From Rhodobacteraceae bacterium Alg238-R152 (GTDB lineage: Bacteria > Pseudomonadota > Alphaproteobacteria > Rhodobacterales > Rhodobacteraceae), in NCBI GenBank assembly GCA_900537125.1, contig UNRJ01000001.1, forward strand, positions 789,570-853,569: a DNA stretch of 64,000 bases, given 5' to 3'. Of this stretch, positions 1 to 64,000 are shown in pieces. The stretch's first letter is position 1; each line of letters begins with the position of its first letter. The notes beneath the pieces are model-generated. The model worked only from the letters and a program-made list of their open reading frames with translations, had not been told where the DNA came from and did no database searches. A program made the translations under genes and the position numbers.

Positions 1-182
1 ATGACCAGCCAAAGCACGACTAGGGGAAGATTTGCTCCGGCGATCGGAACTTTGAAGAACACGACAGTGCCAATAAAGGATGCAATTGGCGCCGTGATGT
101 TGTTGATGGTTTCGTCAATTCCAGCGTGAGCTGGTCCGGCAATCGTCAATGCCGTAAACAGAAAAAACAGGATGCGTTTCAT
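1..182 (-). CDS. Alanine/sodium symporter (AGCS family), N-terminal part
   Basis: Only the first 60 codons are inside the window; the gene continues leftward beyond base 1. The ATG at 182 is preceded by a strong GGAGG ribosome binding site. The protein begins with a hydrophobic, signal-like segment (MKRILFFLFTALTIAG, then PAHA) and continues with a stretch containing APIASFIGTVVFFKVPI, which resembles the N terminus of sodium:alanine symporters as commonly found in marine Rhodobacterales. Such proteins are inner-membrane carriers that import alanine or glycine with sodium. The family call rests on a short stretch only, so it is tentative. Confidence 0.6.
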   Translation of the reverse strand, partial: MKRILFFLFTALTIAGPAHAGIDETINNITAPIASFIGTVVFFKVPIAGANLPLVVLWLV

Positions 183-214
183 AGTGCACCTCCGGAAACT
201 AAAGTTTCTAAAAA

Positions 215-649
215 TCAGGGAACGACAACGACCGGCACAGGTGCGGTCTGGATCAGGTTTCCTGCAACGCTTCCGAACAGAAGTGACTTCAATCCGCTAT
301 GCCCACGCCGGCCGATCAAAATCTGCGCAGCGCCGCATTCTTTTGCGATCTCTATCAACGTTTCCGCAGGATGACCGTGGCGCACGACGCCGTCGCACTC
401 CAGTCCCTGGCCTTGCAGTTTGGCAAGTGCTGGAGCGACAATTTCGGTATTGGCGCGTTCAATTTCGGTTTCCCGGCGTTTGTGGCGCGTCGCATTTTCT
501 TCTGGCGTGTTAAAGGAGTAGGGCGACCATTCGATCACATAGGCAACGATCACTTTTGCCCCACCTTGTTTTGCTCTGGCGATTGCATGGTCCAGTGCTC
601 GGTCAGAACCGTCACTGCCATCCACCGCCAAAAGTACAACATTTTCCAT
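215..649 (-). CDS. Universal stress protein, UspA family
   Basis: A 144-residue single-domain Usp, the normal length. The N terminus VLLAVDGSDGSDRAL is the first beta strand plus the nucleotide-facing Asp. The C-terminal ATP-binding signature G-2x-G-9x-G-S is complete (Gly113, Gly116, Gly126, Ser127), so this should be an ATP-binding member. Usp proteins are cytoplasmic and accumulate under starvation or respiratory stress; no specific target can be read from the sequence. It lies 32 bases upstream of the symporter gene on the same strand, so the two may share a transcript. The ribosome binding site is weak. Confidence 0.9.
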   Translation of the reverse strand: MENVVLLAVDGSDGSDRALDHAIARAKQGGAKVIVAYVIEWSPYSFNTPEENATRHKRRETEIERANTEIVAPALAKLQGQGLECDGVVRHGHPAETLIEIAKECGAAQILIGRRGHSGLKSLLFGSVAGNLIQTAPVPVVVVP

Positions 650-1559
650 AATTTAATCCCTATTTGGCTTATCATTTAAGTGTCGCAATCTTACGTTGCT
701 CTCGCCTAAATTGAGTGACATTAGGTCACCCGCCGCAAGCGCTATAGGTCCAGTTTTCCCTGAAAATGAGTCCTGTTGTCTGGGGCGATCAAAACACACC
801 CAATTAACAGGTCTGACAACGGCATCTGTGGGGCCAAACATCTGTGTTCTGATTAAGTTGTGTTTTGTCTCAATACGGCCACTGTGAAATGGAGAATGAG
901 GTAGGGCATTGGACCCCGCACCTGAGAAGTTGGAAACCATCAGGCTTGCCGAAAGATTAGATCAATCGGCACGTCTGACGTTGGCTAATCTGAGTATTCC
1001 ACACACCACATTCTGTCGCGCTTCTCGGAAGATTTTCTGAGCAAATCACCTGCCGGTTAGTGGAACGCTGGCCTCCGGCCGTGAAAACTGCATCTTGCAG
1101 GAAAGCTACGTCTTACCGGGTGATCTCGAGATCAGGTCAAAATCTTTGTCGATCCTACAATCACCAGAGATGTCACGAGAAACTGAAGGATAGCACATTG
1201 GCAGACGTTTACTTTGGACGGAAGAAAGACACTCTACAACCGAGAGAGAGGACCAAGCGAGAGACGCTCGAACGCGACGCTTGTATCGCCGGCAACGCCC
1301 CCGCAAATTAAACCAACCAGATGTGCCAAACGCTTTCTATAACCAATTTGGCCCCAATGGCGTTGACGTCAGACACTCATGGCAGCTTGATCTGCGTTTC
1401 TGGTTCCAGATGTAGATTTAAGTTGGGATGGGGGCTGAAGGATTTGGGTTTTTTTCTTGCCTCCGCCGAAAATTCCCATCAATCGGAGCCCCCTTAACGG
1501 CTTGAAACCCACAAAGAGCGGCCTTGAGGTTGTTGCCGTCGCGGACCTGTTAAACTGCA
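650..1559. other. Gene-poor region between usp and hutU
   Basis: About 0.9 kb with no gene that can be supported. Open frames here are short and low in family resemblance. One leftward frame (1369..1476) would start MGIFGGGKKK and encode 36 residues; it resembles nothing firmly and may be chance. The rightward end must contain the usp promoter, but no convincing -35/-10 pair was identified. No clear hairpin terminator for hutU was found just downstream of its stop. Confidence 0.5.
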
Positions 1560-3233
1560 TCAGGCGCCAAGTATACCTGGTAGACGCAGCCCGTGTTCAC
1601 GGGCGCAGTTGATCGCGCTGTCGTAGCCCGCATCTGCGTGACGCCAGACACCCGAGGCTGGATCATTCCACAAGACGCGCTCAAGCCGTTTCGCGGCTTC
1701 CGGTGTGCCGTCCGCACAGATCACCACGCCAGAATGTTGGCTAAAACCCATCCCAACACCGCCACCATGATGCAGGCTCACCCAAGTGGCGCCGGAGGCG
1801 GTGTTGATCAGCGCATTGAGCAACGGCCAGTCTGACACCGCATCGGAACCGTCTTTCATCGCCTCAGTTTCACGGTTGGGGGACGCCACCGATCCGCTGT
1901 CTAAGTGATCTCGACCAATCACGATCGGCGCCTTCAGTTCGCCGGACGCCACCATTTCGTTGAACATCAACCCGGCACGGTGACGATCTCCGAGCCCAAT
2001 CCAACAAATTCGGGCTGGCAGGCCCTGGAACTCGATCCGGTCACGCGCCATGTCGAGCCAATTGTGCAGGTGACTGTTCTCAGGAAAAAGATTTTTCATC
2101 GCTTCGTCGGTCTTGTGGATGTCTTCAGGGTCACCTGAGAGTGCCGCCCAGCGGAACGGACCAATCCCTTTACAGAACAGAGGGCGGATATACGCGGGTA
2201 CAAAACCGGGGAAAGCAAAGGCATTTTCCAGTCCTTCTTCCAGCGCCATCTGTCGGATGTTATTGCCGTAGTCCACCGTCGGCACGCCGTCCTCGTGGAA
2301 GGCAACCATCGCTGCGACCTGAACGCGCATACTGGCGCGCGCCGCCCTTTCGACGTCTTTGGGAGCAGTTTCGATTTTGGCGCGCCACTCGGCCAAACTC
2401 CACCCCTGCGGCAGATATCCGTTGACCGGGTCATGGGCCGAGGTTTGGTCGGTTACAATATCAGGGCGGATGCCACGCTTATGAATCTCTGGGAAAACGT
2501 CAGCGGCATTGCCGATCAGCGCGACAGATTTGGCCTCACCCGCCTTGGTCCAGCGATCAATCAACGCAAGGGCTTCGTCGAGGTTGTCCGTTTTCTCATC
2601 GACATATCGAGTCCGTAGGCGGAAATCGGCACGGGTCTCGTCACATTCAACGGCCAGACAGCAGGCCCCGGCCATCACAGCAGCAAGAGGCTGGGCACCG
2701 CCCATGCCACCAAGGCCACCGGTCAGGATCCATTTCCCTTTGAGTGTGCCATTATAGTGTTGGCGTCCGGCCTCGGCAAAAGTTTCGTAAGTGCCCTGAA
2801 CAATGCCCTGGGTACCGATATAGATCCACGATCCGGCGGTCATTTGACCATACATCATCAGGCCCATTTTATCGAGCTCGTTGAAGTGGTCCCAATTGGC
2901 CCAATGCGGCACCAGATTGGAATTGGCGATCAAGACGCGAGGCGCATCCGCATGGGTTTTGACAACCGCCACCGGTTTGCCCGACTGCACTATGAGGGTT
3001 TCATCCCCTTCGAGATTTTTTAGCGTCTCAACGATAAGATCGAAATCCTCCCAGGTCCGTGCTGCACGACCGATGCCGCCATACACGACCAACTCATGCG
3101 GGTTTTCCGCAACATCTGGATGCAAGTTGTTCATCATCATCCGAAGCGGTGCCTCGGTCATCCAGCTCTTTGCGGTGAGTTCAGATCCAGTGGGGGGAAA
3201 GATATCGCGTGTGTTTTTGCGTGGATCGGTCAT
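1560..3233 (-). CDS. hutU: Urocanate hydratase
   Basis: 557 residues, the usual urocanase length. It converts urocanate to 4-imidazolone-5-propionate, the second step of histidine degradation, using tightly bound NAD+ in the cytoplasm. Diagnostic stretches are [14 protein letters not shown] near the N terminus, the glycine-rich NAD-binding segment [14 protein letters not shown] around residue 170, and the C-terminal [15 protein letters not shown]. The ATG at 3233 overlaps the hutG stop by four bases (ATGA), indicating translational coupling. It is the last gene of the leftward hutI-hutH-hutG-hutU operon. Confidence 0.98.
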
Positions 3234-4045
3234 TGATCACTCCCTTCAGGTAGAACGGTGCCCGCAAGGGCAATTTCTTCTATTTTTTCAAGCATCTTTT
3301 GGATGAGTGGTCTCACATTGGCCGCGCGCTGTTCAGCGAAATGCCAGGGCGGGGTCTCGTGCATGTACGCGCGCTGCGAGATTTCCATCTGGATCGCGTG
3401 GATACCGCTTTTTGGCTGGCCATAATGACGCGTCGTCCAACCACCTTTGAATCGTCCATTCAACACTGCCCCCATGCCGGAGGCTTGCGCAACCGCATCC
3501 ACCGCGGTCTCAATTTCGGATGCACACGACGTGCCCAGATTTGTTCCGGTGTTGAAAATCGGCAGTTCATCATCAAACAGGAAGGGAATATTTGATCGGA
3601 TCGAGTGGCAATCAAACAGAACGGCCACCCCATGGAGCGCCCGAACGCGCTCAAGCTCGGCGCGCAGTGCGGTATGGTAGGGTGCGTGATAAGCCACACG
3701 ACGGGCTTCGATCTCTTCGGTCAAAGGGGCCTGCCCTTCAAGCCAGATCGCGTTCCCGTCAAAATCGGTCAGCGGCACCAGTGTGGTGGTATTCTGTCCC
3801 GGATAAAGGGACGCACCAGCTGGGTCCCGATTGGCATCAATAACATAGCGATGCACATTGGATTTTACCACGGTGGCGTCAGGCAGTAAGCCATCATACA
3901 GCTGAGTGATATGCCAGTCCGTGTCCGCGAGGCCAGCCCCGGTGGAATTAAGCCGCACTGCAATGGCATCGGGTATATAGGTCCCCCCATGCGGTTGGGC
4001 CAGAACAATGGGGCTTTGCCCTGTTGTGACATCAAAGACCTGCAT
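3230..4045 (-). CDS. hutG: N-formylglutamate deformylase (amidohydrolase)
   Basis: 271 residues from the ATG at 4045; a GTG three bases earlier would add one residue and give the four-base overlap typical of this operon. The protein hydrolyses N-formylglutamate to formate and glutamate, the last step of the five-step histidine pathway, and belongs to the FGase family of zinc hydrolases. Visible family features are QPHGGTYIP near the N terminus and [16 protein letters not shown] in the middle, which supply metal ligands. The partner deiminase HutF is encoded divergently, so formate rather than formamide is the expected product. Confidence 0.95.
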
Positions 4046-5580
4046 CACGCGAGGCCCGGCAATTTGGTGTCCAGTGCATGTAGCACAGCGCCCGAAGCGA
4101 CCAGTTCTTTTGCGGCCCTCAGATCCGGTGCCATAAAGCGGTCTTCCTGCAGACTGGAGACATCATTGCGGAGACAGGCGATAGCTTTTTGCAACAGTGG
4201 ACTGGTCTTCAGGGGAGACCGAAACTCCACACCACGCGCCGAACAGAGCAGCTCAACTCCAAGTATGTAGTTCAGATTCTCTATCATAGGGATCAGGCGG
4301 CGTGCGCCATGGGCCGCCATCGAAACATGGTCTTCTTGGTTTGCTGACGTAGGCGTGCTGTCAGTCACGCAAGGGTTGGCAAGGTGCTTGTTCTCGCTCA
4401 TTAGCGCTGCTGTTGTCACCTCGGCAATCATCAGGCCGGAATTCAAACCCGGCTCTGGCGTCAAGAAAGGTGGCAGATCAAAACTCAGCGTCGGATCGAC
4501 CATCAGCGCGATCCGACGTTGGCTAATGGCACCAATCTCAGATAAAGCCAGCGCAATCATGTCCGCTGCAAATCCCACAGGCTCCGCGTGGAAGTTACCA
4601 CCCGAAACAATTAGCCCTGCTTCAGTCAACACCAGCGGGTTGTCTGTGGCGGCATTGGCTTCGATCAGCAGCGTTTGAGCCGTTTGGCGCAGCACGTCCA
4701 TTGCCGCACCCGTCACTTGAGGCTGGCACCGGATGCAATACGGGTCCTGTACCCGCGCATCGTCATCGCGGTGGCTTTCTCGAATTTCCGACTGCGCAAG
4801 GATTGTGCGCATGGCATGTGCAGCTTCAATCTGCCCACGATGCCCGCGTAGGTCATGAATTTCGGGCTGTAGTGGCGCAGTTGATCCCATAATCGCATCG
4901 GTGGACATGGCAGAGATCACCAGCGCATTACGGGCAGCTCGCCAGCCCTCAAACAGACCAGCAAGTGCATAGGCTGTCGAGAACTGCGTACCGTTAATAA
5001 AGGCCAACCCTTCTTTGGGGCCCAACTCGATTGGGGACAACCCTGCCTTGGCAAGGGCCTCAGCTCCGGGCAGGATTTCACCTGAGTATTCTGCTTCACC
5101 TTCGCCGACAACAACTGCGGTCATGTGGGACAGCGGGGCCAGATCGCCTGACGCACCAACCGAGCCCTGCGCAGGAACAATGGGCGTGACACCTTTTCCC
5201 AGCATGTCCTGCAACAGCGCGACCAAGTCCCAACGTACACCGGATGCGCCACGACCAAAGCTCAGCAGTTTGAGGGTCATCATTAGCCTGACCATTCTGC
5301 GCGGCATAGCGTCACCAACGCCGCAGCAATGGCTGAGGATTAGATTGCGTTGCAATGTGGCTGTGTCTTTCGCAGCGATTTTCATGCTTGCCAGTTTGCC
5401 GAACCCTGTGTTCACGCCATACACAGGCGCGTCGCCAGCGGCGGCTGTAGCAATCCGTCCGGCAGCTTGGTCTACAGCGGAACGGCAAGAGGGATCGAGA
5501 GTGGCGGAGGCTTCGTTCCAGTAGATGTTTTCAAGCTGTGGTAGAGTGGTTTGCCCAGGAACCAAAGTGAGATTAGTCAC
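4045..5580 (-). CDS. hutH: Histidine ammonia-lyase
   Basis: 511 residues, full length. It deaminates histidine to urocanate. The Ala143-Ser144-Gly145 triad within [12 protein letters not shown] forms the autocatalytic MIO electrophile, and the N-terminal [12 protein letters not shown] contains the active-site Tyr. The start is a GTG at 5580 overlapping the hutI stop (GTGA). Second gene of the hutIHGU operon. Confidence 0.98.
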
Positions 5581-6785
5581 GCTAGACCTCCATAGATGCG
5601 TTTGTGAAGCGGGTTAAACCCAATGCGATAGGAAAGTTCAGCCGGGTGGACGACGTCCCAAATGGCCAGATCGGCCCGTTGTCCTGCAGCAATGACGCCG
5701 CGGTTGATAAGGCCTAGGGCGCGGGCCGCGTTGCGCGTAACACCCTCAAGCGTCTCTTCTGGTGTCATTCGAAATAGGGTACAGCCCATATTCATAGTCA
5801 GAAGAAGGGACGTCATCGGTGAAGACCCCGGATTGCAATCAGTGGCGAGTGCCATCGGCACCTGATACTTTCGCAGCAAATCCACTGGCGGCTGTTGCGT
5901 CTCGCGCAACGTATAGAAGGCGCCAGGTAAGATCACGCCGGTTGTGCCAGCCTGGGCCATTGCCGCAACGCCCTCTTCGTCGAGATATTCGATGTGATCC
6001 GCAGACAGCGCCCCGGATGCTGCTGCGAGCTTGGCACCGCCCAGATTGGAAAGTTGTTCCGCATGTAGCTTAACTGGCAGCTCAAGGGATTTGGCGGTGT
6101 CAAAGACACGCGCAATCTGTCCCGGTTGAAAGGCGATGCCTTCGCAAAACCCGTCAACCGCATCCACCAGCCCCTCTTCGTGAGCCGCTCGCAGGGTCGG
6201 AATGACAACCTCGTCGATATAGGTATCATCGCGCCCTTTGTATTCAGGCGGCGTCGCATGGGCGCCAAGGTAAGTGGTGTAAACTGAAACTTGGCGGCGT
6301 TTGCCAATCTCGCGCGCGGCGCGCAGCATGTTCAGTTCTGTCTCGCATTCCAATCCATAGCCGGATTTGATCTCCATGGTGGTGAGACCCTCCGCGATCA
6401 GCGCGTCAACGCGAGGTAGGGCAGCTTCGATCAATTGATCCAGACTCGCGTCCCTTGTTGCGCGTACCGTTGCGTTGATACCGCCCCCAGCGCGGGCAAT
6501 CTCTTCATAGCCAGCCTCATTCAGGCGCATTTCGAATTCCTGCGCGCGATCTCCGCCAAACACAATGTGGGTGTGACAGTCGATCAGACCTGGCGTCACA
6601 AGGCGTCCGCCAAGATCCTGTGCATCAATTGTAGAATACTCTTTTGGAAGGTTCGCCTTGGACCCAACCCAATCAATCTGCTCGCCTGACATCACAATGG
6701 CGCCATCCTCGATCAGGCCGTATGGCGTCTGTTGGCTTGCCAGTGTTGCGATCTTTGCTCCGTGGAGAACGGTCTTTCCTGTCAT
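5577..6785 (-). CDS. hutI: Imidazolonepropionase
   Basis: 402 residues. It opens the imidazolone ring to give formimidoylglutamate (third step). The amidohydrolase metal site is visible as [17 protein letters not shown] at about residue 70, KLHAEQL in the middle and ATDCNPGSS near residue 320. First gene of the leftward hut operon; its promoter shares the short intergenic region with the divergent hutF, where a candidate HutC site lies. The ribosome binding site is weak (CGGAAT-type). Confidence 0.97.
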
Positions 6786-6823
6786 GAGACATTATTCCGA
6801 AGTTGCCTTTTTGAGCTTCTTGG

Positions 6824-6834
6824 TATACTTGTTA
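6824..6834 (+). promoter_or_regulatory. Candidate HutC operator, hutI/hutF intergenic
   Basis: The 11-mer TATACTTGTTA lies in the divergent hutI-hutF intergenic region and differs at one position from TATTCTTGTTA in the divergent hutD-hutC intergenic region (8819-8829), in the same orientation. Known HutC sites in pseudomonads contain CTTGTA-type half-sites, which supports, but does not prove, an operator role. The position would repress both hutIHGU and hutF. Confidence 0.45.
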
Positions 6835-6865
6835 CGGTTAAATGTCTACACATAATGAGGTGCGG

Positions 6866-8227
6866 ATGAAAATTCATGCGAAACACCTTCTCTCTGGGAA
6901 GCGTTGGCTGAAGAACTGCAGAGTAACGTCTGTTGATGGCAGGATTGCCGGGCTCGAGATTGGTGCTTCTGCCACTATGGCTGATTGCACTGTCGATGTT
7001 CTGCTGCCTGCGCTTGGGAACTTGCACAGCCATACGTTTCAGCGGGCCATGGCCGGTATGACCGAATTTCGTGCTGCGGGAAGGGAGAGTTTTTGGACTT
7101 GGCGCACGCTCATGTACCGGTTTTTGGATCACCTAACGCCTGAACAGTTTGAGGCGATAGCCGCTATGGTGTTCATGGAAATGCAGGAGGCCGGATACGC
7201 GTCTGTCGGCGAATTTCACTATGTCCACCATCGCCCCGGTGGTCGTCCCTATGCCCGAATGTCGGAGTTAAGCGACCGGGTCTTCGCAGCCGCAAGTCAG
7301 ACTGGTATCGGCTTAACGCATCTTCCCGTTCTATACACGTATGGTGGCGTAAATCGGGAGCCGTTGGCCGGCGGCCAGTTGCGGTTTGCCAATGACGTCG
7401 ATCGTTTTCTGTCCTTGGTGGAAGACTGCAAAGGTGGTCTCTTGGACCTGCCCACCGACGCACAGGTGGGCATCGCGCCCCACTCGTTGCGTGCCACATC
7501 ACCCGATGATCTTGCGCGGGTGTTGAAGGCGACACCTCACGGCCCCGTGCATATTCATATTTCTGAGCAGATCCGAGAGGTGGATGAAGTTAAAGCCAAG
7601 CTGGGGCAACGTCCGGTGGCGTGGTTGATGGACAATGTTGATGTTGACGCACGTTGGTGCCTAATCCACGCGACCCATATGACCGAGGCAGAAACCATCA
7701 CTATGGCCAGAAGTGGTGCGGTTGCAGGGCTTTGCCCCATCACCGAGGCCAATTTGGGTGACGGCCCCTTCAACGGCCCAACATATCTTGCGCACGGCGG
7801 CGCGTTTGGGCTGGGGTCAGATTCCAACGTCCGTATCTCGCTCACTGAAGAACTGCGCACTTTGGAGTATTCCCAACGCCTGCGCGACATGGCGCGCAAT
7901 GTTCTTGTTGCGGGAGAGGGGTCTGTTGGGCAGACTCTCTATACCGGTGCGGCTCTTGGCGGCGCGCAGGCGCTCGGGCGGGATTCAGGCACCATTGAGG
8001 TTGGAAAAGTCGCTGATCTTGTAGCGATTGATCGGGCGCATCCCGCTCTTTGTGCGTTGCGAGACGATCAACTGCTGGATGGCCTATGTTTTGTAGCGCC
8101 GGATGATGTTGTGACCGATACATGGTCCGCGGGGCGTCACGTTGTGCGGGAAGGGCGTCACATGGAGCGAGACGCAATTGTGGCGCGTTACATCTCTGCG
8201 ATCTCAGCGTTGATCGAAGCCGTTTGA
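6866..8227 (+). CDS. hutF: Formimidoylglutamate deiminase
   Basis: 453 residues from the ATG at 6866, chosen because a GAGGTG ribosome binding site precedes it; an in-frame ATG at 6842 would add eight residues but lacks one. The enzyme converts formimidoylglutamate to formylglutamate plus ammonia, the step that defines the five-step hut pathway together with HutG. The amidohydrolase metal site is seen in NLHSHTFQRAMAG, HIHISEQIREVDE and GLGSDSNVRISL. Transcribed divergently from hutI. Its 3' end overlaps the 3' end of hutD by 24 bases in convergent orientation. Confidence 0.96.
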   Translation: MKIHAKHLLSGKRWLKNCRVTSVDGRIAGLEIGASATMADCTVDVLLPALGNLHSHTFQRAMAGMTEFRAAGRESFWTWRTLMYRFLDHLTPEQFEAIAAMVFMEMQEAGYASVGEFHYVHHRPGGRPYARMSELSDRVFAAASQTGIGLTHLPVLYTYGGVNREPLAGGQLRFANDVDRFLSLVEDCKGGLLDLPTDAQVGIAPHSLRATSPDDLARVLKATPHGPVHIHISEQIREVDEVKAKLGQRPVAWLMDNVDVDARWCLIHATHMTEAETITMARSGAVAGLCPITEANLGDGPFNGPTYLAHGGAFGLGSDSNVRISLTEELRTLEYSQRLRDMARNVLVAGEGSVGQTLYTGAALGGAQALGRDSGTIEVGKVADLVAIDRAHPALCALRDDQLLDGLCFVAPDDVVTDTWSAGRHVVREGRHMERDAIVARYISAISALIEAV

Positions 8228-8782
8228 GATATGGCGGTACGTAAGCGAAACAACAGCACATAGCACTTCGTCTCCGGCCTTTAAGATTGGAAGGAAGTCG
8301 CTACACACGCAGGTATCCTGTGCAGGCAGTGTAATGGCGTCATCGCAAACTATTTGCCTGTTAAGGACATGCAGGGCCGTGATCTCACCGGGCTTGCCTG
8401 CAAGGTGTGCAAGTTCAGATCCAAGGACAATTTTTACATCCGCGTCGACCAGAACTGGATCAAAAATGAGGTTGAAATTCTCGACAGGGCCGCGGTTGCA
8501 GTGGCCCACAATGCTCTCACTGCCGGAAAACCTGACTGGTGTATTAGGGCGAGCCTCATAAGCTGTTTTGTCCCCGACCAAACGCATACCCTCTCCTCTG
8601 ACAACCGTCAGAATGCGCTCCAATCCATCGAACTTTGAAAAGGGACCGTCACCTGACACAGCGGCAAGACTCAGGCGCCAAGCGAAGCTAGGCCCAACGG
8701 ATTGAGTGGTTATCTCTCTGGTTGTTCCCAAGCCATTTTTCCAAGGCTTGCGCTCATACTCTTGAGGTCGGATGACCAACAT
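8204..8782 (-). CDS. hutD: HutD family protein
   Basis: 192 residues from the ATG at 8782; an in-frame TTG upstream (8836) is unlikely. The motif KPWKNGLGTTREI at the N terminus and the cupin-like pattern (FSKFDGLERILTVVRGEGM, then VGHCNRGPVENFNL) identify the HutD/Ves family. HutD is not an enzyme of the pathway; in Pseudomonas it is proposed to limit hut expression, possibly by binding urocanate or formylglutamate. It is divergent from hutC and convergent with hutF, with overlapping ends. Confidence 0.9.
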   Translation of the reverse strand: MLVIRPQEYERKPWKNGLGTTREITTQSVGPSFAWRLSLAAVSGDGPFSKFDGLERILTVVRGEGMRLVGDKTAYEARPNTPVRFSGSESIVGHCNRGPVENFNLIFDPVLVDADVKIVLGSELAHLAGKPGEITALHVLNRQIVCDDAITLPAQDTCVCSDFLPILKAGDEVLCAVVSLTYRHISNGFDQR

Positions 8783-8818
8783 ATCACGTTTCACCGCTCT
8801 GGGATTTATGAGTATATA

Positions 8819-8829
8819 TATTCTTGTTA
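8819..8829 (+). promoter_or_regulatory. Candidate HutC operator, hutD/hutC intergenic
   Basis: TATTCTTGTTA, preceded by an alternating TATATATA run, lies 28 bases upstream of the chosen hutC start. It matches the hutI/hutF intergenic motif at 10 of 11 positions. Position suggests autoregulation of hutC and control of hutD. Confidence 0.42.
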
Positions 8830-8857
8830 ACGCCAATTTTTAAGGTTGGGAACTACT

Positions 8858-9562
8858 ATGGCTAGAAGTCCGGCGAACTTGAGCTATCGGGATATCAAAC
8901 AGGTGGTTTTGGACCGAATTCAAACCGGCCTCTGGAGCCCGGATTCCATCTTGCCAAGTGAGGCAGATCTGGCGGTAGAATTTTCCAGTACACGAACAAC
9001 TGTCAACAGGGCGCTCAGGGAGCTTGCCGAGGAGGGTTACCTCGAGAGAAAGCGCAAGGCTGGCACCCGGGTACTGAAATCGCCAATCCGAAAGGCCCAG
9101 TTTTCCATTCCTTTGGTCCGGGACGAGATCACGGCTACAGGGGCTGCCTATCGATATTCCTTAGTAGATCGCAAGGTGCAGGCGGCGCCGTCTTGGCTTG
9201 CGGCCCGCCTTGATCTCAAACGGGGCCAAGAGGTTCTTTATCTGCGCTGTATGCACTATGCCGACAATGCTCCCTTCCAACTTGAAGTCCGGTGGATTGT
9301 CCCGGATGTGTTGTCTGAAGTTCTGGAGGAGTCGTTTGAACACTCAGGACCCAATGACTGGCTGGTCAGTCGGGTTCCTTTTACCAATCTTGAACTTAGC
9401 TTCTTGGCAACCAAAGCAAATGGCGAAATTGCTGAGTTTTTGGACGCTCCATTGGGGGATCCAGTCTTTACCGCTGAACGCATAACATGGCTGCAGGGAG
9501 CACCTGTCACATACGCTAAGCTCTATTTTGCCCCCGGTTACCGGATGACCACACATCTGTGA
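8858..9562 (+). CDS. hutC: HutC, GntR-family histidine utilisation repressor
   Basis: 234 residues from the ATG at 8858; an in-frame TTG at 8846 is an alternative. Residues about 5-70 form a GntR winged helix-turn-helix (LPSEADLAVEFSSTRTTVNR), and the rest is a UTRA ligand-binding domain (ending YAKLYFAPGYRM). In characterised systems HutC represses hut genes and is released by urocanate. Its place beside the hut genes and the shared motif in both divergent promoter regions fit that role. Confidence 0.92.
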   Translation: MARSPANLSYRDIKQVVLDRIQTGLWSPDSILPSEADLAVEFSSTRTTVNRALRELAEEGYLERKRKAGTRVLKSPIRKAQFSIPLVRDEITATGAAYRYSLVDRKVQAAPSWLAARLDLKRGQEVLYLRCMHYADNAPFQLEVRWIVPDVLSEVLEESFEHSGPNDWLVSRVPFTNLELSFLATKANGEIAEFLDAPLGDPVFTAERITWLQGAPVTYAKLYFAPGYRMTTHL

Positions 9563-10148
9563 TCGACCTGCTTACCTGTGCATGGATCTCGAATTTGCGC
9601 TATTCCCGACAATGCACTGAACAGAAGACTCCGCTTGGATTCTGGTTTTGCCAAAGTCCTTGAGTGATCGGAAAGAGGAGCCTGCTGTTTCGCCTAAGAC
9701 GCGCGTGCTGTGAAACTGATAGGTTTCTTGCCAAGAACCGTTTCGCTGCCGGAAGGCTGTTTGCAGTGACAGGAAACGTTGCTCAGATTGCAATCTCCCA
9801 GGCGATTGGGCCTCCTGTTGCCCGACTCATTCGACACTGCGCCGGGGTGGGCGGCTGTTCCACCCAAAAAAACTTTCAGAAGTTTTCCGTAAATTCGGCA
9901 GCCAAATTGGTGTTTGGATTGCCTCGGGTCCGAAGCAATCCTGTTGTTAGAAACCAAAATTGTGTTTCGTTAGAAAGGTCTACCTGGTCTCGGTGGAGTA
10001 TCTGTTGGGGCGGGGTTGACACAAATTCCAGTTATGTGAATTATATTTCATCGGCTGATATATATTGCGAACTCGGGAGGGTACGCGGAGGGCCGGTGAA
10101 ATGAGGTGACTTTCATCTCTATGATCCAATGCATGGGAGGAGTGTGTA
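9563..10148. other. Intergenic region between hutC and the ABC operon
   Basis: 586 bases without a supportable gene. The right third is AT-rich and carries a candidate promoter (10016-10046) and a strong GGGAGGAG ribosome binding site just before the ABC solute-binding gene. The left part shows no clear hairpin terminator for hutC. The regulator encoded in the downstream operon (SorC family) probably binds here, but I could not define its operator. Confidence 0.5.
10016..10046 (+). promoter_or_regulatory. Candidate sigma70 promoter of the ABC/kinase operon
   Basis: TTGACA at 10016-10021 is followed after 17 bases by AATTAT (10039-10044), or after 19 by TTATAT. It lies about 100 bases upstream of the solute-binding protein start and is the only consensus-like -35 in the region. 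Prediction by eye. Confidence 0.35.
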
Positions 10149-11168
10149 ATGGGGATCTTCGGAAAGAGAATTGTGGCGACCACGCTGATGGTGTCATCCT
10201 TGGCAGTGTCGGCAGGGGCGGCCCTTGCAGATGATGGGAAGCGTATCGCGTTCTTTGTTTCAGACTTGTCCAACGTGTTTCACCAGTCGCAAGCCGCGGC
10301 TGCCGAGAAATATGCGATGGAGAAGTATGGCGCAAAAGTTGTTGTGTTTGATGGTCAGGCCGACAGCGCGGTGATGACCCAAAACGTCGACCAAGTTGTT
10401 GCTGGTGGCTTTGACGCGGCAACGTTGCACATTTGGGATGCTGAGGCGGCAACGCCTGGTGTGATGGACGCGCTGGACGAGGGCATTGTCATGACCTCCT
10501 TCTTTAGCCCCATCACCGACACGGGCATTCCAACGGCCCGCAGCGATGAAGCATCGGTGTCGTTTGAAATGGGCGCCCAAATGGCGACCGCCTGGAAAGA
10601 GGCCCATCCAGACAAGCCGATTGTGATGGTGCAGCTTGGCTGGCCAAACCACACAGAGGTCAACTCAGGACGGACCGCGCCGTTTGTTGAGGGTGTGTTG
10701 TCCGTGGATGCGTCGGCTGAAAACCTTGGCGCGTTGGACTCCAGTAAAGGTCAGGAAGCGGCCAAACAGATCATTGTTGACCTGTTGACCCAGCGTCCAG
10801 AAGTGAACCTGATTTACTCGGAAGCATCAAACCTGACTGTTGGAACCATGGCCGGCCTGTCCCAACTTGGACGTGGCAAGTTTGAAAACGGCAAACCGTT
10901 GACAGAGATCGTGGCCAGCGTGGATTTCGACGCGGTTGAAGTGGACCACGTGTTTGATCCGGACTCGAGCCTGAAAGTGTCCATGGGTTTGCCACCGCTG
11001 GAAACAGCGATGGGCCGTATCGACCTGATCATGGACGTGCTTGAGGGTAAAGTTGCGCCGCAATCGGACACCGCTGAAGAGTTCTTCTACAAAGCTTATA
11101 CCATTTCCAATTGGACGATGGACAAAGCAGACGCTGAGAAGTGGTTGGACAGCCAGTTCGGCGGCTAA
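10149..11168 (+). CDS. Sugar-type ABC transporter periplasmic binding protein
   Basis: 339 residues. A Sec signal peptide (1-27, cleavage after AGAALA) precedes a type I periplasmic binding fold of the ribose/rhizopine group (RIAFFVSDLSNVFHQSQA at the mature N terminus). It should deliver the substrate to the importer encoded next. The lengths and order of importer genes match LsrB/EryG operons, but the ligand-contact pattern of LsrB (a PKL..GFF segment after the first strand) is absent, so AI-2 is unlikely. A polyol or pentose-like sugar is a reasonable guess. The 152-base gap to the ATPase gene holds a strong hairpin. Confidence 0.85.
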   Translation: MGIFGKRIVATTLMVSSLAVSAGAALADDGKRIAFFVSDLSNVFHQSQAAAAEKYAMEKYGAKVVVFDGQADSAVMTQNVDQVVAGGFDAATLHIWDAEAATPGVMDALDEGIVMTSFFSPITDTGIPTARSDEASVSFEMGAQMATAWKEAHPDKPIVMVQLGWPNHTEVNSGRTAPFVEGVLSVDASAENLGALDSSKGQEAAKQIIVDLLTQRPEVNLIYSEASNLTVGTMAGLSQLGRGKFENGKPLTEIVASVDFDAVEVDHVFDPDSSLKVSMGLPPLETAMGRIDLIMDVLEGKVAPQSDTAEEFFYKAYTISNWTMDKADAEKWLDSQFGG

Positions 11169-11183
11169 GCCAACACAAAGGCG

Positions 11184-11230
11184 GCTGGCGGTTCTGAGGT
11201 GACCGGGGATGGGTCATTTGGATCGCCAGC
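11184..11230 (+). other. Intercistronic hairpin after the binding-protein gene
   Basis: GCTGGCGGTTC (11184-11194) can pair with GGATCGCCAGC (11220-11230), 11 base pairs including two G-U pairs. A nested stem TGACC/GGTCA (11200-11204 with 11212-11216) sits inside. There is no T-run after it, so it is more likely an mRNA-stabilising or partial attenuation structure than a full terminator. Such structures often raise the level of the binding protein over the membrane components. Confidence 0.5.
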
Positions 11231-11320
11231 TTGCCAATATTGTTTGAGAATAGCGGCAAACACACAACGCTGAGGCGCCGCAAGTTGAGATGAAGTGCTT
11301 CGAGCCAGGGGGAAGCAGGC

Positions 11321-12832
11321 ATGACCGAAGAGCAGAAAATATCGGTGCTCTCCGTTGACGGGCTGACAAAAGATTATCCGGGGGTCCGGGCTGTCGACAA
11401 CGTCACATTTTCTATTCAAAACAGTGTGGTGCACTGTTTGGTGGGGGAAAACGGTGCTGGCAAATCGACGCTGGTAAAGATGCTGACCGGCGCGCTTGCG
11501 CCAACGACCGGTGCGATGACAGTGAATGGTAAGACTTATGCCCCAACAAGTCCGCAAGAAGCGCGTGTCAGCGGGATCGCAACCTTGTTCCAAGAGCTGC
11601 ACGTGGTCAACGAGCTGACGGTTTTGGAAAACCTGACGTTGGGCATGGAGAAAAGCCGATTTGGGTTCTTTGTGAAGTCGGACCTTGAAGACCGAGTGAC
11701 CCAGACTTTGGCCACGATTGAGCCTGCGATTGATCCGGCTGCGCGGGTGTCGACTTTGAGTGTCGCACAAAAGCAGATTGTTGAAATTGCACGCGCGGCG
11801 TCATCCGGTGCGAATATTATCATCATGGACGAACCCACAGCGGCGCTGTCAGAGCGCGAAGTCGAGCGTTTGTTCACGGTTATTCGGCGACTGCGTGAAA
11901 ACAATGTCACTGTGATCTATATCTCCCACAAGCTGGACGAGATTTTTGAATTGGGTGACACGGTCACGGTCATGCGTGACGGCAAACATATCACCACCTG
12001 CCCGCTGAGCGACGTGGACGGACGCGCGGAATTGATTGAAATGATGATTGGGCGGACGGTGTTTCAGAGCTATTCACCGCGGGGCAAGATCGGGGACAAA
12101 GTGGTGCTTAAGGCCGAAGGTCTGAACACCAAACTTCTGAAAGATGTGTCCTTTGACATCAAAGAAGGTGAGATCATTGGGTTTTATGGGCTGGTCGGGG
12201 CCGGAAAAACAGAGGTGGCACGGGCGTTGTTTGGCGCAGACACTTTTGACGGCAAGGTCACTTTTCACGGCAAACCCGGCGGACGGACACCCAAAGAAGC
12301 GATTGCCAAAGGCATTGCGCTGGTCCCGGAAGAACGCCGCACGCAGGGCCTGTTCACCAGTTTGACCATTCGTGAAAACGTGCCGGTGATGAACCTGCCT
12401 AGGGTGACGCAAAACGGTGTGTTCAAAGCTGAAGACGTGCGCACTGCGGCCGAGGCGTTTGTCACTCAGCTGGGCATCGCGACCAGTTCGATCGAGAAAC
12501 ACACAGAAAAGCTTTCTGGCGGAAATCAGCAAAAGGTTGTTCTGGCCAAGTGCCTGTTTTCGCAAGCAGACCTTCTGCTGTTGGATGAGCCAACGCGCGG
12601 GGTGGATGTTGGCGCAAAAACTGAAATTTATGAAATCATCAAAGACCTGGCAAACGAAGGAAACGCGGTGGCGGTGTTTTCCTCGGAGCTTGAAGAGGTT
12701 CTGGGCATTTGTGACCGTGTGTTTTTGATGTTTGACGGTTGCCTTCAGGAAGAAATCGAAAACGGCCCAAATGTGGATATCGCCCATATTTTGAATGTGG
12801 TGACCGGCGGTCAAGACGAGGACGCACGATGA
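11321..12832 (+). CDS. Sugar ABC transporter ATP-binding protein (two ABC domains)
   Basis: 503 residues with duplicated ABC domains, as in RbsA/LsrA/EryE. Domain 1 has Walker A GENGAGKSTL and Walker B IIIMDEPTAAL; domain 2 has a degenerate Walker A (GLVGAGKTEVARAL), signature LSGGNQQKVVLAKCL and Walker B LLLLDEPTRGVDVG. It energises import at the cytoplasmic face of the inner membrane. Its stop overlaps the permease start by four bases. Confidence 0.95.
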   Translation: MTEEQKISVLSVDGLTKDYPGVRAVDNVTFSIQNSVVHCLVGENGAGKSTLVKMLTGALAPTTGAMTVNGKTYAPTSPQEARVSGIATLFQELHVVNELTVLENLTLGMEKSRFGFFVKSDLEDRVTQTLATIEPAIDPAARVSTLSVAQKQIVEIARAASSGANIIIMDEPTAALSEREVERLFTVIRRLRENNVTVIYISHKLDEIFELGDTVTVMRDGKHITTCPLSDVDGRAELIEMMIGRTVFQSYSPRGKIGDKVVLKAEGLNTKLLKDVSFDIKEGEIIGFYGLVGAGKTEVARALFGADTFDGKVTFHGKPGGRTPKEAIAKGIALVPEERRTQGLFTSLTIRENVPVMNLPRVTQNGVFKAEDVRTAAEAFVTQLGIATSSIEKHTEKLSGGNQQKVVLAKCLFSQADLLLLDEPTRGVDVGAKTEIYEIIKDLANEGNAVAVFSSELEEVLGICDRVFLMFDGCLQEEIENGPNVDIAHILNVVTGGQDEDAR

Positions 12833-13854
12833 GCAGCGTGACAGACACTCTCCCTACACGGCCAACGCGGTCCAAAATGAGCGACGAAGGGTTCATCTCG
12901 TCCCTTGTGGCGGCGGTTGCGATCAGTCTCTTTCTGATTGCCTCGCTGTTGGTGCCCAATTTTTTCCAATGGCAGAACGTGGTCAATTTGGTCACCAACA
13001 ATTGGGCGGTGATTGCGCTTGGTGTGGGGGTGTCCTTCCTGTTGGTGTCTGGCAATTTTGACCTGTCCGTCGGCGGCATTGTGGCCTTGTCCGGTGTCTT
13101 GTCGGTCTGGTTTGCCCAAAGCACGGAGGGCGCAAATGCGCTGTCCACAGGGCTGGGGCTGCCTTATGGGCTTGCAATTGCATGTGCCCTGCTTGGGGCT
13201 TTGACCATTGGGGCGCTCAACGCGTTGTTTGTGGTGCGTTTTGGCATCCCATCGATCATTGTCACCTTGGGGACGATGATGGTGGCGCGGGGCATTGCGC
13301 AGGTCATCACCCATGGCTCGCAGCGCAACACAAACTTGCCAGAGGCCTTTGGGTATCTCGGAAATCTGAGTTTGTTTGGCACATCCATCAAATTTCCCGT
13401 GGTGCTTATGGGCGTGCTGTTGGTGGTTGCCATATTTGTGGAGCGGAAAATGGTGTTTGGCCGCATCACCTATTGGATTGGCGCCAACCCAGAGGCCGCA
13501 ACGCTGTCTGGCATTGATAGGGCGCGCCATATCACCAAGCTCTATCTGTTTAGTGCCGGTATTGCCGGGGTCGTAGGGATCCTTCTGGCGTCTGAGTACA
13601 AGTCCGGATTTTCCAACCGTGGTCTGCTGATGGAGTTTGATGCGCTGGTCATTGCGTTGCTTGGCGGTGTTGCCATTGCAGGTGGCTTTGGCTCCGTGAT
13701 TGGCATGTTCTTTGGGGCCATCATTCTCGCGGTGGTCACCTCTGCAGCCACGGGGTTGGTGCTCTCGCCGGACTGGCAGTTCATTCTCAAAGCGGTGGCC
13801 GTTTTCCTGGCGATTGTCACACAAACCTGGGCGCTGGCCCGTCGGAATAAGTGA
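12829..13854 (+). CDS. Sugar ABC transporter permease 1
   Basis: 341 residues from the ATG at 12829, which overlaps the ATPase stop (ATGA); a longer frame from 12739 lies inside the ATPase gene and is not used. The protein is a BPD_transp_2 permease with about nine hydrophobic segments and the conserved SGNFDLSVGGIVALSG and LLGGVAIAGGFGSVIGMFFGA. It forms half of the membrane channel together with the next gene product. Confidence 0.93.
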   Translation: MSSVTDTLPTRPTRSKMSDEGFISSLVAAVAISLFLIASLLVPNFFQWQNVVNLVTNNWAVIALGVGVSFLLVSGNFDLSVGGIVALSGVLSVWFAQSTEGANALSTGLGLPYGLAIACALLGALTIGALNALFVVRFGIPSIIVTLGTMMVARGIAQVITHGSQRNTNLPEAFGYLGNLSLFGTSIKFPVVLMGVLLVVAIFVERKMVFGRITYWIGANPEAATLSGIDRARHITKLYLFSAGIAGVVGILLASEYKSGFSNRGLLMEFDALVIALLGGVAIAGGFGSVIGMFFGAIILAVVTSAATGLVLSPDWQFILKAVAVFLAIVTQTWALARRNK

Positions 13855-14894
13855 GTACGATGTCGATGTCATCTCAATCCAAAACTGCGGAACTGAGCGT
13901 CACGTCTGGTGCGGCCAACTTCCTGCGCAACTACTACATCTACTTTGTGCTTGTGGCTGTTGTGGCGCTGCTCAGCCTGGCCAATCTGGATCAATTTGCC
14001 TTGTTTGAGCGCGGCAACTTTCTCAACAAGCGCAACATCATCAATATTCTGCGTGTGTCTGCGCCCATTCTTGTTGTCGCTGGCGCGTTCACATTGCTGA
14101 TGGTGTCAGGTTACATCGATTTGTCCATTGGCAGCACGATGGGGCTTACGGCGGTGATTTATGCGATGTTGGCGATCAATGGCATGCCGTTTGTGCCCGC
14201 CTTTTTGCTGACAATGCTGGCAGGTGCGGTGTTGGGAGCGATCAATGGGATTTTGGTTGTGCGTCTCAATATTACGCCGGTGATCGCAACGCTGATCACG
14301 CTGAGTTTGTTCAAAGGCATTGCGCTTTTGCTGGTGCAGGATGGGGTTTCGGCGATCAAATCCGGTGGTGGTTTAAAAATGCCAGCGTGGTTCAATGACT
14401 ATGGCCGGGACGGGGTGTTTCTCAAATTGCCGGCGGCCTTCTGGGTTGCCGTGGCGGTCACGCTGGTGCTGATTGTTGTGCAAAACCGCGGCAAGCTGGG
14501 CAAATACGCAGCCGCAACAGGCGGTAACCCAACCGCGGCCAAGCTCTCTGGCATCAACACTGGACGCACGGTTTTCCTGCTTTATGTCATCGTTGGTGTC
14601 ACCGCAGCCTTGGCCGGGATCGCCCGATCCAGCTTTATGTCTCTGGGGGATCCGCTGTCTGGTGACGGCATGGAGTTGACCGCGATCCTGGTGGTTCTGC
14701 TTGGCGGGACGGCGTTCAGCGGTGGCGAGGGGAGGGTGTTGCGCTCTTTTGTCGGTGCGCTGATCATCATGGCGCTGACAGTGGGCATGTTGACGATTGT
14801 CCCTGCGTATTATCAAACACTTGTAATTGGCGCGGCGCTTTTGACAGCGGCAGCCACCAACCACCTTGTTAGTCAAAAGGGCAAAGTATCGTGA
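13851..14894 (+). CDS. Sugar ABC transporter permease 2
   Basis: 347 residues from the GTG at 13851 (GTGA overlap with permease 1); ATG at 13860 is an equally possible start. Same family as the preceding permease (VSGYIDLSIGSTMGLTAV; VLLGGTAFSGGEGRVLRSF), giving a heterodimeric channel as in LsrC/LsrD. The next gene again overlaps by four bases. Confidence 0.93.
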   Translation: MSTMSMSSQSKTAELSVTSGAANFLRNYYIYFVLVAVVALLSLANLDQFALFERGNFLNKRNIINILRVSAPILVVAGAFTLLMVSGYIDLSIGSTMGLTAVIYAMLAINGMPFVPAFLLTMLAGAVLGAINGILVVRLNITPVIATLITLSLFKGIALLLVQDGVSAIKSGGGLKMPAWFNDYGRDGVFLKLPAAFWVAVAVTLVLIVVQNRGKLGKYAAATGGNPTAAKLSGINTGRTVFLLYVIVGVTAALAGIARSSFMSLGDPLSGDGMELTAILVVLLGGTAFSGGEGRVLRSFVGALIIMALTVGMLTIVPAYYQTLVIGAALLTAAATNHLVSQKGKVS

Positions 14895-15862
14895 GTTCCC
14901 TGACCCCAAATCCAGAACAAATGCGGCTCATCGTGCGGGTGTTGTCGATGCACTACGAAGAAGAGCGTGCGCAATCTGACATCGCCAAAGCGTTGGAGCT
15001 TTCAACCGCCAAAGTGAACCGTCTGATCAAGCAGGGCCGGGAACTTGGCATGGTGCAGATCACGATCAAAAGCCCGTTGATGCGCTTTTTTGATCTGGAA
15101 CGTGAAATTGCGGATCGCTGGTCTTTGAAACGGTGTTTGGTGGTACCGTCTGTGACGGGCAGCGAGACATCGACTTTAACCGAGGTGGGCAAGGGTGCTG
15201 CGAACCTGTTGCTGGATGCGATCCGGGACGGCGACAAGATTGCGGTCTCTGGTGGCAAAACTCTCAGCGTCATGATCGAGAATCTGTCGGCCAGCGCGGA
15301 ATATGACGTTGAGATAGTGCCAATGACCGGTGGCGTGCAGGGACAACACTACACTGACGTAAACCACATTGCGACACAGCTGGCCGACAAGTTGTCGGGC
15401 CGCGCGCGGCTCGTTCACGCGCCGCTACACGCGGATTCTGAGGGGGAACGCGATCTGGTGATGTCGGTTAAGTCCGTGCGCGAGGTCATGAGTGAGGCCC
15501 GCAGCGCCAATGTGGCTGTGGTCGGCATTGGGGCGGTGGTTGGTGCGGACAGCACATACTACATGGCCCACCCCGTCTCAGAGGTGGAGCGCAGACGGCT
15601 CTATAAAACCGGGGTGCGCAGCGAGTTTCTCGGCCACCTTATTCAGGAAGACGGCAGCGTTTCCGGCAACACCTACAACTCCCGTCTTGTGGCGCTGCTG
15701 CCGCAAGAATTGGCGCGCATTCCCGTCACCATTGCCATCGCGTCGGGGGCTGAGAAGGTCGAACCCATCGCCGCTGCGCTGAATGGTGGCTATTTCAATT
15801 CGCTTGTCACGGACGAGCACACCGCAACCGCCTTGCTGAAAGAGGAAGTGCTCAATGCTTGA
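14891..15862 (+). CDS. SorC/DeoR-family sugar-responsive transcription regulator
   Basis: 323 residues with a GTG start overlapping the permease stop. The N-terminal helix-turn-helix (QSDIAKALELSTAKVNRLIKQ) is followed by the phosphosugar-isomerase-like effector domain (GDKIAVSGGKTL; VVGIGAVV). LsrR and EryD belong to this family and respond to phosphorylated pathway intermediates, so this protein probably senses the product of the operon's FGGY kinase. Being inside the operon it would be co-expressed and self-regulated. Confidence 0.9.
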   Translation: MSSLTPNPEQMRLIVRVLSMHYEEERAQSDIAKALELSTAKVNRLIKQGRELGMVQITIKSPLMRFFDLEREIADRWSLKRCLVVPSVTGSETSTLTEVGKGAANLLLDAIRDGDKIAVSGGKTLSVMIENLSASAEYDVEIVPMTGGVQGQHYTDVNHIATQLADKLSGRARLVHAPLHADSEGERDLVMSVKSVREVMSEARSANVAVVGIGAVVGADSTYYMAHPVSEVERRRLYKTGVRSEFLGHLIQEDGSVSGNTYNSRLVALLPQELARIPVTIAIASGAEKVEPIAAALNGGYFNSLVTDEHTATALLKEEVLNA

Positions 15863-16862
15863 TCAACAGAAACACAACATGCTGACGCGTGAAATTGGCC
15901 GCTCCGGTATCCAGGCTTCTGCCATTGGGCTGGGCACTTGGGCCATTGGTGGCTGGATGTGGGGCGGCACCGATGAGGCCAAATCCATCAAAGCCATTCA
16001 GGCCTCAATTGACGAAGGCATCAGCCTGATCGACACGGCGCCGGCCTACGGGCAGGGCGTGGCTGAGGAGATTGTTGGCAAGGCCCTAAAAGGACGGCGT
16101 GACAAGGTGGTTTTGGCCACCAAATGCGGCTTGGTCTGGCACACGCAAAAAGGAAATCACTTCTTTGATTACGACAGCGGGCCGGTGCATCGGTACCTGG
16201 GGAAAGATGCGATCATTTATGAGGTGGAGCAAAGTCTGAAACGTTTGGGCACAGATGTGATTGACCACTACATCACCCATTGGCAGGATCCGACAACGCC
16301 GGTTGAAGAGACCATGGAAGCTTTGGAACTGCTCAAAACCCAAGGCAAGATCCGCTCGATTGGCGCTAGCAATACCACACCAGAGGACGTGGCCGCTTAT
16401 CTCGTCGCAGGGCAATTGGATGCGGTGCAGGAAGAGTATTCGATGATCAAGCGGGATCTGGACACCACAATGGCGCCTCTGTGTGTTGAACAAGGCGTGT
16501 CGATCCTGAGTTATTCGTCGCTCGCGCTGGGTTTGTTAAGTGGCAAAATTGGCCCGGATCGCGTGTTTGAGGGCGATGATCAACGCAAGGACAATCCACG
16601 GTTCTCGATGGCCAACCGCCAAAAAGTGGCGCAACTCATGCAGGCTATTTCAGAGGTTGCCGAAACACATGGGGCGACCTGCGCCCAAACGGTCATCGCC
16701 TGGACCGTGCAGCAACCGGGCATAACCTTTTCACTCTGTGGTGCGCGTGACGCGGGTCAAGCCGCAGAAAACGCCCAGGCTGGGCGCTTGCGACTGAGCA
16801 GCGACGATCTCGAAATCATCAGTGCCGCGGCTCAAAAGAACCTGACTGACCTCGACGGGTAA
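15855..16862 (+). CDS. Aldo/keto reductase
   Basis: 335 residues; the ATG at 15855 has an AGAGGAAG ribosome binding site and overlaps the regulator gene by eight bases. The AKR tetrad is complete: Asp and Tyr in LIDTAPAYGQG, Lys in VLATKCG, His in YITHWQDP. The fold is a cytoplasmic NADPH-dependent TIM barrel. In this operon it could reduce the aldehyde released by the aldolase or oxidise the incoming alcohol; the direction is unknown. Confidence 0.92.
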   Translation: MLDQQKHNMLTREIGRSGIQASAIGLGTWAIGGWMWGGTDEAKSIKAIQASIDEGISLIDTAPAYGQGVAEEIVGKALKGRRDKVVLATKCGLVWHTQKGNHFFDYDSGPVHRYLGKDAIIYEVEQSLKRLGTDVIDHYITHWQDPTTPVEETMEALELLKTQGKIRSIGASNTTPEDVAAYLVAGQLDAVQEEYSMIKRDLDTTMAPLCVEQGVSILSYSSLALGLLSGKIGPDRVFEGDDQRKDNPRFSMANRQKVAQLMQAISEVAETHGATCAQTVIAWTVQQPGITFSLCGARDAGQAAENAQAGRLRLSSDDLEIISAAAQKNLTDLDG

Positions 16863-16919
16863 CTCTCGTCACAATGAAACCTTTGCAACATCGCATGTGC
16901 TGCGGTGAACGGGAAAGCT

Positions 16920-18644
16920 ATGTCTGACGCACGCCAAAAAAATCTGGCTTTGATCAAAGATAACAATGCCTTTGACGTTGTTGTCGTTGGCGGCGGAGTG
17001 AATGGGATCGGGGTTTATAGAGACCTGTCGCTGCAAGGGCTGCGGGTTTTGCTGGTGGAGAAAAACGATTTTGCGTCAGGTTGCTCTGCGGCGCCATCGC
17101 GCATGATCCATGGTGGCCTGCGCTATTTGGAAAATGGTGAATTTGATTTGGTGCGGGAGTCATTGCAAGAGCGCGACGGGTTGTTGCGCAATGCGCCCCA
17201 CATGGTGAAGCCGCTGCCAACGGTGATCCCAATCACCTCCTTGTTTTCGGGCGTACTAAATTCTGCGGCGAGCTTTTTGGGGCGGCAAGGGAAACCGTCA
17301 AGTCGCGGTGCGCTGCCGATCAAATTGGGGCTGGGGTTGTATGACTGGGTGACCCGGAAAAGTCGCGCGGTGCCGAGACATGCCTTTTTTGGCGGGGCGG
17401 AAACCCGCAGGCGCTGGCCTGACCTCACAGCACAGGCAAAGTGTTCGGCGGTCTATTATGATGCGTGGATTTCGCATCCGGAACGGCTGTGTCTGGAGAT
17501 GATTTCCGATGTGAGTGACGCCGCGCCGCACTGCATCGCCCTAAACTATGCCGAGTTGCAAAAATCTGGAGACGCTTACACACTGACCTGTCAGCGTTCC
17601 GGCAAAAGTTGGGACATCAAGCCCCGCACAATTGTGCATGCAACGGGCGCTTGGCTGGATAAATCCGTGTCAAACTTGGCGGGCGCACCGGAGAAAAAGA
17701 TGGTTGCCGGCACCAAGGGTTCCCACCTGATCATCGACAATCCAGCGCTGGAAAAGGCGCTTGGTGGCCATATGGCCTATTTTGAGAATGCGGATGGGCG
17801 GGTGTGCGTTGTGTTCCCGTATCAGGGCAAAGTTCTGGCGGGCTCCACCGATATCCGGGTGGAAGAAGCCGCCCGTGTGCGGTGCGAAGCGGATGAGTTA
17901 AGCTACATCTTGGACTCTCTGAGATTGGTGTTTCCCAACATTGAGATGGCCGCCAAAGATGTGGTGTTTAGCTATTCGGGCATTCGGCCGCTGCCGCAAA
18001 GCACGCAGGAGTTCACCGGGCGTATTTCCCGTGGCCATGACGTAAAAGTGCTGTCCGGAGATGTGCCGCAGTTTTGTATGGTTGGCGGCAAGTGGACAAC
18101 ATTTCGCGCCTTTGCAGAACAAGCTGCCGACATGGTTCTGCAGGAGCTGGGCAAGCCCCGGCGCCGCGATACGCGTGGTTTGGCAATTGGCGGCGGCAAA
18201 GGCTATCCTGAGCGGCCTGAGGTGCTTCTCCAAGCTTTGCAGCAGCGCTTTGATATCAGCGCGGATCGGGCGCAGCACTTGGTGTCGCACTACGGAAGTG
18301 CAGCAACTTCGGTACAGGAGGCCTGCACCTCCTTTGGGGGGGATGTCTCCCTTGGCGAAGGTGTCCAGTATTCGAAAGCAGAGATACGTCGCCTTATCAC
18401 TGATGAACACGTTCAAACCCTCGCAGACATTGCGCTGCGGCGCACCTCTTTGGCGATCACCGGGCAGATATCCTTAGGGCTTATCGAGGTGCTGGCACAG
18501 GTGTTGTCAGAGGAGCTGGCCTTGTCGGCTGCGCAAGCCACAGCACAGAAAACGCAACTGATTGAAGAATTGTCGGACTTCTACGGGGTGACCTCGCAGA
18601 TGCTGGCCGAACGCACAAAACAATGGAGTATGAAATGCGCGTAA
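16920..18644 (+). CDS. GlpD/EryB-like FAD-dependent polyol-phosphate dehydrogenase
   Basis: 574 residues from the ATG at 16920; a GTG at 16905 is less likely. The N-terminal dinucleotide motif VVVVGGGVNGIGVYRDL is followed by GCSAAPSRMIHGGLRYLENG, the glycerol-3-phosphate dehydrogenase signature, and a C-terminal helical domain (about 390-574). Such enzymes oxidise a phosphorylated polyol to a keto-phosphate and pass electrons to quinone at the membrane. It is homologous to GlpD and to erythritol-pathway EryB; with the kinase and aldolase next to it, the substrate is probably a phosphorylated alditol or sugar acid rather than glycerol 3-phosphate. Confidence 0.85.
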   Translation: MSDARQKNLALIKDNNAFDVVVVGGGVNGIGVYRDLSLQGLRVLLVEKNDFASGCSAAPSRMIHGGLRYLENGEFDLVRESLQERDGLLRNAPHMVKPLPTVIPITSLFSGVLNSAASFLGRQGKPSSRGALPIKLGLGLYDWVTRKSRAVPRHAFFGGAETRRRWPDLTAQAKCSAVYYDAWISHPERLCLEMISDVSDAAPHCIALNYAELQKSGDAYTLTCQRSGKSWDIKPRTIVHATGAWLDKSVSNLAGAPEKKMVAGTKGSHLIIDNPALEKALGGHMAYFENADGRVCVVFPYQGKVLAGSTDIRVEEAARVRCEADELSYILDSLRLVFPNIEMAAKDVVFSYSGIRPLPQSTQEFTGRISRGHDVKVLSGDVPQFCMVGGKWTTFRAFAEQAADMVLQELGKPRRRDTRGLAIGGGKGYPERPEVLLQALQQRFDISADRAQHLVSHYGSAATSVQEACTSFGGDVSLGEGVQYSKAEIRRLITDEHVQTLADIALRRTSLAITGQISLGLIEVLAQVLSEELALSAAQATAQKTQLIEELSDFYGVTSQMLAERTKQWSMKCA

Positions 18645-19477
18645 GCACTAAAGCGCGGATGAACCGCATGTTCACAAATGGCGGGTGTCTTGATGTGGCA
18701 ATTGACCATGGCGTCTGTAACGAGCCCAGCTTCATGGTGGGTCTGGAAGATATGCCAAGTGTGATGGACACGCTGATCAAGGCCAAGCCGGACGCAATCC
18801 AATGTGCTTATGGTCAGGCTGACTTGCTGCAAAACCGCCCCGAAAAGGATAAGCCGGCGTTGGTGATGCGCATCGACATGGGCAACCCCTACAACGACCA
18901 GCGCCATCGGGTGATGTGGTCGATGCTGCAAAACGCCGATGAACCGATTATTGGCGCGTTGGAAATGGATGCAGCGGCAGTGGTGGTTAATCTGTTCATG
19001 TTGCCCGACGAGCCGGAGCTGTTCCGTCAGTGTGTCGAAAACATCAGCCGTGTGCGGGCGTCCTGTGACAAATACGGTATGCCATTGATGATTGAGCCGC
19101 TTGTGATGCTGCCCAACGATGTGCGCGGTGGTTATCAAGTTGATGGCGACGCTGAGAAAATTGTGACGCTCGTGCGCTTGGCTTCAGAAATGGGCGCAGA
19201 CATCATCAAGGCCGATCCCACTGAAAACGCTGAGGATTTTCACCGCGTGATTGAGGCTGCTCGGGTGCCCGTGCTGGTGCGTGGCGGCGGCAAAGATGAT
19301 CTTCAATCTGTGCTGAACAAATCCGCTGCCCTTTTGGCGCAAGGCGCGCAGGGGATGGTCTACGGGCGCAATATCTATCAGCATGACAATCCGAAGGCCG
19401 TGGTCGCCGCGTTGATGGCGCTGATCCACTCCGGCGCTTCGGGTGACGAAGCTTGGGATATATACAACCGTGGTTAA
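18635..19477 (+). CDS. Class I aldolase of the DeoC/LacD/LsrF family
   Basis: 280 residues; ATG at 18635 with a GGAG site six bases away, overlapping the flavoprotein gene by ten bases. The TIM-barrel Schiff-base lysine is visible in ADIIKADPT, and CLDVAIDHG near the N terminus and VYGRNIYQHD near the C terminus match the DhnA/LsrF family. LsrF in the AI-2 pathway is a thiolase-like relative, whereas LacD and FbaB are true aldolases. Here it most likely cleaves the keto-phosphate made by the kinase and dehydrogenase; the products are unknown. Confidence 0.87.
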   Translation: MRVSTKARMNRMFTNGGCLDVAIDHGVCNEPSFMVGLEDMPSVMDTLIKAKPDAIQCAYGQADLLQNRPEKDKPALVMRIDMGNPYNDQRHRVMWSMLQNADEPIIGALEMDAAAVVVNLFMLPDEPELFRQCVENISRVRASCDKYGMPLMIEPLVMLPNDVRGGYQVDGDAEKIVTLVRLASEMGADIIKADPTENAEDFHRVIEAARVPVLVRGGGKDDLQSVLNKSAALLAQGAQGMVYGRNIYQHDNPKAVVAALMALIHSGASGDEAWDIYNRG

Positions 19478-20990
19478 ATCAGCGCAAAAATACCTCTTAG
19501 GGCTGGATGCAGGCAACACCGTGATCAAGGCGGTGCTGTTTGATCTAGAGGGCCAACAGGTTGCGATGCAGGTATTGGATGGCCAGACCAACACGCCGCA
19601 GCCAGGCTACGTTGAGCGTGATTTGGGCGAGCTTTGGACCAATGCTGGCACGGTGATTTCTGCGTGCGTCGCGGAAGCTGGGATTGCGGCGACGCAAATC
19701 GCGGCGGTGGGCTGTGCCGGACATGGCAACGGGCTTTATCTGCTGGATAAATCCGGGGCGCCGTTGCTTGGCATCCAATCCCTGGATACCCGCGCGGCGG
19801 CCGTGGCTGAAGAGTTGTCGCAGGCCAATGGGGAGCGCTTACACGAACTCTGCTTGCAAAAACCATGGCCCTCGCAAACCCCAGCGCTATTGGCGTGGGT
19901 GAAGCGGCATCAGCCGGACCTTTATGCCGCCATCGGCACGGTGCTGTTGTGCAAGGATTTCATCACCAACCGACTGACAGGCGCGCGGGTCAGTGACATC
20001 TCCGACATGTCCGGCTGTGGCCTCACGCGGATGCCTCAGGCCACTTATGACGCAGAGCTTTTGGCGCTGTACGGCTTGGCTGACGCAGAAGCGATGTTGC
20101 CAAGTCTGATCGACCCTGCCGATATTGCGGGCCATGTCACGACCGAGGCTGCAAAAGTCACCGGTTTGGCAGAGGGGACGCCGGTGATCGGAGGCTATTT
20201 CGACGTGGTCTCTAGTGCTTTGGGCTCTGGGGCAGGGTGTGCGGGGGATGCCTCCATTATTGCGGGCACCTGGAGTATCAATCAGGTGTTCTCTGACGCG
20301 CCAGTGGTTGATCCCAACGTCTTTATGGTCAGCGCGTTTGGCGCCGGCCAGTTTGTCAATATCGAGGCCAGCGCCACCTCTGCGGTGAATTTGGAGTGGT
20401 ACGTCCGTGAATTTGTGGAGCGGGGGGGGCATCACGACGACCCCTTTGGGTACTGCAATCAACGCGTTGGGGAAATTGCTCCGCGACTGGATGATCCATT
20501 TTTCCACCCGTTTCTTTACGGCTCGGGGCAGGGCGCAGAATTTCGCGCCGGGTTTTATGGAGTTGCTGGCTGGCACTCTGAAAGTCATATGCTGCGTGCG
20601 CTGTTTGAAGGGGTGATGTTTGAGCACCGCCGTCACATTGCGGTTTTGCAGGATGCCGGGGTGACCATTGACCGTGCAATCTTGTCAGGCGGCGGCGCCC
20701 GAAGCCCGCATTGGCCGCAAATGTTTGCCGATTGTTTGGGCGTGCCAATTGTGGTGGCTGAGGCGCAGGAAACTGGCGCGCTGGGTGCCGCAATTGGCGC
20801 TGCGGTGGCCGTGGAATTGGTGGCGGATTACGCGGAAGGCATCGCCAAAATGACACGCCCACGCCAGACCTTTGCGCCCAATCCGGCGATGCACGCGCAT
20901 TACCAAAAACGCGCCAGAATTTTTGCGGATCTGTCAGACGCGATGCAACCTATCTGGGCGCAGATGCGCTCTCTGGAGGACAACTCATGA
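19470..20990 (+). CDS. FGGY-family carbohydrate kinase
   Basis: 506 residues from the GTG at 19470, which overlaps the aldolase stop by eight bases; an upstream GTG at 19443 lies well inside the aldolase gene. The two-lobed FGGY fold is evident from LLGLDAGNTVIKAVLFD at the start, VGCAGHGNGLYLLDKSG, and the C-terminal ILSGGGARSPHWPQMFAD. It phosphorylates the imported substrate in the cytoplasm. LsrK and EryA are members; the sequence does not decide the substrate. Confidence 0.92.
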   Translation: MVKSAQKYLLGLDAGNTVIKAVLFDLEGQQVAMQVLDGQTNTPQPGYVERDLGELWTNAGTVISACVAEAGIAATQIAAVGCAGHGNGLYLLDKSGAPLLGIQSLDTRAAAVAEELSQANGERLHELCLQKPWPSQTPALLAWVKRHQPDLYAAIGTVLLCKDFITNRLTGARVSDISDMSGCGLTRMPQATYDAELLALYGLADAEAMLPSLIDPADIAGHVTTEAAKVTGLAEGTPVIGGYFDVVSSALGSGAGCAGDASIIAGTWSINQVFSDAPVVDPNVFMVSAFGAGQFVNIEASATSAVNLEWYVREFVERGGHHDDPFGYCNQRVGEIAPRLDDPFFHPFLYGSGQGAEFRAGFYGVAGWHSESHMLRALFEGVMFEHRRHIAVLQDAGVTIDRAILSGGGARSPHWPQMFADCLGVPIVVAEAQETGALGAAIGAAVAVELVADYAEGIAKMTRPRQTFAPNPAMHAHYQKRARIFADLSDAMQPIWAQMRSLEDNS

Positions 20991-21997
20991 AAGCCATTGG
21001 TTTTGTAAACTCTCTGCCAATCGAGCATGCAGACAGCCTGTTTGAAGTTGATATGCCCACGCCTGAAATTGGCGCCAAGGATATTCTGGTGGCGGTGGAA
21101 GCCATCTCGGTCAATCCGGCAGACGCCAAACGGCGCATCCGCACTGCTGTGGACGCGTCACATGAGGTTCCGATGATTTTGGGCTATGACGCCGTTGGCC
21201 GCATTGAGGCCATCGGGTCAGATGTGTCCGGATTCAAGGTGGGCGATCGGGTCTGGTATGCGGGCGATGCAAACCGCCCCGGGTCTTATGCGGAACTACA
21301 GGCAGTGGATCACCGGATTGTGTCCCATGCGCCCGGCAACGTGGCACCCAAGGCCTCTGCAGCTTTGCCGTTGGTGTCGCTCACAAGCTGGGAGATGCTG
21401 TTTGACCGATTGCAGGTGGCTTCCGGGCCGTCGCGCAAATCACTGTTGGTGATTGGTGGGGCCGGAGGGGTCGGGTCCATTACACAACAGTTGGCGCGAA
21501 AGCTCACGGGTTTGGAAGTTATTGCCACGGCGTCGCGCAAGGAAAGCGCACAGTGGTGTCGAAAGATGGGGGCTCATGAGGTTGTGAACCACTGCGATCT
21601 GATTGCGGACACACGGGCCCATGGCCGGGAGTATGTAGACTTCATCGCGCAATATGCCGACACCGCCCAGCACTGGGACGCCATGTGTGACTTGATCGCC
21701 CCGCAGGGCCGGATCGGAACCATTGTGGAAACCGATGAAAAGCTGGACATCTCTGCGCTACAAGGCAAATCAGCTGCTTTGATGTGGGAGTTGATGTTCA
21801 CACGCTCTTTGTTTGGCACGCCAGACATGGCGCGCCAGGGGCAGATTCTGGCCCGCATGGCGCGCCTGGTGGATGACGGTATCGTCAGCACAACAGAGAC
21901 CACCACGCTCAATGGTTTGAGTGCAGACACCCTGAAAGAGGCGCATGCGTTGATTGAACGTGGCACCATGATTGGCAAGCTTGTGGTTGCCTTCTGA
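20987..21997 (+). CDS. Quinone-oxidoreductase-like medium-chain dehydrogenase
   Basis: 336 residues, ATGA overlap with the kinase gene. The fold is zinc-alcohol-dehydrogenase-like, with the NAD(P)-binding GGAGGVGSITQQLA in the middle, but it lacks the catalytic Cys/His zinc ligands and the structural cysteines, so it belongs to the zinc-independent quinone oxidoreductase branch. It probably reduces or oxidises an intermediate of the operon's pathway. Confidence 0.88.
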   Translation: MKAIGFVNSLPIEHADSLFEVDMPTPEIGAKDILVAVEAISVNPADAKRRIRTAVDASHEVPMILGYDAVGRIEAIGSDVSGFKVGDRVWYAGDANRPGSYAELQAVDHRIVSHAPGNVAPKASAALPLVSLTSWEMLFDRLQVASGPSRKSLLVIGGAGGVGSITQQLARKLTGLEVIATASRKESAQWCRKMGAHEVVNHCDLIADTRAHGREYVDFIAQYADTAQHWDAMCDLIAPQGRIGTIVETDEKLDISALQGKSAALMWELMFTRSLFGTPDMARQGQILARMARLVDDGIVSTTETTTLNGLSADTLKEAHALIERGTMIGKLVVAF

Positions 21998-22020
21998 TCC
22001 AAACAGCCGAGACCAAGAAT

Positions 22021-23634
22021 ATGACAATTCCAACCCCTTTAGAGGGGGACTACGACTACATCATCGTCGGGGCGGGGACAGCGGGATGTGTGCTGGCAAA
22101 CCGCCTGACGGAAGATCCCAAAATCCGGGTGCTTTTGTTGGAGGCAGGCAAGTCAGACAACTACCATTGGGTGCACATCCCGGTGGGCTATTTGTATTGC
22201 ATCGGCAACCCGCGCACCGACTGGATGATGAAAACTGCCGAAGAGCCGGGTTTGAATGGGCGGGCGCTGGTCTATCCACGTGGCAAGGTGCTGGGCGGCT
22301 GTTCCTCAGTGAACGGCATGATCTACATGCGCGGGCAGGCCGCGGACTATGATCACTGGCGGCAATTGGGGAATGCCGGTTGGGCCTGGGATGACGTCTT
22401 GCCGTATTTTCGTAAATCGGAGGATCACCACGCCGGTGAGACCGCGTTGCATGGGGTGGGTGGTGAATGGAAGGTGTCCAAACAACGTTTGGGCTGGGAC
22501 ATCCTGGAGGCGGTTCAGGACGGCGCGCGCGAATTTGGCATCGCACCACGGGCCGACTTCAACGATGGGAACAATGAAGGCAGTGGCCTGTTTGAAGTGA
22601 ACCAGAAAGGCGGAGTGCGGTGGAACACGTCCAAGGCATTCTTGCGACCAGCCATCAAACGCCCCAACCTGCGCGTGCTTACTGAGGCGCATACCGATCA
22701 CGTGGTGCTAGAAGGCACGCGGGTCACGGGGGTGTGTTTTACCCACAAGGGGCAGAAAACATTGGTCAAAGCCAGTGCCGAGGTTTTGCTTGCGGCAGGG
22801 GCGATCAACTCTCCCAAAATTCTGGAACTGTCGGGTATTGGACGCCCGGACGTGTTGAATAAGCACGGCATTGATGTGCGCCATATGAGTGCAGGTGTTG
22901 GCGAAAACCTGCAAGATCACTTGCAAATTCGCACAGTATTTAAGGTCAAAAATGCCAAAACGCTGAACACCATGGCAAATTCGATCATTGGCAAAGCGCG
23001 GATTGGGTTGCAATATATGTTCACCCAATCAGGTCCGATGTCGATGGCGCCCAGTCAATTTGGCATGTTCACCAAATCAGATCCTGCGATGGCGACGCCC
23101 GATCTGGAATACCATGTGCAGCCCTTGTCCACCGACAAATTGGGGGACCCATTGCATCCCTATCCGGCCATCACTGTGTCTGTCTGTAACTTACGGCCAG
23201 AGAGTGTTGGAAGTTGCCACATCTCAACCTCGGACCGGCAGGTTCAACCAGACATTCAGTTGAATTACTTGTCTGCTGCCAAAGACCGGCAAGTGGCCCT
23301 GACGTCTGTGAAGCAAGTGCGCGAGATTATGACGGCAACCGCGCTTAAACCTCATGCGCCAGAGGAGATGCTCCCGGGACCTGAGGCGCAAAGTGACGAC
23401 GCACTTCTTTCTGCCATTGGCGATATTGCCACCACGATTTTTCACCCGGTTGGCACCTGCAAAATGGGCACGGATGATGCCGCTGTGGTGGGGCCGGATT
23501 TGCGGGTGAGGGGGCTTGAAGGATTGCGCGTGGTAGATGCCTCAATCATGCCAAAAATTGTGTCGGGCAACACCGCGTCACCCGTGATTATGATCGCAGA
23601 AAAGGCCGCCGACCTTATCCGGGAGGCCCATTAG
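22021..23634 (+). CDS. GMC-family FAD oxidoreductase (choline dehydrogenase-like)
   Basis: 537 residues. FAD motif DYIIVGAGTAGCVLANRLTE at the N terminus, GMC signature GKVLGGCSSVNGMIYMRG at about residue 85, and C-terminal FHPVGTCKMG with the catalytic His plus SGNTASPVIMIAEKA. GMC dehydrogenases oxidise primary alcohols and feed quinone. Twenty-three bases after the previous gene and touching the next, so part of the same operon. It could perform the first oxidation of an alcohol substrate. Confidence 0.93.
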   Translation: MTIPTPLEGDYDYIIVGAGTAGCVLANRLTEDPKIRVLLLEAGKSDNYHWVHIPVGYLYCIGNPRTDWMMKTAEEPGLNGRALVYPRGKVLGGCSSVNGMIYMRGQAADYDHWRQLGNAGWAWDDVLPYFRKSEDHHAGETALHGVGGEWKVSKQRLGWDILEAVQDGAREFGIAPRADFNDGNNEGSGLFEVNQKGGVRWNTSKAFLRPAIKRPNLRVLTEAHTDHVVLEGTRVTGVCFTHKGQKTLVKASAEVLLAAGAINSPKILELSGIGRPDVLNKHGIDVRHMSAGVGENLQDHLQIRTVFKVKNAKTLNTMANSIIGKARIGLQYMFTQSGPMSMAPSQFGMFTKSDPAMATPDLEYHVQPLSTDKLGDPLHPYPAITVSVCNLRPESVGSCHISTSDRQVQPDIQLNYLSAAKDRQVALTSVKQVREIMTATALKPHAPEEMLPGPEAQSDDALLSAIGDIATTIFHPVGTCKMGTDDAAVVGPDLRVRGLEGLRVVDASIMPKIVSGNTASPVIMIAEKAADLIREAH

Positions 23635-23925
23635 ATGACTGTATTTGTGGTTGTTGCCGAGGTGGAGGCTGGTGATGGTCATGAGGAGACCATGGCCGCG
23701 GAACTCGATGTGTTGGCCAAAGCATCACGCGCAGAGGCCGGCTGTGTGCAATACAGCCTTTGTGAGGAGGAAGGCGCCCTTGGAACGTGGCTGATTTATG
23801 AGGTTTGGCAGTCGGAGATGCACTGGCGGCAGCACCTAGAGACGGATGTGTTTCGGGCCTTTAAGTTTGATGTTTTGCCCAGCATTGGTCGCTTGTCTGC
23901 CCGAAAGTTCCGGCTTGTTCGTTAG
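23635..23925 (+). CDS. ABM-domain protein, LsrG-like (antibiotic biosynthesis monooxygenase fold)
   Basis: 96 residues, starting on the base after the GMC stop. A single ferredoxin-like ABM domain (FVVVAEVEAGDGHEE; WLIYEVWQSEMHWRQH; HLETDVFRAFK). Small ABM proteins include heme-free oxygenases and the isomerase LsrG, which processes phospho-AI-2. Length and operon position beside kinase, class I aldolase and SorC regulator resemble LsrG, but the family is broad and the reaction is not determined. Confidence 0.8.
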   Translation: MTVFVVVAEVEAGDGHEETMAAELDVLAKASRAEAGCVQYSLCEEEGALGTWLIYEVWQSEMHWRQHLETDVFRAFKFDVLPSIGRLSARKFRLVR

Positions 23926-24034
23926 GGTCCTTCCGGTCCCTTAGGGAGTGATTTTGGATATGGTGTTACCCGCCAGCTTTTGATGTCGGAAAAGTCTCTC
24001 CTGACTCGACTCTGTAGAGAGGGGAAATTATAAA

Positions 24035-24049
24035 GAACAAATCAGGAAC
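24035..24049 (+). promoter_or_regulatory. LexA SOS box upstream of imuB
   Basis: GAACAAATCAGGAAC matches the alphaproteobacterial LexA site GAAC-N7-GAAC (GTTC-N7-GTTC on the other strand) exactly. It lies 15 bases before the imuB start, where LexA would block transcription until DNA damage. Confidence 0.88.
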
Positions 24050-24063
24050 ATTAGGTGTTTGAT

Positions 24064-25542
24064 ATGTTCGATGGGATGCAGCGTCGCGTCGCTTCATTGT
24101 GGTTTCCCCGCCTCGCAAGTGACCGGGTTCTGCGGCGCTGCCCCGTGGATGGCCCGTTTGCGGTGACGCTAGAACAGAAAAATGCCAATCGTATTTACTG
24201 CCTCAATGCCGTCGCGATCCAGCAAGGTCTGCACTCAGATATGACTTATGCGGATGCGCGCGCCTTTTGCCCAGACCTACAAAGCTGTGTGGCGGAGCCG
24301 GAACAGGACCAACGGTTTCTGCGCCTGCTGTGCCGGTGGGCCACACGCTATTGTCCTTGGGTTGGCTTAGAGGGCAATGACGGTCTGGTGATGGATGTCA
24401 CCGGGTCAGCGCATTTATTTGGTGGGGAAAATGCAATGCTGGCGGATATGCGCAGCCGCCTGATGCGCGCCGGATTGTTGGTGCAGGTTGGTTTGGCGGA
24501 TACGCGCGGCGCGGCCTGGGCTTTGGCGCATTATCAGGAAGGCATTGCCCCACGTGGCAAGATGCTGGCCACGTTACGCGCTCTACCGATTGCGGCATTA
24601 CGGATTGATGAACAGATGTCGATCACTTTGCAGCGGCTTGGACTGCGTAGCATTGGCGACCTCGTGCAGGCCCCGCGTGCGCCGCTTAATCGCCGGTTTG
24701 GGCCCGCGCTGTTGCGGCGGCTGGATCAGGCCCTGGGGGAGTTACCCGAAGAGGTTTCCCCACAAGTTGCCCCACCACATTATGCGGTGCGCATGACCCT
24801 GCCAGAGCCAATTGGTCTAATCTCGGATGTTATGGCAGGGGCGGAGCGGCTTCTTGTTCAGCTCTGTGCGAAACTCAAACGTCAGGAAACAGGGGCACGA
24901 CAGCTCCGCCTTACGCTGCACCGGGTTGACCAAGGACAGCAACAGGTCGAGCTGCGACTGGCCCGTCCGCTGCGCGACGCGGGCCGCATTTTGCCCCTGT
25001 TTGAACGCGGGTTGGCAGAGGTTGATGCGGGGTTTGGCATTGATATGCTGAGGCTGGAGGCCACACAGGTCGAACCTCTGCCCGCGCAACAAATCAGCCA
25101 TGTCTCCGGTTGCGGAAAAGACAAGCTGGATGATTTGATCTCGCGGTTGGGTACAAGGATTGGTTTGGAAAATATCCAACGGTTTCTGCCAGCGGATAGC
25201 CATATTCCAGAGCGTAGTTTTATCATTGCCCCCGCGGCTTATTCAGAACCTGCCAACGGTTGGTCCTGCGCGCGCCCGCGCCCAATTTGTCTCTTTCCCC
25301 CAGAGCCAATTTCTGGACAAGGCACACACCCTCCCAAACATTTCCGCTGGCGGCGTATGGCGTTAACCACTGGTCGGGCAACGGGCCCTGAGCGTATTGC
25401 GCCTGAATGGTGGCTAGATGATGAGAAGTGGCATTCAGGTCTGCGCGACTATTGGCGCGTGGAAACGACACTGGGGCGTCGGTTGTGGCTGTTTTACACG
25501 CCGCAAAACCCAGGCTGGTTTGTGCAGGGAGAATTTGCATGA
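24064..25542 (+). CDS. imuB: ImuB, Y-family polymerase-like mutagenesis factor
   Basis: 492 residues from the ATG at 24064 (AGGTG site); GTG at 24055 is an alternative. The protein has a Y-family polymerase-like body (RRVASLWFPRLASDRVLRR; VMDVTGSAHLFGG) but lacks the catalytic acidic residues, as known for ImuB, and a long C-terminal part rich in Pro. ImuB links the DnaE2 polymerase to the sliding clamp during SOS mutagenesis. The gene is directly behind an SOS box and overlaps dnaE2 by four bases. The usual upstream partner imuA is absent from this locus. Confidence 0.9.
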   Translation: MFDGMQRRVASLWFPRLASDRVLRRCPVDGPFAVTLEQKNANRIYCLNAVAIQQGLHSDMTYADARAFCPDLQSCVAEPEQDQRFLRLLCRWATRYCPWVGLEGNDGLVMDVTGSAHLFGGENAMLADMRSRLMRAGLLVQVGLADTRGAAWALAHYQEGIAPRGKMLATLRALPIAALRIDEQMSITLQRLGLRSIGDLVQAPRAPLNRRFGPALLRRLDQALGELPEEVSPQVAPPHYAVRMTLPEPIGLISDVMAGAERLLVQLCAKLKRQETGARQLRLTLHRVDQGQQQVELRLARPLRDAGRILPLFERGLAEVDAGFGIDMLRLEATQVEPLPAQQISHVSGCGKDKLDDLISRLGTRIGLENIQRFLPADSHIPERSFIIAPAAYSEPANGWSCARPRPICLFPPEPISGQGTHPPKHFRWRRMALTTGRATGPERIAPEWWLDDEKWHSGLRDYWRVETTLGRRLWLFYTPQNPGWFVQGEFA

Positions 25543-28500
25543 CCGACGTCACTCACACTCATCCTCCCGATGCCGCACTCCGGCGGGAGATCTTGGACAG
25601 TCGCATGCAAGGGCAAGAGTATGCGGAGCTATGCGTCACTACAAATTTTACCTTTCTAACCGGCGCGTCTCATCCCGAAGAACTGGTGGCGCGTGCCGCA
25701 GAACTGGGTTTGTCTGCGCTTGCCATTGCCGATCGTAACTCGCTGGCAGGGGTTGTGCGCGCCTGGAGCACTTTGAAGCAGCTCAAACAAGAAACGCAGG
25801 ACGCGCTGCAGATCCGCTCACATCAGCGGGTGGATTCTTCCTCTCGCCAAGAGGTTGGCACCAACGCGCCGATTGACAGGCCGCTCACAGCAAAACTTCC
25901 AAAGCTCATTGTGGGGTGCCGGTTGGTGTTGCAGGACAGCACGGTGGAGTGGGTCGCATTGCCACGCGACCGGGCGGCTTATACACGGCTGACGCGCCTG
26001 CTAACCCTGGGCAAACGTCGCGCAGAAAAAGGGCAATGTATTCTCTATACCAAGGATATGGTCCCCGCCTGCAAAGGTATGATTTTAATCGCGTTACCCC
26101 AGAAATGTTTGACCACAGCCATCCCGGATATTGGTGTGCTTGCGCGCAGTTTCCCCAATCATGTCTTTCTGGGGGCTGCCCCTCGGTATAACGGCAGTGA
26201 CCAAGACTATCTAATGGCCTGTGCCCAGTTGGCGCAAAGGGCGGCGGCACCGATGGTTGCGGTTGGAGATGTGCTGATGCACCATGCCAGCCGTCGGCAA
26301 TTGGCTGATGTTCTGACCTGTCTGCGCGAACACATCACCATTGATCAGATTGGCACCCGCGCGCTTCTCAATGGCGAACGTCGCCTGAAGGCCGGGGGTG
26401 ATATGGCGCGTGTGTTTCGCAACCATCCGGCGGCGCTGCGCCGTACATTGGAAATTGCAGACAGGTGCAGTTTTGATCTCAGCGAGCTGTCATACGAATA
26501 CCCGCATGAGGAAACCGAAGGTGAAGCGCCTCAAGAGCGTCTCACGCGTTTGGCAAAAGAAGGCTTGAAGCGCCGATATCCTGATGGCCCACCGGACCGT
26601 GCGATCCAGCTCATGAACAAAGAGCTGGCGGTTGTCAAAGAGCTGGAGTTCCCGGCCTATTTTTTGACCGTTTATGACATTGTTAAATTTGCCAAATCAA
26701 AAGGTATTCTCTGCCAGGGCAGGGGCTCTGCAGCGAACTCCATTCTTTGCTATCTGTTGGGCATTACCGACGTCAGCCCCGACACAATCGCCATGGTCTT
26801 TGAGCGGTTTGTGTCAAAATACCGCGGTGAGCCGCCGGATATTGATGTCGATTTTGAACATGAACGGCGCGAAGAAGTTATCCAGTGGATATATGAGAAA
26901 TACGGGCGTCATCGCGCTGGGCTCTGTGCAACCGTCATTCACTTCCGGACCCGCGCTGCGATCCGCGAAGTTGGCAAGGTCATGGGGCTTAGCCAGGATG
27001 TCACCGCAAGGTTATCCGGGCAAATCTGGGGCATGACCAATGGCGGTGTGGATCTGGATCGGATCCGAGAACTTGGCCTCGACCTCAACGATCGCCGCTT
27101 GATGCAGACAATCGACCTGATTGGCGAGATCATTGGTTTCCCCCGCCACTTGTCCCAGCATGTTGGCGGATTTGTCATCACCGGCGGGCGGTTGGATGAG
27201 CTTGCCCCGATTGAAAATGCGGCGATGGAAGACCGCACCGTGATTTGTTGGGACAAGGATGACATTGATGCTTTGCGCATTCTCAAAGTGGATGTGCTGG
27301 GCTTGGGGATGCTGAGCTGTCTTCGGAAATCCTTTGAATTGATGCAACAGCATAACAATCTTACCCACAGCATTGCCTCGATCCCGCAGGGGGACATACC
27401 CACGTATGATATGCTGTGTCGCGCGGATGCGGTTGGCGTGTTCCAAGTGGAAAGCCGGGCGCAGATGAATTTTCTGCCAAGAATGCGGCCCCGTGAATTT
27501 TATGATCTTGTGATTGAGGTTGCCATTGTTCGCCCCGGTCCCATTCAGGGGGATATGGTGAAGCCCTATATACGGCGGCGCAATAAGCTTGAGAAGCCAG
27601 AGCCTTTTGGCCCGGAATTGGAAAAGGTGACCAAACGTACGCTGGGTGTCCCGCTCTTTCAGGAGCAGGCCATGCAAATTGCAGTTGTCGGCGCAGGGTT
27701 TTCCGCCGAAGAGGCTGACCGTTTACGCCGCTCGCTCTCCACATTCCGGCGCATGGGCACAATTGGCAAATATCGGGACAAGTTCATCGCGGGTATGCTG
27801 ACAAACGGCTATTCTCAGGAGGTCGCTGAACGCTGTTTTGGTCAGATTGAAGGGTTTGCCGATTATGGATTTCCTGAAAGCCATGCCGCGGCTTTTGCCA
27901 TGCTGGCTTATGTGTCGGCTTGGATCAAATGCCACCACCCAGCGATTTTTGCCTGTGCGTTGCTAAACTCCCAACCCATGGGGTTTTATGCCCCTGCACA
28001 AATTGTGAGGGATGTCCGCGAACACGGGGTTGAAACCCGCCCGATTTGCGTGAACCATTCTGAATGGGACAACACACTGGAGCGTCGCCCTGATGGGGCT
28101 TTGGCGCTGCGCTTGGGTTTGCGGCAAATCAAAGGATTTAAGGAAGAGGACGCAAAGTGGATTGTTGCGGCTCGGGGCAACGGCTACCGCGACCCTGAGG
28201 CGCTGTGGCTGCGGGCCGGTGCCCGACCGGCCGTATTGGTGCGCCTGGCCGAAGCAGATGCGTTTTCCGACACCGGGCTCACGCGACGGGATGCGCTTTG
28301 GAAGGTCAAAGCCATTCAAAGCCCCAAACCTCTGCCATTGTTCAATGATCCAATTGATGGGGAAAATATCACCGAACCAAATGTTCAGCTGCCCAATATG
28401 CAGTTGGGAGAAGAGGTTGTGGAAGACTACGTGTCTACCCGACTAACCCTGCGCGCCCACCCTATGGAACTTCTGCGCCCGATGGTTCCGGGGCTTGTGA

Positions 28501-28922
28501 CCCACGCGTCTTTGCAAGAGGTTGCTTTAGGGCGCTACAGCGTCTGTGGCCTTGTTATCACCCGGCAACGCCCGGGCACGGCGGCCGGTGTGATCTTTCT
28601 AACGCTCGAAGATGAAACGGGTGTGAGCAATGTGGTTGTCTGGCCCAAGGTCTATGAGCGTTTCCGGCGTATCGTCATGGGCGGGCGGTTGTTGCGTGTC
28701 ACAGGCTATCTGCAACGTGAGGGGATTGTCGTGCATCTGATTGCGCAGGATGTGCAGGACCTGTCACATAAACTGTCCGAATTGGGGCACCCAGAACCCG
28801 AAGCCCTAACCACCGAAAGTCCGCGCGCGGATGACACCGCCAAAAACACTCGCTACCCCAGTCGCGCAATGCACCCACGCGATCAGGCAAAACGGTTGTT
28901 TCCAAGCCGGGATTTCCACTAG
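25539..28922 (+). CDS. dnaE2: Error-prone DNA polymerase DnaE2
   Basis: 1127 residues from the ATG at 25539 (GGGAGA site, ATGA overlap with imuB). Domains in order: PHP domain (YAELCVTTNFTFLTGASHP at the start), C-family polymerase core with catalytic aspartates in PPDIDVDFEHERREEV, thumb and fingers (GRGSAANSILCYLLG; FPESHAAAFAMLAYVSAW), helix-hairpin-helix region, and an OB fold near the C terminus (RYSVCGLVITRQRPG). Performs damage-induced translesion synthesis with ImuB. The C-terminal tail RLFPSRDFH is typical of DnaE2 and differs from replicative DnaE. Confidence 0.97.
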   Translation: MTDVTHTHPPDAALRREILDSRMQGQEYAELCVTTNFTFLTGASHPEELVARAAELGLSALAIADRNSLAGVVRAWSTLKQLKQETQDALQIRSHQRVDSSSRQEVGTNAPIDRPLTAKLPKLIVGCRLVLQDSTVEWVALPRDRAAYTRLTRLLTLGKRRAEKGQCILYTKDMVPACKGMILIALPQKCLTTAIPDIGVLARSFPNHVFLGAAPRYNGSDQDYLMACAQLAQRAAAPMVAVGDVLMHHASRRQLADVLTCLREHITIDQIGTRALLNGERRLKAGGDMARVFRNHPAALRRTLEIADRCSFDLSELSYEYPHEETEGEAPQERLTRLAKEGLKRRYPDGPPDRAIQLMNKELAVVKELEFPAYFLTVYDIVKFAKSKGILCQGRGSAANSILCYLLGITDVSPDTIAMVFERFVSKYRGEPPDIDVDFEHERREEVIQWIYEKYGRHRAGLCATVIHFRTRAAIREVGKVMGLSQDVTARLSGQIWGMTNGGVDLDRIRELGLDLNDRRLMQTIDLIGEIIGFPRHLSQHVGGFVITGGRLDELAPIENAAMEDRTVICWDKDDIDALRILKVDVLGLGMLSCLRKSFELMQQHNNLTHSIASIPQGDIPTYDMLCRADAVGVFQVESRAQMNFLPRMRPREFYDLVIEVAIVRPGPIQGDMVKPYIRRRNKLEKPEPFGPELEKVTKRTLGVPLFQEQAMQIAVVGAGFSAEEADRLRRSLSTFRRMGTIGKYRDKFIAGMLTNGYSQEVAERCFGQIEGFADYGFPESHAAAFAMLAYVSAWIKCHHPAIFACALLNSQPMGFYAPAQIVRDVREHGVETRPICVNHSEWDNTLERRPDGALALRLGLRQIKGFKEEDAKWIVAARGNGYRDPEALWLRAGARPAVLVRLAEADAFSDTGLTRRDALWKVKAIQSPKPLPLFNDPIDGENITEPNVQLPNMQLGEEVVEDYVSTRLTLRAHPMELLRPMVPGLVTHASLQEVALGRYSVCGLVITRQRPGTAAGVIFLTLEDETGVSNVVVWPKVYERFRRIVMGGRLLRVTGYLQREGIVVHLIAQDVQDLSHKLSELGHPEPEALTTESPRADDTAKNTRYPSRAMHPRDQAKRLFPSRDFH

Positions 28923-29017
28923 ACAGAGGTCAATGCCACATATCACAGATGGCGCGTTGGCCTCGCGCTTACGGTATGCGCTGGCCACGGTCGGCCATGG
29001 GCGACAGGCCTATCGAC

Positions 29018-29563
29018 CTATCCCCGCTGCGGTTTCCATTTGGTCTGGGTCACATAAACGATGCCTTCATCAACGCTGACCATCACATCGCCGTCTTGGA
29101 TATTGACCTGCATCTGCATTGACCGGCTCGCAAGATTTCCCAAGTCGCGGGTGTCTGTCTCAGACAAATTGACAACCTCAAGATTGTCGAACCGAGTGGT
29201 GCTATTTTTGATTTTTTCCCACCACGCTTCAGCCGTCCTGCCATAACTGTAGACAACCACGTCCTTGGATTTGCCGCAAGACTGGCGAACAATCTTCTCG
29301 CTCGGGAGCCCCAACGCCACCCACAATTCAAGATCGCCACTCAGACTTTTCTGCCAGATGTCAGGCTCATTGTCTGTTGAAAGGCCCTTTGTCATTTCCA
29401 AACTCTCATGAGCGTTCAGGGCAAAAGCCAGAAGCCGCACCATCAGCCGTTCATCCGTCTCCGAAGGGTGTTTGGCCACGGTCAGCTTGTGAGTCTCATA
29501 GTAGTGACGATCCATATCTGAAACCGAAAGGTCAACTTTATAAATGGTGGCTTTTTGCGCCAT
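29018..29563 (-). CDS. yaeQ: YaeQ family protein
   Basis: 181 residues from the ATG at 29563; the open frame extends 28 codons upstream but those are not YaeQ-like. MAQKATIYKVDLSVSDMDRH at the start, TDERLMVRLLAFALNA and the PD-(D/E)XK-like core DLELWVALGLPSEKIVRQS identify the family, which has a nuclease-like fold with unproven function. It is convergent with dnaE2, 95 bases away. Confidence 0.93.
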   Translation of the reverse strand: MAQKATIYKVDLSVSDMDRHYYETHKLTVAKHPSETDERLMVRLLAFALNAHESLEMTKGLSTDNEPDIWQKSLSGDLELWVALGLPSEKIVRQSCGKSKDVVVYSYGRTAEAWWEKIKNSTTRFDNLEVVNLSETDTRDLGNLASRSMQMQVNIQDGDVMVSVDEGIVYVTQTKWKPQRG

Positions 29564-29944
29564 GATTTTTCCCGGACAAGTGAAGATGGAGATGTTTAGA
29601 GCGCAGCGCTGCGTTGTGAAAGCAGAAAACACACGACATCTCGGCATTGATTAGGGGGTAAGTGGATGATCAGGGAATGCTGCAATAAAGCGCCAATCAA
29701 ACAAAGAAATATCCGAAAAAGGCGGAGCGGATCAGGCCAAATCTGAGAGAGGCTACCTTTGGATCCAAAAATGCTACCAAGACTCTCCGCAGGGGTAATT
29801 AGTCGCATCAACCATCCGAAAACGGTTTGATTTCCAAGTGGTAATGGCGGAGACGAAGGGATGCGCACTATTCTTATATGACGTTGTTATTTAGTAGATA
29901 AATGAAGTTAGGAGAGTGATATACCACAAATCATACCTCAGCAA
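29564..29944. other. Gene-poor stretch downstream of the yaeQ promoter
   Basis: No gene supported. The DNA is more AT-rich than the flanks and holds a tRNA 3'-end-like fragment at 29845-29862. A 90-codon leftward frame (29596..29868) has no recognisable features. Confidence 0.4.
29845..29862 (-). other. tRNA 3'-end-like fragment, possible attachment site
   Basis: Read on the minus strand, ATCCCTTCGTCTCCGCCA has the form of a T-arm remnant, acceptor strand and CCA end of a serine-type tRNA; no tRNA body precedes it. Such 3'-terminal copies mark the far ends of elements integrated by tyrosine recombinases, and one is encoded about 5 kb away. The match is short, so this is suggestive only. Confidence 0.3.
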
Positions 29945-29945
29945 G

Positions 29946-30221
29946 TTACGATTTAGAGGCCTTCACATTGAACTCAGCAAGCAGGAAATCGACAGTAGCT
30001 GCGTCTCTAATTTTGCAAACAATATTCTGATTTGCGAACCTGCCTTTAAACCATTTTGCCTCTGATCGATCTAATTCTGCAATCCAATCGATCCCTACAG
30101 CCCACTCAGCATTTTCGATTGGCTCACCTTCTCTTTTCATACGAGGTTCAGCGAGTGCTTGAGCAAATAGGGGGCCGTTAGATGTTTCGAATTCAGATGC
30201 TAGCTGGGCCTCAGACCGCAC
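29946..30221 (-). CDS. Hypothetical protein, possibly a 3' gene fragment
   Basis: 91 residues from a GTG with no convincing ribosome binding site. The frame remains open and protein-like for nine codons upstream of the GTG (…REAYGT) until a TGA, suggesting a truncated or degenerate longer gene. The product is soluble and charged (DRSEAKWFKGRFANQN). No family recognised. Confidence 0.35.
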   Translation of the reverse strand: MRSEAQLASEFETSNGPLFAQALAEPRMKREGEPIENAEWAVGIDWIAELDRSEAKWFKGRFANQNIVCKIRDAATVDFLLAEFNVKASKS

Positions 30222-30355
30222 GGTCCCGTATGCCTCTCTGCATTTGCTTCACCGGATCGTAGACGACCCTATACTAATATTTGAAATGAGCTCCCACGCG
30301 CCCAAAAATCCATATCAGAGTTTGTCTGCTGTGGTCCATTTCCCCAATCGAACGA

Positions 30356-30373
30356 CGGCTCCCAGCCCAAAGC
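30356..30373 (+). repeat. Short intergenic repeat, copy 1
   Basis: CGGCTCCCAGCCCAAAGC. Shares the AGCCCAAAGC core and CGGC start with three other intergenic sites in the window; differs from the copy at 59824 at one base. Confidence 0.4.
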
Positions 30374-30483
30374 GACCGGAACGAAGCGAGGTTGGTTCTC
30401 GTTGCCGCACATGCACAAATCGCGCCTCGACTTCCCGGAACCGGACATTCAAGCTATCAAACGCGGCTTTTTGCCCTCAATGT

Positions 30484-30501
30484 CGGCAGTGAGCCCAAAG
30501 C
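30484..30501 (+). repeat. Short intergenic repeat, copy 2
   Basis: CGGCAGTGAGCCCAAAGC, identical over all 18 bases to the copy at 32899-32916. Confidence 0.5.
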
Positions 30502-30700
30502 AGACAATTTTTCAGGCGCAACGCCATCTGGTCACCCACCGAGTTCTTCGCCATACACGCTAGTGCAGTTGCTGAATGTTGTGAAAGTGATACGACTGAA
30601 AATGTGACTATGTCGGCATAATTGGTTCATCTGAGTTAACGTGACAAAGCTTGACCAAGAACTTACTGTAGTGGCTGTACCTCGGTGAAAAGGAATTGGG

Positions 30701-31144
30701 ATGGACGCAGTTAAAAAAATGCCGATAGCAATTTGCATTATGTTATTTTTCTCTGTGGCAATCCAGGGAACAGCATTTGCCCAACAGCCGAAAGTCATCC
30801 GTGCATCAGCCGACGCCTGCATGCAAATCATGACTTTTCCAGAAAATACGACAACCGAGTTTGATACGCGTTGTGAAAAGAATTCTATTTTAGTTCGAAC
30901 AACCATATCTGCTTTTGGAAGTTACAAAAACCGCGTGCGGATTTGCATCGAAAAACGCACCGGGAAATGGGACTGTGGAGGGGGCAATTATGAAAATGGT
31001 GAAGCCGCGAGCTATTGGTCATGCAACCCCACAGGGCGTGTTATGGTTGATGCGGTGGTGGCCGATGGTAGCGAGTACAGCGGATGCTTCACAGACTACA
31101 ACAAAGAGCCGCCAGCGTGGGTCACGCTAAATTTCAGTCGATGA
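30701..31144 (+). CDS. Secreted Cys-containing hypothetical protein
   Basis: 147 residues; ATG with an AAGGA site seven bases upstream. A Sec signal peptide (1-27, ending GTAFA) precedes a mature part with six cysteines, probably disulfide-bonded in the periplasm or outside. No known family recognised. It is 22 bases upstream of the MORN-protein gene and likely co-transcribed. Base composition is more AT-rich than the catabolic operons, consistent with acquired DNA. Confidence 0.7.
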   Translation: MDAVKKMPIAICIMLFFSVAIQGTAFAQQPKVIRASADACMQIMTFPENTTTEFDTRCEKNSILVRTTISAFGSYKNRVRICIEKRTGKWDCGGGNYENGEAASYWSCNPTGRVMVDAVVADGSEYSGCFTDYNKEPPAWVTLNFSR

Positions 31145-31166
31145 CCTAAATCCGGCACAGTCCAGT

Positions 31167-32456
31167 ATGATTCAAAAAACCAAACCCGTAGACTTGGAAC
31201 AACTGTGCGCCTCTTTTCTGGGGGGCATCGAAACAGATGACCCCGACGCGGTTAAACAAAAGAAGATCGAGCTGTTTCGCGAAGCAGGGTTGCAGCTGCA
31301 TCAAGCGGGCTATCAGGATATGGAGTTCGGCGATGAAATGGCGAAACTTCATTCCCTTGCGGCTGACTTTTTTGCCCAAGGGAGTGACGATGCTAAATCC
31401 CATGTAACAGCATATGATCAAAGGAAAACGGCAAAACTGAATGTCGGTGACGGCGCTAAATACGATGGCGAAATACTCAACGGAAAGTTCGATGGCAAAG
31501 GAGTGCTAACATGGTCAAACGGTGATACATATAAAGGCGACTGGAGGGACGGTAAAATGCATGGAACCGGTACCCTAACACAGGCTAATGGCAACATTTT
31601 TGTAGGCGAATTTGAGCACGGGACCTTCAAGGCTCACCTGCCATGGGGATATAAAGTCTTCTGGCTTGCAATTTTTGCAACAGTCATATTCACAACCACG
31701 TCAATGTATTTTGGTGTCTTGCCGGAATATCGGGAGTTTGCGCAACGTCAGTTCCAGTTCGCCGGAGATCAAATCAGGAAAATCACCAAGCTTGGTGAAG
31801 GAGAAGCGGAAGACATAGAAGCGGAATTTGCAGATGTGCCAGAGGAAGCATTTACCCGCTCCAATTTGACTGAGCTTCCTTCAGATGCACGCAAAACGTC
31901 TTCAGTGGCGCTTACGATGGCTGAAGCTAGCCAAACAGTTATTGCTCAAATAAAAAACGCCTGTGGGCCAAACTCTGCCAGCACCATTCTGCAGACCAAG
32001 ATAGCCAGTACCGTGAGCGCCCACTTCGCCGAAGCGGCCTATTGTTGTGAAAATGACAAAACGTGCGGAATTCCTGTGAAATCCGCTCTGAGCGAATTCT
32101 CGATAACTGGGAAATGGTGGGTAATTACAGAGTGGGAGGACAGATTTAGGAACGATCGACCTTGCGGTATCAAATGTGGCGTTATTTTTTATGATCATTT
32201 TTACAATAATGAATTTATCATTAACTCATCTGATCTTGAGTATTTTCCTATTACGGGGAAGTGGGGAATTATCGGAGACGAGTTTTCTCTAGTTGCTGCA
32301 GCAGCCCATTCCTATTGGGGACGAGGACATAAAGTCACGCTCCGTGTTAAAGATAACAACACGTTAGTTGGCTTCGGAAGCTCTAGCATTGTGGATTCAG
32401 ATGGCAATAACCCAACTATAACTCAGGAATTCAATGTAACTTTACGACGAGAATAA
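31167..32456 (+). CDS. MORN-repeat membrane protein, hypothetical
   Basis: 429 residues. Residues 1-95 are helical and soluble; 98-152 contain two to three MORN repeats (YDGEILNGKFDGKGVLTW; YKGDWRDGKMHGTGTLT); a transmembrane helix follows (about 162-185), then a long C-terminal part with six cysteines (clusters YCCENDKTC and CGIKC) that would be periplasmic. MORN repeats bind lipids or proteins. The topology suggests a cytoplasmic sensor or scaffold joined to an extracytoplasmic domain. Start is weakly supported. Function unknown; pairing with the preceding secreted protein is notable. Confidence 0.75.
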   Translation: MIQKTKPVDLEQLCASFLGGIETDDPDAVKQKKIELFREAGLQLHQAGYQDMEFGDEMAKLHSLAADFFAQGSDDAKSHVTAYDQRKTAKLNVGDGAKYDGEILNGKFDGKGVLTWSNGDTYKGDWRDGKMHGTGTLTQANGNIFVGEFEHGTFKAHLPWGYKVFWLAIFATVIFTTTSMYFGVLPEYREFAQRQFQFAGDQIRKITKLGEGEAEDIEAEFADVPEEAFTRSNLTELPSDARKTSSVALTMAEASQTVIAQIKNACGPNSASTILQTKIASTVSAHFAEAAYCCENDKTCGIPVKSALSEFSITGKWWVITEWEDRFRNDRPCGIKCGVIFYDHFYNNEFIINSSDLEYFPITGKWGIIGDEFSLVAAAAHSYWGRGHKVTLRVKDNNTLVGFGSSSIVDSDGNNPTITQEFNVTLRRE

Positions 32457-32474
32457 TTGTTTTTGGTTCCTGCT

Positions 32475-32790
32475 TGAGCAGCCCCACCTAAGTGCTCCAA
32501 GTTGAAATTTAGTGCATGATTAGCCTTTGGGCCATCGGAACGATGGTTTCAGGCGCAGGTGCGCCGCAGCCCAATGCTCTGTGTGGTCGATTGGTATTGT
32601 AGCGGCTCCTCCAGCTTTCGATGATGATTTGGGCTTCATGCAGCGATTAAGAGACCTCACCAAGCAGCAGCTCGTCGCGCATACGCCAGTTGAAGCTCTC
32701 GCAGTACCTGTTCCCCCACGGCGACACAGGCTCGATGAATGCGGTCTTGGCTTCAACTGCTGTGATCTACCCTACCGCGCATGAGAAGCG
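32475..32790 (-). pseudogene. IS3-family transposase OrfB remnant with right inverted repeat
   Basis: On the minus strand a frame reads AKTAFIEPVSPWGNRYCESF, then RMRDELLLGEVS, stop, SLHEAQIIIESWR and NRPHRALGCGAPAPE, ending at 32509. This is the C-terminal part of an IS3 OrfB integrase (DDE) with two in-frame stops where Trp and Tyr would be expected. The right terminal repeat, starting TGAGCAGCCCC at 32475, closely resembles that of the fragment near 58.9 kb. The element's left part is missing. Confidence 0.85.
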
Positions 32791-32898
32791 ATGCTGCATC
32801 AGCAATAGCCGCAACTGCAAAAGTCGGCTTTTTGTCCCGCTCTGCGGACCTCGACCTCCTGCCGCAGTACCGATTTGGCGTGCTGGTGCGGAGAACGG

Positions 32899-32916
32899 CG
32901 GCAGTGAGCCCAAAGC
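32899..32916 (+). repeat. Short intergenic repeat, copy 3
   Basis: CGGCAGTGAGCCCAAAGC, identical to the copy at 30484-30501, in the gap between the IS remnant and the amidohydrolase gene. It is followed by TGCCG, so the element may form a small imperfect hairpin with its CGGCA start. Confidence 0.5.
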
Positions 32917-33003
32917 TGCCGATCATTTTGATTGTGACGTCTTGTCATACTCAACGAGCATCACGGCGATCGTCAATGGTTCCTTTGCTGCTCTCTTTCA
33001 CGG

Positions 33004-34389
33004 CTAGTGGAGACCAAAGTATGCATCACGTTCTGGTCCAGCGGGTTGGAAAGCTGGAGCTTTTTCATTCGGCAGCCAGTTTTTGTAGACCAGCCCGTCC
33101 TTCATGACGAAATCGACTGTGTCGCGCTTAATTACCGTGATGTCCTCAAGCGGATTGCCATCCACCAGTATAATGTCTGCATAACCGCCCTCGGCAATCG
33201 TTCCCAGTGTTCCTTCTTTGTAGGGGTTCATTCCACCGCTCCAAGTTAGCACCTCCGCTGCGTTGCTGGTCGCTGTTTTCAGTACAAGATGAACGTTTTC
33301 CGCGACTTCCTGAAACTTGATGACGTTGTCGGCTTGATTTGGAAGATCAGGCCCAAACATGTCACCACCAGTTACCATCAACAACTCATGCTTGATCGCC
33401 CATTTCATCATTTGAAGTGCACCGCTATTGACTTGCTTTGCCTTGTTTTTCTGATCTTCTGAGAAAAATGTGATGCTGTCCGGATCGCCGAATTGAACTA
33501 ACGCGACAACGGCTTGAACGGACAGTGCGACGCCTTCTTGCTTCATCCGAACGATGGTTTCTTCTGAAACCAGAAAGTTGTGCTCAATTACCTTGACGCC
33601 CGCGTCAATAGCTCGGTTCACCGACCTATCGTGATAAGCATGTGCTAATACGTACGTGCCGTAGTCTTCTGCAATCCCGACAATGGCCTTCATCTCTTCG
33701 GCCGTGAACTGCGTCATATGAAGCGGATCAAACTCGCTGGCTACACCGCCTCCGGCCATAATCTTGATTTGAGTGGCACCTGCGCGCAGGTTGTGTCTCG
33801 CCGCGCGGATAGCTTCATCGGCACCATCGACGATGTAACCAACTCGACCTTGCTCAAGTTTGTCTTGGTCTCCGATGCGGTCATTAAAGCTGCCCGTGTC
33901 TGCGTGTCCGCCGGTCTGGCTGAGAAAGCCCCCGCTTGGGAAAATTCTTGGGCCGGGAACAATACCGTTGTTCACTGCCTTCGCGACACCAAGAATATTG
34001 CAGCCTGCGTCCCGAACAGTCGTGAAGCCCTGATCCAGATAGTCCAACATGGCACGCGCTGTATATGCGCCATTGGCCATCTGGTCATAGTCGTCTCTGA
34101 ACTCGAGCATCCCGTTGCGGAAGCAAAGATGGGAATGCATGTCTATGAGACCGGGCATCATCGTGCGGCCCTCACCGTCTACCAAGAAGGCATCTGGCGC
34201 GCTGAGAGTTCCTTCCGAAACCTGCTTTATCAAATTACCTTCCACGAGGACCGATCCATTTTCGACAAGTACGCCGTCTACTCCGTTGTAAATGTTAACG
34301 TTGGTAAACAGTACTTGGCGTGGTCCGTCCTGTGCGTTGGCCGTAAAGGCGAGGCATGCTAAAGCGATGATGAAAAGCGATTTCTTCAT
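33004..34389 (-). CDS. Secreted amidohydrolase (Xaa-Pro dipeptidase/imidazolonepropionase-like)
   Basis: 461 residues from the ATG at 34389, preceded by a GGGAGGAA site; the open frame runs 81 codons further upstream without features. A Sec signal peptide (1-19, ending FTANA) is followed by an amidohydrolase barrel with metal motif GLIDMHSHLCF, carboxylysine segment ATQIKIMAGGGVAS, VLAHAYHD and VIEHNF. The family includes periplasmic prolidase-like peptidases and enzymes acting on hydrophobic dipeptides. Isolated gene within the accessory stretch. Confidence 0.85.
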   Translation of the reverse strand: MKKSLFIIALACLAFTANAQDGPRQVLFTNVNIYNGVDGVLVENGSVLVEGNLIKQVSEGTLSAPDAFLVDGEGRTMMPGLIDMHSHLCFRNGMLEFRDDYDQMANGAYTARAMLDYLDQGFTTVRDAGCNILGVAKAVNNGIVPGPRIFPSGGFLSQTGGHADTGSFNDRIGDQDKLEQGRVGYIVDGADEAIRAARHNLRAGATQIKIMAGGGVASEFDPLHMTQFTAEEMKAIVGIAEDYGTYVLAHAYHDRSVNRAIDAGVKVIEHNFLVSEETIVRMKQEGVALSVQAVVALVQFGDPDSITFFSEDQKNKAKQVNSGALQMMKWAIKHELLMVTGGDMFGPDLPNQADNVIKFQEVAENVHLVLKTATSNAAEVLTWSGGMNPYKEGTLGTIAEGGYADIILVDGNPLEDITVIKRDTVDFVMKDGLVYKNWLPNEKAPAFQPAGPERDAYFGLH

Positions 34390-34745
34390 GTCCAAATTCC
34401 TCCCAAGTTTCCCTATAGGGAGCCTCCAAGCTAGATCCGTCAACAGTTTTCCGCCAATTTCCGCTTCGTCCCGCACTGCCGCCCTCCGGGCTCCAAACTT
34501 CGCTGCGGCTCTCATCAATGACAGCTTCTCACGCGGCATCGCAGCAGTCACTGGCTGTGTTCCCAAGCCGGAAGGCGGACTTTGCAAAGCCCGCAACCTG
34601 CGCATTGCCGCCATATGACTTTGGCGCAGCAACGTTCAATCGGGTTCTTCCAGACCGCAGAGGCGGTGCCGCAATTCGATGATAATGTGCCTGGTCAACG
34701 CCGGGTTGTCGTTGTGGGAGGGAGAGGTGGATAGGAGGATCAGTT
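34390..34745. other. Intergenic region between amidohydrolase and recombinase genes
   Basis: 356 bases holding the leftward ribosome binding site of the amidohydrolase gene and, at the right end, the AGGAGGA site of the recombinase gene. No gene is supported; the GC-rich middle resembles decayed intergenic DNA seen elsewhere in the window. Confidence 0.4.
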
Positions 34746-35378
34746 ATGGAAACACCAAACTTACCTGCCATTCGGGCGCTACGCCCTGCCTGGAACAAGG
34801 GACGGATCGTCGGTCAGAAGCGACCACTCAAGCCCAAACACGTCTGGGCAATCAGGGTTCGATTAGAATTGGCTGAGAGCCATCGCGACTTAGCGCTCTT
34901 TAATTTGGCCATCGACAGCAAGTTACGCGGCTGCGATCTGGTCAAAATGAAGGTCGTCGATGTAATGGCGTCAGGTCAAATCAAGGAACGCGCTTCGATT
35001 CTGCAAAGCAAGACGCAAAAACCTGTCCGCTTCGAAATCTCCGAAGGCACCCGCGCCTCACTCGAAAAGTGGATGCAAGACCCGCTGATGGTTGGATCCG
35101 CACACCTCTGGCCTGGCCGGTTTCACGAACGCCTTCATATCTCCACCCGCCAATATGCGCGGATCGTCCGTGACTGGGTGACGTCGATTGGCCTTGAGGC
35201 AAGCGCATACCGCACGCATTCGATGCGAAGGACCAAGGTAACGCAAATCTACAAAAAGACGGGCAACCTTCGCGCAGTGCAGCTGCTGTTGGGCCATACG
35301 AAGATGGACAGCACTGTTCGATACCTCGGCGTCGAGCTTGAGGATGCCCTTGCGATTGCAGAGGCCATAGAAATCTAA
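34746..35378 (+). CDS. Tyrosine recombinase/integrase, short form
   Basis: 210 residues with a strong AGGAGG site. The catalytic set is complete: Arg61, Lys89 or Lys92, His158 and Arg161 (HSMR), His184 (LLGHTKMDST) and Tyr193 (VRYLGVE). The N-terminal arm-binding region is very short, so it is smaller than typical phage integrases but should be active in strand exchange. Short integrases of this type occur on Rhodobacterales plasmids and islands. It may have mobilised the surrounding accessory stretch or resolve replicon dimers. Confidence 0.88.
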   Translation: METPNLPAIRALRPAWNKGRIVGQKRPLKPKHVWAIRVRLELAESHRDLALFNLAIDSKLRGCDLVKMKVVDVMASGQIKERASILQSKTQKPVRFEISEGTRASLEKWMQDPLMVGSAHLWPGRFHERLHISTRQYARIVRDWVTSIGLEASAYRTHSMRRTKVTQIYKKTGNLRAVQLLLGHTKMDSTVRYLGVELEDALAIAEAIEI

Positions 35379-35382
35379 GGAA

Positions 35383-35410
35383 TCTGGGCCGTCTTCACTG
35401 ACGGCCCAGA
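35383..35410. terminator. Hairpin between convergent recombinase and LacI genes
   Basis: A perfect 11-base-pair stem TCTGGGCCGTC / GACGGCCCAGA with loop TTCACT lies four bases after the recombinase stop. No T-run follows on either strand, so termination may be partial or Rho-aided; the position between convergent genes fits a bidirectional terminator. Confidence 0.6.
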
Positions 35411-35493
35411 GCCGCCGTTGACCAGCTTTCCGTCCAATGTCTAGCCCGTCTTGGAAGCCGACACGGATGAAACACATTGCTGGCTTTTTGCGA

Positions 35494-36525
35494 TCAATGT
35501 GGGGCTGGCCCTAACGATTGGCGTATCCGAATTTCGGTCGCGAGCTCCAGGTTATGTCCAATCAAGTCTCCTTTAAGGATTTGTATGAGCATATCAGCCG
35601 CGCATCGCCCCATTTCCCTGTGTGGCACATGGACCGTTGTCAACGGCGGTTCGGCGAGAGTGGCAATTTCGATGTCATCGAAGCCTGTAACTGAGATGTC
35701 GTTCGGAACTTTCATCCCCATTTCTCTGGCAGCACGCAGAGCCCCAACTGCCAATACGTCATTTACGCACATTATTGCCGTGGTTTGAGGTGCGTTGGTC
35801 ATCACTTGACGGAAAGCAGTCTCACCAGTTTCAATGCCATAGGGTGTCTCGATCACGGTGAGATTTTTTGGATCCTGCCCAGCTTTGGCTTTTGCGTCCC
35901 GGATACCCTCAACTCGTTCCCTTGCGCGATCATTGGAGGCTGTCGGAGCTGAGATACAAGCAATGTTTTCGTGGCCTTGACCGATAACCTGTCGGGCGAG
36001 ATCTGCCATTGCAGCGCGATTGTTGAAGCCTACTGCCGGCCGGGGCTCTTCCGGATTGAAAGACCATGCAATCAGTGTTGGCACTTTTTGTTTTGCGAGA
36101 AATTCATAGATTTCGGGGGTGCGGTCGTACCCAATCAGCAAAATCCCGTCCGCGCCACGGGCCACCAATGCGCGCACCTGCTGTTCCTCAAGCTCTGCAT
36201 TATACGCTGACGACGCGACAAGAAGTGTTTTCCCGTGACGTCCTAGTTCTTCCTGAAAAGCCTGAAGTCCACGGGCGAAAACGGCGTTCTCCATCGTCGG
36301 GATAACGGCAGCAACGGTGTTTGTTTGTCTCGCCGCGAGCGCCTGCGCACCAAAATTCGGCGCATATCCCAAATCTCTAACGGCTTTCATCACTCGTTTG
36401 CGCGTGTTTTCCCCCACGCGCTCCGGTGAGTTCAGGCAGCGAGACACCGTTGCGGTGGAGACGTTTGCGTAATTTGCCACGTCCGCAAGAGTCGGGACTC
36501 CATTGTCTTTTGTATTGTTTGTCAT
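35494..36525 (-). CDS. LacI-family transcription regulator of the sulfonate cluster
   Basis: 343 residues. N-terminal LacI helix-turn-helix (PTLADVANYANVSTATVSR, residues 11-29) and hinge, then a periplasmic-binding-protein-like effector domain (GADGILLIGYDRTPE; VTGFDDIEIATLAEPPLTTV). It is divergent from the sulfonate transport and degradation genes, with two palindromic operators between them, so it most likely represses that operon and itself until a pathway ligand binds. The ligand (dihydroxypropanesulfonate or sulfolactate) is inferred from context. Confidence 0.93.
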   Translation of the reverse strand: MTNNTKDNGVPTLADVANYANVSTATVSRCLNSPERVGENTRKRVMKAVRDLGYAPNFGAQALAARQTNTVAAVIPTMENAVFARGLQAFQEELGRHGKTLLVASSAYNAELEEQQVRALVARGADGILLIGYDRTPEIYEFLAKQKVPTLIAWSFNPEEPRPAVGFNNRAAMADLARQVIGQGHENIACISAPTASNDRARERVEGIRDAKAKAGQDPKNLTVIETPYGIETGETAFRQVMTNAPQTTAIMCVNDVLAVGALRAAREMGMKVPNDISVTGFDDIEIATLAEPPLTTVHVPHREMGRCAADMLIQILKGDLIGHNLELATEIRIRQSLGPAPH

Positions 36526-36611
36526 CGGTTTTCTTAGCGGTTCGGTGTCCAGCTAACTCATGTAGCAACCAGACAAAAGTCTGTATTCTAGAGAGAGCAT
36601 ATCACACTCAA

Positions 36612-36651
36612 AATGTAAGCGCTTGCATTAAAAAATGTAAGCGCTTACATT
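36612..36651. promoter_or_regulatory. Two tandem LacI-type operators
   Basis: AATGTAAGCGCTTGCATT (36612-36629) and AATGTAAGCGCTTACATT (36634-36651). The second is a perfect 18-base palindrome and the first has one mismatch; both have the central GC..CG step of LacI-family sites. Their centres are 22 bases apart, two helical turns, so two dimers can bind on one DNA face. They lie between the lacI-type gene (start 36525) and the small membrane protein gene (36695). Confidence 0.9.
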
Positions 36652-36694
36652 CAGCTCGACTCGGTTAGGAGCGTGGATAAGTGAGGGAGGTCAC

Positions 36695-36889
36695 ATGCCA
36701 TACCTGATTGCAACAATACTTCTGATGGCGTTCGTCTTGAACGTTGTGATCGGAGCTGTTTGGAAGACGCCTCCGGTAAATGTTGTCTGGGAGATGCTGA
36801 TCTTATTGGGGGCGGCGATAGCCTTTTCCATCGGGATCCTCCGCAGCGAGGCGAAAAGAAATTCAGAAGAAGAAAAGGCCTCAAAGTAG
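36695..36889 (+). CDS. Small two-helix membrane protein
   Basis: 64 residues; GAGGGAGG ribosome binding site. Two hydrophobic segments (about 4-22 and 31-50) and a charged C-terminal tail (RSEAKRNSEEEKASK) suggest an inner-membrane hairpin with the tail in the cytoplasm. It is the first gene downstream of the LacI operators, 31 bases before the TRAP binding-protein gene. It is not one of the three standard TRAP subunits; function unknown. Confidence 0.7.
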   Translation: MPYLIATILLMAFVLNVVIGAVWKTPPVNVVWEMLILLGAAIAFSIGILRSEAKRNSEEEKASK

Positions 36890-36920
36890 GTCAGGCGACG
36901 TCCAATCGGGAGGAAAACGC

Positions 36921-38066
36921 ATGGACAATTCGAAACGGGAACTGAAATCGGCGGAGCGTCGAAACTTTCTTAAGCTTACTGGGTCCGGAGCATTTACTGC
37001 TGCAATGGTTGCCGGCGCTACTGGAGTGTTGTGGTCCAGTGAGGCCTCTGCACAAATGGCAGCCGAAGAGCGTGATCGGGAAGCTGCAGCAGAATTCAAG
37101 ATGACCCTTGCAACTGCATACGTCATGGGCGCATCCCGCAGCTATCCGATTATGCAGCTGGACTTGAAAGAAAACATCCAGAACATGACGAATGGTAAGG
37201 TTTATGTGAAACTGGCGCCTGGCGGACAGTTGGGCGCGGGCGGGGCATTGGCTCAAGCCGTGCAGGGCGGAACAATTCAATGCGCTCAACATTCCTTGGC
37301 AAACTTTGCGCCATTCGCCAGTGTCGTTGACCTGATCAACCTGCCGTACTTCTGTGGCTCTAATCAGCGATTTACGAACCTAACGTCGTCAGAAACCTGG
37401 AAATCGGAAGTTGATCCAAAGATTGCGGCTTCTGGCTTCAAAGCGTTGATGTACATTGTGATTGACCCGCGTGTAGTAGCGGTCCGCCAAGGTGGAAGCG
37501 CCATCATTACACCAGGAGATATGTCCGGGGTTAAATTCCGCGTTCCCGGTTCGAAAATGCTGCAGCAGTACTACGGAATGGTCGGCGCGAACCCGACGCC
37601 TGTAGCATGGGGTGAAACTCCTTCTGCAATCAGGCAAGGTGTTGCCGATGCACTCGATCCGTCGGTTGGTGCGCTTCACGTGTTTGGCTTTGGCGAGATT
37701 CTTAGTCACGTGACCTTCACGCAAGCCGTTCCGGACAGCCAAGTTTATTCGGTCAATCTGGAATGGTTCAACAGCCTTCCCACGGATGTCAAAGAAGGTA
37801 TCGAATTTGCCGGCGAAGTGACCCAGCAACAGAACCTCTCCAAAGTGCCATCCGCACGGTCCTATGCGATGTCTCAACTGGTCAAAAATGGTGTGGAGTT
37901 CCACTCACTCTCCGAGGACCAGCTGGCTGAATGGAAAGACGTTGGTGGATACCAGCGTAGCGAATGGGACAGCTTCAAAACGGAGCTTGCCGGCTCGATG
38001 GATACATTTTCCAGGCTCGAAGAGGCTGCAGGCACACGTGCCAAATACTACGTGCACGACGCCTAA
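36921..38066 (+). CDS. TRAP transporter solute-binding protein (DctP type), Tat-exported
   Basis: 381 residues; GGGAGGA site. The N terminus carries a twin-arginine signal (RRNFLKLTGSGAF) rather than a Sec signal, cleaved near SEASA. The mature protein is a DctP-type binder for carboxylate- or sulfonate-like anions, with a conserved Arg in GVKFRVPGSKM. It should deliver the substrate, probably 2,3-dihydroxypropane-1-sulfonate, to the next two membrane proteins (equivalent to one of HpsKLM). Confidence 0.9.
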   Translation: MDNSKRELKSAERRNFLKLTGSGAFTAAMVAGATGVLWSSEASAQMAAEERDREAAAEFKMTLATAYVMGASRSYPIMQLDLKENIQNMTNGKVYVKLAPGGQLGAGGALAQAVQGGTIQCAQHSLANFAPFASVVDLINLPYFCGSNQRFTNLTSSETWKSEVDPKIAASGFKALMYIVIDPRVVAVRQGGSAIITPGDMSGVKFRVPGSKMLQQYYGMVGANPTPVAWGETPSAIRQGVADALDPSVGALHVFGFGEILSHVTFTQAVPDSQVYSVNLEWFNSLPTDVKEGIEFAGEVTQQQNLSKVPSARSYAMSQLVKNGVEFHSLSEDQLAEWKDVGGYQRSEWDSFKTELAGSMDTFSRLEEAAGTRAKYYVHDA

Positions 38067-38165
38067 CTTTTGCTTGGCCGGCGGCGAGTGTCGCCGGCCA
38101 ATGTCTTTTCGTCCAAATCGAAACCGCGAGAACTTGTCGCTTTGAGCGACATAGGTGAGGAAGTT

Positions 38166-38681
38166 ATGTCTAAGCTCTTTCGAGCAATCGATAAAAATGC
38201 TGAGCGATGGCTGCTACTAGTCTTTTACGTCATGCTTGTAGGCACGATGTTTATTGAAGTGGTTCGCCGTGAAGTGTTCGCCTATTCATCCATTTGGGGC
38301 GAAGAAATCGTCCGATATGCCTTTATCTATCTCGCTTGGATTGGTGCGGCCGCAGCAGTGAAAGAGCGCGGGCACATTCGCATCGATGTCCTAATGCATT
38401 ACGTGCCGCGGCGGGTCAAAACGCTCCTGTATATCTTTGGCGATCTTGTAATGTTCATTGTAGCGATTTTTGCACTCTACTGGTCGTGGGAAACTGTTCA
38501 CGTTTCCTGGACTTTTGGATCCGTCACACACGGATTGCGGATCAGCCAGGTCTTTTTCCTCTTTGCAGTGCCGTTTGGTTTTGCATTGGTCATCTCTCGA
38601 CTGGTGCAATCCTTCCTCCGTGATCTCGCCGACCTTCGAGCGGGCCGTCCCGTCTACGAGGGCGACAAGCTGTTTGATTAA
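38166..38681 (+). CDS. TRAP transporter small permease (DctQ type)
   Basis: 171 residues from the ATG at 38166 (GAGGAAG site); a TTG-started longer frame is rejected. Four hydrophobic segments and the DctQ hallmark WGEEIVRYAFIYLAWIGAA. Partner of DctM in the inner membrane. Confidence 0.93.
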   Translation: MSKLFRAIDKNAERWLLLVFYVMLVGTMFIEVVRREVFAYSSIWGEEIVRYAFIYLAWIGAAAAVKERGHIRIDVLMHYVPRRVKTLLYIFGDLVMFIVAIFALYWSWETVHVSWTFGSVTHGLRISQVFFLFAVPFGFALVISRLVQSFLRDLADLRAGRPVYEGDKLFD

Positions 38682-38696
38682 GAGAGGGCTCACACC

Positions 38697-40028
38697 ATGA
38701 TGTGGCAACAAATGGGTGCCCAAGCCCTCGAGTTGGGATGGGACTTTTACGCTTCAGTTATTCTGTTTGTGGTACTTATTGCGCTTGCCGTGCCCGTTTG
38801 GGCAGCCATAGGCGCAGCAACGATCACAATGTTGATGGTGTCTGGCGCCCTGCCTCTAAGTCTTTTGGGTGAAAAGCTTTTTTCAGGTATTGACGCCTTT
38901 GCACTTACTGCTGTTCCCCTTTTCATTCTGACCGGTGACGTGCTTGTCAGAACGGGCCTGAGCAGAAAATTCTTAGACGTGGCCGAAGCGCTAACCTGTT
39001 GGGCAAAAGGCGGGTTTGGATCAGCCACTGTTCTCGTGTGTGGCATGTTCTCAGCGATCTCTGGATCGGATGCGGCAGGTGCGGCCGCTGTTGGGCGGAT
39101 GACCATCGACCGGCTGGTGGAGAGCGGTTATCCGCGCCCCTACGCCTGCGCTCTGGTAGCCGCCGGGGCCTGTACTGGCATCCTAATTCCTCCATCGATT
39201 GCCTACATAATCATCGGACTTGTGCTAGGCATAGCTGTGTCGACTCTTTTCCTGGCCGCACTGATCCCAGGGATACTGATCCTGACCGCGATCCTCGTGA
39301 CAAACATTGTGATGAACCGCCTCAACCTTTGGGAAGGTGGCGGGGTGATGACCGCAGCGGAGTGGCGCGCCAACCTTTGGAAAACCGTAAAATCGGGATG
39401 GTACGCCTTTTTGGTTCCAGGCATCATTTTCTACGGCATTTTTTCGGGACGATTGACACCAACAGAAGCTGGCGCGGTTGCCGTAGTGGTGACTATCGCC
39501 ATGGGGTTCCTCCTTGGAACGCTTAGGCTCAGTGATTTCCCAGCAATGCTGGTTAGCTCTGCCAAGGTGAATGGTGTCATTCTGCCAATCATTGCCTTTT
39601 CGATCCCGCTCGCAGAGGCGCTTGCAATCATTGGTGTTCCTCAGGGGTTTGTGGGCGCTCTCACCTCGATGACGTCAAATGAATACATGCTGATCGCGAT
39701 TATGGTTCTGATCCTTGTTGCTGCGGGCTGCGTCATGGAAACAACGCCCAATATCGTGATCTTGGCACCGATCCTCTACCCGTTGGCGCAAGAGATCGAG
39801 ATGAACCAGATCCAGTTCTGTATCATGATGATTACGGCGCTCGGCGTAGGCTTCATTACACCGCCACTGGGGCTGAACCTGTTCGTGGTGTCAGGGATCA
39901 CCGGCGAATCCATTCTCAAGATTGCGTACTACGCCATCCCCTTCGTTTTCTTCATGCTGATCGTGACGCTGATGATCGCCTACATTCCGGCGTTCTCCAC
40001 GTCACTTTTGCCTGATGCCTACCGATAA
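38697..40028 (+). CDS. TRAP transporter large permease (DctM type)
   Basis: 443 residues with about twelve membrane segments. Family motifs: FALTAVPLFILTGDVL, GSDAAGAAAVGRMTI, GACTGILIPPSIAYIIIG and FITPPLGLNLFVVSG. It catalyses sodium-coupled uptake of the bound solute. Fifteen bases after dctQ. Confidence 0.95.
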   Translation: MMWQQMGAQALELGWDFYASVILFVVLIALAVPVWAAIGAATITMLMVSGALPLSLLGEKLFSGIDAFALTAVPLFILTGDVLVRTGLSRKFLDVAEALTCWAKGGFGSATVLVCGMFSAISGSDAAGAAAVGRMTIDRLVESGYPRPYACALVAAGACTGILIPPSIAYIIIGLVLGIAVSTLFLAALIPGILILTAILVTNIVMNRLNLWEGGGVMTAAEWRANLWKTVKSGWYAFLVPGIIFYGIFSGRLTPTEAGAVAVVVTIAMGFLLGTLRLSDFPAMLVSSAKVNGVILPIIAFSIPLAEALAIIGVPQGFVGALTSMTSNEYMLIAIMVLILVAAGCVMETTPNIVILAPILYPLAQEIEMNQIQFCIMMITALGVGFITPPLGLNLFVVSGITGESILKIAYYAIPFVFFMLIVTLMIAYIPAFSTSLLPDAYR

Positions 40029-40064
40029 GCCGCCAAAAGACGCGGTAAGAAAAGGACACGTTAC

Positions 40065-41372
40065 ATGACTCGTGAATATCTAAAGAAAGCGACATTGACC
40101 GCGCGAAGTGGTGCGTCAGACGTCAACGATTTGGTTCAGGGGATCCTGACTGACATTGAAGAGGGAGGTGATGCAAAGGCACTGGAGTACGCGTCCAAGT
40201 TTGACAAATATGAAGGCCCTGTCCTGCTCAGTAGTGAGGAAATCCAAGCGGCCATTGCTGCTGTTCCGGAGAAGCTGAAACGTGATATCGAATTTAGTCA
40301 CGGAAACGTAAAACGCTTTGCTGAAGCCCAAAAAGCATCGATGACCGACATTGCGGTTGAAGTGGTGCCTGGGATGACTGCAGGCCAAAAGATGATTCCT
40401 GTTGAAGCCGCTGGCTGCTACGTGCCGGGCGGACGCTACAGCCACATCGCCAGTGCAATTATGACCGTTACCACAGCAAAGGTCGCGGGTTGCAAACACA
40501 TTGTAGCGTGCTCACCTCCCCGTCCGGAAGTCGGTATTGCACCGGCCATTGTGTATGCGGCGCATATCTGCGGCGCGGACAAAATCATGGCCATGGGGGG
40601 CGTGCAAGGTGTCGCCGCAATGACATTCGGACTTTTCGGCCTGCCCAAAGCCAACATCCTGGTGGGCCCGGGAAATCAGTTTGTAGCAGAGGCTAAGCGT
40701 ATCCTGTTCGGACGTGTGGGCATCGATATGATAGCCGGTCCCACAGATAGCCTTATCCTGGCAGATGAGTCCGCAGATCCGATGGTGGTCGCAACCGACC
40801 TCGTCGGGCAAGCGGAACACGGATACAATTCTCCTGTTTGGTTGGTGACAGACAATCGATCCTTGGCCGAAGAGGTGATGCGCCTCGTCCCCGTTTTGAT
40901 TGATGATTTACCCGAGGTGAACCGTGACAACGCAAACGCGGCTTGGCGAGACTATGCCGAGGTTATCCTGTGCGCTGATCGCGATGAGATGGCGGTGACA
41001 TCTGACGACTACGCGCCAGAGCATTTGACGGTGATGGCTGGTGATCTTGATTGGTGGCTGGATCGATTGACCTGTTACGGCTCACTATTCCTTGGGGAAG
41101 AAACGACGGTGGCCTTTGGTGACAAGGCCTCAGGAACCAATCACGTGCTGCCCACCAGCCGTGCGGCAACGTACACAGGCGGCCTGAGTGTCCACAAATA
41201 CATGAAGATCGTGACTTGGCAGCGGTCGACCGCTGACGCTATGAAGCCCATTGCAGAAGCAACCGCTCGGATCTCTCGTCTTGAGGGCATGGAGGCACAT
41301 GCGCGGACCGCCGACATTCGGCTAGCGAAGTTCTTCCCAAGTGAAACCTTTGATCTGACGGCGGAAGATTGA
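40065..41372 (+). CDS. hpsN: Sulfopropanediol 3-dehydrogenase (HisD family)
   Basis: 435 residues; AAGGA site. It belongs to the histidinol dehydrogenase fold: VGPGNQFVAEAKR, GPTDSLILADESADP, zinc-site stretches QAEHG and DYAPEHLTV, and GTNHVLPTSRAA. There are no other histidine biosynthesis genes nearby; instead it sits between a TRAP importer and suyAB, the setting of HpsN, which oxidises (R)-dihydroxypropanesulfonate to (R)-sulfolactate with two NAD+. Function assigned by family plus context. Confidence 0.88.
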   Translation: MTREYLKKATLTARSGASDVNDLVQGILTDIEEGGDAKALEYASKFDKYEGPVLLSSEEIQAAIAAVPEKLKRDIEFSHGNVKRFAEAQKASMTDIAVEVVPGMTAGQKMIPVEAAGCYVPGGRYSHIASAIMTVTTAKVAGCKHIVACSPPRPEVGIAPAIVYAAHICGADKIMAMGGVQGVAAMTFGLFGLPKANILVGPGNQFVAEAKRILFGRVGIDMIAGPTDSLILADESADPMVVATDLVGQAEHGYNSPVWLVTDNRSLAEEVMRLVPVLIDDLPEVNRDNANAAWRDYAEVILCADRDEMAVTSDDYAPEHLTVMAGDLDWWLDRLTCYGSLFLGEETTVAFGDKASGTNHVLPTSRAATYTGGLSVHKYMKIVTWQRSTADAMKPIAEATARISRLEGMEAHARTADIRLAKFFPSETFDLTAED

Positions 41373-41380
41373 TCCGAACC

Positions 41381-42118
41381 GTGACGTATCAACCTGATCT
41401 CAATGGACGTGTCGCGCTTGTAACCGGAGCCAGCTCTGGTCTTGGTCGCCGGGCGGCAGAAGTCCTTTCTCAATCTGGCGCGCGTGTTGTCGGGGTGGCT
41501 CGACGCGCAGACGCGTTGGAAGAAATGAAACAGATTCACGCCCTGCCTTGGGATCTTTCGGACCGAGACGGGTTGGGCGAGTTGGCCAAAGCGGCATCAG
41601 ATCCCTTTGGACCACCGGATATCTTGGTGCACGCTGCGGGGATTAACACTCGGGAGGTGGCAGATGATGTGACGCCCAAGGGTTGGGACATCACCATTGA
41701 GCTCAACTTGGCTGTACCATTTTTTCTGTCTCAGCACCTCGTGCCGAACATGAAGACAAAAGGCTGGGGGCGCATCGTCAACTTTGCGTCTTTGCAGTCG
41801 AGCCGCGCCTTTTCAGGCGGACTAAGTTACGGAGCCTCCAAGGGGGGCGTGGCACAGCTTACCAGGGCAATGGCGGAGGCTTGGTCCGCGAGCGGTATTT
41901 GCGTGAATGCCATCGGTCCTGGTTTCTTTCGAACAGAACTCACTGCGGCAGTATTTGACGACCCTGAACGCGCGGCTCGCAACGCGGCGCAAACCTGTGT
42001 TGGGCGAAACGGCGAGCCTGAGGACATCGATGGTCCATTGATGTTCTTTTGCTCGGATGCCTGCGCCTACGTGACCGGACAAGTTCTGATGGTCGACGGG
42101 GGATTCACAGCAAAATGA
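41381..42118 (+). CDS. hpsO: SDR-family dehydrogenase, HpsO-like
   Basis: 245 residues from a GTG at 41381; a TTG at 41369 overlapping the hpsN stop (TTGA) would add four residues. Classical SDR: NAD(P) motif LVTGASSGLGRRAAE, catalytic Ser region VNFASLQSS and YGASKGG. By position after hpsN it is the counterpart of one of the two DHPS 2-dehydrogenases (HpsO, HpsP) that interconvert the enantiomers so HpsN can use both. Which of the two names applies is inferred from gene order only. Confidence 0.72.
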   Translation: MTYQPDLNGRVALVTGASSGLGRRAAEVLSQSGARVVGVARRADALEEMKQIHALPWDLSDRDGLGELAKAASDPFGPPDILVHAAGINTREVADDVTPKGWDITIELNLAVPFFLSQHLVPNMKTKGWGRIVNFASLQSSRAFSGGLSYGASKGGVAQLTRAMAEAWSASGICVNAIGPGFFRTELTAAVFDDPERAARNAAQTCVGRNGEPEDIDGPLMFFCSDACAYVTGQVLMVDGGFTAK

Positions 42119-43077
42119 AAGCTCTTGTTTATACCGGCGTTGAGACACTCGAGTATCGAGCTGTTGCTGATCCGGTCGCGAACCAAGGCGAAACACTGGT
42201 GCGTATCGACAGTGTTGGAATTTGTGGCTCAGACATGCACGCCTACTTGGGGCATGATGAGCGGCGGCCTGCGCCGTTGATCCTCGGGCATGAAGGGGCT
42301 GGTGTAACTTCGGACGGGCGACGGGTGACGATAAACCCGCTTGTGACAGATCCCACCAGTGCCGCAAGCCGGTCGGGGCGAGAAAACCTCTGTCCTTCGA
42401 GGCAGATTATTTCCATGCCTCCGCGCGAAGGAGCCTTTGCCGAATGGGTTGCCATTCCAGAGGGCAACTTGGTTGCGGTGCCTGACCACATCACTTTCGA
42501 ACAGGCTGCTCTTGCGGAACCGATTGCTGTTAGTTGGCACGCCGTCCGGTTGGGACTTGCCGCTATGCATCCAGCAGACCAACGGCGTGCGCATGTGCTT
42601 GGCGGGGGAGCCATCGGAGTTGCGGCAGCGCTGGCGTTAAAAGCCATGGACGTGAATGAGGTTACGATGTCAGAACCCAATGTCGCCCGTGCAGAATACT
42701 TGCGAAAGGTCTGTGGCATCAACGTTGTTGCAGAGCCAGAAAAAAATGTCCCGTTAGTGATAGATGCTGTGGGGTTTGCATCCACAAGAGCTGCGGCCTG
42801 TGCCGTTGTCAGTCCCGGAGGGGTGATCCTTCACATCGGCCTTGGCAGTTCCGAAGGAGGGCTGGATATCCGGCGCATCACGCTTCAGGAAATCACCCTT
42901 ATCGGCACGTATACCTACACGGCTCAAGATTTCCGCGACACCTGTGAAGCGATGTTTGAGGGGCGCCTCGGCGCGCTCGACTGGTTTGAAACCCGCGCGC
43001 TTACCGATGGAGCCGCGGCTTTTTCTGACCTTCGCGCAGGCACAACACACGCCCCCAAAATCATTCTTAAACCATGA
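42115..43077 (+). CDS. hpsP: Zinc-type medium-chain dehydrogenase, HpsP-like
   Basis: 320 residues from the ATG at 42115 (ATGA overlap with the SDR gene). Catalytic zinc motif GICGSDMHAYLG and LILGHEGAG, and NAD-binding LGGGAIGVAAALA. The structural-zinc lobe is degenerate: only one Cys (ENLCPS) remains of the usual four. Expected to act with the SDR in racemising dihydroxypropanesulfonate through the 2-keto form. Confidence 0.72.
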   Translation: MKALVYTGVETLEYRAVADPVANQGETLVRIDSVGICGSDMHAYLGHDERRPAPLILGHEGAGVTSDGRRVTINPLVTDPTSAASRSGRENLCPSRQIISMPPREGAFAEWVAIPEGNLVAVPDHITFEQAALAEPIAVSWHAVRLGLAAMHPADQRRAHVLGGGAIGVAAALALKAMDVNEVTMSEPNVARAEYLRKVCGINVVAEPEKNVPLVIDAVGFASTRAAACAVVSPGGVILHIGLGSSEGGLDIRRITLQEITLIGTYTYTAQDFRDTCEAMFEGRLGALDWFETRALTDGAAAFSDLRAGTTHAPKIILKP

Positions 43078-43094
43078 CGAAATCGGAGAACTAA

Positions 43095-43400
43095 ATGTCA
43101 AATCCAGCACCCAATGAAATACCGCACCTGCTGGTGCATGAGGAGGCCGACAACGTCGGCGTTGTGGTGGTCGAAGGACTGACCGCGGGCACGGACATGC
43201 TTTGCTGTATCACACATGACAATTCGACGTTCCGGCTCACGGCTGGAGACGACGTGCCGATTGGACACAAAATCGCGTTGACTGACCTGAAAGACGGAGG
43301 CACCGCAATCAAATATGGAGAAGATATTGGCAAGATCATCGCCGACATCCCCAGAGGTGCACACGTCCACACCCACAATTGCAAAACCAAACGCTGGTAA
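43095..43400 (+). CDS. suyA: (R)-Sulfolactate sulfo-lyase, small subunit (SAF domain)
   Basis: 101 residues; GGAGAA site. A single SAF domain like the N-terminal part of altronate dehydratase ([30 protein letters not shown]). Paired with the large subunit gene 13 bases on, it forms SuyAB, which splits sulfolactate to pyruvate and sulfite. Plain altronate dehydratase annotation is possible from family alone; the hpsN/comC context decides for SuyA. Confidence 0.88.
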
Positions 43401-43413
43401 GGAGCCTGACACC

Positions 43414-44595
43414 ATGACATCGAAGTATTCTAACGTCACCTTTCAGGGATTCCGTCGCGAAAATGGCCGCGTGGGCGTGCGTAACCACGTGATCATTTTG
43501 CCGGTAGATGACATTTCAAACGCAGCATGTGAGGCTGTGGCAAACAATGTCAAAGGCACTATGGCAATCCCGCATGCCTATGGACGCCTGCAATTTGGCG
43601 AAGATCTGGAAACACATTTCCGCACCATCATTGGCACGGGTGCCAACCCGAATGTCCACTCTGTTGTTGTGATCGGGATTGAGCCTGAATGGACTAAACG
43701 CATCGCGGACGGAATCCGGACAACGGGCAAGGAAGTCGCTGAATTCTCCATTGAACAGAAAGGCGACTTTGAAACCATTCGGGCCGCGTCCTGGGCGGCA
43801 AAGGATTTTGTGCACAAGGCCACGGAAATTCAACGCGAAGAGTGTTCGATCGCCGAACTTTGGGTTTCCACTAAATGCGGGGAGAGTGACACAACTACTG
43901 GGCTCGGATCCTGTCCAACAGTGGGGAATATGTATGACAAACTGCTCCCAGAGGGCATTACTGGGTTCTTTGGTGAAACTTCCGAGATCACTGGCGCAGA
44001 ACACATCTGTCAGATGCGCGCGATCAACGAGGAGGTTGGTGAGCGTTGGTATAAGATGTGGAAAGCTTATCAGGACGACGTCATCTTTGCGCACCAGACT
44101 GATGACCTGAGTGATAGCCAGCCAACCAAAGGCAATATCTTGGGCGGTTTGACCACCATTGAGGAAAAGGCACTCGGCAACCTCGAAAAAATTGGTCGCA
44201 CGTCGCAGTATATCGACATTCTTGAACCTGCTGAGCAGCCAAGCTCCGGTGACGGTCTGTATTTCATGGACAGCTCATCTGCCGCGGCGGAATGCGTGAC
44301 GCTGATGGCCGCAGGTGGCGCGGTTATTCACACTTTCCCAACGGGGCAAGGTAATGTGGTGGGCAACCCGATCGTGCCTGTGATCAAGATCACTGCAAAC
44401 CCGCGCACTGTACGCACCATGGGCGAGCATGTGGATGTGGATGTGTCCGGCATCCTTCGGCGAGAACAGACAATTGACGAGGCTGGCGACGAGTTGATCG
44501 ATATGATCCGCCGGACCGCTAACGGTCGCAATACTGCAGCGGAAGCCTTGGGGCATCGGGAGTTCTCGATGACCAAACTGTACCGCAGCGCTTAA
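43414..44595 (+). CDS. suyB: (R)-Sulfolactate sulfo-lyase, large subunit
   Basis: 393 residues from the ATG at 43414 (AAGGAG site). UxaA-family C-terminal catalytic domain: [39 protein letters not shown] with metal-binding Cys, [19 protein letters not shown] and [19 protein letters not shown]. The close fit to SuyB and the separate small SAF subunit argue against sugar-acid dehydratases, which are often fused. A strong terminator follows. Confidence 0.9.
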
Positions 44596-44605
44596 AAACT
44601 TCAGG

Positions 44606-44644
44606 CGGCGGCCCATTGCGTTAAGCATGGGCCGCCGTTGTTTT
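44606..44644 (+). terminator. Rho-independent terminator after suyB
   Basis: Perfect 11-base-pair stem CGGCGGCCCAT / ATGGGCCGCCG (44606-44616 and 44627-44637) with a ten-base loop, followed by TTGTTTT. It ends the operon between suyB and the sulfolactate dehydrogenase gene, at least partly. Confidence 0.85.
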
Positions 44645-44658
44645 GAATTGGGTTTGAT

Positions 44659-45693
44659 ATGACTGAAATGGTTCGGCTAACACTGTCGGAAGCCACCTCT
44701 CTGTTGATGGCTGTTTTTGAAAGAGCTGGCGCGCGCCCGTCTGTTGCTTCTAGTGTTTCGCGTGCGCTGGTCGCAGCGGAAAGCGAAGGACAAGTCGGTC
44801 ATGGATTTAGTCGTGTCGCCGACTATGTGGCGCAAATCCACAGCGGTAAGATCAATGTTGAGGCCAAGCCCAAAGTGGAGCAACGGGCACCGGCGGCGTT
44901 GCATATAAAGGCTGAGAACGGATTTGCTTATCCTGCGCTGGAGGCCGCATTAGAAGCCGGCATCCCATTGGCCCAGGAAATGGGCGTTTCGGTTATGACC
45001 ATTGGGAACTCGCATCATTGCGGGGCCATGTCTGTTCAGGTCGAGCAGATCGCAAATGCTGGACTGATCGGTTTGATGGTTGCAAATGCCCCTAAAGCCA
45101 TCGCGCCTTGGGGGGCGAAAGACGCAGTCTTTGGCACCAACCCAATTGCCTTTGCGACACCCGTGGCAAACAGCGCCCCGTTGGTGATTGATTTATCGCT
45201 CTCCATAGTTGCACGCGGCAAAGTCATGGCAGCGCACAAAGCAGGCAAGCCCATTCCAGAAGGCTGGGCCTTGGACATTCATGGGCAGTCTACCACGGAC
45301 GCAAGAGCAGCATTGGAAGGCACCATGCTGCCGATTGGTGAAGCCAAAGGCACCGCGCTGGCGCTTATGGTCGAAATTCTTGCCGCAGCGCTGTCCGGCA
45401 GTTCTTTTAGTCGCGACGCGGGTTCTTTCTTCACCTCAGACGGCGATTTTCCCAATGTCGGTCAGACCCTCATTGCCATTCATCCGTCCAACGACACCGA
45501 GTTTGGCCAACGTGTGGCAGGTTTGCTTGAAATCATCTCATCTCTAGAGGGCGCGCGCCTGCCCGGAGCTCGTCGTCGATTGGCTATCTCGATGGCTGAG
45601 AGGGATGGATTGAACGTCCCCATGCACCTGTATCAACAGGTCCACCAACTGGCGGGCAGGCCAATGCAACCGATATGCGAGACAGAGTGTTGA
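44659..45693 (+). CDS. comC: Sulfolactate dehydrogenase (malate/L-lactate dehydrogenase family)
   Basis: 344 residues. LDH2/MDHG2-type fold, unrelated to classical lactate dehydrogenase: catalytic His in TIGNSHHCGAM, VANAPKAIAPWG, FGTNPIAFATPV and a substrate loop near GEAKGTALALMVEIL. ComC-type enzymes interconvert (R)-sulfolactate and sulfopyruvate; beside suyAB this is the expected role, helping to use both sulfolactate enantiomers. It starts 15 bases after the terminator. Confidence 0.82.
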   Translation: MTEMVRLTLSEATSLLMAVFERAGARPSVASSVSRALVAAESEGQVGHGFSRVADYVAQIHSGKINVEAKPKVEQRAPAALHIKAENGFAYPALEAALEAGIPLAQEMGVSVMTIGNSHHCGAMSVQVEQIANAGLIGLMVANAPKAIAPWGAKDAVFGTNPIAFATPVANSAPLVIDLSLSIVARGKVMAAHKAGKPIPEGWALDIHGQSTTDARAALEGTMLPIGEAKGTALALMVEILAAALSGSSFSRDAGSFFTSDGDFPNVGQTLIAIHPSNDTEFGQRVAGLLEIISSLEGARLPGARRRLAISMAERDGLNVPMHLYQQVHQLAGRPMQPICETEC

Positions 45694-46727
45694 GTGTGAC
45701 AACAAATATTTCACGGCGAGTTACTTGGCTCCAACAACTCGTGCCTGGCCTTATGATTGCTTGGGTCATTGCCTTGGCCAGCCAGTTCATTTCGGAACAC
45801 TACGGCGCCCCGGCAATGCTACTTGCGCTGCTTTTTGGCATTAGCTTGAATTTTGTAGGGGACCACCCCGAATGCAGTGAGGGGGTCTCCTTTGGTGCTC
45901 GTAGCGTTCTGCGGCTTGGAGTTGCACTACTGGGACTCCGCATCAGCTTTGACATGATATGGACGCTGGGCTGGCCAGTTGTTGGACTGGTCGTTGCAAT
46001 GGTGCCTCTTACAATTGCGTTTGGCTTGATTGTTTCTCGGTTTTTTGGGTTTAAGTTCCGCTTTGCATTTCTTTCCGCGGGAGCTGTTGCCATTTGCGGT
46101 GCCTCGGCGGCCATCGCAATTGCTGCGATCCTGCCGAAGGATGCCAAATCCGAAGACCGTCTTGTTTTTACTGTTGTTGGGGTCACCCTGTTGTCAACGG
46201 TGGCCATGATCACCTATCCGATCATTAGCCAGTACTTGGGTTTTAACGATCAAATGGCGGGCATCTACTTAGGGGCGACAATACACGATGTGGCACAAGT
46301 TGTGGGTGCCGGATTTTCGATTTCGCCAGAAGCAGGGGAAACTGCGACTTTAGTCAAGCTGCTTCGCGTCGCAATGCTGGCGCCAGTCATTGTTGTCGCC
46401 TCGCTTTTGTTGAGAGGTCGGGCTGATCCATCAATGAACCAGAAGCGCCCTCCCATTGTGCCGATGTTTGTTGTTGGGTTTCTTGGCCTCGCTACTCTCA
46501 ACTCGGCAATGGCGTTGCCAGCCGCTTTGTTGAGCTTTGTTGCCAACAGCTCGCAGTGGCTTTTGCTTATTGCGATCGCGGCGGTGGGTCTTAAGACGAA
46601 ACCCGCCGAAGTATTGAAGGTGGGGCGGGCTGCGGCTGGTTTGCTTGTGATTGAAACGCTGTTTCTCGCCGTAATCGTGGCAATAGCACTTACTGTTCTA
46701 CCCCTGAATATCACTTCGACCCGTTGA
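45675..46727 (+). CDS. YeiH-family membrane exporter, probable sulfite/sulfate exporter
   Basis: 350 residues, about ten membrane segments, UPF0324/YeiH family (LRLGVALLGLRISF; GAVAICGASAAIAIAAI; GATIHDVAQVVGAGF). The ATG at 45675 overlaps comC by 19 bases; GTG at 45696 is an alternative. Members of this family are found next to sulfonate-cleaving enzymes (called SuyZ or TauZ in such clusters) and are proposed to export the sulfite or sulfate formed. Role inferred from context. Confidence 0.8.
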   Translation: MRDRVLSVTTNISRRVTWLQQLVPGLMIAWVIALASQFISEHYGAPAMLLALLFGISLNFVGDHPECSEGVSFGARSVLRLGVALLGLRISFDMIWTLGWPVVGLVVAMVPLTIAFGLIVSRFFGFKFRFAFLSAGAVAICGASAAIAIAAILPKDAKSEDRLVFTVVGVTLLSTVAMITYPIISQYLGFNDQMAGIYLGATIHDVAQVVGAGFSISPEAGETATLVKLLRVAMLAPVIVVASLLLRGRADPSMNQKRPPIVPMFVVGFLGLATLNSAMALPAALLSFVANSSQWLLLIAIAAVGLKTKPAEVLKVGRAAAGLLVIETLFLAVIVAIALTVLPLNITSTR

Positions 46728-46738
46728 GGAGAGTCTGC

Positions 46739-47149
46739 ATGTATAAATCAGTTTTGATCCCCGTCGCGATTGACCATGAAGAATTGGTCAAAGAAAAGAT
46801 CGGCACTGCACGCAAGGTACTGGCGCCTGGCGGGAAAATCACACTACTCACTGTGCTTGAGCAAATCCCTGGATTCACTGCGGAGTTTGTTACGGTAAAA
46901 TCAGAAAACCACCTGACGGATAAAATTATGGGAAAACTAATGTCGCTTGCCGGAGAGGGCAGCGATATCGACTGTGAAGTCGCAACAGGGAAACCTGGCG
47001 TTCGCATCACCGAATTCGCGCATGAGATTGGCGCGGAATTGATCATTGTTGGCGCGCACCATCCCTCTGCAAAAGATTACTTCCTGGGATCGACAGCTGC
47101 ACGGGTCTCTCGAAGGGCTACCTGCTCCGTGCTTGTCCAACGTAGTTGA
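46739..47149 (+). CDS. Universal stress protein, UspA family
   Basis: 136 residues from the ATG at 46739 (GAGGAGAG site). N-terminal YKSVLIPVAIDHEEL and C-terminal GAHHPSAKDYFLGSTAARVSR with the G-S ATP-site Ser. The ATP motif is modified (GAHHPSAKDYFLGS lacks the second Gly), so binding may differ. It follows the exporter gene by 11 bases; Usp genes often accompany sulfonate exporter genes. Confidence 0.87.
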   Translation: MYKSVLIPVAIDHEELVKEKIGTARKVLAPGGKITLLTVLEQIPGFTAEFVTVKSENHLTDKIMGKLMSLAGEGSDIDCEVATGKPGVRITEFAHEIGAELIIVGAHHPSAKDYFLGSTAARVSRRATCSVLVQRS

Positions 47150-47178
47150 GCCGACCGATCCGAAGGAGCTCGAAAAGG

Positions 47179-48087
47179 ATGGTTAAAATACCAAAACCTG
47201 TGAGAAGTGCACGTACAGAGAGCGCTGTGGAGACCAACGGACAGGGAGATGGGGCAAACCTGGTGGATCAACCTTACGACGGACGCCGTCTCTCTTACGC
47301 CAGCACCTTCACCAGTCCTATTCAACAGCGCGCCATCCAAGTCATCGAACTTGCAACGGCCAAAATGAGTCTGTTGCGTAGAATTAGGCGATTTGAGGCA
47401 ATGGGGGTGCCGCATGGGCAGGCGTTTTGGGCGAAGGCTCTGGAAGTAATGGGCATCGCCATTGAAACCCCACAGGAAGAAATTGAACGTATTCCCAAAA
47501 CCGGCCCAGTTGTCATTACGGCAAATCATCCGCACGGGCTTGTGGATGGCATGGTTCTCGCAGAACTCATTGGTCGGGTTCGCACGGATTACAAAATTCT
47601 CACGCGCTCACTGTTAACTGGCGTCGGAGAAATTGATGAATTCATGATCCCAGTCCCCTTTGCCCATGACCCTGATGCATTGGGCAAGAGTCTGTTGATG
47701 CGGAAGCGTGCGATGGAACATTTACAACATGGTGGATTGGTTGCGCTGTTTCCAGCCGGTGTAGTTGCTTCTTCGGACAGTTGGTTTGCCCCAGCCGTAG
47801 AGCAACCCTGGAGTGCATTTACGGCCAAGATGATACAAAGATCCAATGCAACAGTAGTTCCCGTCAGATTTCCCGGCCAGAACAGTCGCGCATATCAGAT
47901 TGCGAACCGGACGTCGCAGACACTGCGGCAGGGATTGTTGCTGTTCGAGGTGAAACACGCGCTTAACAAACCACAGCGTCCCTACGTTGGCCACCAGATC
48001 CAGCCGCCTGAGATCGAGGAGTGGGCCGATGATCCCATGGGCTTAGTTTACTGGCTCCGGGGAGAAGTGCTTCGGTTGGGTAACTGA
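47179..48087 (+). CDS. Acyltransferase of the PlsC/hemolysin-like family
   Basis: 302 residues from the ATG at 47179 (AAGGAG site); a TTG at 47146 overlapping the usp stop is less likely. The active-site motif is ITANHPHGLVDGMVLAEL, the His-x5-Asp variant typical of the hemolysin/ornithine-lipid branch rather than the His-x4-Asp of PlsC, with the second motif LVALFPAGVVASSD. Probably acylates a lyso-lipid at the membrane. Last gene of the rightward run; link to sulfonate use unclear. Confidence 0.82.
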   Translation: MVKIPKPVRSARTESAVETNGQGDGANLVDQPYDGRRLSYASTFTSPIQQRAIQVIELATAKMSLLRRIRRFEAMGVPHGQAFWAKALEVMGIAIETPQEEIERIPKTGPVVITANHPHGLVDGMVLAELIGRVRTDYKILTRSLLTGVGEIDEFMIPVPFAHDPDALGKSLLMRKRAMEHLQHGGLVALFPAGVVASSDSWFAPAVEQPWSAFTAKMIQRSNATVVPVRFPGQNSRAYQIANRTSQTLRQGLLLFEVKHALNKPQRPYVGHQIQPPEIEEWADDPMGLVYWLRGEVLRLGN

Positions 48088-48635
48088 GATGAACTCTCGT
48101 TTGGTTAACGACTAGGAAGGCAACAGTATTCATTAAGCTATTCACCAAAACTGCGGTGTTGTTTAGTGTATTTGACGCTCCCTTTCTCCCGCCTGATTAT
48201 TTTGGGAATACAGGCAGTCTGCACCATGCACATAAGGGGCTCCGATACATGTCGTGGCTAATCTACCCGCGCACTTTTTTGGCCTGAATGTTCACTACCC
48301 ATTCGTGCTGAGGCCCTTAAGAAGGTCCCCAAAGAACTGCACGCCCGCTTTCCACACACAGCAGCCATCGGAGCGCAGCGCAGCGAATGGCTTGTGTGGA
48401 TGGCTCCTGCATAGCAAGACATTTTTTGATCTGATTTGTGCATTTGTCAGAAGCAGTCATGTGTCCGGCCTGTTTACGCGGTTTTGACCGTTGGCCCTGA
48501 TGGGTTCCGCAAACCAAGTTCCTATCAGCTTTACGGGCTATTATGCCCGCGCCATTCGGCGGAGTGTCCTGGTTTTGGCGGCAGACTTATGCACCATCAT
48601 CTCGCGGGTCTTGCTAACTCTATATTCCTTTCGAT
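48088..48635. other. Intergenic region left of the IS110-family gene
   Basis: 548 bases with no supportable gene. The part nearest the transposase gene must hold the 3' end of the insertion sequence. No terminal inverted repeats are expected for IS110 elements, and the exact boundary was not found. Confidence 0.4.
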
Positions 48636-49658
48636 TTAGGCGGCGGCACGTTGGCTATAGGGTTCGTTTCGGGTGAGCACTGCCCAGACGATCCGGGCGG
48701 TCTTGTTGGCCATGGCGACAGTTGCGACACGGGCGGGTTTACGTTCGAGCAAAGATGTGAACCACTTGCTGGCGCGTTCAGGGTGAGATCGGGTTTGTCG
48801 GACCAATGACGTTATGCCGACGACAAGCAGTGATCGCAGATACTGATCGCCCATCTTTGTGATCCTCCCCAGCTTCTCTTTCCCCCCGCTGGATTTGTTC
48901 GCGGGCGTCAGACCCAGCCAGGCTGCGAACTCCCTGCCATTACGAAACTGATGCCCGTCGCCGATGCTGGCGATGATGGCAGACGCCGTCACTGCACCAA
49001 CGCCAGGGATCGTGCGCAAGAGACGAACACGCGCGTCCTCTTTAGCGACTTGTTTGACACGATCTTCGTACCAGCGGACCCGTTTGTGCAGAGCCATGAG
49101 CTGCGCACACAGATTGTGGATCACCTCATTGGCAATGTCGGGGAGATCAAGAACTTCGCCTAGCGTGATGTCCTCGGCAAAACCAAGCACCCGGGCGAGG
49201 CCTCGTGGGATAAAGATGCCAAATTCAGCAACCAGACCACGTAGATTGTTGACCAGTTGGGTTCTCTGGCGCACCAGAAGATCACGCGCCCGGTGCAACG
49301 ATAACAACGACTGCTGCTCTACCGTTTTGATAGCTACAAAGCGCATAGTCGGACGAGTAACTGCTTCACAGATTGCTGCGGCATCAATTACATCAGACTT
49401 TCCGCGTTTGACGTATGGCTTCACATACATCGGCGGGATCAACCGTACCTCGTGGCCCAGGGCCGTGAGTTCGCGCGCCCAGTGATGTGCGCTACTGCAG
49501 GACTCCATGCCAATCAGGCAAGGCTCCAACTTCGCAAAGAAGGGCAGAAACTGCGCCCGCCGCAGGGGTTTGTTGAACACAACTTCCTCGGACGAGGTGA
49601 TACCGTGGACTTGGAAGACGTTCTTGGCCAAATCAACACCGATTGTGGTAACTTGCAT
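48636..49658 (-). mobile_element. IS110-family transposase (DEDD)
   Basis: 340 residues from the ATG at 49658 (GAGGAGCC site); 13 extra upstream codons in frame are not used. The DEDD catalytic residues are visible: Asp9 (IGVDLAKNVFQVHG), Glu52 (LIGMESCSSAHH), Asp89 and Asp92 (GKSDVIDAAA). The C-terminal Transposase_20 domain is intact (IPGVGAVTASAIIASIGDG; YLRSLLVVG). The gene looks complete and could be active. Confidence 0.95.
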
Positions 49659-50089
49659 GGGGTGGCTCCTCTCAAAAGCAGATTTAGACACCTGCATTAT
49701 GGCGCATTGCGACGCCGGTTGGAGCAGGAGCCATCCACCCCATCAGGTTTCCGCCCTTTGCGCGAGGCGTCGTGAACGGCCCATTTCTGCCGTTCGCCCA
49801 TCGTCGGTCATGCCGCACTGCGGCCCGTCAGACCGGACTTTCGCTGCGAGCGCAAAATCCGATGACGGGCGAATTCACAGTGTGCGGACAAAGTGTGAAT
49901 TCGCTGCGTTTGCGTGGGTAGCTGCTTTGATGCGCTTTTCGGACCTTCACTCTGGACCTCACAAAAGCTGCAAACCTCCGGTGGTTAGAGCCCGGATCGA
50001 GAATCGCAATCTGTACAATCCACCAATTCTGGTATGGATAAACGCCACATCTGCGTCGCTGCTCTAGGCATGACAGCTGGCAATTTACG
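49659..50089. other. Right flank of the IS110-family element
   Basis: 431 bases without a gene. GGGGTGGCTCCT (49658-49669) has an imperfect inverted counterpart AGGAGCCATCCACCCC at 49727-49742; in IS110 elements the DNA before the transposase encodes the bridge RNA, so this part may do so. Beyond about 49.77 kb lies GC-rich decayed-looking sequence. Confidence 0.35.
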
Positions 50090-50482
50090 TCACAGTCCCT
50101 TTGCGATCGACGTTGCAATGGCCTGCCCACTATGCGCCAGCGTAATCACAACCGAAAGGCTGTGCAGGACCTTGAACCGAGTCTTTGAACCCGCATCAGT
50201 TGCGGTGTTGATTGCGGGCATGAAGACTTGTCGCGCGAGGATCGTCGTGATTGCTATGGCTATGAGAATAGCGCCTGAAACTGAATCGAACGCGAATGCT
50301 ATGGCAGCAGCGACTGCAGAACTTACCAACACGAACAGATAGAAGTGGGGAAAGGCGCGTCGGATGAGGGGGCCTGCGGTTTCTGGCGGGAGTGCGTTGA
50401 AAACAAAGGCTGCGAAGCTAAAGGAATAGAGGACCAAACCGCCAAACAGCAGCGCGGTGACAAGAAGAGAGATTTCAAACAT
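50090..50482 (-). CDS. DUF4149 membrane protein
   Basis: 130 residues with four hydrophobic segments (LLVTALLFGGLVLYSFSF; LFVLVSSAVAAAIAFAF; AILIAIAITTILARQ; VLHSLSVVITLAHSG). It matches the DUF4149/TMEM205-like pattern (FMPAIN and H-S-hydrophobic). Its ATG touches the stop of the methyltransferase gene; last gene of the leftward operon. Function unknown. Confidence 0.75.
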   Translation of the reverse strand: MFEISLLVTALLFGGLVLYSFSFAAFVFNALPPETAGPLIRRAFPHFYLFVLVSSAVAAAIAFAFDSVSGAILIAIAITTILARQVFMPAINTATDAGSKTRFKVLHSLSVVITLAHSGQAIATSIAKGL

Positions 50483-51231
50483 TAGTGGTTTCCCGGTTTG
50501 CGGGCGACGCCCATGTAGATCACGGTTCGGATCGGAAGTGGGCCAAAGGTGAAATCACCGTTACGGTTCAGTCCCCGAGGTCCAAGGCCCGTCATCGGAC
50601 CGCACACAAGGCCCGCTTGCTCTAGTCCGGTACGCAGCTCTGCGGGTCGAATGAAAAGCGCCGGATCGTGCGTGCCTTTGGGCAGAAGGCGCAGGATATC
50701 TTCGGCAATGGTGATCGTCGCAAAACGCGACAAAAGATTGCGGTTGATCGTGTCGAACAGAAAGAGGCCACCGGGTTTGAGAACCCGCGCCATTTCAGCG
50801 AAGACTTTGGTGAGGTCCCCCACATGTTCCAGCACATCGACGCACACAACAACGTCGAAGGCAGCGTTTTCATAGGGGAGCTCTTCACCCACCCCAACAT
50901 CGTATTGGATTTCAAGACCGGCCTCGGCCGCATGGACCCGCGCGGCATTGATCGCTTGTGCCGCTGGGTCGATCCCTGTGACCTTGGCACCGCGTGCGGC
51001 GAGCGCTTCGGCCATGAACCCCCCGGCGCATCCCAGATCGAGAACGGTCAGACGGTTCCAATCCACGTGTTTGTCGAACCACCCGAGCCGGCCCGGTACG
51101 AGGTTTTTGAGCGTACGGACCCAGCGGATGTCGTCGGACCACCAATTGGCGGCGGCACCGTCATAGATGGTCAGGTCATTGCGGGTGTTCTCAGTCAAGT
51201 CGTTTATTTTTTCCGATCGCCGGGACTGCAT
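50482..51231 (-). CDS. UbiG-like class I SAM methyltransferase
   Basis: 249 residues. SAM-binding motif LTVLDLGCAGGFMAEALA with acidic GIDPAAQAI, and VVVCVDVLEHVGD. C-terminal MTGLGPRGLNRNGDFTFG is like UbiG (3-demethylubiquinol O-methyltransferase), but the N terminus (YDGAAANWWSDDIRWVRTLKNL) differs from the usual UbiG, so it may be a paralogue with another substrate. The start overlaps the upstream gene by 41 bases; a later TTG is possible. Confidence 0.8.
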   Translation of the reverse strand: MQSRRSEKINDLTENTRNDLTIYDGAAANWWSDDIRWVRTLKNLVPGRLGWFDKHVDWNRLTVLDLGCAGGFMAEALAARGAKVTGIDPAAQAINAARVHAAEAGLEIQYDVGVGEELPYENAAFDVVVCVDVLEHVGDLTKVFAEMARVLKPGGLFLFDTINRNLLSRFATITIAEDILRLLPKGTHDPALFIRPAELRTGLEQAGLVCGPMTGLGPRGLNRNGDFTFGPLPIRTVIYMGVARKPGNH

Positions 51232-52003
51232 AAGGCACTCGACGCTTGTAGCTTTCGAAGCGGTTGCCGTATCGGGCCGCGAACCGGCGTTCTTTCATCT
51301 TGGGGGCTGTAAGGCAGTAGGCCGTCAGGCCAATCGCAAGCGCCAGTTGGTCCGGTGTCCATGTCGGCACGGTCCAAAGCGTAAGGGCAAAGGCGACGTA
51401 GATTGGCTGTCGGATGATGCGGAACAGACCGCCAGTGGGCATATTGGGAAACTTTGGCGTGGCGTTACGCATGAGGGACATCCAGCCCAATGCGCCGGAT
51501 TGGACTTCGGCGCCCGCATCCCAGTTTGCCTTGATCAACAACCCCCAGGCCGTCGCGTAAACCGCAGTCACCATGTAGAGCGCCGCGCCTTCGGCGCGCC
51601 ACGAGATGATGCCTGAGGGCGTCCAAAGTGCAAATAGAGCCAGCAACTGGAGCGATGCGACCAGTGCGTAGGTTGTTGTGCTGAGTGTTCGCCCGTGAGG
51701 GCCCGGAATCAGACTTAGCAGAACGCGCCCGCCGGGACCCGTCAGGAGAAGCGAGTGGACCAGCGGAAATTGCAGAATGAGAACAGCGTTGGCCACAATT
51801 GCGTACGGCCAAGGGACGCTACCCAAGCTGCGGCTCATCCCGAAATACATCGCCAGGATCATCGCCACGACGGCCACCGCAAAGATCAGATGCACAGCCA
51901 CGCCGAAGGTCAACGCCAAAGCGATACGGCCCGCTCCGGGTGGCGGTGCCAATGCGCCGCGCACAAGGGTTTCAAGCCGTTGGAAATGGGTCTCTGATGC
52001 CAT
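51191..52003 (-). CDS. Isoprenylcysteine-methyltransferase-like membrane protein
   Basis: 270 residues from the ATG at 52003; the longer open frame upstream overlaps the DCC gene and is rejected. Several membrane segments and a C-terminal ICMT/NnrU-type signature (GLFRIIRQPIYVAFALTLW; ERRFAARYGNRFESYKRRVP). Such proteins methylate membrane-embedded small substrates. It follows the DCC gene by two bases and overlaps the UbiG-like gene. Confidence 0.8.
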   Translation of the reverse strand: MASETHFQRLETLVRGALAPPPGAGRIALALTFGVAVHLIFAVAVVAMILAMYFGMSRSLGSVPWPYAIVANAVLILQFPLVHSLLLTGPGGRVLLSLIPGPHGRTLSTTTYALVASLQLLALFALWTPSGIISWRAEGAALYMVTAVYATAWGLLIKANWDAGAEVQSGALGWMSLMRNATPKFPNMPTGGLFRIIRQPIYVAFALTLWTVPTWTPDQLALAIGLTAYCLTAPKMKERRFAARYGNRFESYKRRVPYAVPAIGKNKRLD

Positions 52004-52005
52004 CG

Positions 52006-52452
52006 CTAAAGGTCCGGTCCGTGCTGTGGCATAGGCTTGGCGCCAAACCACGCAGCCCCTTTGGACAGCAGTGGCCGAACCGGCAGAAACAGACAGTAGC
52101 CTAATTCCAGAAGAGGTGTCACGCCGGGTATTCGGGCAATCCGTGACGCCCACCGCCAGCCCGGCAGGGTTTGCCAGATGATAGCGAAGGCGCGCGCGCC
52201 CGACACCAGCGTTCCATCCGGCAGGCGCACATGGAACCGGCGCATCGCGGCGTCCACGTTCAGGTCTGGGCCAAGCTGTGCATCCGCCTGCGAAGCATCA
52301 ACAAAACAGATCTGATCTCCGCCGTTTTGCGACTTGTAGTGACTTATCTCCGCCGTGCATAACGGGCACGCACCGTCAAAGTAGACGGTCGCCTTGGCGG
52401 GTGTTTCACCGATTGCTTGCATAATGATCGTGTCGGTCTTTGCCTGTCGCAT
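52006..52452 (-). CDS. DCC-family thiol-disulfide oxidoreductase (DUF393)
   Basis: 148 residues. The N-terminal motif VYFDGACPLCTAEISHYK holds the CxxC redox pair typical of the DCC family; YCLFLPVRPLL near the C terminus. ATG lies one base after the regulator stop. An internal ATG ten codons on is an alternative start. Probably a cytoplasmic thiol redox protein. Confidence 0.88.
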   Translation of the reverse strand: MRQAKTDTIIMQAIGETPAKATVYFDGACPLCTAEISHYKSQNGGDQICFVDASQADAQLGPDLNVDAAMRRFHVRLPDGTLVSGARAFAIIWQTLPGWRWASRIARIPGVTPLLELGYCLFLPVRPLLSKGAAWFGAKPMPQHGPDL

Positions 52453-52453
52453 C

Positions 52454-52993
52454 TCAGGCGATCCTGTACCGTTTGAGCAGGCGCTGGAGTGTCCGCCGAT
52501 GCATGTCTAGGGATCGAGCCGTTTGCGATACGTTTTCATTCATTTCGTGGAAGACATGCGCGATATGCTCTTTGCGGGCCTCTTCGGGTGAGATTGGGTT
52601 CGTCGGAGCCGGGGCATGTTCGTTTCTGGGCCTCGTAAGCGCATCCACGATTTCGTCGGCTGTTGCTGGCTTGGCAATGTAGTCGATCGCACCGATACGC
52701 GCTGCCGCAACGGCAGTCGGAATATTCCCGTAGCCGGTGAGAATGATTGCACGGATGTTGGGATCGCGTTTTTCAAGCGTCTCTACAAGGGACAAGCCGC
52801 TGCCATCCTTCAACCGCAAATCAACAATCGCATAGCGCGGTAGGCCTGCATCTGCCTGACCCATCGCCTCTGACAGACCACTGGCAACACGCACCGAGTA
52901 CCCCCGCCGCTCCATAGCACGGGCAAGGCGGTCCCGCAGCGCGTCGTCATCTTCAACAATCAAAAGCGTGTTTTCGTGGGTTGCGTCTAACAT
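52454..52993 (-). CDS. RegA/PrrA/ActR-type response regulator
   Basis: 179 residues; AAGGAG site. Receiver domain with acidic pocket Glu14-Asp15-Asp16, phospho-acceptor Asp58 (YAIVDLRLKDG), Thr86 and Lys108, a Pro-rich linker, and a Fis-type helix-turn-helix (NVSQTARSLDMHRRTLQRLL). RegA/PrrA proteins control respiration and redox genes with sensor RegB/PrrB. No sensor kinase gene is adjacent, and it heads an operon of redox and methyltransferase genes, so it is likely a paralogue of the main RegA. Confidence 0.9.
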   Translation of the reverse strand: MLDATHENTLLIVEDDDALRDRLARAMERRGYSVRVASGLSEAMGQADAGLPRYAIVDLRLKDGSGLSLVETLEKRDPNIRAIILTGYGNIPTAVAAARIGAIDYIAKPATADEIVDALTRPRNEHAPAPTNPISPEEARKEHIAHVFHEMNENVSQTARSLDMHRRTLQRLLKRYRIA

Positions 52994-53076
52994 TTGATTT
53001 CTCCTTTTTGAGGCGCGCCGGGCACGTCGGCGGCAACGGGACCACAGGGTTTAGGTGTATCTGTTTTCAGGTGTGA

Positions 53077-53547
53077 TCAGCGCAGGAGGGCGCGCAGCAT
53101 CCAGGCAAATTTTTCGTGCGTCTGTCCGCGCGCGATGCACAAATCTTCTGTAAGCTTATCGCCGTGCTCTGCTGCCAGCGCGCCAGACGACTTGAGGGTG
53201 GCCGCCAGCGTCTCTTCCGCGTCCAATAGTGCGGCAATCATATCCATGGGCATGAACTTTTCCTGAGGTTCGGCAATGCTTGAACGTTCGAGTATGCGCG
53301 CAAGATTACCATCGGCATGCGCATCAAGGGCCTTGATCCGCTCGGCCAGATCGTCCTGTCCGACGAAGTGATCCTCGTAGACTTCCTGAAATTGCTGATG
53401 CAGCGAGACAAAATTCATGCCTGTCACATTCCAATGGAAATTCTGCGCCATCATTGTCGCAACGGCTGTCTCGGCGAGGGCCGTGTTCAGAACGACGCAG
53501 ATCTCCGGCCGTCCATTTGTTTCCAGTTTTTCTGCGGCGAAACTCAT
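53077..53547 (-). CDS. dps: Dps/starvation-inducible DNA-protecting protein
   Basis: 156 residues from the ATG at 53547 (GAGGTG site). The ferroxidase centre is seen in NFHWNVTGMNFVSLHQQFQEV followed by DLAERIKALD. Dps forms a 12-subunit shell that stores iron and protects DNA under stress. It lies upstream of the regulator gene on the same strand, 83 bases apart. Confidence 0.93.
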   Translation of the reverse strand: MSFAAEKLETNGRPEICVVLNTALAETAVATMMAQNFHWNVTGMNFVSLHQQFQEVYEDHFVGQDDLAERIKALDAHADGNLARILERSSIAEPQEKFMPMDMIAALLDAEETLAATLKSSGALAAEHGDKLTEDLCIARGQTHEKFAWMLRALLR

Positions 53548-53773
53548 GCCTAACACCTCTTTGTTGTTGCTCGTTTGATAGATTTACGTCCCAACTCCCG
53601 CGCCGGATTACGGTCGCGACGTTCCGCCGCGCCGTGTGGCGTCGGCCTGAGCGTGTGATGTGGGTTCTTTTGCGAAAAGGTCCGACTGTATGCCGAAAGG
53701 CATTGCGGACATAGTGCAAGCCGTGGGATTTGACCTTCGGCAATGCTGAACCTAGGAACGGCCCAGAGGAATG

Positions 53774-53801
53774 CTGGCGGCCCGATCAAACGGCCCGCCA
53801 G
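53774..53801 (-). terminator. Hairpin downstream of the pseudoazurin gene
   Basis: CTGGCGG and CCGCCAG (7 base pairs, extendable to ten with one mismatch) form a GC-rich stem 13 bases after the pseudoazurin stop. No T-run, so terminator function is uncertain. Confidence 0.4.
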
Positions 53802-53814
53802 CCTTTCCAGTGCG

Positions 53815-54291
53815 TTAGCTGTTTTGATCTGCCGACGTTTCGGCCACCGGAGCCGTCGCGCGCGCTTCTTCAATCAGCGCTTCGATCTTTGCTTTGCCTT
53901 TGCCGGGAATGCGCGCATCCAAGACTTGTTCCGCATTGCTGAGATCATTGCCGACCACAACTAGCGCGACCGTGCCCATCGCCTGGTGCGGCAAGCACCC
54001 GACTGCGGTCAGCCCTGCTTCTGTGACCGTATATTCCACGGCTTTGTTCATTTTGCCTTTGAACGCTTCCTGGTCCTCCGGCAGTGCACCCTTAACGGAC
54101 TGGGCATTGTGAGATTTATCGGTCGGCACGAAACGGATCACATCTCCGACCTCAGCGCGGATCAGTTCCTCGCTGAAAATCATTCTGTCACCGGCGTCGT
54201 TCTTATTCAGCATCTCGATTTCGATTGTCTCTGCGAATGCTCCAAAGGAAGACCCGATCAGAACGGCGGTCGAAAATAAAATACTACGCAT
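53815..54291 (-). CDS. Pseudoazurin, periplasmic blue copper protein
   Basis: 158 residues from the ATG at 54291 with a GGAG site; in-frame upstream ATGs are not needed. Sec signal peptide 1-20 (ends FGAFA). The type 1 copper ligands are all present: His61, Cys99, His102, Met105 (VGCLPHQAMGTVAL). Donates electrons to periplasmic reductases such as nitrite reductase in related bacteria; no denitrification gene is in the window. C-terminal tail is Ala/Glu-rich and longer than usual. Confidence 0.9.
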   Translation of the reverse strand: MRSILFSTAVLIGSSFGAFAETIEIEMLNKNDAGDRMIFSEELIRAEVGDVIRFVPTDKSHNAQSVKGALPEDQEAFKGKMNKAVEYTVTEAGLTAVGCLPHQAMGTVALVVVGNDLSNAEQVLDARIPGKGKAKIEALIEEARATAPVAETSADQNS

Positions 54292-54726
54292 TGGGTACTC
54301 CATGTGTCTGCTTCGAATACACACGGACTTAGTGGACGTTGCCTGAACGTCAGCCTCACAGTGTGAAATTGCGACGGTCTGTCACCCCTTTTTCCAGCAT
54401 AAGGCTCTGCCCAGTGGCGCACCGTTACAAGAGCATTTGATCCACGACGAACCCCAGAGCAGACTGAACAATTACGCGCGGTCACCGTCAGGACTCACCG
54501 AAGACCGCTATGGAAGTAATTCCACGCTCAAAGCTCACAGGACGGTCGTCGTTGAGGTCGCAGTTAGTACAGTCGAGGAATTGACCGTGTATCTGGCGCT
54601 CAATGTGGCAAATGCACAAACAGTGACTTAAAATTGGTCCGCGGAAAAGCCCCATGCGTAATGGTTTAAAAGTGTTCTTAAGCCTCAAAAACGGCCCATT
54701 GAAACTTTCACAAACGGATATTTCTT
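54292..54726. other. Divergent intergenic region
   Basis: 435 bases between the leftward pseudoazurin and the rightward exported-protein gene. It has a short inverted repeat GACGTT-5-AACGTC at 54335-54351, about 45 bases upstream of pseudoazurin, that could be a regulator site. No gene supported. Confidence 0.35.
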
Positions 54727-55239
54727 ATGACAAAACGAGCTGCGGTAATCGCGACCATCGGCGGACTTGTCTTATCAAGCCCTTCATATGCAGACCTCAA
54801 GCTGCAGTTTTTTGAAGGTGCGCCAATTGATCGGTTTGTGGTCACAAATATAGGATCTTGCGATATCGAAGCAGCGCAAGTCGAGATAGATTTCGCGGCG
54901 TCCAAAGCAGGATTGATTTTCGACGTCACCGGCTCTGGCGCGGGTGTCGAAGTGTTTCAGCCCTTTGAAGTCACTCAAGGCGCGCTGTTGTTGGCCGATC
55001 AGCCCTCAATCTCGGATGGGGATCAACGGGTCACTTTGAACATGACGGGCCTCGCCACAACACAGTCCATTGCCTTCACCATTGATGTCGATGACACGGC
55101 TGGCACCCGAGAAATTACCATCGCTGACAGTGAGATGAACGGCACAACCGTGTCTCTACGTGTCGCAGATAAAATCTATTCAGCGGTCATTGAGACCGGC
55201 GCGCAAGTCACGCTTGAGACGCCCGATTGTGCCTTGTGA
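54727..55239 (+). CDS. Exported protein, aggregation-factor-core-like
   Basis: 170 residues with a Sec signal peptide (1-22, ending SPSYA). The mature part is beta-rich (FEGAPIDRFVVTNIGSCD; FDVTGSGAGVEVFQPFEV; AFTIDVDDTAGTREITI) and resembles proteins labelled aggregation factor core in Rhodobacterales. Function unknown. The photolyase gene follows after 13 bases, so co-transcription is likely. Confidence 0.7.
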   Translation: MTKRAAVIATIGGLVLSSPSYADLKLQFFEGAPIDRFVVTNIGSCDIEAAQVEIDFAASKAGLIFDVTGSGAGVEVFQPFEVTQGALLLADQPSISDGDQRVTLNMTGLATTQSIAFTIDVDDTAGTREITIADSEMNGTTVSLRVADKIYSAVIETGAQVTLETPDCAL

Positions 55240-55252
55240 GGTCGCGTAGATC

Positions 55253-56770
55253 ATGAATCTTAGGCTTGTTCTTGGCGATCAACTGAGTAACTCGCTGGCG
55301 TCTTTGTCAGACGTCGGTACAGATGATCTGATCTTGATGTGTGAGGTCAAGGAAGAAGCGACCTATGTCAAGCACCACAAAAAGAAGATCGTGTTTGTGT
55401 TCAGTGCAATGCGCCACTTTGCACAGGGGCTGCGGGATCAAGGTCTGAACGTTCACTATGTGGCCTATGACGACCCGCGCAATGCGGGATCATTGCGGGC
55501 ACAGGTTGAGGCGCTGATCCAAGACCATGACATCTCGGAGATCGTCCTGACCAAGCCGGGTGAGTTCCGGCTGCTGGCTGAGTTCGAGACATGGTCCGAC
55601 CATCTCAAGGTCCCTGTTGATTTACGGGAAGATGACAGGTTTCTCGCGACGCAGGCCGAATTCGCCGCCTGGGCCGAGGGCAGAAAGCAACTGCGGATGG
55701 AGTACTTCTACCGCGAGATGCGGCGCAAGTACCGGGTGCTGATGGACGGGCAGGACCCCATTGGTGGGCAGTGGAATTTTGACGCGGACAACCGGAGGCC
55801 GCCGCCCAAATATTTGAGTGTGCCTGAGCCGTTCAAAGCCCTTGATGAAGCCGTAGTTGAGACGGTCAGCGACGTTGTGGCGCGAGAGTTCCCGGATCAT
55901 TTCGGCGACATTCATCCGTTCCATTTCGCCGTGACCCGCGAAGGCGCGTTGCAAGCGCTGAAGATGTTTATCAACGAACGCCTCGCGCTATTTGGCGACT
56001 ATCAAGACGCGATGGTTCAAGGCGAGCCATGGATGTATCATAGCCATATCGGACTTTACTTGAACTGCGGATTGCTGACCCCTTTGGAGTGCATCACCCG
56101 AACCGAGGCCGCTTATCATGCGGGCCTCGTCCCTTTGAATGCCGTCGAAGGGTTTATCCGGCAAATCTTGGGGTGGCGCGAATATGTCCGCGGGATCTAC
56201 TGGTTGAAAATGCCTGACTACAAGTCGGAGAACGCTCTGGGCGCGTCCCGGCCCTTGCCTGATTTCTTCTGGACTGGTGAGACACAGATGAACTGTGTGC
56301 GTCAATGCGTGCTCGAGACCAAACAAAACGCCTATGCCCACCACATCCAACGCTTGATGGTCCTTGGTAATTTTGCGTTGATCGCGGGCCTTGCTCCTTA
56401 CGAGGTGAACGAGTGGTACATGTTAGTCTATGCCGACGCCTATGAATGGGTCGAGCTGCCCAATGTCAGCGGCATGGTCCTGTTCGCCGATGGCGGCGTT
56501 TTGGCGTCGAAACCCTATGCTGCCAGCGGGGCTTATATCAAAAAGATGTCCAACTATTGCGACAGTTGCAGCTATAAAGTGTCCGTTAAAAATGGCCCCA
56601 AGGCGTGCCCGTTCAATTACCTCTACTGGGATTTCATTGATCGCAACGCCGAGACTTTACACGGCAATCCACGGATGGGCTTTATGTACAAAACGCTTGC
56701 CCGGATGAGTGACGAAAAACGCGAAGCCATTGCGGATGATGCACAGCGGTTCTTCAGGGAGATCAGCTAG
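55253..56770 (+). CDS. FeS-type bacterial photolyase/cryptochrome (PhrB/CryB group)
   Basis: 505 residues. N-terminal antenna domain (NLRLVLGDQLSNSL) and C-terminal FAD domain. The four [4Fe-4S] cysteines of the FeS-BCP group are at Cys348, Cys436, Cys439 and Cys452, two residues offset from PhrB of Agrobacterium (350, 438, 441, 454), and the (6-4) photolyase histidines are at 363-364 (AYAHHIQRL). It repairs (6-4) photoproducts in blue light in characterised relatives. Confidence 0.93.
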   Translation: MNLRLVLGDQLSNSLASLSDVGTDDLILMCEVKEEATYVKHHKKKIVFVFSAMRHFAQGLRDQGLNVHYVAYDDPRNAGSLRAQVEALIQDHDISEIVLTKPGEFRLLAEFETWSDHLKVPVDLREDDRFLATQAEFAAWAEGRKQLRMEYFYREMRRKYRVLMDGQDPIGGQWNFDADNRRPPPKYLSVPEPFKALDEAVVETVSDVVAREFPDHFGDIHPFHFAVTREGALQALKMFINERLALFGDYQDAMVQGEPWMYHSHIGLYLNCGLLTPLECITRTEAAYHAGLVPLNAVEGFIRQILGWREYVRGIYWLKMPDYKSENALGASRPLPDFFWTGETQMNCVRQCVLETKQNAYAHHIQRLMVLGNFALIAGLAPYEVNEWYMLVYADAYEWVELPNVSGMVLFADGGVLASKPYAASGAYIKKMSNYCDSCSYKVSVKNGPKACPFNYLYWDFIDRNAETLHGNPRMGFMYKTLARMSDEKREAIADDAQRFFREIS

Positions 56771-56772
56771 AA

Positions 56773-56979
56773 ATGAAGACATTCACCGAGGTTCAAATCA
56801 GTGACATCGTTCAAATGGCGCTCAGCGATCACGTGAGCTTTGCGAGTATTCGCATGGAATACAAGATTGGCGAGAAAGACGTCCAAGCCCTAATGCGTCG
56901 CGAGTTAAAAACCGGCAGTTACAGGACTTGGCGCAAGCGCGTGCGTGCGTTCTCGGATCGTCGTGAGAGCTATAAGTAG
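56773..56979 (+). CDS. TIGR03643 family small protein
   Basis: 68 residues, three bases after the photolyase stop. VQISDIVQMALSDHVSF and REYGI-like YKIGEKDVQALMRREL match the TIGR03643 family, often found beside photolyase genes, with a C-terminal basic segment (TWRKRVRAF) that could bind nucleic acid. Function unknown. Confidence 0.82.
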   Translation: MKTFTEVQISDIVQMALSDHVSFASIRMEYKIGEKDVQALMRRELKTGSYRTWRKRVRAFSDRRESYK

Positions 56980-56980
56980 C

Positions 56981-56994
56981 GCGGTCTAAACCGC
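56981..56994. terminator. Small hairpin between convergent photolyase genes
   Basis: GCGGT-CTAA-ACCGC is a perfect five-base-pair hairpin that contains the stop codon of the leftward gene and follows the rightward stop by one base. Too short for a confident terminator. Confidence 0.3.
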
Positions 56995-58176
56995 AAAGCC
57001 CAACTCGCGAAGAATATGCGGTATTTTCTTTTTGAGCCCGAAGAACCCCTTGGTGGCATAGGGCCACGCCAGCGTATCGTAGTCACGTCGGACTTGGTGC
57101 AAGGTAATGTCGGCACCGCGCAAGTTTAGCGCCGCCAGTTGATCGGCAACCGAGCCCACAGGCGCGTAACCTGTCACCACCGTCCTTGTCCCAGCGTCTG
57201 ACACGGCGTCGACGATCTGATCGCTCCAGGCGGAGCCCATGTCGATCAACCCACCGCAGGATGCCTCAATCGCTCCCACAGCAAAGGACTGCACCAGTGG
57301 ACTAACGCCGAGCGACTGCTTGGCCAGCACACCCAAGTGCGCCTTGGGAGGATGCGGTAGCACCGTCTCGATTTGGCAGTCCTCTTCAGTCACCAACAGT
57401 AAGACATCGCCCTCGGGCACCGGACCAATCGCAGGCAATGGCACGCGGGAATGCTCAAACGGCTCCGTCAAAGGCTCAGCCACCGTGGCAAGCTGCCCTA
57501 CGGGATGGAACCGGCCACCGGTGTATTTCGCGATATTGTCCGGGCGGGCCAAGTAGGTCTTGCCCTTGGTGTGTAGCCCGCCAACCCAACGCCAGCTTAG
57601 AGTGTTCGATGCGGGATCACCGTCGATCAGGTGTCGCAGGAAGAAGTCAGCGCCCAACTGCCAAGGCAAGCGCAGAGTGAAAATCCAGATAGAGGCGAAC
57701 CACATCCGTGCGTGGTTGTGCAAATAACCCGTCTGGATCAATTCCTGCGCCCAATGATCGAAACACGCGATGCCAGTGCACCCGGCAATTGCATCTTGGT
57801 AATCAGAGGACCGGGTGCCGGCATTCAATGCCCGCGCCAGCCCGTCCTGATAGGTCGTCCAAACGCTGGGGCGTTGCTCCAGCCAACCCTTGAAATAGGT
57901 CCGCCAAAACACCTCTTGGATGAATTTCTCGGCGGCGAATATCGATTTATGCGAAAGCGTCGCGTGCAGCACGTCTTCCTCAGTGATCAGCCGATGCCGT
58001 ATCCAGGGCGACAGAACCGAGACATTACCGCGCTGCTCGGTCCCAAAATCATAGTTGCGCTGGCGGGAGTAGTGCTGCCCCGTCCGCGAGACGAACTTCT
58101 CGAGGCGCGCTAAGCCCGCCTGCCGTGTCGGCGTGAATTCGACCGCCGCAGACGGAAGCTCGAGTTCTTGGAACAT
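56986..58176 (-). CDS. Photolyase-like protein with N-terminal FAD domain and C-terminal alpha/beta domain
   Basis: 396 residues from the ATG at 58176; a longer frame to 58218 would overlap the DUF2256 gene. Residues about 20-245 match the photolyase FAD-binding domain (NVSVLSPWIRHRLITEEDVL; FWRTYFKGWLEQRP; LRHLIDGDPASNTLSWRWVG). The usual N-terminal antenna domain is missing; instead residues about 265-396 look like an alpha/beta domain (DVLLLVTEEDCQ; TRTVVTGYAPVGSVADQL) ending YATKGFFGLKKKIPHIL. Known as FAD-binding domain proteins in Rhodobacterales; activity uncertain (repair or light sensing). Confidence 0.85.
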   Translation of the reverse strand: MFQELELPSAAVEFTPTRQAGLARLEKFVSRTGQHYSRQRNYDFGTEQRGNVSVLSPWIRHRLITEEDVLHATLSHKSIFAAEKFIQEVFWRTYFKGWLEQRPSVWTTYQDGLARALNAGTRSSDYQDAIAGCTGIACFDHWAQELIQTGYLHNHARMWFASIWIFTLRLPWQLGADFFLRHLIDGDPASNTLSWRWVGGLHTKGKTYLARPDNIAKYTGGRFHPVGQLATVAEPLTEPFEHSRVPLPAIGPVPEGDVLLLVTEEDCQIETVLPHPPKAHLGVLAKQSLGVSPLVQSFAVGAIEASCGGLIDMGSAWSDQIVDAVSDAGTRTVVTGYAPVGSVADQLAALNLRGADITLHQVRRDYDTLAWPYATKGFFGLKKKIPHILRELGFAV

Positions 58177-58187
58177 GTCTTGCTTGG

Positions 58188-58325
58188 TCAAGAGGATCGC
58201 CTGCACCGTTCGGAGCAATAGCGCACTTCATCCCACACTTTGGCCCATTTCTTTCGCCACGCGAATGGACGACCGCATGTCACGCAGGTCTTGCTGGGCA
58301 AGTCTGGTTTACGTCCCATCTTCAT
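58188..58325 (-). CDS. DUF2256 small zinc-ribbon-like protein
   Basis: 45 residues: MKMGRKPDLPSKTCVTCGRP, then FAWRKKWAKVWDEVRYCSER and CRRSS. Two Cys pairs (CVTC and CSERC) would bind one zinc. The family DUF2256 is characteristically encoded next to cryptochrome/photolyase genes, and here it ends 11 bases before the photolyase-like start on the same strand, so the two should be co-transcribed. Too short for many gene finders. Confidence 0.88.
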   Translation of the reverse strand: MKMGRKPDLPSKTCVTCGRPFAWRKKWAKVWDEVRYCSERCRRSS

Positions 58326-58544
58326 GGCGCGTCTCCCAATGGTAAGCTCATCTGGTTTGGGTTGGCTGTCTGCGCTCGGCCCGCGCGCTTAAGCGCATTT
58401 CCCTTGCGGCTGCCATGCTTCGCAGCGACCGCAGAGGCCTCGGCCCGGAATTCAGCCCCCCGACGCACGGCCCAGATCCGCTCTGGATAGGCCTTACCCA
58501 ATACATCGCCTGCGTTCTCGGCTTTCCATGGTTCTTGCAAGTGC
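58326..58544 (-). other. Degenerate coding-like stretch beside the IS fragment
   Basis: A leftward frame (58322..58579) encodes 85 residues, with a coding-like middle (GKAYPERIWAVRRGAEF; SAVAAKHGSRKGNAL) and end NPNQMSLPLG. It overlaps the 3' end of the OrfA fragment in another frame and has no clear start, so it is probably the tail of an interrupted gene joined to the insertion sequence. Family not recognised. Confidence 0.3.
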
Positions 58545-58781
58545 TCATTCCTTGGGTTGTTCCGTGCCCATTCCGCCATACTTCTTCTTCCAACGGTAAT
58601 AGGTTTGTTCAGTCACGCTGATCTGTCGGATCGCTTCAATTCGGGGCATGCCTTGCCCCATCAGAACTTCAACCTGCCGTAACTTCACGACAATCTCTTC
58701 TGGCTTGGGTCTCTTGATCGCCATACTTGGTCCTCCGCTTTCCTAACGATAGGGGCGGACCACTTTAAAGGGGGAGGCTCA
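58545..58781 (-). mobile_element. IS3-family left end with OrfA fragment
   Basis: OrfA runs from the ATG at 58724 to a stop at 58545 (59 residues: MAIKRPKPEEIVVKLRQVEV … VTEQTYYRWKKKYGG), the helix-turn-helix part of IS3 OrfA, truncated before its usual leucine zipper. The left terminal repeat begins TGAGCC at 58781 and includes AGTGGTCCGCCCC. The OrfB part of this copy is missing. Confidence 0.85.
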
Positions 58782-58782
58782 C

Positions 58783-58969
58783 GGTGAGGTCTTTTACTCA
58801 CTGCGAGAAGCCCAGAGCATCATCGAAAGCTGGAGGAAACACTACAACACCAAACGACCACACGGTGCTCTGAGCTACCGCCCACCTGCGCCAGAGGCCA
58901 TCATCCCGATGGACCAAAGGCCAATCATGCATTAACTTTCAAATTGGGCCACTCAAGTGGTGCTGCTCA
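58783..58969 (+). mobile_element. IS3-family right end with OrfB C-terminal fragment
   Basis: In the opposite orientation to the OrfA fragment, 58783-58935 encodes the last 50 residues of OrfB (GEVFYSLREAQSIIESWR … NTKRPHGALSYRPPAPE … PMDQRPIMH) and ends with the right repeat (…AGTGGTGCTGCTCA, to 58969). It is the better-preserved homologue of the remnant at 32.5 kb. The junction with the other fragment falls exactly at the tip of the left repeat. Confidence 0.87.
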
Positions 58970-59016
58970 CAGGCGCCGCATAACAAACTGAAACCGAAAT
59001 AATATCTGACGAAACA

Positions 59017-59049
59017 ATGCGAATTCCCCTCTCAGCGGAAAATTCGCAT
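59017..59049 (-). terminator. Terminator of the fasciclin gene
   Basis: On the minus strand a nine-base-pair stem (ATGCGAATT / AATTCGCAT, 15-base loop) is followed by TGTTTC, 11 bases after the fasciclin stop. Confidence 0.6.
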
Positions 59050-59060
59050 GCTCATCGGGC

Positions 59061-59546
59061 TTACTTCGGCAAAATGACAGCATCGATAACATGGATAACC
59101 CCGTTCGAGGATGCGATGTCGGCGGTCGTTACATTTGAACCATTCACAGTGACGCCACCTTCAGTCATGATTTTCACGTCGCTGCCGTTAACGGTCGTGA
59201 CCATCATATCATTGCTCAGATCGCTGCTCATCACTTTACCCGGAACCACGTGGTATGTGAGAATGACAGCAAGCTGGTCTTTGTTTTCTGGTTTCAGCAA
59301 AGTTTCAACCGTGCCTTCAGGCAAAGCTGCAAAGGCTTCGTCAGTTGGTGCAAACACAGTGAATGGTCCTTCACCTTTCAACGTTTCGACAAGACCGGCA
59401 GCCTGCACAGCAGCGACCAATGTGGTAAATGAACCTGCATCAACGGCGGTGTCCACGATGTCTTTAGAATGGCCATCCGCAAAGGCGAAGGTCGCAGAAG
59501 ATAATGCTGCAACGGAAGTAAGTGCAAGAAAAGTGCGACGGAACAT
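59061..59546 (-). CDS. Exported fasciclin-domain protein
   Basis: 161 residues; GGAGAG site. Sec signal peptide (1-24, ending TFAFA) followed by one FAS1 domain: [36 protein letters not shown] and the C-terminal [20 protein letters not shown]1 proteins mediate adhesion or surface association in the periplasm or outside. Single gene with its own terminator. Confidence 0.95.
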
Positions 59547-60380
59547 TTAGTCTCTCCAGATTTATAATCAGCAATAAGTTGCTGCATATAAATAATTACG
59601 TGCTTGCTCTAAGCTCAGATCACACTAGAATTTTTTACTTACTTAATCTGTCTTTAGATGTGCCGTACTAAGCGTGATGCCAATCGCGGCAAATGTCGGC
59701 AGTCCACCCGTTGCCGCAGTCCGTGCAACTTGCAAAAGCGGTCAAGTTGGGCTCCAAGTCGCCTTGCGGCGTTGCAACGTCACGGTCCTACACCTGGTCG
59801 GCGATCTACGAGGATGCCGGCGGCGGCTGCCAGCCCAAAGCACCCATAGACAATCGACGCGTCGGGCGGATTGCGGTCATACTCTGCACTTGCGAAAGCT
59901 TTGGTTCGAACAGGTGGAAGCAGCCATTCGAGCTCCATCAGTGAGAAACCCACATGCTGCGCGCCGCGCGAAGGTCTGTTGAGCACAGGTAGCGACATTT
60001 GCAAAATGCAGAGCAGTATTAAGTATTGCCCTTCATTGCCGTTTCAAGTGCTGCAGTTTTGCGTCTCTATTGCAAAGTTTCAATCCCGCGTCACCTGAGG
60101 GCGACCGCCCCGTTCACCAGCTGGTCAGAGAACGCATCGGCGACGACCAACGGCGCAGGCCAAATTCTCTGGTCGCTGCAGCAGGACCTTGCTTTGCTGT
60201 TCCAGGAGGAAGCGGATCGGGGCAATTGACAATTACTTTTGCGATTTTTCTTTGGGTCAATAAATCTCATGCCTTCGGGACCCACCCCGACCCGCCTTGT
60301 TTCGTTCATTTCCGTATTGGTCGCACAGCTAGAACTTGTGGCATTACACCACCGCGTTGAAACCGCGTTCGCCGATCAAT
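59547..60380. other. Gene-poor region between fasciclin and MocA-type genes
   Basis: 834 bases; no gene supported. It holds the fourth copy of the short repeat (59824-59841) and decayed-looking GC-rich sequence. A leftward 72-codon frame (60091..60309; begins MNETRRVGVGPEGM) could be a remnant but has no recognisable family. Confidence 0.4.
59824..59841 (+). repeat. Short intergenic repeat, copy 4
   Basis: CGGCTGCCAGCCCAAAGC; one mismatch from the copy at 30356-30373 and three from those at 30484 and 32899. Confidence 0.4.
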
Positions 60381-61487
60381 CTAGCTGAACTCTGACATTT
60401 CGACAGATCGCTTCTCTTGTATGGATGTCTGTGCTGCGATGCCCATCAACACGGCCATCTTTCCGTCGGATAAGCTAACCTCGGGTGTGGACCGTTCGCC
60501 ACGAACCAGTTCCAGGAAGTATTTGTGTTGGTAAAAAGTGGAGCCGTTGTGGTCACCCGCATCGAGGATGTCGGGATCCACAGGAATATCCTTTTCGACC
60601 GGACCTTTGGGTGCGCGCGGAGACAAGATGAGCTTCGGAGTAGGCGCGGCGCCAAGGTGTTTCGGCCAGAAGCGGCCCGGCCCGGGAACCAGCGCTTCAA
60701 CTTTGCCTTTTGGACCGACGGCCGCGATTTCTTCCTGGTACTCCGCACCTTCCGCAAACATGCACAGTTCCAGCATCGCGCGGGCGCCGTTTTCGAAATC
60801 GACGATGACGTAACCATTGTCGAGTATGTCCGGCACCTGCCCATCATAGCTTTCTTCCAGGTGGTTGGCGTCCTGTCCGCCCGAGGCCATCACACGCACG
60901 GGATCTGATCCGAGTGTCAGGCGCATGAGGTCAAAGAAGTGGCAGCATTTCTCCACAAATGTCCCGCCGGATTTGGCGTTAAAGCGGTTCCAATCATCAA
61001 CCTTTTCCAGGAAGGGAAACCGGTGTTCGCGGATGGTCAGCATCTTGATGCCACCTGTGACAGAGGCCGCGTTGTTCAGGAAGGCCGCAACCGGCGGCAT
61101 GTAGCGATATTCCATCGCAACCCAGACCGGGGAAGGATAGTTGGTGGCGAAATCATTGATGCGCGCCAGATCCCGTGGGTCGGTGTACAGCGGCTTTTCG
61201 ACCAGAAGGGGCAGGGGGCGGATTTGGGCAATCTGTTGCAGCTGATCGACATGACAGAAATTCGGACTGGCGATCAGCAGGCAATCCAGCGTTTCTACTG
61301 CCAACAGCTCTTCTAGACTCTCCACAAATTGCGCGTCAGGCGCAAACCGGGCGCTTTCCGTGCGCATTTGGGCGTTGGGTTCGAAGATGGCCCCAACTTC
61401 CGTTTTCGGGAGGAGTGCAATGTTGCGCAGATGCTCCTGTCCCATCATGCCGCAGCCGATGATCCCGTAGGTGGTGGGTTTCGTCAT
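60381..61487 (-). CDS. Gfo/Idh/MocA-family oxidoreductase
   Basis: 368 residues; GGAGG site. N-terminal Rossmann fold (YGIIGCGMMGQEHLRNIA), the EKPLYTD motif with the catalytic Lys at about residue 98, and a C-terminal MocA alpha/beta domain (CCHFFDLMRLTLGSDPV). Such enzymes oxidise sugars or cyclitols with NAD(P). It follows the GntR gene by eight bases on the same strand, so both form one transcript; the sugar is unknown. Confidence 0.92.
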   Translation of the reverse strand: MTKPTTYGIIGCGMMGQEHLRNIALLPKTEVGAIFEPNAQMRTESARFAPDAQFVESLEELLAVETLDCLLIASPNFCHVDQLQQIAQIRPLPLLVEKPLYTDPRDLARINDFATNYPSPVWVAMEYRYMPPVAAFLNNAASVTGGIKMLTIREHRFPFLEKVDDWNRFNAKSGGTFVEKCCHFFDLMRLTLGSDPVRVMASGGQDANHLEESYDGQVPDILDNGYVIVDFENGARAMLELCMFAEGAEYQEEIAAVGPKGKVEALVPGPGRFWPKHLGAAPTPKLILSPRAPKGPVEKDIPVDPDILDAGDHNGSTFYQHKYFLELVRGERSTPEVSLSDGKMAVLMGIAAQTSIQEKRSVEMSEFS

Positions 61488-61495
61488 AATGCCTC

Positions 61496-62206
61496 CTAAG
61501 TCAGGCGTTGGATGTAGATGGAGTGTTCCGGGTCAAACCAGGTGCGTGAAAACTCGACCGGAGCGCTGGCTTGCGACCAGCTCAGTCGTTCGATGTAGCC
61601 AGAAATTGCCCCCGGCGTTTGGCCAAAGGCCTCTGGCGCCCAGCCCGGCACGTGCCCGAAGGAGACGCGGTCTTCGGCGCGCCGAATCCAGAAACCGAGC
61701 TGCTTTTGATAATAGTGATACAGCGATTCCGACAGTTTGGCCGGGTCCACTTTGCCCGCGTCGCCGTCCAGCCAGATTTCTTCGACGGCGATCACAACCT
61801 CGTCCAGATAGCGCAACCTGCGAATCCGTGTGCCGTGATTCGACGTGCCAAAGGTTGGTAGATCGGTCGGCTTCTCCATGTCATGCACCGAGAGTATGTC
61901 TGCAGTGGGCAATCCGCCACCCTCGGGCAACTCCAATCGGAACATGGAGTAGACGCTGCGTCCGCTTTGTGTGGCACGCACGTAGTTGCCTGACCCTTGA
62001 ACGCGTTCCAGCATGCCTTGTTTCTCCAGCTCGGCAAGGGATTTGCGCAGTGTACGCACGGTGGTTCCGTATTGCTTGGCCAGTTCCCGTTCAGGCGGCA
62101 AGCGCTCTCCGTCCATCAAGCGGCCAGCCGCGATCTCTCGGATCAGGGTTTCGCTGATCTGCAAATAGAGCGGCAGGGCCGAACTGGAGAGGTCTGGATT
62201 TGACAT
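61496..62206 (-). CDS. GntR-family regulator with UTRA domain
   Basis: 236 residues. Winged helix-turn-helix (LPPERELAKQYGTTVRTLRKSL) and a UTRA effector domain (GAISGYIERLSW … FDPEHSIYIQRL). Divergent from the flavin monooxygenase gene with a palindrome between, so it most likely controls both directions in response to a sugar-type ligand. Confidence 0.92.
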   Translation of the reverse strand: MSNPDLSSSALPLYLQISETLIREIAAGRLMDGERLPPERELAKQYGTTVRTLRKSLAELEKQGMLERVQGSGNYVRATQSGRSVYSMFRLELPEGGGLPTADILSVHDMEKPTDLPTFGTSNHGTRIRRLRYLDEVVIAVEEIWLDGDAGKVDPAKLSESLYHYYQKQLGFWIRRAEDRVSFGHVPGWAPEAFGQTPGAISGYIERLSWSQASAPVEFSRTWFDPEHSIYIQRLT

Positions 62207-62232
62207 AGATCATCTCGAAAATTGATACACCA

Positions 62233-62246
62233 TTGATCTACATCAA
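62233..62246. promoter_or_regulatory. Candidate GntR operator
   Basis: TTGATCTACATCAA, a palindrome with five-base arms and a four-base centre, lies in the 90-base gap between the divergent GntR and monooxygenase genes. A further TTGAT is at 62222. The shape is also close to an FNR-type site (TTGAT-4-ATCAA), which is an alternative reading. Confidence 0.45.
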
Positions 62247-62296
62247 ATCGCAGTTTATTCAAGGGGTAAGGAAAACGAGATTTTGGGAGGAACTCG

Positions 62297-63451
62297 ATGA
62301 CCGTCGTGCCGGTGACATCTGCGGATTTGGATGCAGTAGAAGTGTCGTGGTTTGCCGCGCTGTGTTCAGACGATTACCAGTTCCTTGGCGTGCCAGATGG
62401 TGATCTGCGGTCGTCCTGGGCGCATTGCTCCAACATCGTGAAGGAAGCTGAAGCACAAGGCTTTCGCAACATTCTGTGCCCGTCTTCTTATCAGGTAGGC
62501 CAGGACACGCTGAGCTTCGTGGCGGGTTGCGCTCCGATCACCAGCAAGATCAACATGCTGGCCGCCGTGCGCTGTGGAGAGATGCAGCCGATCATGCTGG
62601 CGCGTACGCTGGCGACGTTGGACCACATGTTGGAAGGTCGGCTGACAGTGAACATCATCTCGTCCGACTTTCCTGGTGAAAAGGCCGAGAGCAGCTATCG
62701 CTATCAGCGCTCGCGAGAAGTTGTCGAGATTCTCAAACAGGCCTGGACCCAGGGTGAGATCAACCACAAAGGTGAGGTCTACAACTTCCAGAGCCTGACA
62801 GCTGATCCTGTGGTTCCGTATCAGACCGGTGGGCCATTGCTGTATTTTGGTGGCTATTCGCCGGATGCATTGGAACTCTGCGGGCAGCATTGCGATGTGT
62901 ATCTGATGTGGCCGGAGAAGATGGATGAGTTGGCCGGGCGTATGAAGGCAGTGAACGCGGAGGCGGAACGCTATGGCCGGACACTCGATTACGGCTTGCG
63001 CGTGCATGTGATTGTCCGCGACACCGAGGCTGAAGCACGTGAATATGCGGACTACATTGTGTCTAAGCTTGATGACGAGCAGGGGCGCGCCATCCGGGAG
63101 CGTGCGCTGGACGCGAAATCTCTGGGTGTGTCGCATCAGGCGAAGAACCGCGATGTGGCCGACGACGATGGCTTTATCGAACCACATCTCTGGACCGGCG
63201 TGGGCCGGGCGCGATCTGGCTGTGGCGCGGCACTGGTCGGGTCGACCGATCAGGTTTTGTCCAAGCTTGAGGCCTATAAGAAGATGGGGATGCGGGCTTT
63301 CGTTTTGTCTGGCTACCCGCATGTGGATGAGGCCAAGCATTTTGGCGCCCGCGTGATGCCCCACCTCAACACTGTATCGCTGCCACATGCCTATGGGCGC
63401 GTGCCAGCATCTACGCCGCAAACCCCCCTTGGTATTGGAGAACGTCGCTGA
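62297..63451 (+). CDS. LLM-class flavin-dependent monooxygenase (SsuD/SmoC-like)
   Basis: 384 residues; GGAGG site. Bacterial luciferase-like TIM barrel (EVSWFAALCSDDYQFLGVPD; INMLAAVRCGEMQPIMLART; GRLTVNIISSDFPGE; GPLLYFGGYSPDALEL). Length and pattern match two-component alkanesulfonate monooxygenases, which use FMNH2 and O2 to release sulfite from sulfonates. Beside a reductase gene and a sugar-type regulator, a sulfonated sugar such as sulfoquinovose is a plausible substrate, but the partner flavin reductase is not in the window. Confidence 0.85.
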   Translation: MTVVPVTSADLDAVEVSWFAALCSDDYQFLGVPDGDLRSSWAHCSNIVKEAEAQGFRNILCPSSYQVGQDTLSFVAGCAPITSKINMLAAVRCGEMQPIMLARTLATLDHMLEGRLTVNIISSDFPGEKAESSYRYQRSREVVEILKQAWTQGEINHKGEVYNFQSLTADPVVPYQTGGPLLYFGGYSPDALELCGQHCDVYLMWPEKMDELAGRMKAVNAEAERYGRTLDYGLRVHVIVRDTEAEAREYADYIVSKLDDEQGRAIRERALDAKSLGVSHQAKNRDVADDDGFIEPHLWTGVGRARSGCGAALVGSTDQVLSKLEAYKKMGMRAFVLSGYPHVDEAKHFGARVMPHLNTVSLPHAYGRVPASTPQTPLGIGERR

Positions 63452-64000
63452 TGAACCGCGTCGAGATCGCAAACGGGCTGACTTTCAGCCGTCTGGTGTA
63501 TGGCATGTGGCGCGTGGCCGATGATGCGGATACGTCGCCAGAATACGTAGAGGCAAAAATCCAAGCCTGTTTGGATCAAGGGATCACGACCATTGATCAG
63601 GCGGACATCTATGGCGACTACGGCGCCGAGGCGGTGCTTGGCGGGGCGCTAAAAGCCAACCCGGCGTTGCGCAATCAGATCGAGATTGTGACAAAGTGCG
63701 ATATCGTCGCGCCCATCGGGATTTATGCCGACAAGCCGGTCAAATACTACGACACGTCGCGCGCCCACATCGAAGCCTCGCTGAACCGGTCTTTGCGTGA
63801 AATGGGTGTGGATCACGTGGATCTTCTGTTGATCCACCGGCCCGATCCTTTGATGGACCACAATGAGACCGGAGCGGCGCTGGATGATCTGGTGGCGTCG
63901 GGCAAGGTGCGCGCCGTCGGCGTCTCCAATTTCCGTCCATGGGACTGGAAGCTTTTGCAGTCTGCGATGAAGACGCCGCTTGCCACCAACCAAATCGAGA
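63451..64000 (+). CDS. Aldo/keto reductase, 5' part
   Basis: The ATG at 63451 overlaps the monooxygenase stop by one base; the gene runs off the right edge after 183 codons. AKR features seen: GMWRVADDADTSPEYVE, Asp and Tyr in TIDQADIYGDYG, Lys in EIVTKCDI, His in LLLIHRPDPLMD, and VRAVGVSNFRPWDW. It could reduce the 6-oxo-sugar formed by the monooxygenase, like SmoB; otherwise a general AKR of the YdhF type. Confidence 0.88.
   Translation, partial: MNRVEIANGLTFSRLVYGMWRVADDADTSPEYVEAKIQACLDQGITTIDQADIYGDYGAEAVLGGALKANPALRNQIEIVTKCDIVAPIGIYADKPVKYYDTSRAHIEASLNRSLREMGVDHVDLLLIHRPDPLMDHNETGAALDDLVASGKVRAVGVSNFRPWDWKLLQSAMKTPLATNQIE

Follow-up and report, generated by a model that had tools for sequence, protein, structure and literature searches.

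A run of twelve genes in Rhodobacteraceae bacterium Alg238-R152, at positions 10149-23925 of the window (the whole 64,000-nucleotide stretch that was analyzed), is a real operon that is widely shared among bacteria, to judge from gene content, gene order, and recurrence. The operon is probably inducible and devoted to sugar-alcohol catabolism, its products acting in import, phosphorylation, oxidation, and aldolase cleavage. More tentatively, it may encode an undescribed alphaproteobacterial pathway in which an FGGY kinase phosphorylates a sugar alcohol, a flavoprotein from a separate GlpD-like subfamily oxidizes the product, and a class I aldolase of the DhnA type cleaves it; two interchangeable importers would feed this one conserved core, while a sister operon reaches a similar aldolase by means of an isomerase and a PfkB kinase.

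Gene organization and recurrence

The twelve ORFs all lie on the + strand. The first four encode a periplasmic sugar-binding protein (SBP; 10149-11168; Peripla_BP_4), a double-domain sugar ABC ATPase (11321-12832; two ABC_tran stretches), and permeases 1 and 2 (12829-13854 and 13851-14894; both BPD_transp_2). These are followed by a SorC-family sugar-responsive regulator (14891-15862; Sugar-bind, 206 bits), an aldo/keto reductase (AKR; 15855-16862; Aldo_ket_red), a GlpD-like FAD dehydrogenase whose substrate is probably a polyol phosphate (16920-18644; DAO and DAO_C), a class I Schiff-base aldolase of the DhnA/LsrF type (18635-19477; DeoC/LacD family), and an FGGY carbohydrate kinase (19470-20990; FGGY_N 178.8 bits and FGGY_C 89.7 bits, both above cut-off). 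The trailing genes encode a quinone-reductase-like protein of the zinc-binding ADH family (QOR; 20987-21997; TIGR02817, 390 bits against a cut-off of 284), a GMC flavoprotein oxidoreductase (22021-23634; GMC_oxred_N and _C) that scores under the choline dehydrogenase cut-offs, and an ABM-domain protein (23635-23925; ABM, 60.5 bits). The initial annotation had named the same twelve genes and families, and Pfam and NCBIfam profile matches bear out every name. It had also described the genes as mostly overlapping by 4-10 bases, which is true of seven of the eleven junctions (4, 4, 4, 8, 10, 8, and 4 bases); the GMC and ABM genes abut, and gaps of 23, 57, and 152 bases are found at QOR/GMC, AKR/GlpD, and SBP/ATPase, respectively. 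These lengths were computed with starts at 16920 for the GlpD-like gene (the alternatives being GTG 16905 or ATG 16920), 18635 for the aldolase (more likely than 18623), and 19470 for the kinase (alternatively GTG 19443). Upstream of the operon, a candidate sigma-70-like promoter (10016-10044, + strand; TTGACA-17-AATTAT) is proposed from its consensus match (10 of 12 positions); 11 sigma-70-like sites were found, compared with 6.7 +/- 2.7 in shuffled sequences.

Among the 80 best related loci, the SorC-AKR-GlpD-Ald-Kin block is contiguous and co-directional in 76, and three of the four exceptions are loci at contig ends. The overlaps recur as well, with medians of -8 bases for Ald/Kin (n = 68) and -10 bases for GlpD/Ald (n = 72); because both the block and these overlaps recur, the layout is far beyond chance and is neither a one-off lsr/ery hybrid nor a peculiarity of one genome. 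Orthologues are found on Sinorhizobium pSymB (at approximately 515.4-526.8 kb) and Rhizobium pRL12. The operon occurs in a range of Alphaproteobacteria, of which S. meliloti 1021 and R. johnstonii 3841 are model strains. A 19-kb locus (L103) contains only the importer, SorC, GlpD-like, aldolase, and kinase genes, with no match to AKR or GMC, which suggests that these five elements constitute the core. AKR is placed outside it because of this locus, and GMC because it has no match in L091, L103, L104, L106, L132, and L138. AKR (79/80 loci) and GMC (69/80) are usual partners of the core, and QOR (21/80) and ABM (8/80) are optional; however, the first two frequencies weigh against excluding both usual partners. 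A further reservation is that the distances between loci are only moderately correlated among the genes (r from 0.24 to 0.79; 0.47 for Ald/Kin). When 1211 ORFs outside the known genes were clustered, no constant extra partner emerged among the flanks, the widest clusters occurring in 9 loci.

Two distinct importers alternate on the one catabolic core: a quick tree forces at least five switches, orthologues of the window SBP occur in 17 of the 80 loci, and both importer types occur together in 4. The ATPase is AraG/XylG/LsrA-like and scores under the cut-off of each model among the 25 matches listed. PDB searches with the window SBP, the common-type SBP, the sister-operon SBP, and a pRL12 relative revealed no close relative of either importer; the nearest PDB sequences to the window SBP are those of Thermotoga RbsB (E 3e-7; 3.7e-9 with a family profile). 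A fold search with the model of this protein gave just the sugar-binding-protein fold of that class and, as the model is poor (pLDDT 59), no ligand is deduced from it. D-Ribulose was considered as a ligand by way of the pRL12 relative, which is AauA-like (9i1m, E 1.3e-83), AauA being described in an excerpt of PMC12307932 as binding D-ribulose; this candidate was rejected, since that SBP lies outside the operon. The pSymB SBP of the operon is possibly SMb20504, which a PhaR data table excerpted from PMC12542648 lists as a putative sugar-binding protein.

Predicted reactions and relatives of the core enzymes

We infer the first four steps that the initial annotation had proposed: uptake, phosphorylation, conversion to a keto-phosphate by a flavoprotein, and retro-aldol cleavage. 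The CUT2-type ABC importer would take up a polyol, and the kinase, to judge from its family, would phosphorylate a terminal hydroxyl. The GlpD-like flavoprotein would then oxidize the carbon adjoining the phosphate-bearing one to yield a ketose 1-phosphate, with electrons passing to the respiratory chain, as the conserved GlpD positions suggest. The aldolase is predicted from its fold and residues to form a Schiff base via K196 and to cut between C3 and C4, probably releasing DHAP and an aldehyde. AKR and GMC may modify either the incoming compound or the aldehyde, in either direction (the initial annotation had given the aldehyde to the reductase and the other dehydrogenases, which is possible), and the SorC regulator probably senses a phosphorylated intermediate.

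The GlpD-like protein falls below both GlpD equivalog cut-offs (285.2 of 360 and 260.6 of 352 bits). It is 40.6% identical to RL_RS33905, 29% to EryB, and 27-29% to EryB and E. coli GlpD taken together, while EryB and E. coli GlpD share 50% identity; by sequence comparison, the protein belongs to a subfamily separate from GlpD and EryB. The GlpD positions H50, R54, Y55, R317, R332, and K354, which presumably serve the same functions here, are kept, and T270 is replaced by S. The kinase, from a superfamily whose families are treated in PMC3245297 (excerpt), is 37.6% identical to RL_RS33910, 28% to EryA, and 26.5% to LsrK. Homology search, which the initial annotation had proposed for the kinase, leads for both the kinase and the GlpD-like protein to the RL_RS33910-RL_RS33905 pair of Rhizobium johnstonii pRL12 and not to EryA, EryB, or LsrK; the family likeness to these stands. 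Among the proteins compared, and apart from the operon's own orthologues, this pair is the nearest and follows the same two-enzyme logic; it differs in its surroundings, which comprise a DeoR regulator, an EryEFG-type importer, and a class II aldolase nearby, whereas the aldolase in the window is of class I. The literature searches made found no paper on the pair. In locus L132, orthologues of the importer, AKR, and aldolase adjoin a different FGGY/GlpD-like pair (kinase 29% identical; GlpD-like protein 46% identical to that of pRL12), and the pair thus acts as a swappable unit. Other FGGY/GlpD-like pairs accompany EryEFG-type importers (L108, L128, L133, L135-L137, and L139) or importers annotated as CUT1-type (L127 and L130), and one lies near an aquaporin gene (L131).

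The aldolase has the TIM barrel and Schiff-base lysine of the DhnA/LsrF-type class I family and is nearest, by sequence and by model, to MJ0400 (with DHAP) and LsrF. Its lysine K196, which we take to be the Schiff-base residue, is invariant; however, a conserved Schiff-base lysine cannot separate cleavage from synthesis, and LsrF, which has the same fold, is a thiolase. Relatives in Thioclava, Rhizobium, and Rhodobacterales carry a sister operon (L092, L107, and L140-L145) whose aldolase is of the same family and approximately 50% identical. There, a PfkB kinase and a Gfo/Idh/MocA dehydrogenase (both in 8/8 loci inspected), together with a lyxose/mannose-isomerase-family protein (7/8), replace the FGGY kinase and the GlpD-like protein; the protein families were named on L092 only, and L143 and L144 adjoin importer genes like those of L092. 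By analogy with the usual activities of isomerases and PfkB kinases, the sister operon may reach a ketose phosphate by a second standard route.

Relation to lsr and ery and the possible substrate

The initial annotation had regarded the operon as combining lsr-like with ery-like parts. The comparisons do not support this reading: of the proteins tested, none is orthologous by sequence to an Lsr or Ery protein, ABM and QOR are optional, and the resemblances are at the family level. Like the lsr operon of E. coli, the window contains an FGGY kinase, an LsrF-fold aldolase, a SorC regulator, a double ATPase with two permeases, and an ABM protein; however, its proteins show 26-33% identity or no match to those of lsr, and GlpD-like, AKR, GMC, and QOR proteins are additional. 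It is very improbable that the operon serves to take up and destroy AI-2 or a diketone related to it, the aldolase then playing the part of LsrF and the ABM protein that of LsrG. LsrK does top the PDB list of the kinase, LsrF is among the structures nearest to the aldolase, LsrR is the second model of the regulator, and the ABM gene ends the operon; against this, the equivalog cut-offs are missed for LsrK (NF008187, 194.6 of 528 bits), LsrF (NF006081, 102.2 of 297; 26.7% identity, fold alike), and LsrR (NF011947, 161.8 of 486; 29% identity), and BLAST at E 1e-3 with a 23-protein reference set matched neither the SBP to LsrB nor the rarely present ABM protein to LsrG. Moreover, we know of no role for a GlpD-like protein in the lsr pathway.

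The ery loci of Rhizobium and Brucella share an FGGY kinase, a GlpD-type flavoprotein, a SorC regulator, and a CUT2 importer with the window. EryA and EryB of pRL12 are too distant for orthology (28% and 29%), and the regulator and importer agree at the superfamily level only (29% to EryD). On pRL12, ery also includes EryC, TpiB, and RpiB with one permease (EryF), whereas the window has two permeases and none of these isomerases; no isomerase family had a Pfam match among the twelve proteins. A C4 polyol such as threitol might nonetheless be converted to a tetrulose phosphate, with the aldolase working synthetically, e.g., joining erythrose 4-phosphate and DHAP. The nearest FGGY/GlpD-like pairs adjoin EryEFG-type importers, which is a hint of such substrates and counts against cleavage, which would release formaldehyde from a C4 polyol; L133 also bears a weak aldolase match (28%) beside its pair and importer, and some ery loci, as an excerpt of PMC3599248 reports, contain a gene for a putative fructose bisphosphate aldolase. 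Synthesis from a tetritol is quite improbable, however, given that identity between the pRL12 pair and the window proteins is only 38-41%, that the SBP has no EryG match (BLAST, E 1e-3), and that the operon lacks an isomerase to make erythrose 4-phosphate. AKR, whose D60, Y65, K90, and H142 we take to be the catalytic tetrad, could equally precede the kinase: an aldose, or an aldose and an alditol via the two importer types, would be imported, the aldose reduced to the alditol, and the latter phosphorylated, oxidized, and cleaved. Such an entry is unlikely, though less so than the tetritol route; AKR, at a mean pairwise distance of 0.25, is better conserved than the kinase (0.33) or the GlpD-like protein (0.40) and is almost always present, one core can bear both importers, and the sister loci usually encode a sugar-isomerase-family protein, but L103 has no AKR match, and the best NCBIfam model of AKR, methylglyoxal reductase, is far under cut-off (264.7 of 550). 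For the preferred route of phosphorylation, oxidation, and cleavage, a pentitol is a first and rather doubtful guess, cleavage then giving glycolaldehyde. An unusual polyol or branched sugar, as initially envisaged, is possible, and nothing found points there.

Place among known pathways

No orthologue of the whole operon with a named substrate was found, in keeping with the initial annotation. Searches by gene family and by position-estimated locus tags (S. meliloti, pRL12, and R. etli p42b), which may miss papers, gave none on the operon among the matches listed, and excerpts of PMC4581636, PMC4053727, and PMC5498481 make no mention of it. The psicose genes SupABCD (Smb20484-87; PMC4961836, excerpt) appear, by tag and position, to be neighbors of the operon and distinct from it. 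In the records used, its genes carry generic names only (pRL12) or no annotation (pSymB). If the proposed mechanism is true, it adds a kinase/flavin dehydrogenase/aldolase route to sugar-alcohol catabolism, and three generic or misleading annotations, 'glycerol-3-phosphate dehydrogenase/oxidase', 'class I fructose-bisphosphate aldolase', and 'FGGY-family carbohydrate kinase', could be replaced in many genomes.

Gene content and distribution of the operon

ORF calls and family searches recovered at 10149-23925 the same twelve genes and families listed in the initial annotation, all on the + strand, from the ABC importer (substrate-binding protein, SBP, plus ATPase and permeases) and SorC regulator to an aldo/keto reductase (AKR), GlpD-like FAD dehydrogenase, DhnA/LsrF-type class I aldolase, FGGY kinase, quinone-reductase-like protein (QOR), GMC oxidoreductase and ABM-domain protein. 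The description of these genes as mostly overlapping was also borne out: at 7 of the 11 junctions the neighbouring genes share 4-10 bases, at one they abut exactly, and the other three leave gaps of 23, 57, and 152 bases. The host genome measures 4.27 Mb, and a Shimia MAG locus (L006) encodes proteins 95-100% identical to all twelve. Upstream, an ORF run at 1560-9562 looks by eye like a histidine utilisation (hut) cluster and includes a candidate HutC-type GntR regulator (8846-9562), which has matches (E 1e-40) in 12 of the 24 genomes of the genus, counting the window's own. Directly after the operon, candidate ImuB and DnaE2 polymerase genes were recognised by eye (24055-28922), with no gene between for ImuA. 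The ImuB-like protein forms two groups in the genus, 64-77% identical to that of the window in 4 genomes and about 50-54% in 17.

An aldolase genome scan yielded 194 pattern stretches, 186 of which encode relatives, and the best 80 of the 186 were examined. In this set, which is skewed to close relatives and in which gene presence was called by identity cut-offs of our choosing, the aldolase and GlpD-like protein are each present in 80/80 loci, AKR and SorC each in 79, the kinase in 78, GMC in 69, QOR in 21, and ABM in 8. The order SorC-AKR-GlpD-aldolase-kinase is unbroken in 76 of the 80; three exceptions are short contig-end loci (L027, L060, L066), and the fourth (L019) has a SorC gene at the far end. 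Overlaps also recur among related loci, with medians of -8 for aldolase/kinase (n=68), -10 for GlpD/aldolase (n=72), and -11 for SorC/AKR (n=75), and pairwise locus distances are only moderately correlated from one gene to another (r 0.24 to 0.79).

The gene set belongs to the accessory genome. Within the relatives set, 6 of the 24 genus members (counting the window's own genome) have an aldolase match, against 0 of the 16 other genomes. At E 1e-20, matches occur in 10 of 385 genomes of the class (own included; one distant, 34%) and in 194 of 72,556 plasmid records, mostly of Rhizobium (86) and Sinorhizobium (74), 14 of the 194 being below 60% identity; 23 of 390 order genomes have a match, 15 at 78-100% identity and 8 at 50-55%. 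Orthologous operons on pRL12, p42b, and S. meliloti pSymB carry the more common importer type and the core through GMC, with no QOR or ABM match, and no GMC match was found at a R. tropici plasmid locus (L091). On Rhizobium etli p42b, thiamine biosynthesis genes (thiC, thiO, thiS, thiazole synthase, thiamine phosphate synthase; L087:62-4460) lie directly upstream of the operon. On a plasmid of Alloyangia, the annotation divides the GMC gene into two separate parts (L088:14787-15859), which adjoin a divergent FGGY kinase/SDR/ABC cluster.

Two importers on one catabolic core

The window-type importer comprises an SBP, an ATPase, and two permeases, and the common type an SBP, an ATPase, and one permease. 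The two are distant (ATPases ~36% identical, permeases ~30%), and nothing in the window's own genome closely matches the common SBP (best 28%). The window type occurs in 17 of the 80 loci, 13 times alone and 4 times alongside the common type, which stands alone in 61; neither SBP was found in two loci, both contig-end. On a quick core tree of AKR, GlpD, aldolase, and kinase (71 rows: the window, the 67 of 80 loci with all four proteins, and L086, L090, and L106), built with no mixture model or bootstrap and including near-copies and L106 on a long branch, window-type presence takes 6 changes, at least 5 of them forced by starred branches, versus 13.1 in shuffles. Importer type is thus clustered on the tree yet has been exchanged repeatedly. 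Ruegeria sp. Alg231-54 carries the catabolic core twice, on separate contigs (L014, L023), once with each importer type.

Core enzymes and known systems

Reduced loci differ in what they retain. L103 holds the importer, SorC, GlpD-like protein, aldolase, and kinase, with no AKR or GMC match; L104 has only AKR, GlpD-like protein, aldolase, and kinase, with no match for importer, SorC, or GMC; GMC matches are likewise absent from L106 and from L138, where the gene set is present. L132, in which neither SorC nor GMC was matched, keeps the importer, AKR (59%), and aldolase (69%) beside a neighbouring pair on the other strand, a different kinase (29%) and a GlpD-like protein (46% to that of pRL12). 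The kinase and GlpD-like protein therefore behave as a unit that can be swapped, and in L132 the aldolase remains with the importer.

The initial annotation saw lsr-like and ery-like parts combined, a view that comparison did not support: tests of kinase, aldolase, regulator, SBP, ABM, and GlpD-like protein gave no Lsr or Ery orthology. Kinase, aldolase, and regulator resemble those of the lsr operon at superfamily level but fall far below Lsr equivalog cut-offs, and no Lsr match could be detected for SBP or ABM. The kinase and GlpD-like protein likewise resemble those of ery loci at superfamily level but are not, by sequence comparison, EryA/EryB orthologues. Judged on sequence, the likeness goes no further than shared superfamilies, which sugar operons often recruit.

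Proposed pathway

The most economical interpretation of the three core enzymes, which we consider somewhat probable and each reaction of which we infer, is that the substrate would be imported, phosphorylated, oxidised to a ketose 1-phosphate, and cleaved to DHAP and an aldehyde. As a guess, the substrate would be a pentitol, giving glycolaldehyde. AKR may reduce an incoming aldose or an outgoing aldehyde, and the role of GMC may be alcohol oxidation at either end. A second aldolase subfamily was inspected at eight sister loci with ~50% identical aldolase (L092, L107, L140-L145), with L092 supplying the query proteins; this covers all but G891 and G1090 of the eight order genomes with such an aldolase, and a minority of the plasmid records under 60%. 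With families named on L092 only, at scores below equivalog cut-offs, a Gfo/Idh/MocA dehydrogenase and a PfkB kinase occur in 8/8 and a D-lyxose/D-mannose-isomerase-family protein in 7/8 (L142 had no match); an L092-like importer lies beside L143 and L144. Ketose phosphates are commonly made by an isomerase together with a kinase, so it is plausible that both subfamilies receive one kind of substrate, each by a route of its own.

FGGY/GlpD-like pairs of the pRL12 kind also stand beside EryEFG-type importers (pRL12, L128, L133, L135-L137, L139), and other FGGY/GlpD-like pairs occur with CUT1-type importers (L127, L130) and near an aquaporin gene on a Rubrobacter plasmid. This recurrence fits a putative general polyol kinase/polyol-phosphate dehydrogenase module. 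For the pRL12-kind relatives a C4 substrate gains weight, and this counts against a cleavage reading in the window or at least makes it less simple.

No paper on the operon was found among open-access papers, in a search for which locus tags were estimated and subscription papers fell mostly outside. A sugar-alcohol operon is a known kind of system; the combination of enzymes and the exchange of importers appear to make this a new version of it.
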